This document shows positions 1 through 64,000 of a stretch of 64,000 nt of DNA, piece by piece. Source of the stretch: Octadecabacter sp. B2R22 (lineage in GTDB: Bacteria > Pseudomonadota > Alphaproteobacteria > Rhodobacterales > Rhodobacteraceae); NCBI RefSeq assembly GCF_018861045.1, contig NZ_JAHKQJ010000002.1, positions 1 to 64,000 on the forward strand, read 5' to 3'. Position numbers and translations under genes: made by a program. The notes under the pieces are model-generated. The model had not been told where the DNA came from. It did no database searches and worked only from the letters and a program-made list of their open reading frames with translations. The stretch's first letter is position 1, and every line of letters starts with the position of its first letter.

Positions 1-15
1 TGAACGAACAAAGAA

Positions 16-44
16 GGCCCCCGCAGGTATGCGGGGGCCTTTTT
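16..44 (+). terminator. Rho-independent terminator of an upstream gene
   Basis: A 9-bp perfect GC stem (GGCCCCCGC / GCGGGGGCC) with a 6-nt loop is followed by five T. The gene it serves lies left of the window. The hairpin resembles the one after rplW. Confidence 0.85.
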
Positions 45-391
45 GCTGTTGTAGCGAATGTCAGCTCTGAGCCCTAAGTCCCCAATGCTGCGGCACGCAT
101 CAATGTCCGGTCTGGGGTCTTTCCAAAAATGACTCGGGAAATGACGGCCCAAAGCGATCATCGGACGGCGCTGCAGCGAAGGCCAGCTAATAGCCCATTT
201 TTCCAAATTTCAACTCACACCTAATGTCTATTCCGTGGAATTTTTTAGAATGGTACCAAAGCATCCAGCTCCTAACAGACATTCAGCGAATTTCAGTCCA
301 GCCCAACTTTTTAGGTAGGCCCAACTGAGGCGGGTTCTGGTATTGATTGAGATGAGATTTTTAAGACCTGCGCCCAATTCTACCAGGTCAA
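45..391. other. Gene-free stretch
   Basis: About 350 bases lie between the terminator at the left edge and the stop codon of the epimerase gene. No convincing reading frame, promoter pair or RNA gene is visible. It looks like an ordinary spacer that also contains the unmarked 3' end of the TRAP operon; no clear terminator was seen for that operon. Confidence 0.5.
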
Positions 392-1564
392 TCAATCTAA
401 AATTTTTGCAGGTACATCAGGCCACAGCCCAGCTTTTGAGCCTTCGCTCAAAGCTAACACAAGGTGATACATAAGCCGCGTCAGCGTTTCGTCCCACAGG
501 GAGTTACCACCTATATCAAGCTGATTGCAAAAATACGGGCGGTTTGCGAACCAACGTACGAATACTAGGCAGAGTAACCTCTGGGCGCGATCACCGGCGA
601 AAGGCTCACCTGCTTTGTGGAGGGTTGATAAAATCTTGATTGCCTCAGTTTGAGGCCACAAGAGAAACCTGTCTTCCACGGTGAGCCCGCTTGTAGATAC
701 GGCATCAAATACAGCACCTTTCAGATCACCATCTTGCGCAAAACCATGCTTATCGGCAAATGCGATGAGGCGTTCCGCGGCACTTATTAAGCTAGTGTCT
801 TTGGCGAGATCAGCCTCTTCTAGCAAAAGCCACGCCCATTCACATTGATGGCCGACCTCTCGTCGTTGACCAGCGGCCCCCTCAAGTGGTTCCAAGTCGC
901 TTGTAAGAAACTCGGTTATGCTGCCACTGCTTTCATCCATAAAATAGCGCAGACCAACTTTGCGCAGGTCTGCCGCGTACGTGAGCCACATGGCATCCTG
1001 CGTCATGCGGAAAGCCTGTAGGCAGGCCTCATAAAGGTGCATGTGCGGGTTCTGTGCCGGATCTGTGTTTATCCCGCTCTCGTCGTTAAGCAGCAGTCCG
1101 CTCGCAGGGTCAGTCAGGTCCGTTTTTAGAGCTTTCCAACACTCGTTGATCAGGGTGCTGACCTCGATTGACGGTGAAACCTTGTTCCATGTTACAAGCC
1201 CTAGGATGACAAAGGTTTGGTCATAACTGCGCGCGACCTCATCTCCTGAATTGCCTGTCAGGGAACCGTTCCGGTTGACTTTGCAACGATAGAGGCCTGG
1301 TGACTTTCGAAAGTTGTCCAAGAATTTCGCTTGCTTGCGGGCAATCTCAACCAACCCTTGGTCCCCAGATAGTAATGCAACATGCGAAAGAGTAAAAAGC
1401 GTGCGTGCCTGCGAGAGAAGCGTTTTGCCGGAAGTCGTGTCGGGCTTACCCTCGACATCGAGCGCATCAAAAACACCGCCTTGATCGTCTTGAACCCGCG
1501 CCAGCCAGTCCGCAAAGAAACTGCCCCAGAACCACTTTGACCAATATTGTGCATCTTTGATCAT
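392..1564 (-). CDS. AGE-family sugar epimerase/isomerase
   Basis: A 390-residue cytosolic protein of the N-acylglucosamine 2-epimerase (AGE) superfamily, which folds as an alpha6/alpha6 barrel and interconverts N-acylhexosamines, mannose/glucose or related sugars. The length is normal for the family. Typical features are the N-terminal aromatic-rich segment with GGVFDALD, the central RSYDQTF and the late RREVGHQCEWAWLLLE segment, whose His, Glu and Trp fit the AGE active-site region. It starts at an ATG 10 bp after the stop of dctM and is the last gene of the TRAP operon, so it probably acts on the imported sugar or sugar acid. The exact substrate cannot be read from sequence. Confidence 0.8.
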   Translation of the reverse strand: MIKDAQYWSKWFWGSFFADWLARVQDDQGGVFDALDVEGKPDTTSGKTLLSQARTLFTLSHVALLSGDQGLVEIARKQAKFLDNFRKSPGLYRCKVNRNGSLTGNSGDEVARSYDQTFVILGLVTWNKVSPSIEVSTLINECWKALKTDLTDPASGLLLNDESGINTDPAQNPHMHLYEACLQAFRMTQDAMWLTYAADLRKVGLRYFMDESSGSITEFLTSDLEPLEGAAGQRREVGHQCEWAWLLLEEADLAKDTSLISAAERLIAFADKHGFAQDGDLKGAVFDAVSTSGLTVEDRFLLWPQTEAIKILSTLHKAGEPFAGDRAQRLLCLVFVRWFANRPYFCNQLDIGGNSLWDETLTRLMYHLVLALSEGSKAGLWPDVPAKILD

Positions 1565-1574
1565 TGGTAAGGCC

Positions 1575-2885
1575 TTACTTAAACGTCTCAGGCATCAACA
1601 TCTGGGGCAACCAAAGCGCAATGTTTGGGAAGATGATGATCAGCAATAAGATCAATAGCATCGGCAGTAGGATGATGCAGACTTCGCGCATGACCTGCAC
1701 GACGTTCATGCCCCCGATCGAGGCCGAAATCAGCAGGCACAGTCCATAGGGCGGCGTTACCAATCCAAAGGCGAGCGATACAATACCGATAATCGCAAAG
1801 ACAATCGGATGGATTTCCGCTGCAGTCGCGACAGGCAAGAGAACCGTCCCAAGAATGATGATTGTCGGGATCGCATCAATGAACAGACCGAAGAACAAGA
1901 ACAGACCTGCTATCACAAGGGCGGTCCCAAAGGTCCCGAATTCTAGGCTGGTCATCGTGTCCACGACCAACTGCGGCACGTGGTAGAATGCAAGCAACCA
2001 CCCGAACGCCGAAGCCGAACCGATCGCAAAGAGCGAGATCGAAGCGAAGCGGCCCGTGTCATAAAAGATGTGGCCTAGGTCTTTGACGGTGACTGTACGA
2101 TACACAAACATCCCTAGGATCAACGAATAACCTGCCGCAATAATCGCGCTTTCTGTGGGTGTTACGATACCACCGACAATGCCGCCAATTACGAAGATTG
2201 GGGTTAGCATCGCAAGGAACGCGCCCTTAAACGCTGTCCAGATTTCACACAATGTCGGCTTCCCGATAATCGGATAGTCGTAGACTTTTGCATACCCGTA
2301 GACCGTCGCCATTAGTGCAATACCAATCATGATCCCGGGAACCGCACCCGCAAGGAACAGGGCCCCGACGGAAGTTTGCATGACGCCGCCCCAGACGATC
2401 ATTAAAATCGATGGTGGGATAATCACACCCATCACGGACGAACAAGCTGTGATCGCGATTGCAAAGCGGCGGTCGTAACCTTCATTAATCATCGCTGGGA
2501 TTAGGATTTTGCCGCAGCCAGCAGCGTCAGCTGTGGACGACCCGGAAATACCCGCGAACAGCATCGACACCGCGACATTCACATGGCCCAAGCCACCGGG
2601 CATCCAACCGGTAAGCACTCGTGAAAGATCAATAAGTTTGTCAGTAACTTTGCCGGAGTTCATAAGATTTGCAGCTAGCAGGAAGAACGGCACCGCCAGC
2701 AAAATGAATGAATTGTAGGACTGGAACATCCGGTCCAACACGATGAACGGTGTCAGGCGCAATTCAAGCACCACAATCGGCACGGTCGAAATCGCCAGTG
2801 AAAAGGCCACAGGGATGCGCATCGCCACCAAGAAGATGAAGCCGCCCACAAGAATGGCACAGGCGAGGCCAGTTGAGATAATCAT
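1575..2885 (-). CDS. dctM: TRAP transporter large permease (DctM family)
   Basis: A 436-residue, very hydrophobic inner-membrane protein with about 12 transmembrane segments, the normal size for the 12-TM TRAP subunit that carries the Na+-coupled transport channel. DctM hallmarks include the AGISGSSTADAAG loop and the TPTESA motif near residue 245. The start codon overlaps the stop of the small-permease gene (ATGA), which indicates translational coupling. It works with the small permease and the periplasmic binding protein encoded upstream. The linked AGE epimerase suggests a sugar-acid substrate, but this is inference. Confidence 0.92.
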   Translation of the reverse strand: MIISTGLACAILVGGFIFLVAMRIPVAFSLAISTVPIVVLELRLTPFIVLDRMFQSYNSFILLAVPFFLLAANLMNSGKVTDKLIDLSRVLTGWMPGGLGHVNVAVSMLFAGISGSSTADAAGCGKILIPAMINEGYDRRFAIAITACSSVMGVIIPPSILMIVWGGVMQTSVGALFLAGAVPGIMIGIALMATVYGYAKVYDYPIIGKPTLCEIWTAFKGAFLAMLTPIFVIGGIVGGIVTPTESAIIAAGYSLILGMFVYRTVTVKDLGHIFYDTGRFASISLFAIGSASAFGWLLAFYHVPQLVVDTMTSLEFGTFGTALVIAGLFLFFGLFIDAIPTIIILGTVLLPVATAAEIHPIVFAIIGIVSLAFGLVTPPYGLCLLISASIGGMNVVQVMREVCIILLPMLLILLLIIIFPNIALWLPQMLMPETFK

Positions 2886-3388
2886 GCTACGTCTACCGCT
2901 CGGTTCTTGTAAGTGAGAATGGCCTCATAGAGGCGGTAGCCTGCAAACAGGATCCAAACTACGCCTGCAATCGGAACCGAGACATAGGTGATCATCATGT
3001 TTGCCCGCATCATGACAGAATTTTGGATATATCCGAATTTTGCATACTCGAGCCCGTACCAAGCAAAGATAAGCGCAAATGCGAGGATCATGACCAAAAC
3101 AAATCCGTCTTGTAGCAACACAAGTAGCGGGCGTTTGGCATCGGGAATGACACGTACATCGAAATGGGACCCGTCCCAAACCGCAATCATCGCACCAATC
3201 ATGACGGCCCACACGAAGATGAACGTGGCCAATTCTTCGGTCCAAAGATAGACGGGAATAACACCAGTATATCGTGCTAAGACCTGCATTCCGACGGGAA
3301 TAGCGAGGAGGGCAATCAGTGTGCCCAGCAAAACTCTCAGCCCATTACAAAGCTGCTCAAGCATCCGTCCAAACATGTTGTGCCCCAT
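2882..3388 (-). CDS. dctQ: TRAP transporter small permease (DctQ family)
   Basis: A 168-residue protein with four predicted transmembrane helices and the family-typical WTEELATFIFVWAVMIGA segment (around residues 44-61). It forms the membrane complex with the large permease. A strong purine-rich site (GGGGGAA) sits just before the ATG. It is separated from dctP by 63 bp containing a perfect 12-bp intercistronic stem, a common way to keep binding-protein mRNA more abundant than permease mRNA. Confidence 0.9.
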   Translation of the reverse strand: MGHNMFGRMLEQLCNGLRVLLGTLIALLAIPVGMQVLARYTGVIPVYLWTEELATFIFVWAVMIGAMIAVWDGSHFDVRVIPDAKRPLLVLLQDGFVLVMILAFALIFAWYGLEYAKFGYIQNSVMMRANMMITYVSVPIAGVVWILFAGYRLYEAILTYKNRAVDVA

Positions 3389-3400
3389 TTCCCCCTAAGA

Positions 3401-3431
3401 GTTGTCGGCGCTAACGATGAGCGCCGACAAC
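3401..3431 (-). promoter_or_regulatory. Intercistronic stem-loop between dctP and dctQ
   Basis: A perfect 12-bp stem (GTTGTCGGCGCT / AGCGCCGACAAC) has a 7-nt loop and no T-run on the minus strand. It is more likely an mRNA-stabilising or partial-termination hairpin than a full terminator, because dctQ and dctM follow on the same strand. Expected effect: more DctP than permease. Confidence 0.7.
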
Positions 3432-3451
3432 TTTGTTGTTCGACAAGGCTC

Positions 3452-4444
3452 TTATTGAGCGCGGATCGCGTTAAGCAGATCAGTCGCGCCGAGCTCGGCT
3501 GCGTATGCATCCTGAACCGGGATCACCATTTCTAGCAGCGCTTCGCGGTTTTCGAACTCGGTGACAAAGATCTGACCGGCATCGATCATCTCTTGCATCT
3601 TTTCACCGTCTTGACGGCTTTCCAGCTCACGACCGAATGCACCGGCTTCTGCGCCTGCCTCCAGTACAACCGCCTGAAGGTCAGCTGGCAAAGCGGAGAA
3701 TGTGCTTTCGGACATCACCAATGGACGCACCGTGATGGCGTGACGTGTCAGTGTGATGTTTGGGGCAACCTCATAGAACTTCAGGTTCTGGATGGACGCC
3801 GCTTCGTTTTCAAAGCCACCGATCACGCCAGTCTGAATAGCGTTGTACACTTCGTTATACGCAATCGCAGATGGTGCCGCCTGAATAGCAGCAAAGATTT
3901 GCGCCTGAATAGGGGCGCCCATAACCCGCATCTGGTGGCCGGTAAGGTCATCGATGTTGGTGATTGGGTCAGCAGAGGCAAGGTTACGTACACCGCCACC
4001 TGCATAACCGATTACGCGGATGTTGGCTTTCTCCAGAAGCTCGGCTTCGAGGGGGGCCATGACGCCGCTGGACAGCGCTGTATCCCAGTGCTCGAGATCA
4101 CGGAACAAGAAGGGCATATCCATGAGCGGAATGGACGGTGCAAATGTCGCCATATTGGACGGAGCCATGATTGCGTAATCGATCGCAACACCTTGCTGCA
4201 AGAACGTCACAAAATCGCTTTCGTCACCGAGTTCGCCGTTCAAGCTGATGTCGAAAGAGATATCGCCATCATAGCTCTCTGTTACCAGGCGTTCAAATTC
4301 GCGCAGAGTTTTGGTGTAGGCGTGCTCTTCGTCGAACAGGCTTGCCCCGCGCAAAGCAGTTTGTGCGGAAACTGAGGTTGCCATGATCGCTGTTGCAGCG
4401 ATGGCTGCGACGGCAAAGGCCTTCGTTGATTTGAATTGAATCAT
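3452..4444 (-). CDS. dctP: TRAP transporter solute-binding protein (DctP family)
   Basis: A 330-residue periplasmic binding protein. The signal peptide is hydrophobic (AAIAATAIMATSVSA) with cleavage expected after SAQ. The conserved MRVMGAPIQ segment carries the arginine that binds the ligand carboxylate in TRAP binding proteins, and it is followed by the AYNEVYNAIQTGVIGGFENE block. I chose the ATG at 4444 because GGGAGG lies 6 nt upstream; an in-frame start ten codons earlier has no such site and would spoil the signal peptide. It is the first gene of the operon dctP-dctQ-dctM-epimerase. The substrate is unknown, probably an acidic sugar derivative. Confidence 0.9.
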   Translation of the reverse strand: MIQFKSTKAFAVAAIAATAIMATSVSAQTALRGASLFDEEHAYTKTLREFERLVTESYDGDISFDISLNGELGDESDFVTFLQQGVAIDYAIMAPSNMATFAPSIPLMDMPFLFRDLEHWDTALSSGVMAPLEAELLEKANIRVIGYAGGGVRNLASADPITNIDDLTGHQMRVMGAPIQAQIFAAIQAAPSAIAYNEVYNAIQTGVIGGFENEAASIQNLKFYEVAPNITLTRHAITVRPLVMSESTFSALPADLQAVVLEAGAEAGAFGRELESRQDGEKMQEMIDAGQIFVTEFENREALLEMVIPVQDAYAAELGATDLLNAIRAQ

Positions 4445-4487
4445 TTTGTCCTCCCAGACGGTAGCTAACTGCACACAGCATGCAGAC

Positions 4488-4505
4488 TAGTATACCTGTT
4501 CAGGT
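4488..4505. promoter_or_regulatory. Possible operator in front of dctP
   Basis: Two overlapping palindromic elements lie 44-61 bp upstream of dctP: TAGTATACCT, close to the TnGTATACnA sites of FadR-subfamily GntR regulators, and the perfect repeat ACCTG-TT-CAGGT. No regulator gene lies beside the operon inside the window. The rest of the spacer to 4794 holds nothing I can assign. Confidence 0.35.
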
Positions 4506-4794
4506 TTCCACATTAGTTGGGATTTGTAAACAGCGCTGTGAAATGTGTGTATTAAGAGGAACGGGTGGGTCTGGTCAAAATGCGGCCAACCAGTGCGATG
4601 TGAGCAGCATCGACCCCTATGCCCTATCCTCCATGTTGTGCGCAGAGCGGCTAACGTCTTCTTCTCTAGGTTCATTGTGGCTATGAGATGTGCGAGATAG
4701 TGGAGAACGTCCACATAGCAGCCACTAGGTGAAAAACCTCGAAGGACAGCTTTGTCCGCATTGCGGTCATTAAAGGAAATCTCCGAACTCCCCC

Positions 4795-4823
4795 TTGCCA
4801 CAATCCCCGACTCCCCCTATACG
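4795..4823 (+). promoter_or_regulatory. Promoter of the rpsJ-rplC-rplD-rplW unit
   Basis: TTGCCA, a 17-bp C-rich spacer and TATACG lie 126 bp upstream of rpsJ. The same layout occurs before rplB, rpmC, rplO and rpsM, which supports it. The leader after it contains an imperfect hairpin around 4887-4917 (arms GACGA/TCGTC and TGCCG/CGGCA) that could take part in ribosomal-protein autoregulation. Confidence 0.75.
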
Positions 4824-4948
4824 GCCCCAATCCAAGTCGGGTGCGCGCTGCGTGCCCCTTTTTTCTTGGACTATAAGACGCGACGAGGGGTGCCGATGAG
4901 CGGCATTCGTCCAATCCGTTAACATCCCAAAGACAAGGGATATGCATC

Positions 4949-5260
4949 ATGGCAGCTAGCCAGAATATTCGCATCCGTCTGAAGGCTTTTGATTACCGTG
5001 TGCTGGACGCATCCACACAGGAAATCGTAAACACAGCCAAGCGCACAGGCGCATCGGTTCGCGGTCCAATTCCGCTTCCGAACAAGATCGAAAAGTTCAC
5101 AGTTCTTCGTGGACCGCACATCGACAAAAAATCTCGTGATCAATTCGAAATCCGCACGCACAAGCGTCTGCTGGATATCGTCGACCCAACACCACAGACT
5201 GTGGACGCGCTGATGAAGCTCGACCTCGCTGCTGGCGTTGACGTCGAGATCAAAGTTTAA
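4949..5260 (+). CDS. rpsJ: Small ribosomal subunit protein uS10
   Basis: A 103-residue S10, full length, with the conserved [14 protein letters not shown] start and the [20 protein letters not shown] block (GPHIDKKSR carries the exposed loop that contacts 16S rRNA). Besides its role in the 30S head, S10 pairs with NusB in transcription antitermination. It opens the first ribosomal unit of the window, 12 bp before rplC. Confidence 0.97.
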
Positions 5261-5272
5261 GGAGCGCTGCAT

Positions 5273-6094
5273 ATGTTACGTTCCGGTGTAATCGCGAAAA
5301 AGGTTGGCATGACCCGCCTTTTCCAAGAAGACGGTCGTCAGATTCCTGTAACCGTTCTTCAACTCGAAAACCTGCAGGTTGTGGCACAGCGCACCACTGA
5401 AAAGGACGGCTACTCTGCTGTTCAGCTCGGTGCGGGTACTGCCAAAGCCAAACGCACATCCGCACCTATGCGCGGTCACTTCGCCAAAGCTGGCGTTGAA
5501 CCAAAGCGCAAAGTTGCTGAATTCCGCGTTGCAGAAGAAAACCTCATCCCTGTCGGGGAAGAGATCATCGCTTCTCACTACTTCGAAGGCCAATTCGTTG
5601 ACGTATCCGGTACGTCCATCGGTAAAGGTTTCGCTGGTGCGATGAAGCGTTGGAACTTTGGCGGTCTGCGTGCGACACACGGTGTGTCCATCTCTCACCG
5701 TTCCCACGGTTCCACAGGTCAGTGTCAGGATCCTGGTAAGGTTTTCAAAGGCAAGAAAATGGCTGGTCACATGGGTGCCGCCAAGATCACAACTCAGAAC
5801 CTTGTTGTCGTTAAGACAGACACGGATCGTGGTTTGATCATGGTTAAAGGCGCCGTTCCTGGCTCCAAAGGCAACTGGGTCACAATTAAGGATGCGGTTA
5901 AGAAGCCACAGTCCGACAACGTGATCTTCCCAGCAGCATTGGCATCCGCCGCGAAAGAAGCCGAGAAATTGGCAGAAGCCGCAGCCGCAGAAGCCGCAGC
6001 CGCAGAAGAAGCAGCAGCAGCTGCAGCCGCAGAAGCCGAACAGGCAGCCGCGGACGCAGTAGAAGCAGATGGGGGTTCCTCCGATGAAAGCTGA
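5273..6094 (+). CDS. rplC: Large ribosomal subunit protein uL3 with acidic-alanine tail
   Basis: L3 of 273 residues, one of the first proteins to assemble on 23S rRNA near the peptidyl transferase centre. The core (about residues 1-215) is conserved, including [15 protein letters not shown] and the [22 protein letters not shown]-type region around the methylated glutamine seen in E. coli. Residues about 220-273 form a tail of Ala and Glu with almost no other residue types. Bacterial L3 usually ends near 210; tails of this kind are seen in alphaproteobacteria. The codons run on without frameshift and the stop overlaps rplD by 11 bp. AAGGAG lies 7 nt before the ATG. Confidence 0.96.
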
Positions 6095-6701
6095 AGCAAT
6101 CAAACTTGATGGCAAAGCCGCAGGTTCCGTCGACTTGAACGACGAAATCTTTGGTCTTGAGCCACGTGTGGACATCCTTCACCGTGTGGTCCGCTGGCAG
6201 CGCAACAACGCGCAGGCTGGCACACACAAGGTGAAAACACGGTCCGAAGTTAAGTACTCCACAAAGAAGATCTATCGTCAGAAAGGTACTGGCGGCGCAC
6301 GTCACGGTGCACGTTCTGCTCCGATCTTCCGCGGTGGTGGTATCTACAAAGGTCCTACGCCACGCAGCCACGGCCACGAGCTGACCAAGAAGTTCCGCAA
6401 ATTGGGTCTTCGCCACGCGTTGTCTGCGAAAGCAGCAGCAGGTGAATTGGTTATCGTGGACACAGTTGACATGAAGGACGCGAAAACTTCTGCATTGGCC
6501 AAACAGGTCGGCGCATTGGGTTGGAAGCGTACACTCGTGATCGACGCAGCCGTGAACGAAAACTTCGCCGTTGCCGCGCGCAACATCACTTCCATTGACG
6601 TGCTCCCATCCATGGGCGCAAACGTCTACGACATCCTGAAGTCCGATACACTCGTGTTGACGAAAGCAGGCGTCGAAGCTCTGGAGGCTCGTTTGTCATG
6701 A
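6084..6701 (+). CDS. rplD: Large ribosomal subunit protein uL4
   Basis: A 205-residue L4. Its long loop, with [18 protein letters not shown] near residues 60-77, lines the peptide exit tunnel. I start it at the ATG at 6084 (MKAEAIKL); the frame is open five codons further left, but GGGGG at about 6070-6074 is placed for the ATG at 6084. It overlaps rplC by 11 bp and its stop overlaps the start of rplW (ATGA), so translation is likely coupled. In gammaproteobacteria L4 represses its own operon; whether this happens here is unknown. Confidence 0.96.
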
Positions 6702-6994
6702 ACGCTAAGGCAGAACACTACGATGTGATCCGCAAGCCGATCATCACTGAGAAAGCAACAATGGCGTCTGAAAACAACGCCGTCGTTTTCGAAGTGCATA
6801 TCGATGCAAACAAACCAATGATCAAAGAAGCTGTTGAAAGCCTCTTTGGTGTAAAGGTTAAAGCGGTCAACACGACGATCACTAAAGGTAAAGTAAAGCG
6901 TTTCCGCGGCCAGCTTGGTACGCGCAAAGACGTTAAGAAAGCCTATGTGACGCTCGAAGAAGGCAACACAATCGACGTGAGCACAGGCCTGTAA
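6698..6994 (+). CDS. rplW: Large ribosomal subunit protein uL23
   Basis: A 98-residue L23, which sits at the tunnel exit and docks trigger factor and [16 protein letters not shown] near the N-terminus is diagnostic. This is the intact copy. Its last 25 codons and stop (6917-6994) recur twice downstream at 7552-7629 and 8707-8784 with almost only synonymous changes, each followed by a terminator. In most bacteria rplB follows directly; here it is 3.1 kb away. Confidence 0.97.
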
Positions 6995-7023
6995 GGCACC
7001 GCTCCATCGATTGAAGATAGATA

Positions 7024-7054
7024 GGGCCCCTGCAGATATGCGGGGGCCCTTTTT
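7024..7054 (+). terminator. Terminator after rplW
   Basis: A 10-bp GC-rich stem (GGGCCCCTGC / GCGGGGGCCC, one G-T pair) with a 6-nt loop is followed by TTTTT, 30 nt after the rplW stop. It ends the first ribosomal unit. Confidence 0.9.
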
Positions 7055-7090
7055 CATGTCGTGGCCCGTCTTCGAGCAGCCAGACGAGCA

Positions 7091-7122
7091 AAAGCCCGGC
7101 CTGTTTTTACAGACCGGGCTTT
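7091..7122 (-). terminator. Terminator-like hairpin, probably for the small minus-strand ORF
   Basis: AAAGCCCGG / CCGGGCTTT is extended by CTGT / ACAG with one mismatch and a TTTT loop. The minus strand runs on with T, so it suits the leftward small ORF ending at 7197. Confidence 0.6.
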
Positions 7123-7196
7123 GGCGTCCCCAACGTTCTTTGGTCGTGTGCTCGCTTTAAACGTTGCACTGCCATACCCCAAACATGGCGCGCTGT

Positions 7197-7379
7197 TTAG
7201 GCGACGTCTGCAAGGTCAGAAAAGATATTGAAGAGCCGATCAAGCGTGCCATCGCGCCCACGTCGCGAGCAGAATGCCAGAGCGGTCCGGTTGGAACGAT
7301 GCGCGCGACGTTTCTTCCGCAATTCGTTCAATGCGGTTATGCGGCCGTTGCGTGCAGTGTTGATCATTTTCGTGTCCAT
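7197..7379 (-). CDS. Small basic protein of unknown function
   Basis: A 60-residue, Arg/Lys-rich reading frame with no family I recognise. Support for a real gene: the ATG at 7379 has GGGAGAA at ideal distance, a hairpin terminator lies downstream on the same strand, and it fills the otherwise empty stretch between two copies of the 3' end of rplW. The frame is open further left of this start (to 7562) but without a ribosome-binding site. No signal peptide or membrane segment. It could be a nucleic-acid-binding peptide; that is only inferred from charge. It may also be chance. Confidence 0.42.
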   Translation of the reverse strand: MDTKMINTARNGRITALNELRKKRRAHRSNRTALAFCSRRGRDGTLDRLFNIFSDLADVA

Positions 7380-7551
7380 TTTCGTTCTCCCAAGGTTTTT
7401 TGCCCCTAACCCTGAAATGAAATTAACCGTGATTATCGACGAGGTCTCGCGGCCAACGGCATAGGAACACGGCAACTTGGGCTGTTTCAGCTGCCCAAAC
7501 GGATAGGTCACATGACCCACGGAGGTAAGAAACTGGCTCTGCCGCCAGCTC

Positions 7552-7629
7552 GGCACACGCAAAGACGTGAAGAAAGCCTATGTGACGCTCGAAGAAGGCA
7601 ACACAATCGACGTAAGCACGGGCCTGTAA
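7552..7629 (+). repeat. Second copy of the 3' end of rplW (truncated pseudogene)
   Basis: 26 codons (25 residues plus stop) encode exactly the C-terminus of L23 but differ from rplW at five positions, all synonymous third bases (GGT/GGC, ACG/ACA, GTT/GTG, GTG/GTA, ACA/ACG). Similarity fades just upstream, near 7544, so the 5' three quarters of the gene are absent and no start codon is available. A terminator follows, as after the intact gene. The synonymous-only pattern means this copy diverged while part of a working rplW, so it is not a recent local duplication. Confidence 0.88.
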
Positions 7630-7656
7630 AGCGCCTCACTTACGGACGAAATGAGA

Positions 7657-7686
7657 GGGCCCTCGCGAAAGCGGGGGCCTATTTTT
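7657..7686 (+). terminator. Terminator after the second rplW 3' copy
   Basis: A stem of ten pairs with a GAAA loop, then ATTTTT, 28 nt after the copied stop codon, the same spacing as at the real gene. Confidence 0.85.
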
Positions 7687-7923
7687 GCGATTCGCGTCAA
7701 GCAATCACTCGGCATTCGTGATCAGTTCCTAAAATGGCATGGCATTGTTTCGATGCTGGCGTCTGAAAACCCACGTTTGCCCCGCAAAGTTAGACTTTTA
7801 GACAAAAACGCGGATTTTTTCCCAGTATCGGCTACAAAACGAGTAAGTTAATAACTTGTTAAGGACGCCAGCTGTTGGGGAGCGGCGGTAATATTAATAG
7901 TTTGCGTAGTTTCCGCGCGACGA

Positions 7924-8628
7924 ATGAAGGACGGTAAATTGACTTATACACTTACCTCAAAATCACTGAAGGCTGTGGCTGCCGCTGCCTTGCTGACACT
8001 TGCGACGGCCCCCGCGTCGTCGGCCGCAAGCTTGAAATTTGAAAGCTGGGCGAGCGGTTACGAAACCGTTGACGTCACAGCGCCATCCTACAATGGCGCT
8101 GCAGGTGGCTTCGTGATGAACGATGTCGACACCTCGGACAGCTTTGTCGTGTTTTGCCTCGATATCCTCGGTGTGATCTACAGCAATGTCACCTATGACT
8201 ACACGACCACGGCCGCGCCGTTTTCAAATTCTCAGTCCCCGCTGAATATGACGGGCCTGCAGAACCTGTTTGACACCGGTTACTCCAACGCACTGGCGAG
8301 CTCTACGACGTCTGCCGCGTTTCAGGTTGCTCTGTGGAATACGGTTTACGACACCGATTGGGATGTGAATGGCGGTACGTTCTCACAAGACGATGACGGC
8401 GCTGTAAAAGACATGGCAAACGAATTTCTTGCAGCGGCCAACGGGTACACCGGGCCAAGCACGTGGACGTTGTCTTTCTTGGAAGGCGAAAATACTGATC
8501 CGAACATCAGACGCAGTCAGAACCTCGTGACGGCCGCGCCTTCACCGGTGCCACTGCCTGCAACAGGCCTGATGCTGGTCGCTGCAATCGGTGGTCTGGC
8601 CATGACACGCCGCCGTAAGACAGCATAA
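7924..8628 (+). CDS. VPLPA-CTERM secreted protein
   Basis: A 234-residue protein with an N-terminal signal peptide (KAVAAAALLTLATAPASSA) and a C-terminal VPLPA-CTERM sorting tail: VPLPA, a hydrophobic helix of about 15 residues, and RRRK. Such tails are cut and attached by an exosortase system; no exosortase is in this window. The middle is rich in Asp, Thr and Ser, has two Cys and looks like a beta-sandwich surface protein. An ATG is at 7924, but AAGGACGG at 7927-7934 fits a TTG start at 7939 better. It lies between the second and third rplW 3' copies and has its own terminator. Confidence 0.8.
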   Translation: MKDGKLTYTLTSKSLKAVAAAALLTLATAPASSAASLKFESWASGYETVDVTAPSYNGAAGGFVMNDVDTSDSFVVFCLDILGVIYSNVTYDYTTTAAPFSNSQSPLNMTGLQNLFDTGYSNALASSTTSAAFQVALWNTVYDTDWDVNGGTFSQDDDGAVKDMANEFLAAANGYTGPSTWTLSFLEGENTDPNIRRSQNLVTAAPSPVPLPATGLMLVAAIGGLAMTRRRKTA

Positions 8629-8660
8629 TCGCCGCACTTAGGCGTTGAGGCGAATTTTAG

Positions 8661-8689
8661 GGCCGTCCCATTTGTGGGGCGGCTTCTTT
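8661..8689 (+). terminator. Terminator of the first VPLPA-CTERM gene
   Basis: A 9-bp stem (GCCGTCCCA / TGGGGCGGC with G-T) and TTTG loop, then a broken T-run. The terminator after the second VPLPA-CTERM gene has nearly the same stem. Confidence 0.7.
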
Positions 8690-8706
8690 CGTTGGGTCGT
8701 TAACCC

Positions 8707-8784
8707 GGCACGCGTAAAGACGTATAGAAAGCCTATGTAACGCTCGAAGAAGGCAACACAATCGACGTATCCACTGGCCTGTAA
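8707..8784 (+). repeat. Third copy of the 3' end of rplW (decayed pseudogene)
   Basis: The same 26 codons again, with nine base differences from rplW. All are synonymous, including a serine AGC to TCC change that needs two substitutions, except one AAG to TAG that puts a stop after the sixth codon. This copy therefore spent a long time under selection as a coding end, then began to decay. Nothing upstream resembles the rest of rplW. Confidence 0.87.
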
Positions 8785-8814
8785 GGGTTAGGATTTACGA
8801 TTGAGAATTAGGAA

Positions 8815-8845
8815 GGCCCCGCAGTGTGAACTGCGGGGTCTTTTT
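8815..8845 (+). terminator. Terminator after the third rplW 3' copy
   Basis: An 11-bp stem (GGCCCCGCAGT / ACTGCGGGGTC) with GTGA loop and TTTTT, 30 nt after the copied stop. All three rplW ends keep the stop-to-terminator spacing. Confidence 0.88.
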
Positions 8846-8849
8846 GACT

Positions 8850-9152
8850 TTAGGTGGGGCAGACGTAGGCATCACCCAGTGCGATAGAGCCGTCTAACGA
8901 CGACTGAGTGTTTGAAAGTACAAACGCATTTCCACCACGCGCCGCAGTTTCATTTCGCAGCTTATTCAACGCGCTGCTAACGTCATCGGTAACAGTCATG
9001 CCCATGAGTTCGGTTCCCGATACTGGACCTAAGAACTGACATCGTTCTGTCATTTGAGGTGTGATCTGTCTGACGAGTTGCGCCTCTGGCGTAAGTTCAG
9101 CGCTACAAGCAGCTAAACCTGAACAAGCTAGCAATAAAATAAGTCGATTCAT
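8850..9152 (-). CDS. Small lipoprotein, DUF4156-like
   Basis: A 100-residue lipoprotein. The signal peptide ends in a lipobox (LAAC, Cys near residue 16), so the mature protein should be anchored in the cell envelope. The body has the pattern of DUF4156 proteins: an early Cys and GPVSG, then LRNETAARGGNAFVLSN and a late Cys. The ATG has AAAAGGA at good spacing. Function unknown. It sits head-to-head with the HNH-like gene, in the gap between rplW and rplB. Confidence 0.7.
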   Translation of the reverse strand: MNRLILLLACSGLAACSAELTPEAQLVRQITPQMTERCQFLGPVSGTELMGMTVTDDVSSALNKLRNETAARGGNAFVLSNTQSSLDGSIALGDAYVCPT

Positions 9153-9219
9153 GTCATTCCTTTTCTCTACGGGTTAAAGTGAACACATCGCGATTATGCT
9201 AACAATCCCAAAAGGTTCT

Positions 9220-9954
9220 ATGTTCACCATGCTTGCATTTGCAAAATATGATTCAGATAGATGCTGCCTTTGCGGTAAAAAGGGTCCTTTAACTGGCGAG
9301 CATAAATTCAAAGCGACACAAATAAAGTCCAGTTTTCCAGACGGAGAGTTGCTTTCGATGAACAACCCCGATTGGAAACGCCCCAAATTTGTTTAAGGAT
9401 CAAAATCAAGCAATTTAAAATTCAAGAAAAGTGTTTGTGCTCTTTGCAATAGTAGCCGTACCCAATCGGCGGATAGAGCCTTTGACGAATTTCATTATGC
9501 GAATAGTGCTGACCTTGAGCGAGTGTTGAAAGACCGCGAACAACTTGGAGAGTTAGTTCGGCCTGTTGCGTCTGACAGAGAAAGAGATGTCTTTAGGTAC
9601 TTCGCAAAATTGCTGTGTTGTTTTCTTGCAGAAATAGACGGACCACGACCAAAGGCGGTTGGTGCTTTTGCTGCATCTTTGGCAGAGCAAAACCCTATCT
9701 TGTTGAGTGTGTCTGAGGACCCTGCACTTGCCGAAATTAAGCAAAGGGCCATTGGGACGGGATGGGTGGCGCATGGCGGTCTTTGGCTCACATTTGACAA
9801 GTCAAAGCGTTTCGCAGAGAAAATTGGGTCTCGGCTTACGGTTGGACATGTTCGCTACGAGTATTGGGTGCAATTGAACAAGGTCCCCCAACTGGAGCTA
9901 CTTTTATTCCAACGAGCATTCTTAGAGCGCGCTAAGTTGGGTATCATTGAATAG
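9220..9954 (+). pseudogene. HNH-like nuclease gene broken by one in-frame stop
   Basis: One reading frame is open from 9196 to 9954 except for a single TAA at 9394-9396. The N-terminal part has CCLCGKKGPLTGEH and the part after the stop has CALCNSSRTQSADRAFDEF: two Cys-x2-Cys knuckles and a His between them, as in zinc-ribbon HNH endonucleases. The rest (to about residue 245) has no motif I know. I favour the ATG at 9220, which has AAAAGG upstream; an ATG at 9196 is also in frame. Base composition is AT-richer than the ribosomal genes. Readthrough or a recent nonsense change are both possible; as it stands the product is truncated. Confidence 0.7.
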
Positions 9955-9967
9955 GTGGGGTGAGCCC

Positions 9968-9996
9968 TTGACCCATCCCCCTATCCCCCCTATCAG
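9968..9996 (+). promoter_or_regulatory. Promoter of the rplB-rpsS-rplV-rpsC-rplP unit
   Basis: TTGACC, 17-bp spacer catccccctatcccccc, TATCAG. It starts 14 bp after the stop of the HNH-like pseudogene and lies 134 bp before rplB. Confidence 0.75.
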
Positions 9997-10009
9997 ACCC
10001 CATCGGCAC

Positions 10010-10036
10010 AGCCCCAGATTCGTCTGGGGCTTTGTT
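10010..10036 (+). promoter_or_regulatory. Hairpin at the very start of the rplB leader
   Basis: AGCCCCAGA-TTCG-TCTGGGGCT, a perfect 9-bp stem with a UUCG tetraloop, then TTGTTGTT. The predicted start of transcription is only about 8 nt before it. It looks like an intrinsic terminator with an interrupted T-run and could be an attenuator, a 5' mRNA stabiliser, or the terminator of the pseudogene upstream. Confidence 0.6.
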
Positions 10037-10129
10037 GTTGTCTGCAAAGACATATCATCGGGCACCTACGGGGGCCTATAAACATCAGGGCCGCATCTGC
10101 GGTCCGCCAAGCAAACGGAAGTAGCAAAC

Positions 10130-10972
10130 ATGGCACTTAAGTCGTATAAGCCGACGACGCCTGGCCAACGTGGGTTGGTGCTGATTGACCGTTCGGAGCT
10201 TTGGAAAGGTCGTCCAGTTAAGTCCCTCACAGAGGGTCTGACGAAATCGGGCGGTCGGAACAACACCGGACGGATCACATCACGTCGTCGTGGTGGTGGG
10301 GCAAAACGCCTTTACCGCATCGTAGATTTCAAACGTAACAAGTTCGACATGGAAGCTGTTGTCGCTCGGATCGAATATGACCCGAACCGGACTGCGTTCA
10401 TCGCACTCGTTCAATACACTGATGGCGAGCAAGCCTACATCATCGCACCACAGCGTTTGGCTGTTGGCGATAAGGTCATTGCTTCTGCTAAGGCAGACAT
10501 CAAGCCGGGCAACGCAATGCCGTTCTCTGGCATGCCAATCGGTACAATCATTCACAACATCGAAATGAAGCCAGGCAAAGGCGGCCAGATCGCCCGTGCA
10601 GCTGGTACTTACGCACAGTTCGTAGGTCGTGACGGTGGTTACGCTCAGATCCGTCTGAGCTCTGGTGAATTGCGCCTCGTGCGTCAGGAATGCATGGCCA
10701 CCGTTGGTGCCGTGTCCAACCCTGACAACTCCAACCAGAACATGGGTAAAGCCGGCCGTATGCGCCACTATGGCAAACGTCCATCCGTTCGTGGTGTCGT
10801 AATGAACCCGGTCGATCACCCACACGGTGGTGGTGAAGGTCGTACGTCTGGTGGTCGTCACCCGGTTACTCCTTGGGGTAAGCCGACGAAGGGCGCCAAG
10901 ACACGTAACAAGAAAAAAGCGTCCAACCGTCTTATCGTTCGGTCCCGGCACGCCAAGAAAAAGGGGCGTTAA
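10130..10972 (+). CDS. rplB: Large ribosomal subunit protein uL2
   Basis: A full-length L2 of 280 residues, the primary 23S rRNA-binding protein needed for subunit joining and peptidyl transfer. The C-terminal loop with [15 protein letters not shown] contains the conserved histidine of this region; the N-terminal [14 protein letters not shown] is typical. It is the first gene of the second ribosomal unit, with a leader of about 125 nt that contains a terminator-like hairpin. rpsS follows after 3 bp. Confidence 0.97.
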
Positions 10973-10975
10973 TAT

Positions 10976-11254
10976 ATGTCTCGTTCTGTATGGAAAGGTC
11001 CATTCGTTGACAGCTACGTGCTTAAGAAAGCCGCAGCCGCCAAAGATTCCGGCCGCAATGACGTTATCAAAATCTGGTCCCGTCGTTCTACAATCTTGCC
11101 TCAGTTCGTTGGTTTGACATTTGGTGTCTACAACGGCCGGAAGCACATCCCTGTATCTATCACCGAAGACATGATTGGTCAGAAGTTTGGTGAGTATTCA
11201 CCAACTCGCACCTATTACGGTCACGCGGCTGATAAAAAAGCGAAGCGGAAATAA
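10976..11254 (+). CDS. rpsS: Small ribosomal subunit protein uS19
   Basis: A 92-residue S19 of standard length; SVWKGPFVD at the N-terminus and GHKLGEF-like [16 protein letters not shown] at the C-terminus are diagnostic. It binds 16S rRNA in the 30S head with S13. Tightly packed between rplB and rplV. Confidence 0.97.
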
Positions 11255-11257
11255 GTC

Positions 11258-11644
11258 ATGAGCAAGGATAAGAATCCCCGCCGCGTGGCAGACGACGAAG
11301 CAATGGCAAAACTGCGCATGCTGAAGACGTCCCCGCAAAAACTGAACCTTCTGGCCGGCATGATCCGCGGCAAATCGGTAGACAAGGCCCTCACGGACCT
11401 GACGTTCTCCAAAAAGCGGATCGCTCTGGATGTGAAGAAATGCCTTCAGTCCGCGATTGCCAATGCTGAGAACAACCACAACCTCGACGTTGATGAACTC
11501 ATCGTTGCTGAGGCTTATGTGGGCAAGAACTTGACGATGAAACGCGGTCGCCCTCGTGCCCGTGGTCGCTTCGGCAAGATCATGAAGCCGTTCGCAGAGC
11601 TGACAATCAAAGTGCGCCAAGTTCAAGCTGAGGAGCAAGCATAA
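11258..11644 (+). CDS. rplV: Large ribosomal subunit protein uL22
   Basis: L22 of 128 residues. The beta-hairpin with [11 protein letters not shown] (about residues 93-104) reaches into the exit tunnel and is where macrolide-resistance changes arise in other bacteria. The N-terminus has a short charged extension typical of alphaproteobacteria. Its stop overlaps the rpsC start by one base (TAATG). Confidence 0.96.
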
Positions 11645-12360
11645 TGGGTAACAAAGTAAATCCTATCGGCATGCGTCTTCAGGTGAACCGTACTTGGGAC
11701 AGCCGCTGGTACGCTGACACCAAAGACTACGGTGACCTTCTTCTTGAAGACTTGAAGATCAAAGCCTTCATCAAAGAAGACTGCAAGCAAGCCGGTGTTA
11801 GCCGCGTTATCATCGAACGTCCGCACAAGAAGTGCCGCGTAACTGTTCACACTGCACGCCCGGGCGTCATCATCGGCAAGAAAGGTGCAGACATCGAAAC
11901 TCTGCGTCAGAAACTTGCGTCCATGACTGACTCCGAGCTGCACCTCAACATCGTTGAAGTGCGCAAGCCTGAGCTTGATGCTCAGCTTGTTGGTGAGAGC
12001 ATTGCACAGCAGCTTGAGCGTCGTGTTTCTTTCCGTCGCGCTATGAAGCGTGCGGTTCAGAACGCAATGCGTATGGGTGCCCTTGGTATTCGTGTGAACC
12101 TTGCTGGCCGTCTTGGCGGTGCAGAGATCGCGCGTACTGAATGGTATCGTGAGGGCCGCGTGCCACTCCACACCCTTCGTGCTGACATCGATTACGCACA
12201 CGTGGAAGCAATGACTGCCTATGGTATCATCGGGATCAAGACTTGGATCTTCAAAGGTGAGATCATGGAGCACGATCCAGCTGCGCGTGACCGTAAACTT
12301 CAAGAGCTTCAGGATGGCCCCGCACCGCGCGGCGCACGTCCTGGTGGCCGTGATCGCTGA
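11644..12360 (+). CDS. rpsC: Small ribosomal subunit protein uS3
   Basis: S3 of 238 residues at the mRNA entry channel. The KH domain GxxG loop is seen as [13 protein letters not shown] (about residues 76-88), followed by the C-terminal domain with [19 protein letters not shown]. The last 15 residues form a basic Pro/Gly/Arg tail. Translationally coupled to rplV. Confidence 0.97.
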
Positions 12361-12372
12361 AAGGATTAAACA

Positions 12373-12786
12373 ATGCTTCAGCCAAAACGCACTAAATTCC
12401 GCAAGATGCACAAAGGCCGCATCAAGGGCGAAGCCAAAGGTGGCTCCGACCTGAACTTCGGCACATTTGGCCTCAAGGCGACCACACCGGAACGTGTGAC
12501 AGCACGTCAGATCGAGGCAGCACGCCGCGCGATGACACGTCACATGAAACGTCAAGGTCGTGTTTGGATCCGCATCTTCCCAGACGTACCTGTCACCTCC
12601 AAGCCTGTCGAAGTTCGTATGGGTAAAGGTAAAGGTTCCGTTGATTATTGGGCATGTAAGGTCAAACCTGGCCGTGTCATGTTCGAAATCGATGGCGTGG
12701 ACGAAAGCGTCGCTCGTGAGGCCCTGCGCCTTGCTGCGATGAAACTGCCTGTGAAAACACGCACAGTGGTTCGCGAAGACTGGTAA
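12373..12786 (+). CDS. rplP: Large ribosomal subunit protein uL16
   Basis: L16 of 137 residues, which organises the A-site region of the 50[17 protein letters not shown] and [17 protein letters not shown] are conserved, the latter next to the arginine that is hydroxylated in some bacteria. It is the last gene of this unit. In the standard S10 operon rpmC follows immediately; here a terminator and 5.1 kb of other genes intervene. Confidence 0.97.
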
Positions 12787-12822
12787 ACCCAATCTTCCCC
12801 ACCGGGATTTGAAACTAACGAA

Positions 12823-12855
12823 AAGCCCTCGTCGAGTATTCGGCGGGGGCTTTTT
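12823..12855 (+). terminator. Terminator after rplP
   Basis: A 12-bp stem (AAGCCCTCGTCG / CGGCGGGGGCTT, some G-T pairs) with a 6-nt loop is followed by a T-run. It closes the second ribosomal unit. Confidence 0.88.
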
Positions 12856-13201
12856 CTTTCGTGTGAACTTCGCCCCTGCGCCCATCTTGCCGGAGTGTCA
12901 CTATGCGAAGAATGTCCGCTATATCAATTAGCCTCGTCTCAGAGAAACAGCTGCTTTTGCCTGCCCCAGATTATCGTTGCTGAAACGTTTATGTAGGTTG
13001 TCATTTCACAGCTCAGCTCTTTGTTGGCGACTTGCGCGCAATCCCTAGTTGATTTCGATCAAATCTATCAGAATTTAATAATGCTATATTTGAATATGTC
13101 TTGGTGAACGGCGAATCTATACCAGCCCACATCGCAACAAGTCATTGACCCTGCGAGTCGGAAAAGCGCCACTCAAGACGCAAATTGATCAGGGAGGAAC
13201 C
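12856..13201. other. Gene-free leader before a VPLPA-CTERM gene
   Basis: About 345 AT-rich bases without a plausible gene. It should contain the promoter of the VPLPA-CTERM gene at 13202, but I could not settle on a -35/-10 pair. AGGGAGGAAC at 13191-13200 is the ribosome-binding site of that gene. Confidence 0.45.
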
Positions 13202-14359
13202 ATGAGAAATATTCTTTTAACGACGGCAATTGTCGGAATGTCGACGGCCATACCGGCCTCGTCCGCAACGCTCGACAGCTGGAACCTAGATAATGTAACT
13301 GTTGGCGCAACCGATGGAACGCCAAGCGCAAGTGTAATTGACAACGGAAGTGGGGCCAGCAGTGGACAGATCGCCTATGCACCACCAGAGGCAATTGCTC
13401 CCGGAATTCAGGTTGTGCAGGAAACCTATACTCAGGGTGGCCCAACCGGCCTAACACTGGACGGATGCGTTATGACGTCTAATCCAGACAACACCTGCAC
13501 TGGTGCATTCCAAAGCGGGAAGCGGATTAAGACGCAAATGACAGGCACAGAACCGATTGATCTGGTATTTGACGTAACCGAAGGCGCGGAATCGAACTAT
13601 CAAGTATTTTATCGCCTTATTAACCAGACCACTCAATCACTGGCGGGTTTCGCTCTTGAATTGGGGTTTGGTGTCGGAAACGATTTTATAGAAGCAACTG
13701 CCGCGGACGGCATTTCTTTTTCGACGGCGTTCCGGGCACAACCAGCTGATGCTGCCGCATCGTCCACAACCCAATTCCCGTTCGGGTTGTTTGGAGATGC
13801 CAGTACCAACGATAACTTTGAGTTAGACGGCTTTTTTGCGGCTGAACGAACAAGCCTAGCTCTTGATCAAGGGCTAACAGAAATCGCAAGTACTGATTTT
13901 GTTGGTCCGTACACAGACCTCTTCCCGTCATGGCTGTCCCAGGAAAACGTTCCAATCGGAGCATTCTGGGACAACGACAATGACCCCCTTACTGATGCGT
14001 TGCTCATGGCGTGGCTGAATGCCGATGGACAATGGGAAATCCGTCGCGATGTTGAGGATTTCGCCGGTGGCATAGCTGGCAGCTTAACCAGTCCCTTGTT
14101 TTTTAACACGTTTGACGAAGTTGTTGCACAGCTGGGGCTAGGATCAAGTCTGTTCGAAGATGACATTGAAGACCTTGCAAACTTGAATGTGAATTTTGCC
14201 ATCAATTTGGCGGGATTTGTGCCAACAGGGTCGTTCACACTGCGTACAACTGCAATGCCAGCGGCAAACATTTCGCCTGTGCCACTGCCAGCAGGTGCAG
14301 TCCTATTGCTGAGCGGTCTTGCTGCATTCGGTTTCGCCGGGCGTCGCAAAACTGCTTGA
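13202..14359 (+). CDS. VPLPA-CTERM secreted protein
   Basis: A 385-residue exported protein with signal peptide (RNILLTTAIVGMSTAIPASSA) and C-terminal sorting tail: SPVPLPAGAVLLLSGLAAFG then RRK. The start at 13202 is chosen for its strong AGGGAGG site; the frame is open 19 codons further left without one. The central part has TYTQGGPTGLTLDGC and many short hydrophobic stretches separated by Asp/Asn, as in beta-rich surface proteins of the choice-of-anchor type, but no named domain is certain. Two Cys near residues 95-105 could form a disulfide. It lies first in the rplP-rpmC gap. Confidence 0.8.
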   Translation: MRNILLTTAIVGMSTAIPASSATLDSWNLDNVTVGATDGTPSASVIDNGSGASSGQIAYAPPEAIAPGIQVVQETYTQGGPTGLTLDGCVMTSNPDNTCTGAFQSGKRIKTQMTGTEPIDLVFDVTEGAESNYQVFYRLINQTTQSLAGFALELGFGVGNDFIEATAADGISFSTAFRAQPADAAASSTTQFPFGLFGDASTNDNFELDGFFAAERTSLALDQGLTEIASTDFVGPYTDLFPSWLSQENVPIGAFWDNDNDPLTDALLMAWLNADGQWEIRRDVEDFAGGIAGSLTSPLFFNTFDEVVAQLGLGSSLFEDDIEDLANLNVNFAINLAGFVPTGSFTLRTTAMPAANISPVPLPAGAVLLLSGLAAFGFAGRRKTA

Positions 14360-14381
14360 TCGAAAACGAAGTTCAGCGATC

Positions 14382-14411
14382 AGGGGCCGTCCGTTCAGGG
14401 CGGCCTCTTTC
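14382..14411 (+). terminator. Terminator of the second VPLPA-CTERM gene
   Basis: An 11-pair stem (AGGGGCCGTCC / GGGCGGCCTCT with G-T pairs) and GTTCA-type loop, then TT. It closely matches the hairpin at 8661. Confidence 0.7.
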
Positions 14412-14648
14412 GTCGTTATTTAGCCATCCAATTTTAGACTATTCAACATCCCTTAACCCGCCCCAAATCCGTGCCATCCCCCCCATTCTTGGTCTGCGCG
14501 ACGCGTATAGAGACATGCAGATATTAACGGAATATAGAGAAACATTGCTTTTTAGGTAATTTTAGGTCATTTTAAATGAATAAAGTCGACCCGTTTTTCT
14601 GCCACTTAAATTTCCTAACTATGTTTCTAATCTAAAAGGATATTCTGC

Positions 14649-15269
14649 ATGACCTTAAAATATTTAGCTGGCGCTGCCGCAGCGATGATTCTGTCAACGT
14701 CTGCCGCCCAAGCCGTTCCAATGCTGTCGTTCGTGATCGACGGCAACACCTACTCTGACCCATTTGCGATCACAAATACCTCAGACGCAGGTGAATCCAT
14801 TGTTGCGTTTGGCATTAACCTGTCGGGTGCCACGGCTGGCGATTATTGTTTTGATACTGTTAACTACTCGCCTTGTAACGACTCTTTGGCGGTGCCTTTT
14901 ACGCCAATTAGCGGCGCGACCGTTTCAAGCTCATCCACGTATGACGGATCAAAAATGCTGGACATCATTTTCAGCTCGTTTTCGTCCGGATCAACCTTTC
15001 TTTTCGACATCGATGTGGACAACGATGCTGGATCGGCCACAGTGTACGGCAACGAGTTGATCGGTGCGACAGCCTATGCTGACTTCTCAGATGGGCAGCG
15101 CCTGCTAGGTGTTTTCGCGGCCGTTAGCGGCAATGCCGACGCCTCTGCGTTTACCTCTACGGGCCTGATTCCGACGCCAGCTGTACCTCTTCCCGCCGGC
15201 TTCCCACTTATTCTTGCGGGGCTCGGCGCGTTGGGCTTTATGAAGCGCCGGAAAAATCTGAACGCCTGA
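14649..15269 (+). CDS. VPLPA-CTERM secreted protein
   Basis: A 206-residue protein with signal peptide ending at AAQA and a C-terminal tail AVPLPAGFPLILAGLGALGF followed by KRRK. The middle holds two Cys (DYCFDTVNYSPCND) and a DIDVDNDAG stretch that resembles Ca-binding acidic loops. AAAGGA lies upstream of the ATG. It is the third exosortase-type substrate in this locus; the three share tail and signal but little sequence in between. The 290-bp spacer before it is AT-rich and should hold its promoter. Confidence 0.8.
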   Translation: MTLKYLAGAAAAMILSTSAAQAVPMLSFVIDGNTYSDPFAITNTSDAGESIVAFGINLSGATAGDYCFDTVNYSPCNDSLAVPFTPISGATVSSSSTYDGSKMLDIIFSSFSSGSTFLFDIDVDNDAGSATVYGNELIGATAYADFSDGQRLLGVFAAVSGNADASAFTSTGLIPTPAVPLPAGFPLILAGLGALGFMKRRKNLNA

Positions 15270-15298
15270 TTTACGATCAGTCGACATTGACGACCATG

Positions 15299-15330
15299 AA
15301 ATGCCCTCGATTACTCGGGGGCATTTTTTA
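15299..15330 (+). terminator. Terminator of the third VPLPA-CTERM gene
   Basis: AAATGCCCTCGA / TCGGGGGCATTT, a 12-pair stem with loop TTAC and a T-run of six. Confidence 0.88.
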
Positions 15331-15386
15331 TTCCACCATAACAGGTGGTCGAAACTTCCCGCCGCCAATCCTAACCGCTAAGCGTT

Positions 15387-16076
15387 TCAACCGCTCGCCC
15401 CCCAGATCCGGGCCATCCCGCCTTCGAAAGCGGCCCATGTCATCGTCGCGGAATTCCCCGCATGGCCTTCGTAATACGACCGCCCGTTGGGCAGCGGCAG
15501 CCCCGCCCAGATACGCGCGAGGTTATGCATGAACTGACGACGACCCATCTCGCCGTGCTGAAACTGCGACAGACCTGCATCTTCTAGTAAGACCACTGCG
15601 AGCGCGTCTTGGACACCCGCCGTGAACTGCGTCTCCGGCCCAAACCCCCGTTCGGCCGCCACACGGCGCAGTGTCGATGGAATGAATTGGTAGCGCCCAA
15701 TCGCGTGGGGCTGGCCAGGCGTCGCTCTGATCCATTGATAAATCTCACCCAAGGTCATCTGCGTAGGCGGTTTCACAGGCCGAATACGTGCCCCGTGTTG
15801 CACGGCGTTGTATCCGGCTGACCCAGCCTCGGCGTTGGCGATAAGGCTTAGCAACCGATCGACGGGGGTCGTGCCCGTGCCGATGATTGCGGCCGTAGGT
15901 GGTGCAATGCGTTCGGGCAGGGGCGCGAAGAACCCGACCTGCGGGTCAGGGGAAAACAAGCTGGCGCGAGTGACTTGGGTGTCTTGTGAAGGGGCGCTGG
16001 GGAACAACGATTGCAATTCTGCACGCGCGCCCCCTGCACAGCACAGCATCACCAAAGCCAACAAAACACGAACCAT
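15387..16076 (-). CDS. Phage lambda-type muramidase, exported
   Basis: A 229-residue protein. Residues 1-20 are a signal peptide (VRVLLALVMLCCAGGARA), then a Pro-rich linker. From about residue 70 a lysozyme-like domain follows, with LLSLIANAEAGSAGYNAV (catalytic Glu expected in NAEAG) and PHAIGRYQFIP, the pattern of lambda endolysin-type transglycosylases (COG4678-like). It should cleave peptidoglycan glycan strands in the periplasm. The ATG at 16076 has AAGGGG upstream; a GTG three codons earlier is less likely. It is a single minus-strand gene in the rplP-rpmC gap, converging with a VPLPA-CTERM gene. Domesticated phage origin is possible. Confidence 0.75.
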   Translation of the reverse strand: MVRVLLALVMLCCAGGARAELQSLFPSAPSQDTQVTRASLFSPDPQVGFFAPLPERIAPPTAAIIGTGTTPVDRLLSLIANAEAGSAGYNAVQHGARIRPVKPPTQMTLGEIYQWIRATPGQPHAIGRYQFIPSTLRRVAAERGFGPETQFTAGVQDALAVVLLEDAGLSQFQHGEMGRRQFMHNLARIWAGLPLPNGRSYYEGHAGNSATMTWAAFEGGMARIWGASG

Positions 16077-16152
16077 CGCAAGCACCCCTTCTGAGATCAG
16101 GGCGCTTATGCAGGGTTAATCGTTTACGACAGGTTTCACCCCGTCCGACGAA

Positions 16153-16761
16153 TTATTCCCATTTGTAATTAAAGCTTACGGAAATCCGGTCGTCCTCGGA
16201 CATGTTCATCGGGACCTCGTGGCGCAGCCAGCTTTCCCACAGCAAGACGTCGCCTACGACGGGACGCACGTAAACGAACTGCTTTAGCTCGTCGCGGCAG
16301 CCCTTCTTGCGCGAAGGGGCGGCCATCATCATCTGCGCGCGTGGGTCTTCCAACTTGAGCGCGGAGGCACCTTCGGGCATCTTCACGTATGTCGTGCCGG
16401 AAATGACGGAGTGTGGATGGATGTGAGAGGTGTGAATGCCGCCCTCAGGCAGAATGTTGATCCAGAGGTCTTCCAGCACCAGCTTGCGATCGTCCAATTC
16501 AAATTCAAGGTCCGCAGCAAAGGTTGCGACGTGCTGATCCAGTGCCGCCACGATGTCCGCAAAAATCGGAAACCGCCACGGCAGGTCCGTCAGGGACGCA
16601 TAGGAGGTGTAGCCAGGGAAATCATTGGCCTCACACCAATCCTGCCCAGCTTCATCATCTTCAGCGATGGAATAGCAGGAGTTTTCAAGTTCATCCGCAT
16701 CAATTGGGCCAAGCTTGGCTTGATACAGGCGGGTGGCGAAGAGGGAGCGGATGGTGCCCAT
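16153..16761 (-). CDS. 2OG-Fe(II) oxygenase family protein (TIGR02466-like)
   Basis: A 202-residue protein of the 2OG-FeII_Oxy_5 type. The double-stranded beta-helix core is visible from about residue 90: WINILPEGGIHTSHIHPHSVISGTTYV supplies the metal-binding histidines (written here in parts: IHTSHIHPHS then SGTTYV), and LLWESWLRHEVPMN supplies the distal His and a 2-oxoglutarate-binding segment. Expected reaction: hydroxylation of an unknown substrate with O2 and 2-oxoglutarate. It starts at ATG 16761 with GGAG upstream. Ribosomal oxygenases exist, so the position beside ribosomal genes is noted, but nothing shows a ribosomal target. Confidence 0.75.
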   Translation of the reverse strand: MGTIRSLFATRLYQAKLGPIDADELENSCYSIAEDDEAGQDWCEANDFPGYTSYASLTDLPWRFPIFADIVAALDQHVATFAADLEFELDDRKLVLEDLWINILPEGGIHTSHIHPHSVISGTTYVKMPEGASALKLEDPRAQMMMAAPSRKKGCRDELKQFVYVRPVVGDVLLWESWLRHEVPMNMSEDDRISVSFNYKWE

Positions 16762-16819
16762 GGTCTGTCTCCTGACAAAGTTTGATTTGGCTAGCGTTCC
16801 TAGCTAACTTCATAAAAGA

Positions 16820-16848
16820 TTGAACAGATTAAGCGACTCCCAAATATA
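16820..16848 (+). promoter_or_regulatory. Possible promoter of the PD-(D/E)XK-like gene
   Basis: TTGAAC, a 17-bp spacer and AATATA, 18 bp before the TTG start. It is AT-rich and unlike the C-rich ribosomal promoters. Confidence 0.35.
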
Positions 16849-16865
16849 AACATTGGAACAGAGAA

Positions 16866-17735
16866 TTGAAAAAAACTGCTGAAGTTTCACATGACATGCA
16901 TGGAGAAAAACTTTATCAACAGCGAGCTAGAAGCGCCCTCCCATTACTGGTTAGACAAGCGGAGTTTGGATGCAAAATATTGTATTCTAATCTTGCGCAA
17001 GAGCTTGGAATGCCCAACCCTAGGAATTTGAATTATGTTCTTGGGAGCATTGGGCAGTCACTTATGTCTTTGGCTGAGCAGTCAGGCATGAATATACCAC
17101 CGATTCAATGCCTCGTCGTCAACAAGAGCGATGGTTTACCCGGAGAGGGGATTGGTTGGTTCTTGGATCAAACCAATTTGTCAGGGATTGGGCGAAAACA
17201 GTATGCTACCCTTCCGTCCAAAGAGAAACGACTCGTAGTCGAAAAAGAGCTGGCTGCGGTTTTTAATTATAGCCTTTGGGGAGAAGTGCTCAGGCATTTG
17301 GGTTTGGATCGCGCTGGAGGCGTCGAGATTGAAGGGTTGCCTCTTTTTTTCGGCGGCGGCGAAAGCGACGACCATCGTGCATTAAAAGAATTCGTTAAGA
17401 AAAACCCTGCATTGGTTGGTGTTCGCAGCACCGCTATCAAAAGTAGCTTGGAGTTTCCGTTGTTATCTGGCGACTTTCTTGACGTCTCGTTTCTCACACC
17501 AGAAGAGTGGGTCGCAGTGGAAGTAAAATCCAAAAAATCTGACGTGTCTGACGTGCGCCGCGGAATCTACCAATGCGTCAAATATGGTGCGGTCCAAAAG
17601 GCGATGGGTGCTGCCAAAGCTGATGAACGAAACGTTCGCGCTGTTCTGGTCTTAGAGGGTAAGCTACCCTCGTCGCTCATGGGGTTAAGAAACCTGCTTG
17701 GCGTCGAGGTCGTGGAAGATGCGTATCATAAGTAG
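16866..17735 (+). CDS. Putative PD-(D/E)XK nuclease-like protein
   Basis: A 289-residue protein with no name I can give. Residues about 15-100 look like a winged helix (ILYSNLAQELGMPNPRNLNYVLG) followed by IPPIQCLVVN and GLPGEGIGWFL. The C-terminal half has the signature of a PD-(D/E)XK nuclease: Asp206 (GDFLDVSF), Glu219-Val-Lys221 (WVAVEVKSKK) and Gln236 (IYQCVKYG). Such folds occur in restriction and other DNA-cleaving enzymes. The start is TTG at 16866 with GGAACAGAG upstream; an ATG ten codons later is possible. It is AT-richer than its ribosomal neighbours and ends 16 bp before the rpmC promoter. Confidence 0.55.
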   Translation: MKKTAEVSHDMHGEKLYQQRARSALPLLVRQAEFGCKILYSNLAQELGMPNPRNLNYVLGSIGQSLMSLAEQSGMNIPPIQCLVVNKSDGLPGEGIGWFLDQTNLSGIGRKQYATLPSKEKRLVVEKELAAVFNYSLWGEVLRHLGLDRAGGVEIEGLPLFFGGGESDDHRALKEFVKKNPALVGVRSTAIKSSLEFPLLSGDFLDVSFLTPEEWVAVEVKSKKSDVSDVRRGIYQCVKYGAVQKAMGAAKADERNVRAVLVLEGKLPSSLMGLRNLLGVEVVEDAYHK

Positions 17736-17750
17736 CCGTTGCCTACCCCC

Positions 17751-17779
17751 TTGCCACACCCCCATCCCTCCCCTATACG
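17751..17779 (+). promoter_or_regulatory. Promoter of the rpmC-rpmD unit
   Basis: TTGCCA, 17-bp spacer cacccccatccctcccc, TATACG: almost the same sequence as the rpsJ promoter, including the preceding CCCC. It lies 113 bp before rpmC. Confidence 0.78.
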
Positions 17780-17891
17780 GCCAGCTTCTAACCCACTCCA
17801 TCGGAGAATCGGGTCACGTGGCGTGTGCGCTCCTTAAGGAAAACACACAAAATCACGGCCCGCCGATGATGTTGACAAAAGGAGTCGTCCG

Positions 17892-18101
17892 ATGGACGCG
17901 AATGAACTGCGGGGGAAAACCCCTGACCAGCTCCGTGAAGAGCTGGCAAACCTGAAAAAAGAAGCCTTCAACCTGCGTTTTCAGCAGGCGACAGGGTCCA
18001 TGGAAAACACAGCACGTATGCGCACAGTTAAGCGTGATGCGGCCCGTGTTAAAACCATTCTGAACGAAAAAGCGGCTGATGCCGCCAAGACGGAGGCTTA
18101 A
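17892..18101 (+). CDS. rpmC: Large ribosomal subunit protein uL29
   Basis: L29 of 69 residues, near the tunnel exit beside L23. [20 protein letters not shown] and [18 protein letters not shown]-type segments are characteristic. AAAGGAG precedes the ATG. First gene of the third unit, which in standard order joins the end of the S10 operon to the spc operon. Confidence 0.95.
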
Positions 18102-18104
18102 TAG

Positions 18105-18335
18105 ATGCCTAAGCGTATCCTGACTGGTGTTGTCACAAGCAACCAGAACGAACAGACCGTAACTGTATCCGTAGAGCGTCGCTTTACGCACCCAGTTCTT
18201 AAGAAGACAATTCGTAAGTCCAAAAAATACCGGGCGCACGATGAGGCCAACACATTCAACGTAGGCGACCAGGTTCGCATTCAGGAATGTGCGCCAAAGT
18301 CCAAAACGAAACGCTGGGAAGTGATCACGGCGTAA
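18105..18335 (+). CDS. rpsQ: Small ribosomal subunit protein uS17
   Basis: S17 of 76 residues, an OB-fold primary binder of 16S r[22 protein letters not shown] and [16 protein letters not shown] are typical. An 80-bp spacer with CCTATAGG and other short palindromes separates it from rplN; there is no T-run, so transcription probably continues. Confidence 0.96.
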
Positions 18336-18415
18336 GCCGCGTTCATTTCCTTTAATCGAAACCCTAGGGGCCCGGTCAGAATCGGGGTGAACCCTATAGG
18401 TCGGGAGTAATCTAA

Positions 18416-18784
18416 ATGATCCAGATGCAGACCAACCTTGAAGTAGCTGACAACAGCGGCGCTCGCCGTGTTCAGTGTATCAAGGTACTCGGCGGTTCCC
18501 ACCGTCGTTACGCATCGGTCGGCGATGTTATCGTCGTATCGGTAAAAGAGGCCATTCCACGTGGTCGCGTAAAGAAAGGTGACGTCCGTAAGGCTGTCGT
18601 CGTTCGTACACGTAAGCAGGTTCGTCGCGAAGACGGCACTGCAATCGGTTTTGACAGCAACGCTGCTGTCATCCTCAACAATGCAAACGAGCCTGTTGGC
18701 ACCCGTATCTTTGGGCCAGTGGTTCGTGAATTGCGCGCGAAGAACTTCATGAAGATCATCTCGCTCGCTCCGGAGGTGCTGTAA
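18416..18784 (+). CDS. rplN: Large ribosomal subunit protein uL14
   Basis: L14 of 122 residues, exactly the usual length. [18 protein letters not shown] and [20 protein letters not shown] are conserved. It forms a bridge to the 30S with L19. GGGAG lies at good spacing before the ATG; it is packed 1 bp from rplX. Confidence 0.97.
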
Positions 18785-18785
18785 C

Positions 18786-19091
18786 ATGGCTGCTAAACTC
18801 CGCAAAGGTGACAACGTCATCGTGCTGGCTGGCAAAGACAAAGGCAAAACAGGCGAGATTTCGTCCGTTGACCCAAAGTCCGGCAAAGCCGTTGTTGATG
18901 GCGTGAACATCGCGATCCGCCACGTAAAACAATCCCAGACAACGCAAGGTGGTCGCACACCTAAAGCGATGCCAATCGAACTCTCCAACCTCGCGGTTGT
19001 AGACAAGAACGGCAAAGCAACGCGCGTTGGCTTTAAAATGGACGGCGACAAAAAAGTTCGCTTCGCCAAGACAACAGGGGATGTGATCTAA
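18786..19091 (+). CDS. rplX: Large ribosomal subunit protein uL24
   Basis: L24 of 101 residues with a KOW motif ([20 protein letters not shown], residues 4-23), an assembly initiator of the 50S. Its stop overlaps the rplE start by one base. Confidence 0.97.
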
Positions 19092-19654
19092 TGCTCGATA
19101 CTGCAAACTACACACCTCGTCTTAAGGCGCTTTACAATGACAGCATCCGTGCTGCCATGATGGAAGAGTTCGGCTACAAGAACGCAATGCAGACACCACG
19201 TTTGGACAAAATTGTTCTGAACATTGGCTGCGGTTCCGAAGCTGTGAACGACACCAAGAAAGCAAAATCTGCTCAGGCCGATTTGACTGCAATCGCTGGT
19301 CAGCTCGCTGTCATCACCAAAGCAAAGAAATCCATCGCTGGTTTCCGCGTTCGTGAAGATATGCCGCTGGGTGCGAAGGTTACTCTTCGTGGCGACCGCA
19401 TGTTTGAATTCCTTGACCGTCTTACAACGATCGCCATGCCACGTATTCGTGACTTCCGTGGCATCTCTGGTAAGTCGTTCGATGGCCGTGGCAACTACGC
19501 CATGGGCATGAAGGAACACATCGTCTTCCCTGAAATCAACTTCGACAAAGTCGACGTTGCTTGGGGTTTGGATATCGTCGTTTGCACAACAGCAGACAAC
19601 GATGCAGAAGCAAAAGCGCTGTTGAAGCATTTCAACATGCCGTTCAACAGCTAA
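19091..19654 (+). CDS. rplE: Large ribosomal subunit protein uL5
   Basis: L5 of 187 residues that binds 5S rRNA in the central protuberance. [16 protein letters not shown] and [20 protein letters not shown] are conserved. Start chosen at the ATG overlapping the rplX stop. Confidence 0.97.
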
Positions 19655-19668
19655 GGGGAAGATTAAAG

Positions 19669-19974
19669 ATGGCTAAGAAATCCATGATCGCCCGCGAAGT
19701 GAAGCGTGAAAAGCTCGTCAAAAAGTACGCAGCTAAGCGCGCCGAACTCAAAGCAATCGCAAACGATGACAGCAAGCCAATGGAAGAGCGTTTCAACGCG
19801 CGTCTTAAGCTTGCAAAACTGCCACGCAACTCTGCGCCAGTTCGTTTGCACAACCGTTGCCAGCTTACAGGTCGTCCGCACGCGTACTACCGTAAGCTTA
19901 AGATCAGCCGGATCGCTCTTCGGGACCTTGGTTCCAATGGCGAAATTCCCGGTATGGTCAAGTCTAGCTGGTAA
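19669..19974 (+). CDS. rpsN: Small ribosomal subunit protein uS14, zinc-independent form
   Basis: S14 of 101 residues. It is the long form without the CxxC zinc site: only one Cys ([16 protein letters not shown]). The ATG at 19669 has AAGGGGAAG in front; the frame is open further left inside rplE, but that would be a false extension. S14 completes the 30S head. Confidence 0.96.
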
Positions 19975-19986
19975 GGAGCAACTATT

Positions 19987-20379
19987 ATGAACGATCCTAT
20001 CGGTGATATGCTGACACGCATCCGTAATGGCCAAATGCGCGGTAAGTCCATGGTGGCAACACCTGCGTCCAAACTGCGCGGCTGGGTACTCGATGTGCTG
20101 GCAGACGAAGGCTACATTCGTGGCTACGAAGCAACCACAGGCGTCAACGGCCACCCGGCTTTCGACATCAGCCTGAAATACTACGAGGGCACTCCTGTCA
20201 TTCGCGAAGTGAAGCGGGTTTCTACACCTGGCCGCCGCGTATACATGGGCGCACATGACATCCCACAGGTCCGTCAGGGCCTCGGTGTGTCGATTGTCTC
20301 CACCCCTAAGGGTGTGATGTCGGATGCAAACGCACGTGCGGCCAATGTTGGCGGCGAAGTGCTCTGCACCGTATTCTAA
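19987..20379 (+). CDS. rpsH: Small ribosomal subunit protein uS8
   Basis: S8 of 130 residues, a primary 16S rRNA binder and, in E. coli, the repressor of the spc operon. [15 protein letters not shown] and the C-terminal [20 protein letters not shown] are diagnostic. AAGGAG precedes the ATG. Confidence 0.97.
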
Positions 20380-20389
20380 GGAGAGCAAG

Positions 20390-20920
20390 ATGTCTCGTAT
20401 TGGTAAAAAACCAGTCGACCTACCCAGCGGCGTAACAGCCTCTGTGTCTGGTCAAACTGTTGAAGTGAAAGGCCCTAAGGGCACACGTACTTTCACTGCA
20501 ACTGACGACGTAACGCTTGCTGTTGAAGAGAACGCAGTGACTGTCACTCCACGTGGCAAGTCCAAGCGTGCTAAGCAACAGTGGGGCATGTCTCGTACGC
20601 AGGTTCAAAACCTTGTAACCGGCGTAACTGACGGCTTCAAAAAAGAGCTTGAAATCAACGGTGTTGGTTATCGTGCAGCTATGCAGGGCAATATCCTGAA
20701 GCTGAACCTCGGTTACTCACACGACGTGGACTTCGAAGTTCCTGCTGGCGTTACTGTTACAGCACCTAAACCGACAATCGTGATCGTCGAAGGCTCCGAC
20801 CAACAGCAAGTTGGTCAGGTTGCTGCCGAAATTCGCGAATGGCGCAAGCCAGAGCCTTACAAAGGCAAAGGCATCAAATATGTGGACGAGTATATCTTCC
20901 GCAAAGAAGGCAAGAGGTAA
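20390..20920 (+). CDS. rplF: Large ribosomal subunit protein uL6
   Basis: L6 of 176 residues with two repeated alpha/beta domains. [15 protein letters not shown] starts the protein at 20390 after AAGGAGAG; the open frame to the left lies inside rpsH and is not used. The C-terminal [15 protein letters not shown] is the conserved 23S rRNA-binding segment. Confidence 0.97.
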
Positions 20921-20926
20921 CAACAA

Positions 20927-21286
20927 ATGGCAAACACCAAACGTCAATTGTTCATCAAACGCCGTCTGCGCGTTCGGAACAAACTCCGCAAGGTCAATGC
21001 TGGACGTCCTCGTCTCAGCGTTCACCGCTCCAACAAGAACATCAGTGTTCAGCTGATCGACGACGTGAACGGCGTAACTGTCGCTTCTGCTTCTTCTCTC
21101 GAGAAGGATCTGGGCGTAGTTGGCAAAAACAACGTCGAAGCAGCGACCAAAGTTGGCGCAGCAATCGCAGAACGTGCGAAAAAGGCCGGTGTAACCGAAG
21201 CCTATTTCGACCGTGGCGGTTTCCTCTTTCACGGCAAGGTCAAGGCTCTGGCCGAAGCTGCGCGTGAAGGCGGTTTGAAAATCTAA
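20927..21286 (+). CDS. rplR: Large ribosomal subunit protein uL18
   Basis: L18 of 119 residues, which carries 5S rRNA together with L5. The basic N-terminus ([12 protein letters not shown]) and [18 protein letters not shown] are typical, and [20 protein letters not shown] matches the end. A 105-bp spacer with a hairpin separates it from rpsE. Confidence 0.97.
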
Positions 21287-21303
21287 GACTTGTGAAGGGC
21301 TCC

Positions 21304-21328
21304 CTGTGGGGGCCCTTCCGATGATCCA
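21304..21328 (+). promoter_or_regulatory. Stem-loop between rplR and rpsE
   Basis: GAAGGGCTCCC / GGGGGCCCTTC with a 3-nt loop and no T-run. It is probably an mRNA processing or stability element rather than a terminator, because rpsE has no obvious promoter of its own. Confidence 0.5.
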
Positions 21329-21391
21329 GGGCATTTGTCACTAGGATCGACATCCACGGCGCTACGCGCCACCCAAATTTAGGAGGGCCAC

Positions 21392-21955
21392 ATGGCTCGA
21401 GATAACCAGCGCGGCGGTAACCGTCGTGAAGAAACACCAGAATTCGCAGATCGCCTCGTAGCGATCAACCGTGTGTCCAAAACCGTTAAGGGTGGTAAGC
21501 GTTTTGGCTTTGCTGCACTTGTCGTTGTTGGCGACCAGAAGGGCCGCGTAGGCTTTGGTAAGGGTAAAGCTAAGGAAGTTCCTGAAGCGATCCGTAAAGC
21601 CACTGAGCAAGCTAAGCGTCAAATGATCCGCGTACAGCTTAAAGAAGGCCGCACATTGCACCACGACATGAACGGTCGCCACGGCGCTGGTAAAGTCGTC
21701 ATGCGTACAGCACCACAAGGTACTGGTATCATCGCAGGTGGTCCAATGCGTGCGGTATTCGAAATGCTCGGCGTGCAAGACGTTGTTGCAAAATCCATCG
21801 GTTCCCAGAACCCATATAACATGATCCGCGCTACGATTGACGGCTTGAAGAAAGAGGCATCCCCTCGTTCTGTTGCCCAGCGTCGCGGCAAAAAAGTTGC
21901 TGACATCCTGCCTAAGCGCGACGAAGCGCCAGCAGCTGAAGCTGAGGAGGCCTAA
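21392..21955 (+). CDS. rpsE: Small ribosomal subunit protein uS5
   Basis: S5 of 187 residues at the decoding centre and mRNA entry. [19 protein letters not shown] is the double-stranded-RNA-binding start and [20 protein letters not shown] follows. The last 15 residues are an acidic/alanine tail. AGGAGG precedes the ATG. Confidence 0.97.
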
Positions 21956-21958
21956 ACC

Positions 21959-22147
21959 ATGGCTAAAACAATCGTTGTAAAACAGATCGGTTCCCCGATC
22001 CGTCGCGCTGCAGACCAAAAGCAAACGCTGATCGGTTTGGGCCTGAACAAAATGCACAAGACACGCGAACTGGAAGACACACCTTCCGTACGCGGTATGG
22101 TCGCTAAGATCCCTCACATGGTCGAGATCATCGAAGAAAAAGGCTAA
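21959..22147 (+). CDS. rpmD: Large ribosomal subunit protein uL30
   Basis: L30 of 62 residues ([20 protein letters not shown], then [19 protein letters not shown]). It closes the third unit; rplO, normally next, is 3.2 kb away behind ppk2, ilvA and an unknown gene. Confidence 0.96.
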
Positions 22148-22172
22148 GCCCTTTTTCATCGTCTAGAAAATT

Positions 22173-22204
22173 AAACGCCCTGCATTCAATTGCGGGGCGT
22201 TTTG
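22173..22204 (+). terminator. Terminator after rpmD
   Basis: AAACGCCCTGCA / TGCGGGGCGTTT, a 12-pair stem with loop TTCAAT followed by T. Confidence 0.88.
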
Positions 22205-22302
22205 CGTTGGTGCGAACTGCTCTCTGAGCAGGCAATTTGATCCATGTCAGAGACGGTGAATTGATCATGTGCCACTACACTTGGGAAACTGAGGGACATC
22301 AC

Positions 22303-23163
22303 ATGACAGAGAACGCAGACACAAAGAAATTGATCGGCTTTGAAAAAGGCAAATACCCATATTCAGACCGTATGAAGCGCGGTGAATATGAAAAACAAAA
22401 GGCGGACCTTCAGGCTGAACTTCTGAAAGTTCAGCACTGGGCCGCTGAAACCGAACAGCGTTTCGTGATGCTCTTTGAGGGGCGCGACGCCGCCGGCAAA
22501 GGGGGCGCGATCAAACGTTTCACCGAGCACCTAAATCCTCGTAGTGCCCGTGTCGTTGCCTTGAACAAGCCCACAGACGAAGAACGCGGCCAATGGTTCT
22601 TTCAACGCTACGTGAAACATCTTCCAAGCTCGGGCGAGATCGTTCTTTATGACCGGTCTTGGTACAACCGTGCCGGTGTTGAGCGGGTGATGGGATTTTG
22701 CGAACCATCCGAATACCTTGAATTCATGCGCCAGACGCCCGAATTCGAACGAATGCTGACCCGTTCGGGTATCAAGCTTTACAAGTACTGGTTCTCGGTC
22801 ACTCAGGACGAGCAAGCCAAGCGTTTTAAATCTCGTGAGACAGATCCCCTCAAGCGTTGGAAGCTCAGCCCGATCGACAAGGCGAGCCTTGATAAGTGGG
22901 AAGATTACACCGAAGCGAAAGAAGCGATGTTCTTTTACACAGACACCGCCGACGCGCCTTGGACCGTGGTCAAATCTGACGACAAGAAACGAGCGCGTCT
23001 CGCCTGCATGCGCCATTTCCTATCCACGCTCGATTACCCTGAAAAGGACTATGACCTCGTCGGAATGCCGGACAATCAGATCGTTGGTCAGGCGAGCCAT
23101 GTCTTGCACCAATCCGACCATATCCTGTCGAGTTCACTACACCCAAGCCAACGTCACTCCTAA
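22303..23163 (+). CDS. ppk2: Polyphosphate kinase 2
   Basis: A 286-residue one-domain PPK2, which transfers phosphate between polyphosphate and nucleoside diphosphates. The P-loop GRDAAGKGG is at residues 60-68, the lid and Walker B region is YDRSWYNRAGVE, and WFSVTQDEQAKRF with DPLKRWKLSPID is typical of the family. I start it at ATG 22303 because GAGGGA lies 6 nt upstream; the frame is open 22 codons further left. It sits alone in its orientation group with ilvA behind it, in the rpmD-rplO gap. Confidence 0.92.
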   Translation: MTENADTKKLIGFEKGKYPYSDRMKRGEYEKQKADLQAELLKVQHWAAETEQRFVMLFEGRDAAGKGGAIKRFTEHLNPRSARVVALNKPTDEERGQWFFQRYVKHLPSSGEIVLYDRSWYNRAGVERVMGFCEPSEYLEFMRQTPEFERMLTRSGIKLYKYWFSVTQDEQAKRFKSRETDPLKRWKLSPIDKASLDKWEDYTEAKEAMFFYTDTADAPWTVVKSDDKKRARLACMRHFLSTLDYPEKDYDLVGMPDNQIVGQASHVLHQSDHILSSSLHPSQRHS

Positions 23164-23230
23164 CGCGCGTTGACAACGGCGCGCGTCTGGCACGAAAGTC
23201 CGCAAGACTTTCCGCATAAGGACGCGCGCC

Positions 23231-24442
23231 GTGACCCTCACCCCTGATCTTATTCGCGAGACCCATGACGCCATCGCGTCGGCAACCATTCGCACGCCGC
23301 TGGTGCCTGCGACCCGTTTGTCATTGCATATGGGCATTGATCTGCAGCTCAAGCTGGAAAACCTACAACACACCAATGCGTTCAAAGCACGCGGGGCGCT
23401 CGCAAAACTGCTGACATTGACCGAAGCGCAAAAGCAGGCGGGCGTAATCGCTTGTAGCGCAGGAAACCATGCTCAAGGGGTCGCCTATCACGCCACGCGC
23501 CTTGGTATTGCCAGCACGATTGTTATGCCAGAGGGCACTCCGTTCAACAAAGTCAAACGCACTGAAGAATTCGGCGCGACCGTGATTCTGCATGGAAGCG
23601 GGTTTGATGAAAGCGTGCAGTTTACGTGGGACTTGGCGGACAAGGACGGGCTGACGTTCATTCATCCATTCGATGATCCAATCGTGGCCGCAGGGCAGGG
23701 GACGGTTGCGCTGGAAATGCTGGAGCAGGACCCCGATCTGGATGTGATCGTCGTGCCGATTGGCGGGGGCGGGTTGATTGCGGGGATGGCCGTCGCCGCA
23801 AAGTCGGTAAAGCCCGGGATTGAAGTCATCGGCGCACAAGCGGTGTTATTCGATGCTGTGAAGGCGGCCTTTGACGGTGGGGAAACCCACTTTGACGGCG
23901 CCACCCTCGCCGAAGGGATCGCCGTGAAGGCTCCGTCGGCGGCAAACATTGAAATCATCAAGCAACACGTGGCTCGCGTGGATAGCGCGAGCGAGGCGGA
24001 TATCGAGGATGCGGTGTTTGATCTGTTGTCCAATGAAAAGCTCGTGGCCGAGGGGGCCGCAGGAGCAGGGCTGGCTGTGATCAAGAACAACCTTGCGGCC
24101 TACCGTGGCAAGAAAGTCGGCCTCGTGATCTGCGGCGGTAACATCGACAGCCGCCTTCTCTCAACCCTCATCCTACGCGGCCTTGTGCGCGACGGACGCA
24201 TCACCCGCCTGACATTCGAGATCGGTGACACACCAGGCCAACTCGCCACCATCAGCCGCATCATCGGCGACGCAGGCGCCAACGTCGTCGAAGTAATCCA
24301 CCAACGGATGATGCAATCGGTATCGTTGAAACAGGCGGAGTTGGATGTGGTTATCGAAGCGCGAGACATGGGGCACGTTGAGGCGATTGTCGGGGCGTTG
24401 AGGGGGCAGGGGTTTAAGGTGCGGACGGATAGTGGGGTTTAG
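23231..24442 (+). CDS. ilvA: Threonine ammonia-lyase with C-terminal ACT domain
   Basis: A 403-residue PLP enzyme that converts threonine to 2-oxobutanoate for isoleucine synthesis or threonine breakdown. The PLP lysine is in TNAFKARGAL (near residue 53), the phosphate loop is VPIGGGGLIAG, and SAGNHAQGVA is the substrate loop. Residues about 325-403 form one ACT domain (IGDTPGQLATISRIIGDAGA), as in the ~400-residue form rather than the ~500-residue IlvA with two ACT-like units. The start is GTG at 23231 after AAGGACG. Confidence 0.9.
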   Translation: MTLTPDLIRETHDAIASATIRTPLVPATRLSLHMGIDLQLKLENLQHTNAFKARGALAKLLTLTEAQKQAGVIACSAGNHAQGVAYHATRLGIASTIVMPEGTPFNKVKRTEEFGATVILHGSGFDESVQFTWDLADKDGLTFIHPFDDPIVAAGQGTVALEMLEQDPDLDVIVVPIGGGGLIAGMAVAAKSVKPGIEVIGAQAVLFDAVKAAFDGGETHFDGATLAEGIAVKAPSAANIEIIKQHVARVDSASEADIEDAVFDLLSNEKLVAEGAAGAGLAVIKNNLAAYRGKKVGLVICGGNIDSRLLSTLILRGLVRDGRITRLTFEIGDTPGQLATISRIIGDAGANVVEVIHQRMMQSVSLKQAELDVVIEARDMGHVEAIVGALRGQGFKVRTDSGV

Positions 24443-24448
24443 TGAGCA

Positions 24449-25096
24449 ATGACGGTTCCAAGTAAATATCTGAACTTACATATTCCAGCGAAGGACATGG
24501 TCAATTCGCACAGAGCGTTTAGCGATGGAAAATACGCCGCCTCAAAGCTTCGGCGGATAATGGAGCAAGACTCCCTGCTTCTTAGGGACTGGAAAATTCA
24601 CTGGGTTGCGAGTTGCACACTACTTCGAACCGCGATTGACCTATTTAAAGCGGACGCAAAAAACTGTTTGAGTCATTCATTACGTGAAGAGTTTAGAAAC
24701 GAATGGCACAAGATATCCGATGATCGAGATCAACACCCAATTTTCTGGAAATTCCTTCGCGAGGAGAGGAACAATATTATCCACGAGTATAGATGGTCGG
24801 CATATGAGCGATATTTTGACGCCGAGAGCGGAGAAACCGCCTCGCCACCAGGATTGCTCACACTGACCAGCGAAAACTACGGCAGTGAACTGAAGATCCG
24901 AACCGGACACTTTGAGGGTCAAAGCGCTCTTGGAGTAATTGACGAGGCTACCGGATGGGTGCGTGCTAGAATCATGGCAGTGTTTGAACGTGCCAACATA
25001 GATCCCGATGAGAGGCGGAATGTGGTAACATTCACCGTCGAACCAAAGCGCGATGGACTGCTAGGCAATCTCCTTCAGGAAACCAAGGAAGATTGA
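24449..25096 (+). CDS. Unknown protein with a HEPN-like RxxxxH motif
   Basis: A 215-residue protein that I do not recognise by name. It is largely helical; REERNNIIHEYRW contains Arg107-x4-His112, the catalytic pattern of HEPN RNases and HEPN toxins, preceded by a long helix-rich region (WVASCTLLRTAIDLFKADAK) as expected for that fold. The second half is more polar and has a charged C-terminus. It begins 6 bp after ilvA and may be co-transcribed. It is AT-richer than its neighbours. No partner antitoxin gene is visible. HEPN assignment is inference from a short motif. Confidence 0.5.
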   Translation: MTVPSKYLNLHIPAKDMVNSHRAFSDGKYAASKLRRIMEQDSLLLRDWKIHWVASCTLLRTAIDLFKADAKNCLSHSLREEFRNEWHKISDDRDQHPIFWKFLREERNNIIHEYRWSAYERYFDAESGETASPPGLLTLTSENYGSELKIRTGHFEGQSALGVIDEATGWVRARIMAVFERANIDPDERRNVVTFTVEPKRDGLLGNLLQETKED

Positions 25097-25103
25097 AGAT
25101 CGT

Positions 25104-25180
25104 GCCCAATCAAAGATTGGGCAGCGCCCGGACCTCCCCCATGGGGAGGGCGCTTCGCACCCACCCCGAGGTCCGAGCGC
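25104..25180. repeat. REP-like palindromic cluster
   Basis: GCCCAATC-AAA-GATTGGGC is followed by a larger nested palindrome: outer arms GCGC..GGACCTC / GAGGTCC..GCGC enclose an inner stem CCTCCCC / GGGGAGG and GCGCTTCGC. Extragenic palindromes of this form are common in Rhodobacterales. The first hairpin may end transcripts from the HEPN-like gene. Confidence 0.6.
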
Positions 25181-25201
25181 TCTCTAGCGGCAATGTTCTG
25201 C

Positions 25202-25230
25202 TTGCTCCATAATCCCCCATGTCCTATACG
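25202..25230 (+). promoter_or_regulatory. Promoter of the rplO-secY-adk unit
   Basis: TTGCTC, 17-bp spacer cataatcccccatgtcc, TATACG, 95 bp before rplO. The leader has a hairpin CAGTGG / CCACTG at 25235-25258. Confidence 0.72.
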
Positions 25231-25324
25231 CCGCCAGTGGCCACATGTGTGACCACTGATTCACAACAAACGCCGCGTGCCTTTCCCGTCGCTGGGTTAG
25301 GTCTTCCGGCAAGGAGACAGCGAC

Positions 25325-25798
25325 ATGGTTAAACTAAACGAACTTCACGACAATCCAGGCGCCACAAAACCACGCAAACGCGTTGGCCGTGGTCCGGGTT
25401 CCGGCACCGGTAAAATGGGTGGCCGTGGTATCAAAGGTCAAAAATCCCGTTCGGGTGTGGCTATTGGCGGCTATGAGGGCGGTCAAATGCCTTTGTACCA
25501 ACGTCTGCCAAAGCGCGGCTTCAACAAGCCGAACCGTAAGAAATTCGCAGTTGTGAACCTTGGCCTGATCCAAAAGTTCATCGACGAGAAGAAATTGGAC
25601 GGCAAAGCGATCACCGAAGATTCACTCGTTGAATCCGGCCTGATCCGTCGCAAGCTGGACGGTATTCGCGTTCTCGCAAAGGGCGAAATCACAACAAAAG
25701 TTAGTATCGAAGTGACAGGCGCATCCAAAGGTGCGGTTGAAGCAGTCGAAAAAGCTGGCGGTAAACTCACTGTCACAGCTGCGGCAGCGACAGAATAA
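25325..25798 (+). CDS. rplO: Large ribosomal subunit protein uL15
   Basis: L15 of 157 residues. The glycine-rich N-terminus ([24 protein letters not shown]) threads through the 50S interior; [18 protein letters not shown] is diagnostic. It ends in an Ala/Thr tail. A hairpin lies between it and secY. Confidence 0.97.
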
Positions 25799-25843
25799 CA
25801 CCTTGTGAGGGGCGCTTTCGCCCACTACATCGTTAATCGACTT

Positions 25844-25884
25844 AAACGCCGCCGCTTGGGTCACCCTCGCTGGCGGCGTTTTCA
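25844..25884 (+). promoter_or_regulatory. Hairpin between rplO and secY
   Basis: AAACGCCGCC / GGCGGCGTTT, ten pairs, with an 18-nt loop that has a small inner stem, followed by TTC. It could act as a partial terminator that lowers secY expression relative to rplO. Confidence 0.6.
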
Positions 25885-25932
25885 TAACATTATCGCCCTT
25901 TTCGGGCCTGCGAACAGATAGGCAGCACATCC

Positions 25933-27291
25933 ATGGCATCAGCAGCAGAGCAAATGGCCGCGAACACAAGCTGGAGCGCCTTTGGCCAAGCCAAAGAATT
26001 GCGTCAGCGGATCATGTTCACGCTCGGTCTTCTCATCGTTTACCGCGTGGGGACGTATATCCCTGTGCCGGGGATCGATGCTGATCAGTTGCGTGCCTTT
26101 ATGGACGAAGCCGCAAGCGGTATCGGCGGCATCTTGTCGATGTTCACCGGTGGTGCGCTGGGTCGTATGGGCATCTTTGCCCTCGGCATCATGCCTTATA
26201 TTTCTGCGTCCATTATCGTGCAGCTGTTGGGCGCGATGTGGGAACCCCTGAAGAACCTCAAGAAAGAGGGCGAGCAGGGCCGCAAAAAGCTGAACCAATA
26301 CACGCGTTACGGAACCGTGGTGCTGGCGACGTTCCAAGCCTACGGCATGGCGTCTGGTCTTGAAGCGGGGAACCTCGTTACCGATCCGGGCCTGTATTTC
26401 AAGATTGCCTGCGTCATCACGCTTGTTGGTGGCACCATGTTCCTGATGTGGCTGGGTGAACAGATCACTGCACGCGGCATCGGTAACGGTATCTCTTTGA
26501 TCATCTTCGTCGGGATCATCGCCGAAGTCCCAGCCGCCCTTGCTGGCTTCCTTGCTCAAGGTCAGGAGACAAACAACTGGGGTCTTGTGCTCGGCGTCTT
26601 TGTGATGGTCATCGCGATCTTTGCCTTTGTGGTGTTCATGGAACGCTCCTTGCGCAAAATCCACATCCAGTACCCGCGCCGTCAGGTTGGCATGAAGGTC
26701 TATGATGGTGGGTCCAGCCACCTGCCGATCAAAGTTAACCCAGCTGGCGTTATTCCTGCGATCTTCGCATCTGCGCTGCTGTTGTTGCCGACTACTCTGT
26801 CGACATTTTCTGGTGGTGATGGCGCAGGACCGATTATGTCCACGATCTTGGCTTACTTTGGTCCCGGCCAACCGCTTTACTTGATCTTCTTTACGGCGAT
26901 GATCGTATTCTTCACGTTCTTCTACACGCGTGAAGTTGCGTTCAAGACTGATGAAGTTGCCGACAACCTGAAAAACCAGAACGGTTTTGTTCCTGGTATT
27001 CGCCCAGGTAAACGGACGCAAGAATACCTCGATTATGTGGTGACGCGCATCTTGGTTCTTGGTTCTGCTTACCTTGCTTTGGTTTGTTTGCTGCCAGAAA
27101 TCTTGCGCAGCCAGCTGTCCATCCCGTTCTACTTTGGCGGCACATCTGTGTTGATCATCGTGAGCGTCGGCATGGACACGATCCAGCAAATCCAATCCCA
27201 CCTTCTGGCCCACCAATATGAGGGCCTGATTGAGAAATCGCAGTTGCGCGGTAAGCGCGGCGGCAAAAAAAGGAGCCCGCAGCGCAAATGA
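25933..27291 (+). CDS. secY: Preprotein translocase subunit SecY
   Basis: SecY of 452 residues with ten transmembrane segments, the channel of the SecYEG translocon. Conserved parts: [17 protein letters not shown] (periplasmic side of TM1), [15 protein letters not shown] (TM2b), and the cytoplasmic loop [20 protein letters not shown]. Its stop overlaps the adk start (ATGA). Confidence 0.96.
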
Positions 27292-27869
27292 TCAATATTA
27301 TTCTTCTTGGACCACCCGGAGCCGGCAAAGGCACACAAGCACAAAAGCTCGTGGATGAACGCAACATGGTGCAACTGAGCACCGGTGACATGCTGCGCGA
27401 AGCCAAGACCTCGGGGACCGAGATGGGTAAAATGGTTGCGGCAGTAATGGATCGTGGCGATCTGGTTACGGATGAGATTGTTATCGGTTTGATCCGTGAG
27501 AAACTCGAAGCGGGTGGCGATCACGGCGGGTTTATCTTTGACGGCTTCCCGCGGACGTTGGCTCAGGCTGATGCGCTTGGCGAATTGCTTGAGGAAACAG
27601 GGCAGACGCTCGACCACGCGATTGAACTGGCTGTAAACGATGAAATCCTTGTTGAGCGCATTCTTGGACGTGCGGCCGACGCGGTTGCGGCTGGCGGCAC
27701 TGCCCGTGCAGACGACAACGAAGAAAGCCTGAAAATCCGTTTGATGGCGTATTACAAACAGACATCTCCGCTGATCGGCTATTACCATGCAAAGGGCGAC
27801 CTGAGCAGCGTCGATGGCCTTGGCACGATGGATGCGGTTGCCGCAGAAATTGCCGCCGTTCTGGGATAA
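27288..27869 (+). CDS. adk: Adenylate kinase
   Basis: A 193-residue Adk of the short-lid form (ATP + AMP to 2 ADP). P-loop [13 protein letters not shown] at residues 5-17; AMP-binding segments [10 protein letters not shown] and [10 protein letters not shown]; a short lid ([17 protein letters not shown]) without zinc Cys. Alphaproteobacterial Adk is often of this size. Coupled to secY as in most bacteria. Confidence 0.95.
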
Positions 27870-27881
27870 CCGGAACGCGCG

Positions 27882-28028
27882 GTGTCGGGTTTGTTCAAGG
27901 TCGCTGTTCTGGTCCTTATCTTCGGATTAGGGATCGGCATCGGCAGGGCGTGGCAGGTCAATCAGATGTGCAGCCAGTACCCTGAGCAGTTAGACCAGAT
28001 ATCGCCCGACTTATGCTTCTATGACTGA
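27882..28028 (+). CDS. Small single-span membrane protein
   Basis: A 48-residue reading frame starting at GTG, 12 bp after adk and on the same strand. It has one clear transmembrane helix (VAVLVLIFGLGIGIGRAW, residues 7-24) followed by a polar tail with two Cys (MCSQYPEQ and DLCFYD). The upstream site (GGAACG) is weak. Length and layout fit a genuine small membrane protein translated with adk; no family is recognised. The rpsM promoter starts 15 bp after its stop. Confidence 0.5.
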   Translation: MSGLFKVAVLVLIFGLGIGIGRAWQVNQMCSQYPEQLDQISPDLCFYD

Positions 28029-28042
28029 TTGGGGGCAGGGGG

Positions 28043-28071
28043 TTGACCCAATCCCTTAACCCTCCTAAACA
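28043..28071 (+). promoter_or_regulatory. Promoter of the rpsM-rpsK-rpoA-rplQ unit
   Basis: TTGACC, 17-bp spacer caatcccttaaccctcc, TAAACA. The 140-nt leader has several hairpins, among them GTTCCCA/TGGGAAC and GGGTCCG/CGGACCC (28175-28194), just before the rpsM ribosome-binding site. Confidence 0.72.
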
Positions 28072-28216
28072 GCGCCGTTCCCAATGGGAACTTGCCTGAG
28101 TCGCTCTTAGGCGTAACACCTCGATATGACTTAGGCCCGACGCTTTATCGCCTCGGGCTTACGTTGTGAAAAAAGGGTCCGGAACTACGGACCCGCAACG
28201 AAAAGGAATTGCACAC

Positions 28217-28585
28217 GTGGCACGTATTGCCGGCGTAAACATCCCGACTGCAAAGCGGGTTCCAATCGCCCTCACATATATCACCGGTATCGGTAACACT
28301 TCTGCAGAAGCTATCTGCGAAGCTGTTGGCATCGACCTCACACGTCGCGTCAACGAACTGTCCGACGCTGAAGTTCTGAAAATCCGCGAGCACATCGACG
28401 CGACTTACACAGTCGAAGGCGACCTGCGCCGTGAAGTTCAGATGAACATCAAACGCATGATGGACCTTGGTTCTTACAAAGGCTTGCGTCACCGTCGTAA
28501 CCTGCCCGTTCGCGGTCAGCGTACATCCACTAACGCACGTACTCGCAAAGGCCCTGCAAAGGCCATTGCTGGTAAGAAGAAATAA
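28217..28585 (+). CDS. rpsM: Small ribosomal subunit protein uS13
   Basis: S13 of 122 residues from a GTG start ([15 protein letters not shown], Met in the protein) with AAAAGGAAT upstream. The open frame 17 codons to the left begins inside the leader hairpin and is not used. The C-terminus has [15 protein letters not shown] and a basic tail that contacts P-site tRNA. Confidence 0.96.
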
Positions 28586-28598
28586 GGGGACCTGACGA

Positions 28599-28988
28599 AT
28601 GGCACGCGAACCTAAAAAAACCAAAAAGAAGGTCTCCAAGAACATCGCCGCTGGCGTTGCTCACGTGAATTCTTCTTTCAACAACACAAAAATCCTGATT
28701 TCCGACGTGCAGGGCAATGCGATCTCTTGGTCCTCTGCTGGTACGATGGGCTTTAAGGGCTCCCGTAAATCCACACCTTACGCTGCTCAGATGGCTGCGG
28801 AAGATGCGGGCAAAAAAGCACAAGACCACGGTGTTAAGACACTCGAAGTCGAAGTGCAGGGTCCTGGCTCCGGTCGTGAATCTGCGCTGCGCGCACTTGC
28901 TGCTGCTGGTTTCAACATCACATCTATCCGTGACGTGACACCAATGGCGCACAACGGCTGTCGCCCACCAAAGCGCCGCCGCGTCTAA
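28599..28988 (+). CDS. rpsK: Small ribosomal subunit protein uS11
   Basis: S11 of 129 residues in the 30S platform. [32 protein letters not shown] and the C-terminal [11 protein letters not shown] are conserved. A 109-bp spacer with two hairpins (29003-29031 and 29054-29079) precedes rpoA; neither has a T-run. Confidence 0.97.
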
Positions 28989-29097
28989 GCTATCCAAACG
29001 CCTTGGGGTCTGCAGTTTTGCTGCGGCCCCAATCCGTCATTTTAACCTCGGGCGTTTGCCTTTTTGGACATGAAGGCAAACAAGTATGGAGGGACTT

Positions 29098-30114
29098 ATG
29101 ATCCACAAGAACTGGGCTGAGTTGATCAAACCAACTCAATTGGAAGTTAAACCGGGAAACGACCCGCTGCGTCAGGCAACTGTTGTTGCTGAACCGCTTG
29201 AGCGTGGTTTTGGCCTGACACTCGGCAACGCTTTGCGTCGCATTTTGATGTCTTCGCTTCAGGGCGCGGCTATCACGGCTGTTCAGATCGACAACGTTCT
29301 GCACGAATTCTCCAGCATTGCTGGTGTTCGCGAAGACGTAACTGACGTTGTTCTGAACCTCAAAGGCGTCGCCATCCGTATGGAAGTCGAAGGTCCTAAG
29401 CGTTTGCAGATCCAGGCCAAAGGCCCTGGCGTTGTAACAGCTGGTGACATTTCGGAATCTGCTGGCATCGAAATCCTGAACAAAGATCACGTCCTGTGTC
29501 ACCTCGACGACGGCGCTGACCTTTACATGGAACTGACAGTCAACACTGGCAAAGGCTACGTGGCTGCTGACAAGAACAAACCAGAAGATGCGCCTATCGG
29601 TATGATGGCCATCGACGCGATCTATTCACCTGTCAAGAAAGTCTCTTATGACGTTCAACCGACACGTGAAGGTCAGGTTCTGGACTATGACAAGCTGACG
29701 ATGAAAGTCGAAACAGACGGTTCCATCACGCCGGACGACGCTGTGGCATTCGCTGCACGTATCCTTCAGGACCAACTGTCCATCTTCGTGAACTTCGATG
29801 AGCCTGAGTCCGCACAAGCTGCGAACGATGATGATGGCCTCGAATTCAACCCGCTTCTGTTGAAGAAGGTTGACGAGCTTGAGCTTTCTGTTCGTTCCGC
29901 GAACTGCCTCAAGAACGACAACATCGTTTACATCGGCGATCTGATCCAGAAAACCGAAGCAGAAATGCTGCGCACACCGAACTTTGGCCGCAAATCTTTG
30001 AACGAGATCAAAGAAGTGCTGTCGGGCATGGGTCTGCACCTCGGCATGGACGTTGAGGACTGGCCACCGGACAACATCGAAGATCTTGCGAAGAAATTCG
30101 AAGACTCTTTCTAA
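29098..30114 (+). CDS. rpoA: RNA polymerase subunit alpha
   Basis: RpoA of 338 residues, the usual alphaproteobacterial length. The N-terminal domain dimerises and binds beta and beta' ([19 protein letters not shown]), and the C-terminal domain after about residue 250 binds UP-element DNA and activators ([19 protein letters not shown]). I use the ATG at 29098 with GGAGGGA directly upstream, four codons inside the longest frame. Confidence 0.96.
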
Positions 30115-30231
30115 GATACTCGGGTGGGCGCATAGCCCACCCATTTCTACCCTGGGTAATTCTGCCCCAATAACGGAGCCGGTGACACGCATCACCAACG
30201 GCCCACCCTAATACAAAATGGAGACTATCAC

Positions 30232-30648
30232 ATGCGTCACGCACGAGGTTACCGCCGCCTAAACCGTACCCACGAACACCGTAAGGCTTTGTGGGCTAAC
30301 ATGGCTGGCTCGCTCATCGAACATGAGCAAATCAAAACAACTTTGCCAAAAGCAAAAGAACTGCGCCCAATCATCGAAAAGATGATCACATTGGCGAAAC
30401 GCGGCGATCTGCACGCACGTCGTCAGGCGAATGCGCAGCTGAAGCAGGACCAGTACGTTGCGAAATTGTTCGACGTTCTTGGCCCACGCTACAAAGACCG
30501 CCAAGGTGGTTACGTTCGCGTTCTGAAAGCGGGCTTCCGCTTCGGTGACATGGCTCCAATGGCGATCATCGAATTCGTTGACCGCGACGTTGATGCCAAA
30601 GGCGCAGGCGACAAAGCCCGCCTTGCCGCTGAAGAAGCTGCAGAATAA
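30232..30648 (+). CDS. rplQ: Large ribosomal subunit protein bL17
   Basis: L17 of 138 residues; [20 protein letters not shown] is diagnostic. The spacer after rpoA has a strong stem GGGTGGGC / GCCCACCC at 30122-30142 without a T-run. rplQ ends the ribosomal locus; a terminator follows at 30673. Confidence 0.97.
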
Positions 30649-30672
30649 GTCGTTCGACGAATTAAAGATTTT

Positions 30673-30702
30673 AGGGCCTCGCGGAAACGCGGGGCCCTTT
30701 CC
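30673..30702 (+). terminator. Terminator after rplQ
   Basis: An 11-pair stem (AGGGCCTCGCG / CGCGGGGCCCT) with GAAA tetraloop, then TTCC. Its short T-run is weak, but the convergent gene begins right after. Confidence 0.8.
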
Positions 30703-31433
30703 TATTTCAGGACCTTACGAAAGGCGCGTCGAAGTTCAGCGACGCCATTTTTTCGGTACCACCGACCGTGTGCAATGATCACCCGTTCAGGCGCCCACGC
30801 GATCATGTGTTCGACGGACCTGCGAAGTTGGTCACGCCCTTTTCGGAATGTATTTGCCATATCAATCGGCATTTTCCCGTCTGGGTCCGTATTTCCGGCA
30901 AGCCTTAGTAGGGGCCACATCCAGAATGACACTTGGGCCTTCTCGAAATTCTCAATCAAGTCTGTGAGGATCAGCGTGCGTGACGCCTTGTGGAAAAACA
31001 CGACCTCTTGGTGCGTGCTGCTCCCTTGAACGTGATGCCACTCAATTTCATCGGCCCAAGGCGCAAGTACGTTTGGCCCAAACGTATTATCAATTCTAAG
31101 CGGCACGTTTCGGTTTCTCGCACGGTCCTCGACCCCTGGGGCGCCCCACGTGACCGCATCGGGAAAGGCATCCGACCAAGTCCCAACCGAAGCGTAATGG
31201 ATCCAGTTTGGCGCGATCAGGTGCTTTACCTTGCCCAAGGCATTTACATTTCTAATGACTTCATCGGACATGCGTATCGGTGAGTGAACCCAAAGGCCGC
31301 CGCCCTGTAAGCGCACAACCGTCATGCGGGTCGGGAATGGGATGCCATAGAACGCGATGTGAGGGCCGTCGAAAACCCAGACATCCGTGTCGACTTGCTT
31401 TGCTTGATCAACGGGATCGTACGTCAAAATCAA
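30702..31433 (-). CDS. DUF4336 family protein
   Basis: A 243-residue protein of the DUF4336 family, a metallo-beta-lactamase-like fold. GGLWVHSPI, the segment VKHLIAPNWIHYA and ILTDLIENFE follow the family pattern, but the HxHxDH zinc motif of true hydrolases is not present, so catalytic activity is doubtful. Function unknown. It is divergent from rarA and convergent with rplQ. Confidence 0.8.
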   Translation of the reverse strand: MILTYDPVDQAKQVDTDVWVFDGPHIAFYGIPFPTRMTVVRLQGGGLWVHSPIRMSDEVIRNVNALGKVKHLIAPNWIHYASVGTWSDAFPDAVTWGAPGVEDRARNRNVPLRIDNTFGPNVLAPWADEIEWHHVQGSSTHQEVVFFHKASRTLILTDLIENFEKAQVSFWMWPLLRLAGNTDPDGKMPIDMANTFRKGRDQLRRSVEHMIAWAPERVIIAHGRWYRKNGVAELRRAFRKVLK

Positions 31434-31519
31434 TTCCTCAAGTTACAGGCTGCTATTTGGCCCACTCACAGTTCAAGAGGCTGCTTCCCTCTAGGGCACG
31501 GTCATCTTACTGTCCCAAC

Positions 31520-32827
31520 ATGGCAGACTTATTCGACTCCGGGGCCGCGACGCCCGATACCGCACCTCGCCCTTTGGCGGACCGCTTGCGCCCGCGCAAC
31601 CTTGGCGAAGTCATCGGCCAAGAGCAAGTCCTTGGACCAGAGGCACCGCTTGGGGTGATGCTCGCATCAGGCTCGCTTTCGTCGTTGATTTTTTGGGGCC
31701 CGCCCGGAGTTGGGAAAACCACAATCGCGCGCCTTCTGGCGGATGAGACAGACCTGCATTTCATCCAGATCAGCGCGATTTTTACGGGCGTTCCAGAGTT
31801 GCGAAAGGTCTTTGAGGCCGCGAAGATGCGCCGCCAGAACGGCAAAGGCACTTTGCTGTTTGTCGATGAGATCCACCGTTTCAACAAAGCCCAACAAGAC
31901 GGTTTCCTTCCTTACATGGAAGACGGAACAATTTTGCTCGTGGGGGCAACGACAGAGAACCCAAGTTTTGAGCTGAATGCGGCGGTGCTGTCTCGGTCTC
32001 AGGTGTTGGTTCTTGAGCGCCTCGATCTTGCAGATTTGGAGCGCCTTGCTCAGCGGGCGGAACGAGAACTCGATCGCAAACTGCCGCTGGATGGTCACGC
32101 GCGTGAAAACCTTTTGGAAATGGCCGACGGCGACGGGCGTGCCTTGTTGAACCTGATCGAACAGGTTGTTGCTTGGAAGGTTGATGGAAAGCTCGATACG
32201 GATGCATTGACCACTCGGTTGATGAAACGTGCGACGCGCTACGACAAGTCTGGCGATGAACATTACAACCTGATCTCCGCGTTGCATAAGTCCGTGCGCG
32301 GTTCGGATCCAGATGCCGCTCTTTATTGGTTTGCACGGATGCTCAAGGGCGGCGAGGACCCTCGTTTCCTAGCGCGGCGCATTACGCGCATGGCTGTCGA
32401 AGATATAGGATTGGCCGATCCACAGGCGCAACATGTGTGCCTACAGGCATGGCAAACTTATGAACGGCTTGGCTCTCCCGAAGGAGAGCTCGCACTGGCG
32501 CAGGCGTTGACGTACCTCGCTCTCGCACCTAAATCCAACGCGGTTTATGTGGCCTATAAGGCAGCGATGAACGCGGCGACCCAAACAGGTAGTGAACCTC
32601 CGCCGAAACATATCCTGAATGCGCCAACATCTCTGATGAAGGATATCGGGTATGGGGAAGGGTACGCATATGATCACGACGCCGAGGACGCGTTTAGTGG
32701 CGCTAATTATTTCCCAGATACGATGAAACGCGGGGTCTACTACATCCCCGTCGATCGTGGTTTTGAGCGGGAGTTAAAGAAACGTGTCGATTACTTCGCT
32801 AAGCTGCGCGATAAGCGTAACAGTTGA
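31520..32827 (+). CDS. rarA: Replication-associated recombination protein A (AAA+ ATPase)
   Basis: RarA/MgsA of 435 residues, a tetrameric AAA+ ATPase that acts at stalled replication forks. Walker A GPPGVGKTT and Walker B LLFVDEIHRFNK are visible, followed by the sensor region GATTENPSFELNAALLSR-like segment and the MgsA C-terminal domain. Start at ATG 31520; the frame is open 80 codons upstream but that stretch overlaps the divergent gene. It leads an operon with crcB, rluC and an ATP12 gene. Confidence 0.93.
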   Translation: MADLFDSGAATPDTAPRPLADRLRPRNLGEVIGQEQVLGPEAPLGVMLASGSLSSLIFWGPPGVGKTTIARLLADETDLHFIQISAIFTGVPELRKVFEAAKMRRQNGKGTLLFVDEIHRFNKAQQDGFLPYMEDGTILLVGATTENPSFELNAAVLSRSQVLVLERLDLADLERLAQRAERELDRKLPLDGHARENLLEMADGDGRALLNLIEQVVAWKVDGKLDTDALTTRLMKRATRYDKSGDEHYNLISALHKSVRGSDPDAALYWFARMLKGGEDPRFLARRITRMAVEDIGLADPQAQHVCLQAWQTYERLGSPEGELALAQALTYLALAPKSNAVYVAYKAAMNAATQTGSEPPPKHILNAPTSLMKDIGYGEGYAYDHDAEDAFSGANYFPDTMKRGVYYIPVDRGFERELKKRVDYFAKLRDKRNS

Positions 32828-32857
32828 CTCTGGCCCTCATGCGCATATGACGCGCCC

Positions 32858-33232
32858 ATGATACCAACTGTCTTTCATGTTGCTTTGGGCGGTGCCATTG
32901 GCGCTGCAGCACGCTATGGCGTGGGCGTGGCGTTGTTCCGCCCGACAGGCGGGTTCCCTTTTGGTGTCTTGGCTGTGAATATCATCGGCTCGTTTCTGAT
33001 GGGACTGCTCGTGGTTTATCTCGGCCAGAAAATGCTAACACACCTGAACCCGTTGCTAATGACAGGTGTTCTGGGCGGCTTTACGACGTTCTCGGCGTTT
33101 TCGCTTGAGGCATACACCCTATTCGAGAGGGGCGAGGCGGGTCTTGCGGCCCTTTATGTGGCCCTCTCTGTCATCCTATCCATCGCCGCGTTGGTGCTGG
33201 GAATTTTCATCATGCGAGGAGTGCTGGCATGA
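32858..33232 (+). CDS. crcB: Fluoride channel CrcB/Fluc
   Basis: A 124-residue protein with four transmembrane helices, normal for a Fluc subunit that works as an antiparallel dimer to export fluoride. GGAIGAAARYGVG, NIIGSFLMGLL and the GVLGGFTTFSAFSLE signature (pore phenylalanines and Na+ site) are clear. No fluoride riboswitch is seen in the 30-bp gap after rarA. The stop overlaps the next gene (ATGA). Confidence 0.94.
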   Translation: MIPTVFHVALGGAIGAAARYGVGVALFRPTGGFPFGVLAVNIIGSFLMGLLVVYLGQKMLTHLNPLLMTGVLGGFTTFSAFSLEAYTLFERGEAGLAALYVALSVILSIAALVLGIFIMRGVLA

Positions 33233-34272
33233 GCCGCGTTCAAACACTTACTGTTGGCCCCGATGAAGGTGATCAACGCCTTGATCGCTGGATGAAGCGC
33301 CGTTTCTCCCACCTGCAACAAGGTGGTATCGAAAAGATGTGCCGTAAGGGCGAAATCCGCGTCGATGGTGGTCGGGTGAAATCGAATACCCGTGTCGAAG
33401 TGGGCCAAAAAGTCCGCATTCCGCCACTACCTGATCCAAATCAGGTTGAAGATCGCCCACGCGATATGAAGAAAGCGGATATCGAGCTTATTCAAGGCTG
33501 CGTAATCTACAAAGACGACCACGTGATCGCATTGAACAAGCCCGCTGGGTTGCCGACCCAAGGTGGCAGCAAGCAGACACGCCACGTGGATGGTTTCGCC
33601 GAAGCTTTGAAATTCGGCTACGATGAAAAGCCCCGACTGGTGCACCGTTTGGACAAAGACACATCTGGTGTTTTGATCCTTGCGCGAACCCGGATGGCAG
33701 CAAAATCCCTGACAGAGGCATTTCGCCACCGTAATACTGAGAAAATCTATTGGGCGCTGGTTGCCGGTGTTCCGATCCCGAAATTAGGTTCAATCAAGTA
33801 TGGTCTCGTTAAACAGGGCGGTCACGGCGCAAAAGGCGACAACGAACGCATGAAGTGCGTGCACCCGCGTGACGTTGACAAAGTGCCAGGCGCGAAGCGT
33901 GCGCATACGGATTACACCGTGCTGACGTCTCTGGCGGATCGCACGGCATGGGTCGCATTGACGCCTGTGACGGGTCGTACACACCAGTTGCGCGCCCATA
34001 TGGCCGAAATCGGTCATCCGATTATCGGTGACGGCAAGTACGGAACCGCGAACGTGCAGGATAACCCCGGCGATGGTTGGGGCGCTGGTATGGGCGAAGA
34101 AATCGGCCGCAAGCTTCACCTACATGCACGGTCCTTGCGGATCGAACACCCTGCGACTGGGAAAGAGCTTTGGATCAAAGCCTCCCTGCCACCACATATG
34201 GAAAATTCATGGAAGTTCTTCGGCTGGGCCGAAAGCCACGCGCCAGACAATCCATTTGAGGGTCTCCTATGA
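33229..34272 (+). CDS. rluC: RluC-type 23S rRNA pseudouridine synthase
   Basis: A 347-residue pseudouridine synthase of the RluA/RluC family. An S4 RNA-binding domain is at residues 15-70, followed by the catalytic domain with LVHRLDKDTSGVL, where the Asp is the nucleophile, and GRTHQLRAHMAEIGHPI. It should modify uridines in 23S rRNA; RluC targets 955, 2504 and 2580 in E. coli, but the target here is inferred. It overlaps both neighbours by 4 bp. Confidence 0.88.
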   Translation: MSRVQTLTVGPDEGDQRLDRWMKRRFSHLQQGGIEKMCRKGEIRVDGGRVKSNTRVEVGQKVRIPPLPDPNQVEDRPRDMKKADIELIQGCVIYKDDHVIALNKPAGLPTQGGSKQTRHVDGFAEALKFGYDEKPRLVHRLDKDTSGVLILARTRMAAKSLTEAFRHRNTEKIYWALVAGVPIPKLGSIKYGLVKQGGHGAKGDNERMKCVHPRDVDKVPGAKRAHTDYTVLTSLADRTAWVALTPVTGRTHQLRAHMAEIGHPIIGDGKYGTANVQDNPGDGWGAGMGEEIGRKLHLHARSLRIEHPATGKELWIKASLPPHMENSWKFFGWAESHAPDNPFEGLL

Positions 34273-34973
34273 GCGATTGGGCGGCCAAACGATTCTGGAC
34301 GGACGTATCGGTCGTTGAAGACGGCGATGGATTCGGAATTCGGCTCGACGGTCGGTCAGTAAAGACACCTGCAAAATCCGCGCTGATCGTGCCACGTCGT
34401 GAAATGGCAGAGGCGGTTGCCGCCGAATGGGACGTGGTCGAGGAAAAGATCGATCCCGAAGTCATGCCGTTTACAAGGTCAGCCAATGCGGCGATCGACA
34501 AGGTATCAGTCCAATTTGATGCCGTCGCCGAGATGTTGGCGGCCTACGGCGGCAGTGATCTGCTTTGCTACCGTGCTGATGCGCCTACCGAACTGGTTGA
34601 GCGACAGAACGCTGGCTGGAATCCATTGCTCGCATGGGCCGAAGACACATTTGGCGCTCGGTTGCTCCTGACGGCGGGGATCATGCCGATCGAGCAGGAT
34701 TCGCAAGCGCTTGCAGCCATCCGTGCGCCACTATTTGCAGCTACGGCGTTCGAACTGACGGCGTTGCACGATCTAATCGCTTTATCTGGCTCTCTGGTTT
34801 TGGGGTTGGCTGTGACGCAACGTCAATTAAGCGGTCAGGCGGCCTGGGATTTGTCCCGTTTGGATGAAAATTGGCAAATTGAGCAGTGGGGCGAGGATGA
34901 AGATGCCAGCCAAGCTGTTGAAATTAAAAGAAGTGCCTTTATTCACGCCGAAAAATTCTATCGGATGGCTTAA
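34269..34973 (+). CDS. ATP12 family F1-ATPase chaperone
   Basis: A 234-residue protein of the ATP12 family that helps assemble the alpha subunit of F1-ATPase in mitochondria and alphaproteobacteria. The opening KRFWTDVSVVEDGDGFGIRL and the later MPFTRSANAAIDKV are characteristic. It is the last gene of the rarA operon, coupled by ATGA overlap. Confidence 0.9.
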   Translation: MSDWAAKRFWTDVSVVEDGDGFGIRLDGRSVKTPAKSALIVPRREMAEAVAAEWDVVEEKIDPEVMPFTRSANAAIDKVSVQFDAVAEMLAAYGGSDLLCYRADAPTELVERQNAGWNPLLAWAEDTFGARLLLTAGIMPIEQDSQALAAIRAPLFAATAFELTALHDLIALSGSLVLGLAVTQRQLSGQAAWDLSRLDENWQIEQWGEDEDASQAVEIKRSAFIHAEKFYRMA

Positions 34974-35194
34974 ATCAACGCTGTTTAGTGTATTTTCTGT
35001 GCAAGGTGCTTCTTACAGGGCGATTTGACTGAATGAATCGCCTAATTCAAGTCATCGGCCTCTTGACGTCATCCCGTTATTCGACAAACTCTAACGCGTT
35101 GCGCAAGGCTTCCTTGCGTGTATCGCCCCTGACCGGTTGGTCAGACAAAAATAATCCCTGTGGCTCACGCAGGGAAACTCAGGAAGGTAATTTA

Positions 35195-36211
35195 ATGAAA
35201 AAATCAGTATTCCTCGGCGCTATGACCGTTGCTGGTCTTGCTGCTGGCGCAGCTGCTGCAGGCACGCTTGACGATGTCAAAGCACGCGGCACGCTTAACT
35301 GTGGTGTTACAACTGGTCTTGTTGGCTTCGCGGCACCTGACGCCAATGGCGTTTGGGATGGCTTCGACGTTGGCGTATGCCGCGCGGTTGCTGCCGCTGT
35401 TCTTGGCGACCCAATGGCAGTCGAGTTCGTTCCAACAACTGGTCAAACACGTTTCACAGCGCTTGCGTCTGGCGAAATCGACCTGCTGGCACGTAACACA
35501 ACTTGGACATTCTCCCGCGACGTCGACCTTAAGTTCGAATTCGTTGGCGTGAACTACTATGACGGCCAAGGCTTCATGGTTCCACGTGAACTGGGCGTTT
35601 CTTCCGCTCAAGATCTCGACGGCGCGACTGTTTGCATTCAGACAGGCACAACAACAGAGCTGAACTTGGCGGATTACTTCCGTTCTAACGACATCTCCTA
35701 TGAGCCAGTGCCAATCGAAACAAACGCTGAAGCACAACAGCAGTACCTTGCTGGCGCTTGCGACGTTTACACAACAGACGCATCCGGCCTTGCTGCGACA
35801 CGTGCGACATTCGAAAACCCAGGCGACCACGTTCTGCTGCCAGAAATCGTATCCAAAGAGCCACTCGGCCCACTGGTACGTCACGGCGACAACGAATGGG
35901 CTGACGTTGCACGTTGGACATTGAACGCACTGATCACAGCTGAAGAGCTGGGTGTGACATCTGCAAACATCGCAGAACTGTCCGCAGGCACGAACAACCC
36001 AGAGATCAACCGTCTCTTGGGCACTGAAGGTGAACTGGGCGCGATGCTCGGCCTCGAAGCTGACTGGGCGAAAAACGCTCTGATGGCTGGCGGCAACTAC
36101 GGTGAGCTGTTCGAAGCGAACATCGGTGAAAGCACACCAATCGGTCTGGCACGTGGCTTGAACGCCATGTGGACAGAAGGTGGTCTGATCTACTCCCCAC
36201 CATTCCGCTAA
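35195..36211 (+). CDS. aapJ: General L-amino acid ABC transporter, binding protein
   Basis: AapJ of 338 residues, the periplasmic binding protein of a broad-range L-amino-acid importer. Signal peptide MKKSVFLGAMTVAGLAAGAA, then a PBP family 3 domain with RGTLNCGVTTGLVGFAAPD and LLARNTTWTFSRD. Start at ATG 35195 with AGGAAGG; the long open frame to the left is discarded. The upstream 220 bp holds a short hairpin (GCGCAAGG/CCTTGCGT, near 35102) and should carry the operon promoter. Confidence 0.94.
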   Translation: MKKSVFLGAMTVAGLAAGAAAAGTLDDVKARGTLNCGVTTGLVGFAAPDANGVWDGFDVGVCRAVAAAVLGDPMAVEFVPTTGQTRFTALASGEIDLLARNTTWTFSRDVDLKFEFVGVNYYDGQGFMVPRELGVSSAQDLDGATVCIQTGTTTELNLADYFRSNDISYEPVPIETNAEAQQQYLAGACDVYTTDASGLAATRATFENPGDHVLLPEIVSKEPLGPLVRHGDNEWADVARWTLNALITAEELGVTSANIAELSAGTNNPEINRLLGTEGELGAMLGLEADWAKNALMAGGNYGELFEANIGESTPIGLARGLNAMWTEGGLIYSPPFR

Positions 36212-36224
36212 GACCTACAGTATT

Positions 36225-36251
36225 GGGCGCGATCTTCGGATCGCGCCCTTT
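36225..36251 (+). promoter_or_regulatory. Partial terminator between aapJ and aapQ
   Basis: GGGCGCGATC-TTCG-GATCGCGCCC, a perfect 10-bp stem with UUCG loop, then TTT. It should make AapJ mRNA more abundant than permease mRNA. Confidence 0.8.
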
Positions 36252-36353
36252 CACTTCTAAACCACATAAAAATTAAGCTAAGACACAAGTGGTGGGATCA
36301 ACCGACCCGTAGATGTCTTACATTTTGCCCGACAGGGGCGAGGGAGTTTGCGG

Positions 36354-37586
36354 ATGACGACGCTCACTGATCCGCCGAAAGGTAACTTTCGGCTAAGCCA
36401 GCTCATTTACGATACACGCTACCGGTCGATCACCATCCAAGTGATTGCGATGATCCTGGTTTTGCTTGGCATTTTCTGGCTTGTGAACAACACCATTCAG
36501 AACCTCTCTGCTTTGGGCAAAGATTTTGATTTCGGGTTCCTGTCCCAACCTGCGGGTTATGACATTAACCAACGATTGGTCGAGTACACCTCCCAATCCA
36601 GCCACGGGCGTGCCGCTATTGTCGGTATTCTCAATACGCTTCTAATTGCCTTTTTGGGGTGCATTCTCGCAACCATCCTTGGTGTTGTTGTTGGGGTCTT
36701 GCGCCTTTCAAAGAACTGGGTCGTGAGCCGCATGATGGCGGTCTACGTTGAAGGGTTCCGCAACGTGCCTCTTTTGCTTTGGATCATTGCGATCTTTGCG
36801 TTGATGACCGAAGGCATGGCGCAGCCACGTGATTTCAAAGTTGGCGGTGACGCCAGCATGATCTTGGGAGACAGTGTCGCGGTCACAAACCGTGGGGTCT
36901 ATGTGCCGGGGGTCATTCTCGAGAACGGGCTGTTTGGCTCCGCTGTTCTGAACTGGCTGCTCATTCTTGCGGTCCTAATAGCCAGCATTGTGTGCATTCG
37001 CATTCTAAGCCGTCGTGCCGACCACATACAGGAATCGACAGGTGTTCGTCCGACAACGTGGTATCAACAGCTTGCTCTTTTGATCGTTCCAGTTGGTTTG
37101 GTTCTGATCCTTATGGGCGCGCAACTTCAGTTCCCTTACCTTAAAGGGTTCAACTTTACTGACGGTATTCACCTGCGTAACTCGCTGATCGCTCTATGGC
37201 TCGCCTTGTCCCTTTATACCGGCGCCTTCATCGCCGAGATTGTCCGGTCTGGTATCCTGGCGATTTCCAAAGGCCAGTCAGAGGCCGCAGCAGCACTGGG
37301 CATGCGCCCGAGCCGCACCATGAACCTTGTGATATTGCCGCAAGCGATGCGCGTTATCATTCCACCACTGATTTCACAGTTCTTGAACCTGACCAAAAAC
37401 TCGTCGTTGGCGATTGCGGTTGGCTACATGGATGTCCGCTCAACACTGGGCGGCATTACCATCAACCAAACCGGTCGGGAGTTGGAAGGTATCTTGCTGA
37501 TGGCATTGTTCTACCTTGTCCTTAGCCTTGTGATTTCGGGCGTGATGAACGTCTACAACAACCGCACGCAGTTGCAGGAGCGTTGA
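36354..37586 (+). CDS. aapQ: General L-amino acid ABC transporter, permease AapQ
   Basis: A 410-residue inner-membrane permease with about eight transmembrane segments. It carries the ABC permease EAA loop (EIVRSGILAISKGQSEAAAALG) in parts IVRSGILAISKGQSEAAAA and the ATPase contact after it. The ATG at 36354 follows AGGGAG; a TTG two codons earlier is also in frame. It pairs with AapM to form the channel. Confidence 0.93.
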   Translation: MTTLTDPPKGNFRLSQLIYDTRYRSITIQVIAMILVLLGIFWLVNNTIQNLSALGKDFDFGFLSQPAGYDINQRLVEYTSQSSHGRAAIVGILNTLLIAFLGCILATILGVVVGVLRLSKNWVVSRMMAVYVEGFRNVPLLLWIIAIFALMTEGMAQPRDFKVGGDASMILGDSVAVTNRGVYVPGVILENGLFGSAVLNWLLILAVLIASIVCIRILSRRADHIQESTGVRPTTWYQQLALLIVPVGLVLILMGAQLQFPYLKGFNFTDGIHLRNSLIALWLALSLYTGAFIAEIVRSGILAISKGQSEAAAALGMRPSRTMNLVILPQAMRVIIPPLISQFLNLTKNSSLAIAVGYMDVRSTLGGITINQTGRELEGILLMALFYLVLSLVISGVMNVYNNRTQLQER

Positions 37587-37587
37587 T

Positions 37588-39942
37588 ATGAACAATTCAG
37601 AAATCAGCTTTGTCCGTACCGAAATGCTTCCTGAGAAGGCTCCGCCTGCGAAAGAGACGGGTGCTATCAAATGGGTCCGCCAGAACCTGTTCTCAGGCTG
37701 GCTGAACATCCTGCTGACGGTTTTGTCGCTGTTTGCGATCTATTCCGTGCTGTCATTGATTTTGCCATGGGCTTTCGGGGGTGTCTGGAACGCGGGTTCC
37801 TTGACCGAATGTCGCGAAGTCCTCTTTTCCTTCTACAAGGGTAGCCATGATGGCGCGTGTTGGGCTGTGATCGAAGACCGCTGGTTGCAGATCATGTTCG
37901 GCTTCTATCCGCCAGAACTTTACTGGCGCCCGATCCTCGCGTTTGTTCTGCTGTTTGTCGCACTTGCGCCAATCTTGTTTGCAGACAAGGTGCCGGGGCA
38001 GTTGGTCTGGTTCTCACTGGCTTACCCGTTTCTTGCAGCGTGGCTGGTTTGGGGCGGATCTGTCTGGCTACCGATCTTTGCAGCCTTTGGTTTCGTGGCC
38101 GCCGTTATCGCATACAAAATCCTGAGCAAACTAGCTGGACCAATCGTCGCGAACCTTGGCGCATTGGCAGCCGCCTTGATCTGGTGGGGCATGTTGATGG
38201 CTCCGATTAGCGATGGGCTGCACAAAATGGTAGGTTCGAGCCGGTTTGATAACACCGTCGCGACCTTGAACGCGCGGACTGACGAACTCCCTGCGCAGGT
38301 TGCTGCTGAAGATGCGTTGCTTGAGGCAAAACAGGCCGAGATTGCAGAAGCTGTCGCAGTTAAGAATGAAATTCTGATCGAAATGACCGGAATTCGGATC
38401 GAAGAGTTCGGGATCGAAGAACAGTTCGAAGCCAAAGAGGTTGCCCTGCAACGTCTTGATGGTGCGTCCGAAAGCGTTTCTGATCTGGCTGATATTCTCG
38501 ACGAATGGGGCGGGGCACCTGCGGCCGCGTCCGACGCATCCGAAGTCGACATCGCCAAAGCGCAAGCCGCTGCGGAAACAGCAGAAGATTTGGTGGGTGA
38601 CATCGGGTCTTTGCTGTCTGGCGCTCTGTCCGATCTGGCTGGGGATACGGTTGATCCCTCCGAGCTTTTGGTTCCTTCTGCGTCACAAGCTGATCCTTCT
38701 ATCCTTGAGGATGTCAGCTCAATGGTAAGCAAGGCCGGTTTGGAAGATCCGATTGCCGCGCTTATCGCGCGTGCGGAATCGGTGACGACAGAAACGTCCG
38801 AAGCCGATCTGAAAGACCTTCAGGCGGATATTGAAACTGCGTCTGCGGCGCTTGGGGCTAATATTGAGGCTCTTCAGACAGTCCATGACAAGGTGATTGC
38901 GACAAACGCAGATGCCCTCGTGGAACCTCAAGCCCGCCTGCTTGATCAAACGGCAATTCTGACGGCTTTGCGCGATGACCAAACCGTCATCTCCCAAAGT
39001 AAATTCCGTCTGGAAACAGAGCTATCGGAAGGCAACAGCTTCCTGTCATCTTTGCAGTCGCTGAATGAACGAGAAGCCTCTTTGCCGATCCTTCAGGGTC
39101 GTGTTGATGAGTTAAAGGCTGAGTTGCCCCGCAACATGCGAAACCTGATCGCCGTGAACCAACTTCCAGAGGGGACCTCCTCTGCGGATGAGCGGCTCTT
39201 GTCCGAGTATTTGGGCGCGAAGAACGATGTTCTCAGCGTCTCTGCATCCGTCAACGATACTTACGGCGAATTGGGTCGTGTTGGTTTGTTGCCTATCGAT
39301 AGTCGTAAGATTGGTGGTTTCATGCTGGCGCTGATCATCGGGATTGCTGGCATCGTGCTATCACTGCCACTTGGCATTCTGTTGGCACTTGGTCGCCAGT
39401 CGCACCTGTTCATCGTCAACAAGATCTGCGTTGTCTTCATCGAAGTCATTCGCGGCGTACCGTTGATCGTGTGGCTGTTCACAGCATCCTTGTTGTTGAA
39501 CTACTTCTTGCCACCAGGCACGAACTTCGACCTCGTCTTGCGCGTGATCATTATGGTGACATTGTTCGCCGCGGCCTACATCGCGGAAGTTATCCGCGGT
39601 GGCCTCGCGGCGCTGCCGACCGGTCAGTATGAAGGAGCGGACAGTCTTGGCCTAAGCTACTGGCAATCGATGCAACTCATCATCCTGCCACAAGCGATGA
39701 AGATTTCTATTCCGGGTATCGTGAACACCTTTATCGGTCTGTTCAAAGACACCACTCTGGTTCTCTTCATCGGCCTGTTTGACCCGATCGGCCTTGCCGG
39801 TGCCATCCGTGCGGATACCGCTTGGAACGGCATCTATTGGGAACTCTTTATCTTTATCGGACTGCTGTTCTTTATCTTCTGCTTCAGCATGGGCCGTTAT
39901 TCCCTACACCTCGAGAAAAAGCTTCAACGTGAGCACCGTTAA
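37588..39942 (+). CDS. aapM: General L-amino acid ABC transporter, permease AapM with large coiled-coil insertion
   Basis: A 784-residue AapM; the family is usually about 380-440. Residues 1-220 contain the normal N-terminal membrane segments, and residues about 572-784 the ABC permease domain ([21 protein letters not shown], in parts; EAA loop [20 protein letters not shown]). Between them, residues about 221-571 are an extra polar, Ala/Glu/Asp/Leu-rich block with heptad-like patterns, predicted to form long coiled coils, with no Cys. The reading frame runs through without disruption and its codon use matches the rest. It is placed 1 bp after aapQ and 11 bp before aapP. It should still work as the partner of AapQ. 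Confidence 0.92.
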
Positions 39943-39953
39943 GGAGACCTCTA

Positions 39954-40745
39954 ATGTCTGACACAACAACAGAACGCGCGATCAATCGCGATGCCATGAC
40001 GGTCTCTGATGAGGTCGCGATCCAGATCACAAACATGGACAAATGGTATGGCACATTCCACGTCCTGAAGGACATCAACCTGACGGTTAACCGCGGTGAG
40101 CGGATCGTTATTGCGGGACCTTCCGGGTCCGGTAAATCGACGCTCATCCGGTGCATCAACCGTCTGGAAGAGCATCAGGCTGGCACCATCATGGTGGACG
40201 GAACTGAGCTGTCCTCCGACCTCAAGAACATCGATAAGATTCGTTCCGAAGTCGGCATGTGCTTTCAGCACTTCAACCTGTTCCCGCACCTGACCATTCT
40301 GGAAAACTGTACGCTGGCACAAATCTGGGTCCGTAAGACACCCAAGAAAGAAGCCGAAGACATCGCGATGCACTTCCTTGAGAAAGTGAAGATCCCAGAG
40401 CAAGCCGACAAATACCCGGGTATGTTGTCGGGTGGTCAGCAGCAGCGTGTGGCGATTGCCCGTTCGCTATGCATGAAACCACGCATTATGTTGTTCGATG
40501 AACCTACGTCGGCTCTTGACCCTGAGATGATCAAAGAAGTTCTCGACACGATGATCGAGTTGGCCGAAGAAGGCATGACAATGCTCTGCGTGACCCACGA
40601 GATGGGCTTTGCCCGTCAGGTTGCCAACCGCGTTATCTTTATGGATGCCGGTCAGATCGTTGAACAAAACGAGCCTGAAGAGTTCTTTAACAACCCGAAA
40701 TCAGACCGTACGAAACTGTTCCTCAGCCAGATCTTGGGGCACTAA
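39954..40745 (+). CDS. aapP: General L-amino acid ABC transporter, ATPase AapP
   Basis: An ATP-binding subunit of 263 residues. Walker [11 protein letters not shown]-loop ([13 protein letters not shown]), ABC signature [13 protein letters not shown], Walker [15 protein letters not shown] and the switch His (CVTHEMGFA) are all intact. AAGGAGA precedes the ATG. Its stop overlaps the stop of the convergent phosphatase gene. Confidence 0.95.
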
Positions 40746-41236
40746 TCAGTCAGGTCCCGCGGGATGACGAAATCAACCGGATGGGCCGAACGGGGAACCG
40801 CGTCGGCCCATTTTTCTATTGGCAGGTCGCAAACCAAGGTCGCGCCTGTCGGGTAGTCAAGAAACCGGCTGTGATCGGGATGCGCGGCCAGAATTCCTTC
40901 GGCGAACTCTGCAATCCCGGGATTGTGGGCAAGCATAAGAACCGTATCACCCGTACCCTGTTTCAACGTCTTTAACAGCATGTTTGGTGACGCGAGGTAG
41001 AGGTCCGGCTTGAACGTCACTGGGGTGTCGATTGCCAAACGGCTGAACGTTTCCCCCGTACGTGTCGCGGAGGAACACAGAACTTCATCCGGCAGATACC
41101 CATTCTCGGACAACCACACGCCAAGTGCGGTCGCACTTTTGCGGCCACGTTCATTCAAGGGGCGTTCGATGTCACTCAGCAGGGGATCATCCCAACCGGA
41201 CTTTGCGTGGCGCATAAGGATCAATCGTTTGGTCAT
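40742..41236 (-). CDS. SixA-type histidine phosphatase family protein
   Basis: A 164-residue protein of the histidine phosphatase superfamily. The RHG-like motif [11 protein letters not shown] carries the catalytic His near residue 9 and the second His lies in [14 protein letters not shown]. This is the short form typified by SixA, a phosphohistidine phosphatase. I start it at ATG 41236 ([12 protein letters not shown]); the open frame further left lies inside the neighbouring gene. It overlaps the upstream 4Fe-4S gene by 4 bp. Confidence 0.88.
40781..40816 (+). terminator. Terminator of the aap operon, inside the convergent gene
   Basis: ATGGGCCGA / TCGGCCCAT with an inner CGG/CCG stem, then TTTTT. 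It lies 36 nt after the aapP stop, within the coding end of the convergent phosphatase gene. Confidence 0.75.
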
Positions 41237-41844
41237 GACGGGTGAAATGCCTCCATGTGGAATGCAGTTTGTGCGGGGTCTCGCGGGTAAGACTGGCTGA
41301 TTGGGCAGCTCATTCGGACCCGACAGGCCGCGCGGCAAGCGGCATCTGTTTCGATATGTGCCTTACAGCCCTGCACGTCATAGCTGTTTGGGCCTAGTGC
41401 CGACACAGGGCATGCCGTGAGGCAGGGGCGCGTGGTGCAGGTGTCGCAGGGCGACGTAGATTGCTTGGGCAACTCGATTTGGCCCGTAAACCGCAAGGCC
41501 CCACGATAAGACACCAACAGTCCCGCGTCCTTATGCACCAGCAACCCGACAGGGCTCTGCCACGCCTCACCGCTATTCAGGGCCCACGCAATGAACGGGT
41601 TAAATGGCGGGCCGCCGAACGGAAACACGGCTTGGGCGTCCAAGTGTTTTGCGATGTCTGAAATGGCCGCCAGAGACCAAGCGTCTAACGGGTTATCCCC
41701 CGTGAACGCGGGATGTTCGGTGACGTAATCCCAAAAGCCGTCCGCAGGGCCTAGTAGGATCATCGTGTAACCGTCTTCGTGAAAGCCCCCCAATGGGGTA
41801 AGCCGTAGCGCTGCTACGGCTGCGGCGATCTGCTCTAGCGTCAC
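41233..41844 (-). CDS. 4Fe-4S ferredoxin-like protein related to QueG
   Basis: A 203-residue protein with a C-terminal iron-sulfur domain: [18 protein letters not shown] gives a CxxCxxxxCxxxCP cluster, and [20 protein letters not shown] with a last MSCP gives more Cys. The layout resembles the ferredoxin part of epoxyqueuosine reductase without its cobalamin domain. The role is unknown, perhaps electron transfer. It is coupled to argB (ATGA overlap) and to the phosphatase gene. Confidence 0.7.
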
Positions 41845-42707
41845 TTCGCCGCCCGAATGATGGACCCAGCGCCGTGTTCTGTGAACAGTTCCAGCAGGCA
41901 GGCATTCGGCGCTCTACCATCAAGGATAACGGCGGCACGCACGCCACCTTCTAGGGCATCCAGACAGGTCTGCGTTTTGGGGATCATGCCACCGGCAATC
42001 ACACCAGAGGCGGTCATTTCGTTCACCTGATCCACAGTCAAATCCGTAAGAACGGTCTTTGTTTCGTCCATCACGCCGGGCACATCCGTCAGCAACAGTA
42101 GGCGATCTGCCGTCAAGGCGGCAGCGATTGCGCCAGCCGCAGTGTCGCCGTTGATATTCATGGTCTCGCCATTGCGACCTGCACCGAGCGGCGCAATTAC
42201 GGGGATGGTATTGGCATCAAACAGGGTCGTCAGAACGCCGGTATCAATCTCGGCGGGTGTCCCCACAAGACCAAGCTCTGGTGCATCCTGATCGCAGATG
42301 ATCAAGTTTGCATCCTTGCCAGACAGTCCAACCGCACGCCCGCCTTGGCGGTTGATTGCGCCAACGATCCACTTGTTCACACGGCCAGACAGGACCATCT
42401 CAACGACCTCGACGGTCGCTTTATCGGTCACCCGTTTGCCGTTTACGAACTCGGACTTGATCTCGAGCTTTTCGAGCATTTCGTTGATCATCGGCCCGCC
42501 GCCATGGACGATCACGGGATTCACACCAACCTGCTGCATCAGCACGACATCGCGGGCGAAGTCTTCCATCGCCTCTTCTGACGACATGGCATGGCCGCCC
42601 AGTTTGATGACAACAACGGCATCATTATAGCGCTGCAAATACGGCAGTGCTGCACTGAGGGTGGATGCAGTGGCGATCCAATCGCGGTTCATATCTTGCT
42701 TTCTCAT
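41841..42707 (-). CDS. argB: Acetylglutamate kinase
   Basis: ArgB of 288 residues, catalysing the second step of arginine synthesis. [10 protein letters not shown] (phosphate-binding Lys-Gly-Gly), [15 protein letters not shown] and [20 protein letters not shown] (the last is 20 residues) are conserved. AGGAAG is 5 nt before the ATG. The gene follows engB, the usual order in Rhodobacterales. Confidence 0.95.
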
Positions 42708-42735
42708 GTTCTTCCTAAGGCGGGCGGTCTTGGCG

Positions 42736-43386
42736 TCAGTCTATCCCTGAGATGATTGCGCGCAATGTTTCAATTCCCTCGCCCTTTTCGGACGATGTCA
42801 GAACCATCTCAGGGAAGGCGGATGGGAATTTCTGCAGCTTCTCTCGAACCTGAACGAGAACCTTTTCGAGTTCTCCCTTCTTGAGCTTATCCGTCTTGGT
42901 CATCACACATTGGAACGTGACCGCCGCGCTGGCGAGCAACGCCATGATCTCTTCGTCGACGGGTTTGATCCCATGGCGCGCATCAACCAGAACAAAGGCA
43001 CGGCGCAATGTGACGCGGCCACGCAGGTAGTTCTTCAGCAATCGCTGCCATTTTTCGACAACCGGAATGGGCGCGTTTGCGTAGCCATACCCCGGGAGGT
43101 CGACAAGATAGTAGCTTTCGCCAACAGTGAAGTAGTTGATCTCTTGCGTTCGGCCTGGCGTGTTGGACGCCCGTGCGAGGCCCTTGCGGCCTGTCAGCGC
43201 GTTAATCAGGCTGGACTTACCCACGTTGGATCGCCCTGCAAAGCAGACCTCTGGGCGGTCAGCTTCGGGAAGGCCGTCCATCGCGACGACGCCTTTTACG
43301 AATTCGGTTTCACCGGCAAAAAGGATACGGCCCGCTTCGCGTGTCGCGTCATCGGGGGCTTCCGCCTCGGGAAAGGGTAGTTGCAT
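42736..43386 (-). CDS. engB: Ribosome biogenesis GTP-binding protein YsxC/EngB
   Basis: A 216-residue TRAFAC GTPase for 50S assembly. G1 [16 protein letters not shown]2 [13 protein letters not shown]3 [10 protein letters not shown] and G4 TKTDKL are complete. Its start follows directly on the stop of the MOSC gene. Confidence 0.95.
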
Positions 43387-44130
43387 TCAAAGCACCTCTG
43401 CTTGGTCGCCAAGTGCGACATGGCCGGATTTCGTCACGACAGCATAGACGCCAAAGTCTTGGTGTCCAAAGCTGGATTTCAGTACCCCGAGAGTGTCGGC
43501 GTCGCGTTCGCCAGTCACAGGGTTTGCGGCGGTGTGCATGCACCGCCCGATAGGTTCGCGAACTTCAAGCTCTGCGCTGCCGATCCGGATGGTTTTCCCG
43601 ACCCAGTTCAGTTCATCCCAAGCGCCAATACCATCGAGCCAGATGTTTCCGCGCCAACGTTCCATCTCGAGCGGACCACCAAGCGCGGCTTCGACTGACG
43701 TGTGGCTGGCCATGTTCATGATCGAAACTGACGGGTAGTCGGAATCAGTGATGCCTCGGTCTGATAGGCTAACAAGGCTCTGGGGCTGTTGACGATCTTC
43801 GGGATAAAGTGGTGCGGCCCAAGCCAAAAACGCTTGGCTTTCGGTCTCTGGGTTGAATGTCACTTCGCCCAAGTCGGCATGGCGCAAAGTCATCATGTGC
43901 GACGTGTCATCAAAGGTTGCCCAAAGTCCTGCAAGCGAAGGTGTCATAGCCCCAATCATAAAATTCCGGCACATGACCCATTCGGATCCATCGAACTTGG
44001 ATTTTTCATGAGTAACCGCCCAGTGACGGTCCCACGGAAAACACTTACCTGCAGTCAAAGCAACGGCCGCGAGTGCTTCGCGGCCGTGACTCTTGATCGG
44101 GTGTCGCCAGAGTTCTGCGACTGTGCTCAT
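43387..44130 (-). CDS. MOSC domain protein
   Basis: A 247-residue protein with an N-terminal MOSC_N beta-barrel (ELWRHPIKSHGREAL) and a C-terminal MOSC domain. GRCMHTAANPVTGERD carries the Cys expected to bind the molybdenum cofactor sulfur, as in YiiM/MARC-like proteins. It may take part in Moco-dependent reduction or sulfur transfer. I use the ATG at 44130, which overlaps the yidC stop (TGATG). Confidence 0.85.
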   Translation of the reverse strand: MSTVAELWRHPIKSHGREALAAVALTAGKCFPWDRHWAVTHEKSKFDGSEWVMCRNFMIGAMTPSLAGLWATFDDTSHMMTLRHADLGEVTFNPETESQAFLAWAAPLYPEDRQQPQSLVSLSDRGITDSDYPSVSIMNMASHTSVEAALGGPLEMERWRGNIWLDGIGAWDELNWVGKTIRIGSAELEVREPIGRCMHTAANPVTGERDADTLGVLKSSFGHQDFGVYAVVTKSGHVALGDQAEVL

Positions 44131-45911
44131 CACTTAGGATCCGCTGTGTTGCGACCTGTAATGTTGCCGAAGATATCAGGCTTGAACCCTTGGCTGCGCA
44201 TGATCGCATACTGCTGCATGAACGTGATCGTGTTGTTGGCAATCCAGTAAAGAACAAGACCACTGGCAAAGCTGCCCAACATGAACATGAAGACCCATGG
44301 CATCCACGCAAAGATCATTTTTTGCGTCGCGTCTGTGGGGGCTGGGTTCAGTTTTTGCTGCAGCCACATGGAGATACCAAGAACGATTGGCATGATCCCG
44401 ATAAAGACCAGTGACAGGAACGAGTCCGTTGATGGTGCATCCCATGGGAACAATCCAAACAAGTTGAACAGGCTAGACGTATCGGGCGCACTAAGGTCTT
44501 TGATCCAGCCGATCCAAGGGGCGTGGCGCAATTCGATCGTTACGAAGATCACTTTGTACAAGGAGAAGAAGATCGGAATCTGCATCAAGATGGGCAAGCA
44601 ACCAGACGCCGGATTAACTTTATTCTCTTTATAAAGCGCCATCATGCCTTTTTGCATCTTCTCACGGTCATCGCCGGCGTCTTCTTTTAACTTGGCCATT
44701 TGGGGCTGAAGCTCACGCATTTTGGCCATGGAAACGTAGGACTTGTACGCCAATGGCAAAAGCAGTGCCTTGATCATGAAGGTCAGCGCGATGATGGACC
44801 AACCCATGTTTCCAATGAAACCGTGCAACCAGTGCAGCACTGCAAAGATCGGCTTGGTCAGGAAGAAGAACCAGCCCCAATCAATACTGTCGAGGAACCG
44901 GTCAATCCCAAGATCGTTTTGGTAACCACGAATGACTTCCCATTCCTGAGCGCCAGCAAAAAACTGCGATTGTGCCGCGACGGTAGCGCCTGCTGCGACA
45001 GTGACCATCGGATAGATCGTTTCGATCTGATAGATGTCGTTTCCGGATTTCGCCGTAGAACGGAAGTTCTGCCCCGGTGTCGGGATAAGCGCGGTCATCC
45101 AATACTGGTCGGAAAAGCCGATCCAGCCATTTTCCTCGACCTCGATGCGGCCTTCTTCAGTCGTCAGGTCTGGCATATCATCGTAATCGATTTCTTCCAT
45201 CGAATCGTCGGACATCCGCACGACACCTTCGTGCTGGATGAAGAAACCGATTTGTTCCGGCTCTCCGTGTCGTGCCACGATCCCGTATGGGCGCAAGGCC
45301 ACTTCAGAACCGCTAACGTTTTCAACGTCTTGGGTGATGGTAAACAAGAAGTCATCATCGACAGAGTATGTTTTCCGGAACATGAGGCCAGCGCCGTTGT
45401 CCCAAACCAATGTGACGTCTGAACCTGGGGATAACGTGTCACCGGATTCGATGGCCCATTCGGTCGTCGCGCTAGGTACTTGATCAGCAGTTGCACCAAC
45501 GGACGCAACCCAGCCATGCAATGCGTAGTAGGGATCTTCTTCGCCGATTGGAGAAAGGAGGCGCACCAGATCGGAATCGTCATCCAAAGTTTCGTCGTAG
45601 TTTTTCAGCGACAGATCATCAATACGACCACCAATCAGCGAAAGTGAACCGGTCAGGCTTGGGCTGTCGATGGTCACGCGCGCAGCATTTGCGAGGGTGT
45701 CGGCTAGACCGTTGTCCTCAACGGGTGTTGCGACCTGCGCAGAGTCAGCGGCCGCGTCGACGCCCAGCATTTCGCCTTCGGCAGTTGTAACTACCTCGGT
45801 TGGGGCAACAGGCTCAACTGCTTCCGGTGGTGGGAATAAAACAAACCACACCAAGATCACGAGTAAGCTAAGTGCTGTCGCAAGGATAAGATTCTTGTTC
45901 TGGTCGTCCAT
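44130..45911 (-). CDS. yidC: Membrane protein insertase YidC
   Basis: YidC of 593 residues. The N-terminal signal-anchor helix (ILATALSLLVILVWFVLF) is followed by an acidic linker, a large periplasmic beta-sandwich domain (about 60-350) and five-helix insertase core (WGWFFFLTKPIFAVLHWL onward; YKENKVNPASGCLPILMQIP is the diagnostic loop). It inserts F0c and respiratory subunits alone or with SecYEG. The ribosome-binding site lies in a duplicated 10-mer that can pair with an upstream arm. Confidence 0.95.
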   Translation of the reverse strand: MDDQNKNLILATALSLLVILVWFVLFPPPEAVEPVAPTEVVTTAEGEMLGVDAAADSAQVATPVEDNGLADTLANAARVTIDSPSLTGSLSLIGGRIDDLSLKNYDETLDDDSDLVRLLSPIGEEDPYYALHGWVASVGATADQVPSATTEWAIESGDTLSPGSDVTLVWDNGAGLMFRKTYSVDDDFLFTITQDVENVSGSEVALRPYGIVARHGEPEQIGFFIQHEGVVRMSDDSMEEIDYDDMPDLTTEEGRIEVEENGWIGFSDQYWMTALIPTPGQNFRSTAKSGNDIYQIETIYPMVTVAAGATVAAQSQFFAGAQEWEVIRGYQNDLGIDRFLDSIDWGWFFFLTKPIFAVLHWLHGFIGNMGWSIIALTFMIKALLLPLAYKSYVSMAKMRELQPQMAKLKEDAGDDREKMQKGMMALYKENKVNPASGCLPILMQIPIFFSLYKVIFVTIELRHAPWIGWIKDLSAPDTSSLFNLFGLFPWDAPSTDSFLSLVFIGIMPIVLGISMWLQQKLNPAPTDATQKMIFAWMPWVFMFMLGSFASGLVLYWIANNTITFMQQYAIMRSQGFKPDIFGNITGRNTADPK

Positions 45912-45953
45912 TGAAACCGCCTGAAACTGCCATTGAAATATCAGGCAGTTTCA
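45912..45953 (-). promoter_or_regulatory. yidC leader with alternative stem-loops
   Basis: Read on the minus strand: TGAAACTGCC, a 12-nt loop, GGCAGTTTCA, then GGCGGTTTCA directly before ATG. The first arm pairs perfectly with the second block (10/10) and, with one G-U pair, equally well with the third, which contains the GGCGG ribosome-binding site. The two pairings exclude each other, so one frees and one hides the translation start. Confidence 0.6.
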
Positions 45954-46032
45954 ATAGGTCGAGCGCCCAAAGGTCAAGCTGTTTTCCCTTATTTTCTTTA
46001 AGTATTGCCAGAGATGCCTTGGGTGGCTGCGT

Positions 46033-47532
46033 TTAACTGGCTCGCCGCGAAAGCTGGATTGGCGCATTGGGTTGTTTCATATAGGCGGCGGCCCATTCCA
46101 GCGTTTCTTGTATTGGCATAGGGCGCGCAAGTTGAAAGCCCTGCGCGTCGGCACAACCGATTGATTTGAGGACACTAAGTTCGCCTTTCGTCTCAACCCC
46201 TTCTGCCAGAGTTTTAACATTCAGTCGCTCGGCCATTGTGACAATCGCTGCGACCATGCTGCGTTGTTCGAGATCAAGGTCAACCCCAGAGATAAAGGAC
46301 CGATCGATCTTGATCCGGCCAACGCTGAAACGCCGAATGTTGGTGATGGAGGCATAGCCGGTTCCGAAATCGTCAAGATCAACGCTACAACCAAGGTCGG
46401 CAAGAGCTGCTAGATTACCAACAATTTCATCATCAGCACCCCCCGCGATGACGGTTTCTAGAACTTCGATGGCAAGGCGGTTCGGGTCGATACCGCCAAC
46501 CTCTAGATGCATCGCGATCCTTTCGACAAGGTGCGGGCAACACAGCTCATCGGAGGAGAAGTTGACGCCAATACAAGGGACGTCCAGCCCCGATGTATCC
46601 CAAAACGAAAGGGCCTGAACCGCTTGTTTTATCATCGTGTCGCCAAGCTTTTGCATCAATCCCGCCTGTGCCAGTGCAGGCAGGAACTCCGGCGGAGTCA
46701 GGATGCCGCGGTCTGGGTGGTGCCAACGGGCAAGGGCTTCGAATCCGGACAATTCCCCGCTGGATAGGTTTATCTGGGGTTGGAAGTAGGCGAAGAACTC
46801 CCCACGTTCAAAGGCGGCTTTGGCCTCTGCTGCGGTTTTCTTGGCCGCGCGACGTTTGCTCTCCACGGCAGGAGAATACCCTCGTACGGCGTTTGGGCCA
46901 TTTCGGCGCGCTTCGGCGAGGGCTGAGTAGGCTGCCTGCATCAAGCCTTCACCTGTCGGGTTTTCCAATTTGCAAGAAGAAGCGAACCCGATCGATACGG
47001 TCATTTGCGGAGGAAGGTCAGCTGACAAGGGGGCTGTGGACATGGATTGTTGAATACGGGTGCACGTGTTGAGCATCGTTTCAAGATCGTAGGGGGCCAA
47101 GGGTGCAAGTGCGACGGCAAAGCGATAGCCATCTAGACTTGCCACAACGTCCGTTTCTGTAAGGTGAAGGTCCAGCGCGCTTTGAACAAAAACAAGCGCC
47201 CGATCGAGCGCGCCGCGACCATGGGTTTCTTCGAGCCGGTCATGATCATCGATTTCAATGATCATCGCGCCCGTGGGATGCCCGATTTGTCCGAGGAACC
47301 TAGAGAGGCAGCCAATGATGAAAGGGCGTGCTTCTTGTTGCTCACCCGCTCGTTCTGACGGCGCGGCGTTTGGACGAATCAAATGGGCAACCAGTAACGG
47401 GGCGAAGATGAACGCGGCCGCAAGGCCTGTCACGCCCAGAGCCACAAAAGCCAGTGAACTGCTCGCCCCAAAGCTTAAGGTGGCAAATACTATCTGTCTG
47501 TTCTTGTTTGGAAACTTCGCAAGAAATTGCAT
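46033..47532 (-). CDS. EAL-domain cyclic-di-GMP phosphodiesterase with degenerate GGDEF
   Basis: A 499-residue membrane protein. Two transmembrane helices occur in residues 12-52. A GGDEF-like domain follows (about 90-225) but its active loop reads SLDGYRF, so cyclase activity is unlikely. The EAL domain (about 245-490) is complete: GFEALARWHHP, the metal residues in DDFGTGYASI, KIDRSFI and EGVET. It should hydrolyse c-di-GMP. I use the ATG at 47532; a GTG eight codons earlier is also open. Confidence 0.88.
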   Translation of the reverse strand: MQFLAKFPNKNRQIVFATLSFGASSSLAFVALGVTGLAAAFIFAPLLVAHLIRPNAAPSERAGEQQEARPFIIGCLSRFLGQIGHPTGAMIIEIDDHDRLEETHGRGALDRALVFVQSALDLHLTETDVVASLDGYRFAVALAPLAPYDLETMLNTCTRIQQSMSTAPLSADLPPQMTVSIGFASSCKLENPTGEGLMQAAYSALAEARRNGPNAVRGYSPAVESKRRAAKKTAAEAKAAFERGEFFAYFQPQINLSSGELSGFEALARWHHPDRGILTPPEFLPALAQAGLMQKLGDTMIKQAVQALSFWDTSGLDVPCIGVNFSSDELCCPHLVERIAMHLEVGGIDPNRLAIEVLETVIAGGADDEIVGNLAALADLGCSVDLDDFGTGYASITNIRRFSVGRIKIDRSFISGVDLDLEQRSMVAAIVTMAERLNVKTLAEGVETKGELSVLKSIGCADAQGFQLARPMPIQETLEWAAAYMKQPNAPIQLSRRAS

Positions 47533-47638
47533 GATCGCACCCGTTTGAATCCCCACAGATGAAGCCTGAGGTTGGATAATACATACGGGAAGGCCGTTAT
47601 CGGGGAGTTAAGAACAGCAGCTCTTTAACAAAACGCCG

Positions 47639-48481
47639 TCAGGTTTCGCACTGTTTGACGTCCAGTCCTTTGAAGTCGAACAGTTTTGGATCCAAAAGGT
47701 GTGACGGTCGCGCATTCATGAGAGACTTGAACATGATGTTACGACGCCCCGGGAAATTAGTTTCCCATTGGTCCAACATTGCTTTTACTTGTTGCCGCTG
47801 TAGCCCATCCTGAGACCCACACAGATCGCAGGGAATGATTGGGTAATCCATTGCGGTTGCGAATTTTTCGCAGTCCACTTCAGCAACATGGGCAAGCGGG
47901 CGATAAAGAAACAAATCGCCTTCTTCGTTCACCAGTTTTGGCGGCATTGTCGCCAGCCGAGACCCGTGGAAAATGTTCATCATGAATGTCTCAAGGATAT
48001 CATCGCGATGATGCCCAAGCACGACAGCCGAACAGCCTTCTTCGCGGGCAATGCGATACAGGTTTCCGCGTCTCAAACGAGAACACAAAGCGCAGAATGT
48101 GCGGCCCGCGGGGATCTTGTCCATGACAATGGAATAGGTGTCTTGGTATTCAATGCGATTGGGTACGCCCATCTTTTCTAGGAAGGCGGGCAGCACCGTC
48201 GCTGGAAAATTCGGCTGCCCTTGGTCAAGATTGCACGCCAAAAGATCAACAGGCAGTAAGCCGCGCCATTGCAATTCATGAAGCACCGCAAGCAACGTGT
48301 AGCTGTCTTTCCCGCCTGACAAACAGACGAGCCATTTCGGACGCGGCCCGTCTTGAACCATTCCGTAGGTCTCAATCGCTTCGCGTGTGTTTTGCACGAT
48401 CCGCTTTCGGAGCTTCTTGAACTCGGTCGTTTTGGGAGCGCCATAAAACAGCGGGTGAATGTCATCGGGATCATCAAGCAT
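47639..48481 (-). CDS. ttcA: tRNA 2-thiocytidine biosynthesis protein TtcA
   Basis: TtcA of 280 residues, which thiolates cytidine 32 of some tRNAs with an iron-sulfur cluster. PP-loop [12 protein letters not shown] near residue 55, [11 protein letters not shown] with the two cluster Cys in a CxxC, and a third Cys pair in [10 protein letters not shown]. Complete and normal length. Confidence 0.93.
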
Positions 48482-48721
48482 GGTGTCGAATTACAGGCGT
48501 AAGGTTCGACCTACAAGTGGGCGATATGCTCGTACAAACTGTATACCTCCCGAATGCACACCGACCCTTCCTTAGCTCGCCGAATGAGCCATTCGTGTCT
48601 GCATTTATAAACGTCTGGTTTGAGCCCAAAGTTACAATATTGAACTGCCCCAAGCTGAGCTGGAACACCCGTCGACCCTGTGTCATGCTTTAGGCCTGAC
48701 CAACATGAAGCGGAGCGCAAT

Positions 48722-49345
48722 TTGCAGGAAATCACCCAAAAGCTTTGGGACAAGCAAAACCAACATCCCGACGACAGATTTCGGCTCTTTCGCGCTGTCG
48801 GAAAGGTCATTGCGCCGAAATCCGTTCTCTATGCCGGTAGCTATGTGGATGTCGCACCGTCGTTTATCTTTCCAAATGTCACATATGTCGACATGGATCG
48901 GCGCGCCAAACGCTTTTTTGATGACGAAGTGGGCGTTAAGGAAATTATCAAATCTAAGGATACTGCCGCGCCGAATGCCCAGTTTTCATTCATTCATTCC
49001 GACTACGCAAAGCTCTCTTTACCCGAGCAATCTTTTGACTTGCTGATTTCACTTTATGCGGGGTTCATTTCGGAATACTGCACCAAATTTCTCAAATTGG
49101 GCGGCCATCTACTTGTAAATCCGAGCCACGGTGACGCAGCCCTCGCGTCTCTTGACGAACGCTACCAGCTTGCTGGCGCTGTCATTTCGGAGTCAGGTGA
49201 CTACCGTGTCGTGCAGACCAACTTGGCCGACTATTTGCAGCCCAAGAAGACCGTCGAAATCACCCGAGAGTTGTTGTTCTCAACCAATCGCGGAGTCGCC
49301 TACACCCGCCCTGCTTTTGCTTATCTCTTTGAACGGGTGGCCTGA
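48722..49345 (+). CDS. Methyltransferase-like Rossmann-fold protein
   Basis: A protein of about 207 residues. The pattern VLYAGSYVDVAPSFIFPNV, VDMD, then HSDYAKLSLPEQSFDLLISL and LKLGGHLLVNPSHGD is that of a class I SAM-dependent methyltransferase fold, but the glycine-rich motif I is poor (AGSYVD), so SAM binding is not assured. The TTG at 48722 has GCGGAG at good distance; a GTG at 48680 is also in frame with no site. It is the only plus-strand gene between yidD and yidC. Confidence 0.6.
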   Translation: MQEITQKLWDKQNQHPDDRFRLFRAVGKVIAPKSVLYAGSYVDVAPSFIFPNVTYVDMDRRAKRFFDDEVGVKEIIKSKDTAAPNAQFSFIHSDYAKLSLPEQSFDLLISLYAGFISEYCTKFLKLGGHLLVNPSHGDAALASLDERYQLAGAVISESGDYRVVQTNLADYLQPKKTVEITRELLFSTNRGVAYTRPAFAYLFERVA

Positions 49346-49380
49346 AAGACGAATGGCGGCTTTGTCCGCTTAACCGACTT

Positions 49381-49617
49381 TCACTCGTCCGGAACGTTGT
49401 CAATTCCAGAGCCGCCCCACGGGTGGCAACGGGCCACGCGTCTAACAGACAATGCAGTTCCTTTGATCCCACCATGCTTTCGCAACGCTTCCATGATGTA
49501 GGCACTACAGGTCGGGTGAAAACGGCAGCCATGGCCAACCCAAGGCGAGAAAAGAAGGCGGTAAAGTCGGATCGGCAAAGAAAGAACAAACGCAAGCGGG
49601 GTCATTCGACGGTTCAT
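49381..49617 (-). CDS. yidD: Membrane protein insertion efficiency factor YidD
   Basis: A 78-residue YidD with the signature [19 protein letters not shown] and [15 protein letters not shown]-type block, CHPWGGSG near the end. Its start overlaps the rnpA stop (ATGA). Confidence 0.93.
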
Positions 49618-50003
49618 CGCAGTTTCCCGAGTGCTTTGGCGAAATCGGCGCGCAAAGCCTCAAAGTCACGGTTCGCGGTTACGTCTTTCTTACCAATGAG
49701 TACGTAGTCGTGGCCCGGCTTGGCAAGCATCGGCAAATCAAGATGCGCAATCTCGCGAAGGCGACGTTTGGCACGGTTTCGCGCGACGGCATTTCCGACC
49801 TTTTTAGAGCAGGTGAATCCGACGCGCACCTTTGGGTCGTCGTCGCCCCGGTTTCGCATTTGCACCGTCAGGCCGGTTGCGGTCTGATACCGTGCTTTAG
49901 AGGCGGCAACGAAATCGCTCCGCTTCTTAAGAACCTCAAGACGTGCAAAAACCGCCGCAGGCGAGGCTGTGGCGGTTTTATTTGTATCCACAGGCGAAGT
50001 CAT
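49614..50003 (-). CDS. rnpA: Ribonuclease P protein component
   Basis: RnpA of 129 residues with the RNR motif region [16 protein letters not shown] that binds P RNA, preceded by RVGFTCSKK. The N-terminus is extended by about 20 residues of Thr/Ala. The ATG at 50003 is the best start although its site (GAACGAAG) is weak, common for rnpA downstream of rpmH. The gene begins 19 bp after the rpmH stop. Confidence 0.92.
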
Positions 50004-50022
50004 GTGACTTCGTTCAGCACAA

Positions 50023-50157
50023 TTAAGCGCTGAGTTCCTTGCGGCCCTTCGCACGACGTGCGTTCAGGATGTTACGGCCAGCTTTGGTGGCCATACGTGC
50101 GCGGAAACCGTGGCGGTTCTTGCGAACGCGGTTGGATGGCTGAAATGTACGCTTCAT
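50023..50157 (-). CDS. rpmH: Large ribosomal subunit protein bL34
   Basis: L34 of 44 residues: [38 protein letters not shown], then RKELSA and TAA. Full length and highly conserved. GGAGAG precedes the ATG. First gene of rpmH-rnpA-yidD. Confidence 0.97.
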
Positions 50158-50225
50158 TGCGTCTCTCCGGTCTGTGGGCGAGCCTATTGCTAGGAATCAA
50201 GCCCCGTTAAATCTCGAAGCCCAGC

Positions 50226-50254
50226 TAATAGGAGGGGTTTGATGGTCTGTCAAC
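50226..50254 (-). promoter_or_regulatory. Promoter of rpmH-rnpA-yidD
   Basis: On the minus strand TTGACA, 17-bp spacer gaccatcaaacccctcc, TATTAG, about 70 bp upstream of rpmH. It shares the pyrimidine-rich spacer end and the lack of T at -7 with the ribosomal-locus promoters. Confidence 0.75.
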
Positions 50255-50449
50255 GCGCGACACTGCGAATTTCTGCAACAAAGTCAGAAAGTAGCGCGGC
50301 CAAATGTTACAGTCTTCACGACAATTGCAACAAACAGCATGAAAATAGTCACTTGGCATCAACGCCGCGTGAACCAAGGCCCTCTAGGGGTATCGGGAAC
50401 AAGGCTTGTCGTCCATCTAAAGGGCAACACAAGCCATAGGAATAGAGAC

Positions 50450-51193
50450 GTGACACAGATGACCGACACACCAAAGCCCATTGAGCCAAACCCGATTCTC
50501 AAACGCTTGCCCATCATCGTAATTGGTGTGGTCGCCGTGTTGGGCGCCTATTTCCTAAGTGATTACCTGACGTTTGAAGCATTGGCCGCAAACAGAGAAA
50601 GCCTACTGGCGTTTCGTGATGCGAACTATCTTCTGATGGTTGTCGCATTTATCGCCATCTATACGGTCGTGGTCGCGTTTTCCTTGCCGGGTGCGACGAT
50701 CATGACCCTCGCGGGGGGCTTCTTGTTCGCAACATTCCCGGGTTTCTTGTTCAATGTCATCGCGGCCACATTGGGGGCGACTGGAATTTTCCTCGCGGCG
50801 CGTTGGGGATTCGGAAAACAATTGGGCGCAAAGCTGGAAGGGTCCGAGGGGGTTGTTAAGAAGATCAAAGACGGGATCGACGAAAACCAGTGGTCCATGT
50901 TGTTCCTTATTCGTTTGGTCCCTGCAGTCCCGTTCTTCCTCGCCAACTTGATCCCTGCGTTCCTAGAAGTGCCGCTGCGGCGGTTTGTGATCTCAACCTT
51001 TGTTGGCATCATTCCAGGGTCAGTTGTGTACACATCTGTGGGCGCTGGGCTGGGTGAAGTTTTCGCCGCAGGCGAAACACCAAATCTTGGTATTATTTTT
51101 GAGCCCCACATCCTGCTGCCGATCCTCGGTCTGTGTGTGTTGGCGGCGCTTCCCATTCTCATCAAAGCCGTGCGCGGCAAAAAAGGTCTGTAA
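50450..51193 (+). CDS. TVP38/TMEM64 (DedA-like) membrane protein
   Basis: A 247-residue inner-membrane protein with about six hydrophobic segments. The VTT/SNARE-associated domain is visible in FSLPGATIMTLAGGFLFA, the re-entrant ATLGATGIFLAARWGFG and FFLANLIPAFLEVPLRRF. Lipid or small-molecule transport across the membrane is suspected for the family. The GTG at 50450 has AGGAAT 6 nt upstream; an ATG three codons later is the alternative. It is 2 bp from the flavoprotein gene, a common pairing. Confidence 0.82.
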   Translation: MTQMTDTPKPIEPNPILKRLPIIVIGVVAVLGAYFLSDYLTFEALAANRESLLAFRDANYLLMVVAFIAIYTVVVAFSLPGATIMTLAGGFLFATFPGFLFNVIAATLGATGIFLAARWGFGKQLGAKLEGSEGVVKKIKDGIDENQWSMLFLIRLVPAVPFFLANLIPAFLEVPLRRFVISTFVGIIPGSVVYTSVGAGLGEVFAAGETPNLGIIFEPHILLPILGLCVLAALPILIKAVRGKKGL

Positions 51194-51195
51194 TC

Positions 51196-52614
51196 ATGAA
51201 CCGTATTAAAACTGACGTTTGTATTATTGGCGCTGGCTCTGGTGGGCTGAGCATCGCAGCCGGCGCGTCCCAGATGGGCGCGGATGTTGTCCTCCTCGAA
51301 GGGCACAAAATGGGCGGCGATTGCCTGAACTACGGCTGTGTTCCCAGCAAAGCGCTCATCGCGGCAGGTAAACAGGCCTACGCCATGGGGCACACCGGTG
51401 ATTTGGGTGTCAAAGCGGTTGATCCTGATGTGGATTACGCAGCAGCAAAAGATCATGTTCGCAAAGTGATCGAAACCATCGAACCCGTTGATAGCCAAGA
51501 ACGGTTTGAAGGGTTCGGGATCAAAGTGATCCGCGAATTCGGCAAGTTCATCAGCCCAACGGAAGTCCAAGCCGGTGACAACGTCATCGAAGCGCGTCGA
51601 TTTATTGTCGCAACTGGGTCTGGCCCGTTTGTTCCGCCGATCCCCGGGCTGGACACGGTCGATGTCTATACCAACGAAAACATTTTCGATTTGCGCGAAC
51701 GGCCTGACCATCTCATCGTTGTTGGCGGTGGGCCAATTGGGATGGAGATGGCACAAGCGCACTTGCGGCTCGGGTCCAAGGTGACCGTCATCGAGGGCGC
51801 CAAGGCCATGGGCAAGGATGACCCTGAAATGGCTGCTGTCGTACTTGAAAAACTCCGCGCTGAAGGTGTCGAGATTATCGAAGGCGCGCAGGCGGATAAG
51901 GTAAGCGGCACAGCAGGTGCCATCACCGTACACACATCAAAGGGCGACTTTACGGGGTCCCATCTTTTGATGGCGGTCGGCCGTAAGGTGAATGTCGAAA
52001 ACCTTGATCTGGATAAGGCCGACGTCAAATGGGGCCGTGGTGGTGTCGAAGTTGGTGCAAACCTACGTTCTGTCACCAACAAAAAGGTCTATGCCGTGGG
52101 CGATGTCGCAGGTGGGCTGCAATTCACCCATGTTGCAGGTTATCACGCAGGCGTCGTGATCAAGTCTATGCTGTTTGGCTTGCCCAGCAAGCAACGCACC
52201 GATCATATCCCATGGGCTACTTATACGGACCCTGAGTTGGCCCAAGTTGGCCTGACCGAAGCGCAGGCCCAAGAGAAATTCGGAAGCAAGCTGGAGGTTG
52301 TTCGGTTCCCCTATCATGAGAACGACCGCGCGATCGCGGAAGGTAAAACAACCGGTCTGATCAAGGTCATGATCGTCAAAGGTCGCCCTGTTGGCGCGTC
52401 TATTGCAGGTGCAATGGCGGGTGAATTGATCAGCATGTGGGCCATGGCGATTGCCAATAAAATGAAAATGTCGGCCATTGCAGGGACGGTTTTGCCGTAC
52501 CCGACCGTATCAGAGATTAACAAACGGGCAGCGGGTGCTTACTTTAGCCCAAGGTTGTTTGAAAGTAGCACGGTGAAACGTGTTGTTGGTTTGGTGCAGC
52601 GCTGGTTGCCCTAG
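51196..52614 (+). CDS. Mercuric-reductase-like FAD disulfide oxidoreductase
   Basis: A 472-residue class I pyridine-nucleotide disulfide oxidoreductase. FAD site IIGAGSGGLSIAAGA, redox pair GGDCLNYGCVPSK, NAD(P) site VVGGGPIGMEMA, second FAD site VYAVGDVAGG, and a C-terminal dimer domain. The N-terminal metal-binding domain and C-terminal CC pair of MerA are absent, so it is not a true mercuric reductase. The substrate is unknown; proteins of this type often pair with TVP38 genes as here. Confidence 0.87.
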   Translation: MNRIKTDVCIIGAGSGGLSIAAGASQMGADVVLLEGHKMGGDCLNYGCVPSKALIAAGKQAYAMGHTGDLGVKAVDPDVDYAAAKDHVRKVIETIEPVDSQERFEGFGIKVIREFGKFISPTEVQAGDNVIEARRFIVATGSGPFVPPIPGLDTVDVYTNENIFDLRERPDHLIVVGGGPIGMEMAQAHLRLGSKVTVIEGAKAMGKDDPEMAAVVLEKLRAEGVEIIEGAQADKVSGTAGAITVHTSKGDFTGSHLLMAVGRKVNVENLDLDKADVKWGRGGVEVGANLRSVTNKKVYAVGDVAGGLQFTHVAGYHAGVVIKSMLFGLPSKQRTDHIPWATYTDPELAQVGLTEAQAQEKFGSKLEVVRFPYHENDRAIAEGKTTGLIKVMIVKGRPVGASIAGAMAGELISMWAMAIANKMKMSAIAGTVLPYPTVSEINKRAAGAYFSPRLFESSTVKRVVGLVQRWLP

Positions 52615-52642
52615 GGTACGTAAGTAAGGAACGGAACGCAGA

Positions 52643-54043
52643 ATGCTCAATACCCTGTCAGGGCGGTTCTTGATACTCACCACGGTGTTTGTGTTGATTG
52701 CCGAACTGTTGATCTTTGTGCCGTCGGTTGCGCGTTTTAGGGAAGACTACTTTCTCGAGCGGCTAGAACGTGCGCAGATTGCGTCGTTAACACTACTGGC
52801 CGAAGACATGATCTCCGAAGAGTTAGAGCAAGAGCTTTTGGTGAATGCTGGGGTGTATAACGTCGTGCTGCGGCGCGATGAGGTGCGGCAGTTGGCGCTG
52901 TCGTCACCCATCCCGACACCAATTCACAAGACATTCGATATGCGTGCCCCGTCTTCATGGATGTTGGTGCGTGACACGATGCTGCGGCTTACCGATACTG
53001 AAGAACGGGTTATTCGTGTGATCGGTAACCCTGTACAGGATGGTGGGTTGCTGATCGAGATCACGCTCCCCACCGAACCCTTACGCATGGCCCTGATCGA
53101 TTACGGTGTTCGAATTCTGCTGTTGTCCGCCGTGATCTCCATCGTGGTAGCAGGGTTGTTGTTCTTTGCTGTGCAAAGTCTGATCGTGAAACCAATTCGG
53201 GGCGTCGTTGATCATATGAAAGCCTATGCGCGCTCACCTGAGGATTCGCGCAACCTGATTATGCCCAATGCCAGCATCACCGAACTGCGCGAAGCCGAAG
53301 ATGCGATGGCCATGATGCAGACGCAGATCACGGGGGCCCTCAAGCAAAAGGAACGGTTGGCGCAATTGGGTGGCGCCGTGAGCAAGATCAGCCATGATTT
53401 GCGCAATATCCTGACCTCTGCAGTGTTGTTCACCGACCGCATCGAAAGCTCCAACGATCCGACCGTGAGCCGCCTTGCGCCAAAATTGGTGAATTCGATC
53501 ACCCGAGCCGTAAATCTGTGCGAAACCACGCTGGCCTTTGGGCGCGTTGACGAACCAGCGCCGACTTTGGCACGCATTTCTTTGGCCGAAGTTGTGGATG
53601 ACGTCATCGAAAGCGAACGTCTTGCCAGCGGTGAGAACGATGTGTCCTTCAGTGAGGACATCCCGACAGGCATGACTGTGCGCGCTGATGAGGAACAGAT
53701 ATATCGTGTCCTCGGCAACCTTGTGCGGAACGCACGGCAAGCGATTGTCGCCACCGGAAAAGCCGGCGAGATTTCTATCACAGGAACAGAAGACGACAGC
53801 GTTTGGTCTATCGCGGTGACCGACACAGGGCCGGGGCTCCCAAAGAAAGCCCAAGAGCATTTGTTCGAAGCGTTCCAGGGTGGGACAACCCGTGGCGGGT
53901 CCGGTCTTGGCTTGGCGATTGCAGCCGAATTGATCCGTGGGCATGGCGGGCGGCTAGATTTGGAACGCACCGACGAGAGCGGAACACGCTTTGTCATAAG
54001 CCTTCCTAAATCCGACCTGACACTTTCCCCGAAGATAACGTAG
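52643..54043 (+). CDS. Membrane sensor histidine kinase
   Basis: A 466-residue kinase. Transmembrane helices at about 8-28 and 158-180 flank a periplasmic sensor region. Then come a HAMP-like segment, the H-box KISHDLRNIL, the N-box GNLVRNARQA, and G-boxes DTGPGLP and GGSGLGLAIA. The catalytic set is complete. No response regulator gene is adjacent, so it is an orphan kinase in this window. The tRNA-Arg gene follows. Confidence 0.87.
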   Translation: MLNTLSGRFLILTTVFVLIAELLIFVPSVARFREDYFLERLERAQIASLTLLAEDMISEELEQELLVNAGVYNVVLRRDEVRQLALSSPIPTPIHKTFDMRAPSSWMLVRDTMLRLTDTEERVIRVIGNPVQDGGLLIEITLPTEPLRMALIDYGVRILLLSAVISIVVAGLLFFAVQSLIVKPIRGVVDHMKAYARSPEDSRNLIMPNASITELREAEDAMAMMQTQITGALKQKERLAQLGGAVSKISHDLRNILTSAVLFTDRIESSNDPTVSRLAPKLVNSITRAVNLCETTLAFGRVDEPAPTLARISLAEVVDDVIESERLASGENDVSFSEDIPTGMTVRADEEQIYRVLGNLVRNARQAIVATGKAGEISITGTEDDSVWSIAVTDTGPGLPKKAQEHLFEAFQGGTTRGGSGLGLAIAAELIRGHGGRLDLERTDESGTRFVISLPKSDLTLSPKIT

Positions 54044-54051
54044 TTTACCTC

Positions 54052-54080
54052 TTGCGCTGGACCCACGGGGTCGCTACATC
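54052..54080 (+). promoter_or_regulatory. Promoter of tRNA-Arg
   Basis: TTGCGC, 17-bp spacer, TACATC, ending 10 bp before the mature tRNA 5' end. It overlaps the end of the kinase transcript. Confidence 0.5.
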
Positions 54081-54090
54081 CCCGCTCAGT

Positions 54091-54167
54091 GGACCGATAG
54101 CTCAGCTGGATAGAGTACCTGACTACGAATCAGGGGGTCGGGGGTTCGAATCCTCCTCGGTCCGCCA
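54091..54167 (+). tRNA. tRNA-Arg(ACG)
   Basis: A 77-nt tRNA with encoded CCA. Acceptor stem GGACCGA/TCGGTCC closes fully, the anticodon stem CCTGA/TCAGG holds loop CTACGAA with anticodon ACG at 54125-54127, and the T-loop GGTTCGAATCC is standard. A34 is normally deaminated to inosine to read CGU, CGC and CGA. Accessory genes begin right after it. Confidence 0.96.
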
Positions 54168-54396
54168 TAACACCCCCTTAAGGCATTGGTTTCGTTATTG
54201 TTTTGGCTGATTCCGTTTCTGTATCCCCCAGAATATCCCCCGCGTTGAACTTCACACCACTTTGACCTTCAGGGCACAAGCTGACTCAAATTGGAAAAGG
54301 GGACGTTTGTGCAGGATGCAGCTGTTCACCACGAAAGGCTGCTCTGCCCAACGCAAAGCCCTTTTGCCAAGTAGAGCAATATTGCCATCATTTTTA

Positions 54397-54975
54397 TCAA
54401 TATTCGAAAGGACTTGTGGGCACTGCTAGCTCAATAGAAGTGCCTCTAAAGCGAGCCAGCTCCCCAACAAACTCGTATGAAAGCGCTAAGAGGGCTTTGA
54501 AAATAGGAGCAAGCAGAACTCTATCAGAGATGATGATTTTTCCCATTGTCTCGGTGGCTCTATATGCCTTGCCGTGCGAAAACTCATTTCGGAACTCAAC
54601 GATACCAACTGGTTCGTTCTTACTAACTAGTTTTTTCATCTGGCCAACTTCTTCGGGAAACGCCAATACTTCTAAGTTGAACCCCTTCTCAGAATCGAAT
54701 TTCAAAGCTTTGTTATTAAGATTTCTATGCTTTGATTTGTCTTGGTCATCTTCTGATTGCTTGGACGAATTGGTACTTTCATAAATTGCTTGGCTTAGTG
54801 TCCCTTCAATACCGTGAAGCAAACACGATATACCAGCTAAGAACAGTGCCGGTTGTGGCACGGCGCATCGAACTGCTTCGGTAAAATAGTGTCTAGCGAC
54901 CATCCCTCCGAGCGATTGTTCGAAAAACTCAAGATTTTCGGAAATTTTTATTTCCCGTTCAAGGTCGATAATCAT
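54397..54975 (-). CDS. Unknown protein with a HEPN-like RxxxxH motif
   Basis: A 192-residue protein that I do not recognise. It is mostly helical, with a Lys/Asp/Ser-rich low-complexity stretch near residues 70-90 and a strong hydrophobic helix late (LLAPIFKALLALSYEFVGEL). VEFRNEFSHGKAY holds Arg128-x4-His133, the HEPN RNase pattern. The ATG at 54975 has GGAAAG upstream; a TTG five codons earlier is weaker. It is clearly AT-richer than the surrounding DNA, and sits about 230 bp after tRNA-Arg, which suggests horizontal acquisition. Confidence 0.5.
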   Translation of the reverse strand: MIIDLEREIKISENLEFFEQSLGGMVARHYFTEAVRCAVPQPALFLAGISCLLHGIEGTLSQAIYESTNSSKQSEDDQDKSKHRNLNNKALKFDSEKGFNLEVLAFPEEVGQMKKLVSKNEPVGIVEFRNEFSHGKAYRATETMGKIIISDRVLLAPIFKALLALSYEFVGELARFRGTSIELAVPTSPFEY

Positions 54976-55236
54976 GTTTCTGCTTTCCAAGCATGGAATC
55001 CAAACATCGATAGCATTCTAGTATCATGCTCACAATCGATCATCAGAATTGCACTGCGGTCGTAAGGATCTCGAGCGCAGTCCAGTCATTGGCTATGCGT
55101 GGCTGAAAGCACACTTGTCCGCATTCCTGACCTTCAACCATCAGAATGCAGTCAGAAGGGTTGCTCGTGCAGCGAACGGTAGGAACGAGCCCACAACGAC
55201 AAGTGCTGCGATCTGTACGAATGTCATCTTTGGTGA

Positions 55237-56295
55237 CTAAGGTCCCGCCAGAATGGCTTTCGCATGCCGGACCGGGCGCGACCAACTCAGCTTGGTTCTG
55301 GCCCAGAGATTTGCAGCAACGCCATTGTTGGAAAGTACGCAGATGGCCTGCGCTCGGTCAGGACAAGCGTAGAGCGCGCAGGTCGAACCGGCGGTTCCGC
55401 CATTGGCGAGGGTAATCTTTGGGCTCGTTATGTCCTGCCTCACCGACAACCACCCAAGACATTGCGCCGTCGGTTCTATGCTCCCACGGGGGCCCAAGCC
55501 GATATGTGGCTTGGTTGAACGCAAGATGGCGCGATCCAGCGGCGTTTCTGGCGCATTGCAGGCCCGGATCACCGCATCAGAAAATCGGGCAAGATCGCGG
55601 GCCGAAGATCGTAAGATACCCGCGCCAGCCAGAGCGTCGAACGTCCACGGCGTAGTAGGCCTTCCGTTTGTATTTCTTGGCTGAATGAAACGCCTGCGCT
55701 GCTCGTCACTCAATTCACCCGTTGTGTCGCAAAGGCCGAGCGGGTGGATCACCTTGGCAGCCAGCAATTCGGCAAAGGGTTCGCCCATCGTAATCGCCAT
55801 AGCCTCTCCAAGTAGCCCATACCCAAGGTTTGAATAGCTGTGGCGCAGATGGGCACCGCGATCTTTGCCCCGCCACTTCTGTAGCCAGCCAAGCAAATCG
55901 GTGCGGGTGAAGTTCGCATAGGGGCCTTCAGGCTGCTGTTGGAACAGGGCCATCCAGGTGGGAACGTAGATGTTGGGCAGGCCACTGGTGTGAGAGGCCA
56001 AACGCTCTGCCGTGATCGAGTGCGGCACATCCTTGAACATGTCTGACATCTCGGCAAGGGGCGCGCGCAGGTCAATTCTTCCCTCTTCGACCAGCACGCA
56101 CAGCAAAATGGCGGTGAAGACTTTGGTGATCGAGCCAATCTCGAAGATGAGGTCGTCCCACGACGCCCCTGTTTCGTTTGGACCCGATCCCACGATGTTG
56201 CACCTGCTGTCCCTCAGGTGAAATGCCACGACTGTGTGCCGTGGCCCCTGATAGGGCTTCATCATACCACTGAGCTGCGATGCCTGATCAATCAT
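55237..56295 (-). CDS. Beta-lactamase-fold serine hydrolase
   Basis: A 352-residue protein of the serine beta-lactamase/class C-like family (COG1680). Active-site SITK (SxxK), Tyr in HSYSNLGYG (YxN), and ANGGTAGS in the position of the KTG/HxG box. No signal peptide, so it is probably cytosolic and an esterase or peptidase rather than a beta-lactamase. The ATG at 56295 is used; a GTG four codons earlier is open. It is the last gene of a minus-strand cluster. Confidence 0.82.
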   Translation of the reverse strand: MIDQASQLSGMMKPYQGPRHTVVAFHLRDSRCNIVGSGPNETGASWDDLIFEIGSITKVFTAILLCVLVEEGRIDLRAPLAEMSDMFKDVPHSITAERLASHTSGLPNIYVPTWMALFQQQPEGPYANFTRTDLLGWLQKWRGKDRGAHLRHSYSNLGYGLLGEAMAITMGEPFAELLAAKVIHPLGLCDTTGELSDEQRRRFIQPRNTNGRPTTPWTFDALAGAGILRSSARDLARFSDAVIRACNAPETPLDRAILRSTKPHIGLGPRGSIEPTAQCLGWLSVRQDITSPKITLANGGTAGSTCALYACPDRAQAICVLSNNGVAANLWARTKLSWSRPVRHAKAILAGP

Positions 56296-56340
56296 GGTGT
56301 CATCCACTCAAAGGTCTGGCGAACCATTTCAAAGCAGTCT

Positions 56341-57375
56341 TCATCCTGCGCGCCCATGTTTTGCGACCATGCGTAACACTTCGAACATGAAGCCAATGGG
56401 GCGACGTGGCGCGTCAGTTTGGTTGAAGGTGCCGATCAGGTAGATATCCGGTTCCGGCGCATAATAGGCAAAGGACCCGCTGGCCCCGGAATGCCCGACC
56501 AGTTCAGGTGTTGCGCGAAATAAGGTCATCCAAAGCGGCAGTTTTATCCGCATCAAGCCGTAGCCATACTGCATCGGAAAAAAGAGCTTGTTCCACTGGC
56601 GCATTTGCGTGGCCGTTTGGGGCTGGAATAGCTGGTTCTGCATAAAGGCCCGCAAGAAGACCATCATCTCGTCCAAGGTTGAGATGATGCCACCATCCGG
56701 CCCCATACTGGTCAGGACCCGCGGAATATTGAGCATCCGGTCTTCATGGTAGACAGGAAGGCCAACATCCGTGCCATCCAATACCCCAGTTTGCGTCAGC
56801 CCAAGCGGCGCACAGATACGGGCCTTCAGCACCACGTCAAAGCTTTGGCCGGTCACGCGCTCGATCACCGCTCCCAGAAGCTGGAAATTCGTGTCGGAAT
56901 AGTAGGATCGCCCGCGATCTGGCACAGCTTGGGGCGGCAAAGCGCGCGTCATCTGTAGCACGTCCTTCAGCCCATAGGGGTGATTACGTCCCGCTTTCAA
57001 ATTCGATGCCAAATCGCTTTCGTAGTAATCTGCGAGGCCCGAGGTTTGATGGAGGAGATGGCGGATTGTCAAACGTGCGCCATAGTCCATGTCATTCACC
57101 ACATGCAGACCAGAGAGGTCTACATCCGGCAGGATGTTCTGAACCATCTGACCCAGCTCGATTTGGCCTTCTGCGGCCAGCTGCATGATCAGTGTTGCGG
57201 TGAACATCTTGGCGATGCTCGCAATCGGAAAGCGTGTGTCGGGCGTGGCATCACCAGCACTGCATTTGTAATCCACTCTGCCATCGCCGGATTGGACGCG
57301 GAGGATTAACGCATGGGTGTGGGCCTTGCTGCATTCCTTTTCGATCAAGGCTTGCAGGTGCTGGTTGAGAGCCAT
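56341..57375 (-). CDS. Beta-lactamase-fold serine hydrolase
   Basis: A 344-residue relative of the neighbour, with SIAKMFTATL (SxxK), SYYSDTNFQLLG (YxN) and VGHSGASGSF (HxG box). No signal peptide. The two are paralogues by family and motif order, but similarity is low, so the split is old. Likely esterase/peptidase activity on an unknown small substrate. Confidence 0.82.
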   Translation of the reverse strand: MALNQHLQALIEKECSKAHTHALILRVQSGDGRVDYKCSAGDATPDTRFPIASIAKMFTATLIMQLAAEGQIELGQMVQNILPDVDLSGLHVVNDMDYGARLTIRHLLHQTSGLADYYESDLASNLKAGRNHPYGLKDVLQMTRALPPQAVPDRGRSYYSDTNFQLLGAVIERVTGQSFDVVLKARICAPLGLTQTGVLDGTDVGLPVYHEDRMLNIPRVLTSMGPDGGIISTLDEMMVFLRAFMQNQLFQPQTATQMRQWNKLFFPMQYGYGLMRIKLPLWMTLFRATPELVGHSGASGSFAYYAPEPDIYLIGTFNQTDAPRRPIGFMFEVLRMVAKHGRAG

Positions 57376-57405
57376 TGATGTGTTCCTTTCCTTCTTCGAC
57401 GATAA

Positions 57406-58068
57406 TCAGGCGTTGTTTCGCTGCAAAATGAGCGTCAGGCCAATGGCGATGAACCATGCAATCGCCCCGAGCCCAAAGACGGCGCCCGCCGTGTCACCAA
57501 GTACCGGGATCAGTGTCAGCAACCCACCTGCACCGGTCAACAGGCCGAGGCCAACTGTTACTTTGCCAAGACTGCGGCCGATCCATCCTGCGATGCTCAC
57601 ACCGCCGATCCAGACTCCCCCGGCGATTTCGTTGCCGCCGCCCAGCCCCAATTCGACGGCGTGCAAGGTTTTCCAAAGTGTCACAGCCCGTTCGAAATCG
57701 GTGGGCGCGAGAACGGCCGCCCGTTCCACCGCGACATTGGCAATCATACCAGCCCCAATCACAAGGGTTGCCCAGATGAGGCCAAGGGCGTGGGTTATAG
57801 CCGCCCAATCGGGTGTGTTTGCGCGTAGTCGTGTCTGAATGGCGACAACCAAAACAGCCAAAGCCAGCGCATTCACAATGTAGATGACGCTATTCCACAG
57901 GATCAGTAGCCCAGTATTGCTCTCAGTAAATCGAACGACAGCCCGTGCGTCGATGTTACCTGTCCCGAAACCTAAAGGTGCGAGCAACGTGACCAGAAGG
58001 GCAAAGCCGAACATATAAGTAGCGGCACAGGTGAGGCCAGCAAGGCCACCGATGGTTTGAAGTTTCAT
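57406..58068 (-). CDS. Integral membrane protein, DUF4386-like
   Basis: A 220-residue protein with six predicted transmembrane helices and little polar sequence between them. The layout resembles DUF4386 proteins, but I am not sure of the family. It overlaps the NAD(P)-binding gene upstream (ATGA) and precedes the serine hydrolases, so it belongs to that operon. Confidence 0.6.
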   Translation of the reverse strand: MKLQTIGGLAGLTCAATYMFGFALLVTLLAPLGFGTGNIDARAVVRFTESNTGLLILWNSVIYIVNALALAVLVVAIQTRLRANTPDWAAITHALGLIWATLVIGAGMIANVAVERAAVLAPTDFERAVTLWKTLHAVELGLGGGNEIAGGVWIGGVSIAGWIGRSLGKVTVGLGLLTGAGGLLTLIPVLGDTAGAVFGLGAIAWFIAIGLTLILQRNNA

Positions 58069-58949
58069 GGGTCGTCTCCAATAGGTTCGTTTGAGGATCG
58101 GTGCTCCTGATCCACCAATGATTTCAAATGATCCGCCAGTCTGCGTGTCCCAGACGGCGGCGCGGTCATATTCATCCCCCCCGCCGTTAGAAAGAACTGG
58201 GCCGGCCCGGCGATACGGCGTGGGGCAACCCGAGGCAGAAGCCGCAACGCGAGACGGCGGAGAGTGTCCGGCAGATATGTGATGCGAGGGTGTTTATCCA
58301 AAACGTCAAAACAAAGTCTGGCGAGGTCCCTTTGGGTCAAGGTTTCTGGCCCGCCGATGTTAGCCCAAGCGGCACCGTCTTCAACGGCGTTGAAAATCGC
58401 TGCGGCAAGATCAACGCCATGGATTGGGTTGATCCTGTGCTGCCCGTTCCCGAACAACCAGACGCGACCTGCCTTCGCCATATTCAAGAAATCGACCATG
58501 TCAGAGAAGTATCCGGTGGGTGCGATGACCGTCGATTGGATGTCAGACGTTTGAAGTTTTCGTACAAAGGCCGCTTTGGCCGCGACCAAAGGCACATGTT
58601 CCATCCGATCAGCATTGAGGACATGGACGAAAACAAAACGCGCAACTTGGCTGTGCAGCGCCTCTTCCATCAGGTTCACATTGGCCTGATAGTCCACATC
58701 CCAATACCCGACCCCGTCCGTTTGGCGCGTGATCCCCAATGCAGAGACCACCAAATCAATGCCTTCCATCGTTCCCGACATGGACTCAGGCCAAGTGGCT
58801 TCCGCTTCAATGATCCGATCTGCAGCCAAGTCGCCGTGATGGTTGGAATTTCGAGCCAAGGCCGTCACATGCCAGCCGCGAGACTGGTATTCTTTGCACA
58901 GAAAGCGGCCGAGATAGCCGGTCGCCCCTGCGATGAAAACGCACTTCAT
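58065..58949 (-). CDS. NAD(P)-binding atypical SDR / NmrA-like protein
   Basis: A 294-residue Rossmann-fold protein. The N-terminal GATGYLGRFLCKEYQSRGW (GxxGxxG) binds NAD(P), followed by LVVSALGITRQTDG and a YFSD-containing middle. It lacks the classical YxxxK pair, so it is an atypical SDR, perhaps with a regulatory or quinone-linked role. Cluster member. Confidence 0.75.
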   Translation of the reverse strand: MKCVFIAGATGYLGRFLCKEYQSRGWHVTALARNSNHHGDLAADRIIEAEATWPESMSGTMEGIDLVVSALGITRQTDGVGYWDVDYQANVNLMEEALHSQVARFVFVHVLNADRMEHVPLVAAKAAFVRKLQTSDIQSTVIAPTGYFSDMVDFLNMAKAGRVWLFGNGQHRINPIHGVDLAAAIFNAVEDGAAWANIGGPETLTQRDLARLCFDVLDKHPRITYLPDTLRRLALRLLPRVAPRRIAGPAQFFLTAGGMNMTAPPSGTRRLADHLKSLVDQEHRSSNEPIGDDP

Positions 58950-58972
58950 TGTTCATGCCTCCGATGCTGCGG

Positions 58973-59173
58973 CTAGCGATCAAATGGATCGGTTTGGAAC
59001 TTTCCAACGTGAGTGAAGGTCAGACCGCTGTTGGCTTGCGGTGGCAGTCCGACGTCTTTTCTCAGGTGATCTGATCCAGAGTATGGTTGGGGCAGCTCGG
59101 CATGAGCTACCCCTGTGAGGAGTTGATAGAGCGCCTCGAAGCGATGCGCGCGAAGGCGAACGATGTCTGACAT
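58973..59173 (-). CDS. Small DUF1127-like protein
   Basis: A 66-residue protein. The C-terminal half has SGSDHLRKDVGLPPQ, close to the DHLLRDIGL-type box of short DUF1127 proteins, which in alphaproteobacteria bind RNA or take part in phosphate and carbon metabolism. GGGGAAAA lies before the ATG at 59173. It is 10 bp from the lipoprotein gene and 23 bp from the SDR gene. Confidence 0.55.
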   Translation of the reverse strand: MSDIVRLRAHRFEALYQLLTGVAHAELPQPYSGSDHLRKDVGLPPQANSGLTFTHVGKFQTDPFDR

Positions 59174-59183
59174 GAGTTTTCCC

Positions 59184-59543
59184 CTATCCAACAACCCTGT
59201 GGCCGCGACCACGCAAGCATTCGAGAACAATGGCTTCCCGCCGTTCATTGGCATTTACCGCACCAGCAGCTCCTCCGGCGAGCGCGCCGACAATGGCACC
59301 ACCCAGTGCGTCACCCCCGTCATCAACTTTGCCCAGAACAGCGCCGGCACCAGCCCCTATGGCGGCGGCACCGAAGGTTTCCTGATCAAACTGGTTCTGG
59401 TTGCGGGCGAGGGTTTGGCAGGCAGCCAAATCAGATTGGAAGGCTGCCGTGGGCTGGCCGTCCAAGATGGGCTGATAATTTGCCCCGCTGTCAGCGCAAG
59501 CCGTGACCGCAAGAACAGCAGGAATTACGATTAGATTTTTCAT
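59184..59543 (-). CDS. Glycine-zipper lipoprotein
   Basis: A 119-residue lipoprotein. Lipobox VTAC near residue 16; glycine-zipper repeats AAIGAGAGAVLG and GAIVGALAGGAAGAV (about residues 60-97) as in 17-kDa surface antigen and YMGG-type proteins, which can insert in or brace the outer membrane. AAGGAAC is well placed before the ATG. It is the first gene of the cluster after the AraC gene. Confidence 0.75.
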   Translation of the reverse strand: MKNLIVIPAVLAVTACADSGANYQPILDGQPTAAFQSDLAACQTLARNQNQFDQETFGAAAIGAGAGAVLGKVDDGGDALGGAIVGALAGGAAGAVNANERREAIVLECLRGRGHRVVG

Positions 59544-59787
59544 AGGTTAGTTCCTTTTTAACATTTTGGCACCGCTTTTGCTGGTCAGTTCCCAGCGCTG
59601 CGTTGGCGATGTAAAAAGAAATAAGGCACGTCCTGCGCCTGCTGCGACCGGACAAGCTTGCCCGCACGTTCGAACAAGCTGGATCGAACCTCCTAAAGCC
59701 AAATGCCTTAAAATTCAGGAGCTTGGATAAAGGCGAATTTTGGTGGCTAGCGCGCTTAACCAACGCATCAGAACGCCAACGGCACAT

Positions 59788-60981
59788 TCATGGCTTGTGG
59801 GTGGTTCGCCATTGGGACGGAGTTTGACCGGTGACCTTCTTGAAACTGGTGTTGAAGGTCGACTTTGCGTTGAAGCCGACGGCCTCGCTGATTTCAATGA
59901 TTGTGTCATTGCTGTTGATCAGCAAGTCGCAAGCATCACGAATGCGGCATTGGTTCACGTAGTCGTAGAACGACATGCCGATTTTGGTGTTGAGAACCTC
60001 TGATAGGTGAATGGGTGGGATGGCGATCTCGGCGGCTAGGCCGCGCAAGTTCAGCCCATGATCGCGCCAAAGCTGTCCGTCCGCCATTCGCTTCTCTAGC
60101 CGCGCGGCGTAGCGGTTCATGTCCGCTTCCGTAAGCCCAGAGCGAGCATAACGTGAGGATGGATTGTCTTGCTGGGCGGGCTCGTTCGGCACAGACGCAT
60201 CTTCAAGAACCGCTTCGGTCCACTCGGGAAGGGGTGGATTCGCCCGCAAGGCAAAGATTCCGAAGGAAACCGGCATGATCACGTCGAAGAACAATGACCG
60301 GATGCCGTCTCGAATGGGGCGCTGACCCAAAAGTTGTCCAATCTCGTCAGCAATGACGATGAGCGCGATGATCAGGATCGTTGCCACCAAGCCGTCAAGC
60401 CAGCGCAGGGTCTTACCTTCGAGGTCTGAGAACACGTTCCGGATATTCCGTTTGTGCAGGCTCAGCCGCCGGATGCAGATTGCGCCGTACACAATGAGAA
60501 CGATGACCCACAGTATCCAGAACGCGGTCTCGCCTGTGTCGATGAGCGTTTGGTGCCCGTCTGTGATGTCGCTGGGCACGAGGCCAAGCCGCACCTCTCC
60601 AGGTAAGATGAGGGCTGGGGCCAGGCAAAGAAATCCTGTGAGAAAGGGCACTAGATGGACCAGATCGGCCCGGACTAGCTTGGGCGCCGCGCTGGTAAGC
60701 GCTCGAACGTAGAAGTAGAGCGCGACCATGAAGCCCGGAATGATGACATCGTTCCACCGATAGAGCGTAGGAGGGCCATTGAAAGTGTCCGAATAGGCAA
60801 AGGAGTTTAGGCCGTCGCTGACGGTGATCGTGAAAAACGCGATCATCGCCCAGATATGCATACGGTGCGGGCTAGTGTCGCGCAGTCTGAGCATCAAACC
60901 CAGGAGCACGAAAACCGATACTGCCAGCGCACCGGCGACACCCAGATGTTCCCAATAAAGACCTGCGCGAATTTCCATCAT
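59788..60981 (-). CDS. Membrane-anchored AraC-family transcriptional regulator
   Basis: A 397-residue protein. The first 240 residues hold about seven transmembrane helices (7TM-type sensor, with DGLNSFAYSDTFNGPP in an outer loop), and residues about 285-397 an AraC helix-turn-helix pair (GLNLRGLAAEIAIPPIHLSE, then IIEISEAVGFNAKSTFNTSF). It should sense a membrane or external signal and regulate transcription from the membrane. The likely target is the cluster following it. GTGAGG lies before the ATG at 60981. Confidence 0.85.
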   Translation of the reverse strand: MMEIRAGLYWEHLGVAGALAVSVFVLLGLMLRLRDTSPHRMHIWAMIAFFTITVSDGLNSFAYSDTFNGPPTLYRWNDVIIPGFMVALYFYVRALTSAAPKLVRADLVHLVPFLTGFLCLAPALILPGEVRLGLVPSDITDGHQTLIDTGETAFWILWVIVLIVYGAICIRRLSLHKRNIRNVFSDLEGKTLRWLDGLVATILIIALIVIADEIGQLLGQRPIRDGIRSLFFDVIMPVSFGIFALRANPPLPEWTEAVLEDASVPNEPAQQDNPSSRYARSGLTEADMNRYAARLEKRMADGQLWRDHGLNLRGLAAEIAIPPIHLSEVLNTKIGMSFYDYVNQCRIRDACDLLINSNDTIIEISEAVGFNAKSTFNTSFKKVTGQTPSQWRTTHKP

Positions 60982-61141
60982 CAATAGACCTCACTTGAAA
61001 CCTTTGTAACGTTTGCGCCGGAATTTCAAGGAAGCCGCGACTGGCGCAACGCAAGCGGCATGAACTTTGATTGGTTTTCGATGGCTGCCGACGTCAAGGC
61101 TAAGAGCAGACATCCGGTCGGGTAAGACAGACGTCTGCTAC

Positions 61142-61254
61142 GTCCGCAAAGCGGACGTCGAGCATAGCAATTTGCTGCACAACCATTCCAATGTCCGCTT
61201 CGGGAAAGCTGCACTGCGGCGTCGAGAGCTTGCGTTAACAGCAGCTAAGGGCCG
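61142..61254 (+). repeat. Left 113-bp inverted repeat of the relaxase element
   Basis: 113 bases that match the reverse complement of 62978-63090 with one difference (CCATTCC against CCGTTCC). The outer end is itself a palindrome, GTCCGC-AAA-GCGGAC. No target-site duplication is apparent in the flanks. Confidence 0.93.
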
Positions 61255-61658
61255 TTCTCACCACCGGACAGCCAAGATCAAGCTGGCATGGTTTAAGGCG
61301 CCTCTGCAATTAATGGAGCACAAAAAATATTGAACACCTTAGAGCTTGGGTTTCGAAAGGGCGCGCAGCGGGCCTTCGTTTGGAGTTTTGAAAGAGGGCA
61401 ACGCACCTCTTCACCGGAGAGACATAAAAGATTTCGCAGAAATTTTATGGCTAGTAGGTTCAAGCGCAGCGCCGAAGTCTGATCTGGCTTTCTGCATTTA
61501 TGAACCATGAAGCTTTGCTTCGCGCTTATCTATTGGCTGGTTCAGGAGCGTTCCGCCGCTCCACCACGGGCTCAATGAAAAAGGTGTATCCACATAAAGG
61601 ATAGCTTGGATGTTGAAGAGAGTTTTGTACTTTTACGGTTAGCCCTGACCCTGAAGTC
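61255..61658 (+). other. Non-coding leader of the relaxase gene, candidate oriT
   Basis: 404 bases without a convincing gene, directly upstream of the relaxase, where MobV plasmids carry oriT. It contains a small perfect hairpin GAAGC-TTT-GCTTC (61509-61521) and other short repeats, but no nic site I can name. Confidence 0.35.
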
Positions 61659-62945
61659 ATGAATGACATGACCTCAAAACCCCGCCTCGCAAATCCAAAT
61701 TCACAGGCAGCCTCAGTTCGCCTCAAAGCTCGATCCTTGCAGCGTGCTTATGGCCAACGCCGACATGATTTCCGGATCGGCCGACAACCTAACTACGTTG
61801 ACAAAGACCGGACACTCCTAAACCGGGTTCTCATTGAGCCACGTCCGCTGCCCAAGATCAAGAAGGAGATAGAAAGGTTACGCCGCTCAAGTGGTGCGAA
61901 GAGGGCAATGAAATCTGATGCTGCGGTAGTATCGGCTGGCGTTATAACTTTTGGTCATAAGGCTGCTGAATTGTTTGCCCGCCTCTCTCCTGACGAACAA
62001 GATGCAGCCCTTCTGGAACTGGTGACGGCCATTGCGGATAAGCTCGGAACGCATGTGGAAGCCATGGTTGTTCATCTCGACGAAACTAGCCTTCACGCCC
62101 ATTTTGAGATGCGCGCTTACGATGGGCGCGGTGTTCCGGTCAGCAAGGTTGCGACGTTTAAAGTGATGTCTGAACTTCAAGATATGACCGCGGATATCAT
62201 GGCTATACATTGCCCCGGGATCGAGCGCGGACATAAGAAATTTGAGCGCATCAAGGCAGGTGCCGACTATGCCGACACACTCAACAGGTCGGTGAAACAG
62301 CTACACCAAGACTTGCCCGCAGAGATCGCGGCGCGGCAAGCAAAGCTGACGGACCTTGAAGGACAGCAGGTCAAGCTGAGCGCTTCAATGAACAAGACTC
62401 GAGGCTATCTTCAGAAACTCAATGCAAAGGTTAAGCTAAATGAAAAGGAAGCAACGCGTCTGAAAACATATGAGGCGCGCCTCGCCAAAAAAGACGTAGA
62501 GCAAGCATCACTTGAGCAGCGGCACCTCCAAATGAAGGCACTGTTACCAACTGCGCAAGACGCCCTCAAAAGTCGCGAGATTGCGGTAATGCGAACAGAG
62601 GATGATGCGCGTGTAAAGGTGGAGGCAGTTAATGCGAGCCTGGCCGCAATCGATGCCGTAGCACAAGAACTGGAGGGCGGGACAGTGGCGCGAGATGATC
62701 AAGGTAAGATCAAAATGAATGACCCCAGTCCGGTGAGGGCAGCCCCCAAGGGCCTTGCTAAACGTCTTGTTCGGTTGGCTGGGCGTTTCCTGAAACTCCA
62801 AGATCGAATGGTGCAAAAAGAGGGGTATCTGGATAAACTTGCCGCGGCCCTGAAGAGTTTGCTTGTACGTGATGATCTCCTCGATCACGCCCGCGCTGAA
62901 GGTGAAAAGCTACGACAAGAACTGGATGATGGTCCGGAGTTTTAG
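61659..62945 (+). CDS. MobV/Pre-type plasmid mobilisation relaxase
   Basis: A 428-residue protein. The relaxase signature HLDETSLHAH (His139-x-Asp-Glu, His146-x-His148) is that of the MobV (Pre/Mob) family, which nicks DNA at oriT for mobilisation or for recombination of rolling-circle plasmids. The motif is intact. The C-terminal half (about 210-330) is a long coiled coil (Lys/Glu/Leu heptads), also typical. The start is ATG 61659, or 61668. Neither has a good ribosome-binding site. It is the only gene between the inverted repeats. Confidence 0.83.
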   Translation: MNDMTSKPRLANPNSQAASVRLKARSLQRAYGQRRHDFRIGRQPNYVDKDRTLLNRVLIEPRPLPKIKKEIERLRRSSGAKRAMKSDAAVVSAGVITFGHKAAELFARLSPDEQDAALLELVTAIADKLGTHVEAMVVHLDETSLHAHFEMRAYDGRGVPVSKVATFKVMSELQDMTADIMAIHCPGIERGHKKFERIKAGADYADTLNRSVKQLHQDLPAEIAARQAKLTDLEGQQVKLSASMNKTRGYLQKLNAKVKLNEKEATRLKTYEARLAKKDVEQASLEQRHLQMKALLPTAQDALKSREIAVMRTEDDARVKVEAVNASLAAIDAVAQELEGGTVARDDQGKIKMNDPSPVRAAPKGLAKRLVRLAGRFLKLQDRMVQKEGYLDKLAAALKSLLVRDDLLDHARAEGEKLRQELDDGPEF

Positions 62946-62977
62946 CGGCAGATGTCTAAAAGGGGAACCGTCGCTCT

Positions 62978-63090
62978 CGGCCCTTAGCTGCTGTTAACGC
63001 AAGCTCTCGACGCCGCAGTGCAGCTTTCCCGAAGCGGACATTGGAACGGTTGTGCAGCAAATTGCTATGCTCGACGTCCGCTTTGCGGAC
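62978..63090 (-). repeat. Right 113-bp inverted repeat of the relaxase element
   Basis: The mirror copy of 61142-61254, starting 32 bp after the relaxase stop. It ends at the palindromic GTCCGC-TTT-GCGGAC. The following 143 bp to 63233 hold no gene. Confidence 0.93.
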
Positions 63091-63233
63091 AAAGCCCTAT
63101 TTCGTGGCGGCTGCGCTAATGTCGGCTTTCGAGAAATATGGCATCAAATCGATTGTATTTCTAACCCTTTCAAAAACAATCGTTTTGGAACGATGAACAG
63201 GGATGGCGAACTAGGATTTGTTGTGTTTGAATC

Positions 63234-64000
63234 TTAAAATCTGCGCGAAAGCGCGATGCCGCATGTCTGTGCCTGAACATCAAACAAGGCAACGTTTGAA
63301 CTTGTCGAAGTCATTGTACAGGTCAGCTTTGGCACGAGGCCGCTGAAACTGTATTGACTGTTGTAGATCGTGACCGAAAGGCTTGAAAAAGCATCCTCGC
63401 GCGCAAAGCCGAGGGCGCTGTCAAACTGGCGGTGGCCTGCCATGGCTTGGCCTGACAGTTCATATCCACCTTGAAACGCAGTGCTTGCGTTAAGTGTCGC
63501 GGCCTGACTCACGTAACTTTGGGCATCCAGCTCGGTATTCGTATGTTCAATCAAGAGCCCGAACCGAACCGTCGATGCGGGGTTTGGTGCAATGGTATAG
63601 CCTAAGCTAACCTGAGTCAGCAGACCATCGCCGCTGGTCGTACGCTCTGACTTTAAGTCCGAAAACTGCACGAACCCGTCGATGTGCTGTGAAGGGGCGA
63701 TCTGTCTGGTCGCGAAGACAGAGAGTCCTGTTCTTGCATAATCCCCACGCTCGCGGTCGCGTTCAATACGAAACACGCGCGCGCCAAAGTCACCAGCAAG
63801 GTAATTTCGCGAAGCCGTCAGGCCCACTTCTATTTCCGTTTCGGGGCTAAAAAGTGTGGAGTAAAAATGGCGTTCACCACGCCAATCAAAAACAATGCGT
63901 CCGTTGTTCCCAATATTTCCGCGTATATAGCCCCTCAGCCCGATCCGGCCTTCCCAACCGGATATTCTGCGGCTTTCGGGTGCGATAACACCGGTTCCCA
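63234..64000 (-). CDS. Slam-like (DUF560) outer-membrane beta-barrel, 5' end outside window
   Basis: An open frame of 255 codons with no stop to the window edge, so the N-terminus is missing. The sequence alternates hydrophobic and polar residues in short strands with RGYIRGNIGNNGRIVFDW and many aromatic girdle residues, and ends in NVALFDVQAQTCGIALSRRF, the closing-strand pattern of Slam/DUF560 barrels (final Phe as in BAM substrates). Slam proteins move lipoproteins to the cell surface; their TPR N-terminal part would lie to the right. The GTG at 63827 is an internal codon, not a start. Two Cys near the end are unusual for a barrel. Confidence 0.62.
   Translation of the reverse strand, partial: GTGVIAPESRRISGWEGRIGLRGYIRGNIGNNGRIVFDWRGERHFYSTLFSPETEIEVGLTASRNYLAGDFGARVFRIERDRERGDYARTGLSVFATRQIAPSQHIDGFVQFSDLKSERTTSGDGLLTQVSLGYTIAPNPASTVRFGLLIEHTNTELDAQSYVSQAATLNASTAFQGGYELSGQAMAGHRQFDSALGFAREDAFSSLSVTIYNSQYSFSGLVPKLTCTMTSTSSNVALFDVQAQTCGIALSRRF

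Follow-up and report, generated by a model that had tools for sequence, protein, structure and literature searches.

Why should the last codons of rplW be found three times in succession ahead of rplB? The question is raised by the window, the stretch of 64,000 nucleotides of Octadecabacter sp. B2R22 that was analysed here, in which rplW and rplB stand 3135 nt apart; the other gaps measured between adjacent ribosomal genes of the window are 12 nt or less in five of five cases. The initial annotation had described three copies of the end of rplW (25 codons and the stop), each with a strong terminator. All three were found at those positions (Table 1), and the terminator hairpins start 27-28 nt past each stop. 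A recount of the differences agrees as well: copies 1 and 2 differ at 5 of 78 sites, all five synonymous, and copies 1 and 3 at 9 of 78, of which eight are synonymous and one changes AAG to TAG. Given a nonsynonymous expectation of 76% for random single changes, five silent changes out of five have a probability of 0.0009 (copy 2), and at most one nonsynonymous change out of nine has a probability of 0.00009 (copy 3). Divergence that is silent almost throughout is thus improbable under free decay, as had been argued. Homology begins at about 7538 (codon 69) in copy 2, which is further left than in copy 3, where it begins at 8707. On the right, the repetition ends about 90 nt past the stop, and the sequences further downstream differ.

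The rplB side of the interval has a conserved block of its own, about 185 nt long, which holds the L2-Alphaproteobacteria leader; an Rfam search of 4800-13200 gave nothing else above the gathering score. Beyond copy 3, at 9196-9954, lie two plus-strand ORFs, neither with a Pfam match. The first resembles an HNH protein by eye (CxxC...GEH start) and stops early, and the two may be remnants of a single gene.

Table 1. Features between rplW and rplB (positions in the window).
Feature	Position	Strand	Basis
Live rplW gene (L23), ending in the newest 3' end; copy 1 = 6917-6994	6698..6994	+	Pfam Ribosomal_L23, E 2.5e-33
Terminator 3' of the live rplW end	7023..7050	+	Hairpin of -26.1 kcal/mol with T run
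Small putative ORF of 60 codons, first captured unit	7197..7379	-	No Pfam family above cut-off
Copy 2, displaced rplW end (25 codons + stop = 7552-7629)	7538..7629	+	Homology starts ~91 nt before the gene's end
Terminator 3' of copy 2	7657..7680	+	-21.0 kcal/mol
Cargo of the second unit, PEP/VPLPA-CTERM-like C terminus VPLPATGLMLVAAIGGLAMTRRRKTA	7924..8628	+	PEP-CTERM E 0.015, below cut-off
Copy 3, displaced rplW end, judged to be the native end of the genus, one nonsense change	8707..8784	+	Flank matches and tree
Native rplW terminator 3' of copy 3	8812..8843	+	-25.8 kcal/mol
DUF4156 protein with lipoprotein-like start, beyond the native end	8850..9152	-	PF13698, E 1.1e-11
Block preceding rplB	9967..10129	+	Matched in 11/11 genus intervals compared with the window's
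L2-Alphaproteobacteria leader RF03142, inside the block preceding rplB	10060-10127	+	Rfam, E 5.7e-12
rplB (L2), first gene of the next unit	10130..10972	+	Pfam L2 N and C domains

Displaced rplW ends recur across the order. The sample comprised 94 Rhodobacterales loci (80 genome loci, 13 stretches from the genus and the window), of which the 80 were chosen by best match to the window's rplW and not at random, and L151 and L152 come from one genome. In 19 of the 94 the gap between rplW and rplB contains at least one displaced rplW end, and neither the minus-strand control (0/94) nor the reversed-library control (0/94) gave any. The largest array has four ends (L059, the live one and three displaced); the matches in L024, in L058 and at 2632 in G018 are weak. 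Relatives therefore differ in the number of copies, as had been anticipated, and a ribosomal gene end does appear as a serial landing site. Comparison of the 94 loci with themselves (996 kb, E up to 1e-6, spacing 150-8000 nt) returned 27 repeat pairs, in 18 loci, with the live rplW end as the left member, one of which (in L079) is essentially terminator sequence. The remaining seven pairs are five between copies and two unrelated to rplW.

The size of the gap was measurable in 65 of the 80 loci, the other 15 being excluded where rplB was not resolved downstream on the same strand. It ranges from 96 to 5187 nt with a median of 2009, and is at most 200 nt in 6 of the 65 loci and at least 1000 nt in 55. 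A wider scan of the family with a 98-nt query found a match in 209 of 295 genomes and two or more ends in at least five, a lower bound since no more than three candidates were scored per genome.

Not every ribosomal gene end behaves in this way. Among genomes of the genus with an rplW-end match, 5 of 14 hold two or more, while the ends of rplP and rplQ have one match in each genome and no extra copies (0/15 and 0/19). The Fisher P of 0.001 for rplW against these two is indicative, as the genomes are related and both controls share genomes. A screen of 69 ORF ends of the window, which included antisense ORFs and left out rplW and the ends near the window edge, gave no match. Since rplP and rplQ have no extra ends though they also close conserved ribosomal blocks, a purely general process does not explain the choice of site, and these controls together with the ORF ends screened make it unlikely that DNA is captured at conserved operon ends in general.

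Within the genus, the origin of the copies can be followed by comparison with sister genomes. Taken together with its flank, copy 3 is at 91% over 140 nt to the live rplW end of G011 and at 88%, 85% and 83% to displaced ends in G004, G005 and G018; the flank alone directly follows live rplW in G001, G002, G003 and G018 (76-91%). A tree of ends with their flanks contains a native group (support 0.985), whose displaced members are copy 3 of the window, the ends of G004 and G005 and the farther, well-preserved end of G018, and whose live members are the ends of G001, G002, G003, G011, G014 and G018. The live ends of the window, G004 and G005 are placed outside this group in the same tree. The coding part of copy 3 taken alone fits this less neatly, being at 95% to the live end of G004 and at 92% to that of G011. 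Judged by flank and tree, copy 3 is the native rplW end of the genus, and in the cases compared the native end, which lies closer to rplB, is evidently the older one. Recent local duplication, which the initial annotation had set against its own reading, does not hold for copy 3, which clusters with native live ends of sister genomes and not with copy 1. Copy 2 does group with the live copy 1 (support 0.805), so that taken alone it is compatible with a near relative as source or with local duplication.

Two genomes of the genus appear to differ by one step. Positions -89..788 of G004 match 1549..2411 of G018 at 84% over 880 nt, the live end of the former corresponding to the nearer displaced end of the latter, and G018 thus represents the state of G004 with one further unit. 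G001 has stretches in common with both units of G018. In G018 decay is greater in the nearer copy than in the farther one, which counts against the simplest ageing order, and since its live end falls within the native group, a foreign end is not evident there.

A recent case, from Ruegeria, offers a view of the donor side. The live rplW end of L070 is the native one, and the displaced end of L075 matches it at 97% over 134 nt. This displaced end stands behind a MarR-YceI pair (MarR barely above the cut-off). From the first base past its live stop, L075 matches the displaced native end and MarR-YceI of L085 at 75% over 1232 nt, and in L091 MarR-YceI lies directly 3' of live rplW. The rplW body of L075 (218 nt) is at 98.2% to L091, 96.3% to L085 and 95.9% to L070, the three genomes compared. 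These values are suggestive of an entry of donor sequence into L075 through the upstream homologous anchor, the L091-like body, and the captured unit looks like the donor's DNA behind rplW together with the donor's rplW end. Here the host's own 3' end stands displaced behind the incoming module.

The units between ends measure about 0.3-1.6 kb, or about one or two genes, and their content varies. The three displaced ends of L059 separate a 134-codon ORF, a 238-codon ORF, a gene of the desaturase family and a further ORF. By clustering, the desaturase gene ranks first in L069 and L085, second in L046 and L050, and third in L059 and L062 (the Pfam assignment was made on the member from L046). 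The other Pfam families of the cargo are aldose epimerase, DJ-1/PfpI, PAS with guanylate cyclase, FkbM methyltransferase, a Hint domain and a ParE-like protein; 7 of the 16 cargo ORFs scanned with Pfam are without a family. The ParE-like protein is encoded on the minus strand at L102:4369-4776, flanked by two displaced rplW ends. Seventeen units have a plus-strand ORF as their longest. Its stop precedes the copy by 3-13 nt in seven of them, overlaps it in two and is 28-222 nt distant in the remaining eight, counts that are partly non-independent because L046/L050 and L059/L073 have genes in common. With the cargo stop close to the copy in 9 of 17 units, the arrangement is more compact than random joints would look.

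The left boundaries of the copies are informative on the joint. The well-resolved ones lie at -135 (L041), about -89 (G018), -75 (L075) and about -72 (L059). They thus scatter over about 65 nt among the well-preserved copies, which alone were used since the change-point estimate from global alignment overfitted decayed ones, and one fixed crossover point was not found. In a right-anchored test, upstream similarity exceeds the null (60 draws) in 12 of 31 copies: it reaches -89 to -99 in four (the second copy of L065, L085, G004 and the farther copy of G018) and -105 or beyond in eight; upstream of the anchor, the remaining 19 stay within the null. Part of the scatter could be an artefact of core arms that vary in similarity. 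At the joint itself, microhomology was sought by eye in L075 against L085, L073, L069 and L091, and the position of the joint was not fixable. The direct repeats at rplW are 54-225 nt long in the self-comparison. Terminator-like hairpins (-10 kcal/mol or stronger) follow 17 of the 31 displaced ends, with a weaker one or none found at the other 14, in a scan of 85 nt that did not pick up G001's live hairpin.

Searches for a mobile element were negative in the material covered. A profile and BLAST from 30 integrases of the genus (an unbenchmarked search) detected no integrase in the 94 loci, nor was one found among the 16 Pfam-scanned cargo ORFs. In the genome-wide search most contigs with an integrase, among the matches listed, are not assignable to the rplW contig. 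Compared with phages, the rplW tail gave 16 records (best E 0.2), and with plasmids 25, none of the 20 listed being Rhodobacterales by name; in both sets the matches are other bacteria's rplW or weak. A tblastn-confirmed scan of viral contigs yielded no relative of the window's rplW, with pattern-level matches in 16 contigs. As for routes of DNA entry, GTA_TIM is present in 15 of 19 genomes of the genus, that of the window included, and the window's genome encodes a competence-family (PF03772) protein, a family also matched in 10 of 14 control genomes.

The reading preferred here, with a probability of roughly 0.58, is that the rplW 3' end in Rhodobacterales would be a serial capture site, operating through homology in the S10 genes and an illegitimate second joint. 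As far as the sequence comparisons go, new DNA enters at the live rplW 3' end, brings a new end with it and shifts the old end toward rplB. Repeated capture with a replacement end, the core of the earlier interpretation, is borne out by the genus tree and by the comparisons of G004 with G018 and of L075 with L070 and L085. Its likeness to integrative elements at tRNA genes finds no support here: an integrase was detected in none of the 94 loci, the units are small and the boundaries scatter over about 65 nt. Homologous recombination with foreign ribosomal DNA, which had been mentioned as an alternative, is the better fit. Several results count against the preferred reading, namely the use of rplW but not of rplP or rplQ, the compact spacing of cargo stop and copy, the decay order and native-group live end of G018, the identical coding ends of L041 and the grouping of copy 2 with the live end.

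The events can be pictured as follows. DNA of a relative, which may enter by gene transfer agent or transformation, would arrive with an rplW end, its terminator and the gene that lies behind rplW in the donor. On the left the incoming DNA would pair by homology with the S10 genes of the recipient, and on the right an illegitimate joint would form inside the recipient's rplW, within about the last 135 nt. We infer this route, with homology on one side and an illegitimate joint on the other, from the copies and their boundaries. The product would be an rplW rebuilt with the donor end, followed by the captured gene and then by the recipient's displaced end with its native terminator. Further rounds would shift older ends toward rplB, where they decay. 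Existing displaced ends may supply homology on the right-hand side, so that later units would be added by ordinary recombination and would spread with their joint unchanged. A founding event at rplW followed by such homology would also explain why rplW is used and rplP and rplQ are not. With the strong rplW terminator on one side and rplB's own conserved leader on the other, DNA between them should cost little.

The strongest rival, itself rather unlikely, has the rplW end serve as attB for the insertion of small circles that carry their own rplW end, in the manner of phages and ICEs, whose sites include tRNA and ribosomal protein genes. The site-specific recombinase would either be encoded elsewhere or have belonged to elements that have since lost it. 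This rival would account for the use of the rplW end alone among the gene ends tested, for the similarity that extends just to -89 to -99 in four copies, as a core arm might give, and for the short spacing between gene and copy in 9 of 17 plus-strand units. Against it stand the failure to find an integrase in the 94 loci and the scanned cargo, the disagreement of the boundaries (with similarity beyond -104 in 8 of 31 copies and none above the null in 19) and the phage, plasmid and viral-contig searches. A precedent is offered by streptococcal ICEs, which, according to excerpts of the source, insert at the 3' ends of rplL, rpsI and rpmG (PMC4701971). They are alike in occupying the 3' end of an essential ribosomal gene and leaving its product unchanged. 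By contrast, in the same excerpts they carry an integrase, conjugation genes and direct repeats of 12-54 bp (PMC4701971), the rplW units being one or two genes long with no integrase found and with the longer repeats given above.

Copying of the rplW end and its terminator behind other genes as a ready-made terminator, with no displacement, would suit the hairpins of -10 kcal/mol or stronger on 17 displaced ends and the several cargo stops within a few bases of a copy. It is highly improbable, however, given that the live end of G004 is colinear with a displaced end of G018, that the displaced copies of the window, G004, G005 and G018 keep native flanks and that hairpins are weaker or not found at 14 of 31 ends. 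Least probable of all is local tandem duplication of the rplW end and downstream DNA followed by divergence, which would fit the tandem copies on one strand, the grouping of copy 2 with the live end and the identity of live and displaced ends over the last 69 coding nt in L041, but not the stop of the repetition about 90 nt downstream, copy 3 and its flank being closer to G011's live end than they are to copy 1, or the all but silent differences in the window, and which the self-comparison and the tree rule out as the origin of copy 3.

Serial capture at rplW has partial parallels in known systems. Phage 21 and e14 at icd of E. coli supply a replacement 3' end and leave the old end beyond the element. 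They are prophages with an integrase, unlike the rplW units, and we know of no serial array for them at icd. In the cassette arrays of integrons, units enter at one end, are often single genes and often have short spacing to a shared end sequence. The rplW arrays differ in that the 94 loci yielded no integrase and the shared sequence is the end of a coding gene. Tentatively, and with less confidence than is placed in capture as such, the arrays might be described as an integron-like cassette system without an integrase, in which rplW ends would provide homology on both sides and units packaged by GTA or taken up would be added singly, always in the newest position, to the rplW of any relative by ordinary recombination.

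Serial displacement of gene 3' ends is described for the T6SS effector loci of Vibrio, Rhs loci being cited as well (PMC5361080, from excerpts of the article). In these excerpts the authors propose homology-facilitated illegitimate recombination and liken the order to integrons (PMC5361080). The upstream homology anchor, the illegitimate downstream joint and the old 3' parts arrayed behind are alike. In the Vibrio loci, as excerpted, homology is anchored in genes of the secretion system itself and it is immunity genes that are retained (PMC5361080), whereas the rplW arrays have an essential ribosomal anchor, an unchanged product, unrelated cargo and retained ends that decay. Displacement of 3' ends is therefore known in itself, and rplW as its site is not described in the literature searched: among the matches listed from open-licence PubMed Central full texts, no paper treats rplW as such a capture site.

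The S10 operon is divided in several of the genomes. In G003 a single contig carries both rplW and rplB, about 3.66 Mb from each other, with an rplW end upstream of rplB, and orphan rplW ends upstream of rplB are also found in L179, L180 and L185. Among the separated rplB stretches, 4 of 12 have an orphan end and eight have none (L175-L178, L181-L184). The S10 operon is split or inverted between rplW and rplB in L179, L180, L185, L152 and L069, an orphan rplW end remaining ahead of rplB in the first four; in L069 rplB is inverted relative to rplW. In L175 (G019:C5:4500-24000), 17 kb separate rplW from rplB, a very long ORF (L026) lies behind rplW and no extra rplW end was found.

Other parts of the ribosomal region of the window are also interrupted. 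Several non-ribosomal ORFs open the ribosomal operon behind rplP (12787-18000), among them another VPLPA-type gene at 13145-14359; extra copies of the rplP end were found in none of the 15 matching genus genomes. Apparently non-ribosomal ORFs, one with a start like that of threonine dehydratase by eye, also occur within the ribosomal gene region at 22237-25096.

If capture at rplW is true, a core and supposedly vertical gene has its 3' end swapped repeatedly between lineages, and rplW ends would be unsafe as vertical markers. The displaced ends would be fossils of each event, from which the order and the source of the captures can be read. The S10 operon of many Rhodobacterales would be opened at a hotspot, where accessory genes arrive one by one with no mobile element to carry them and a conserved ribosomal block serves as the homology anchor for gene capture.
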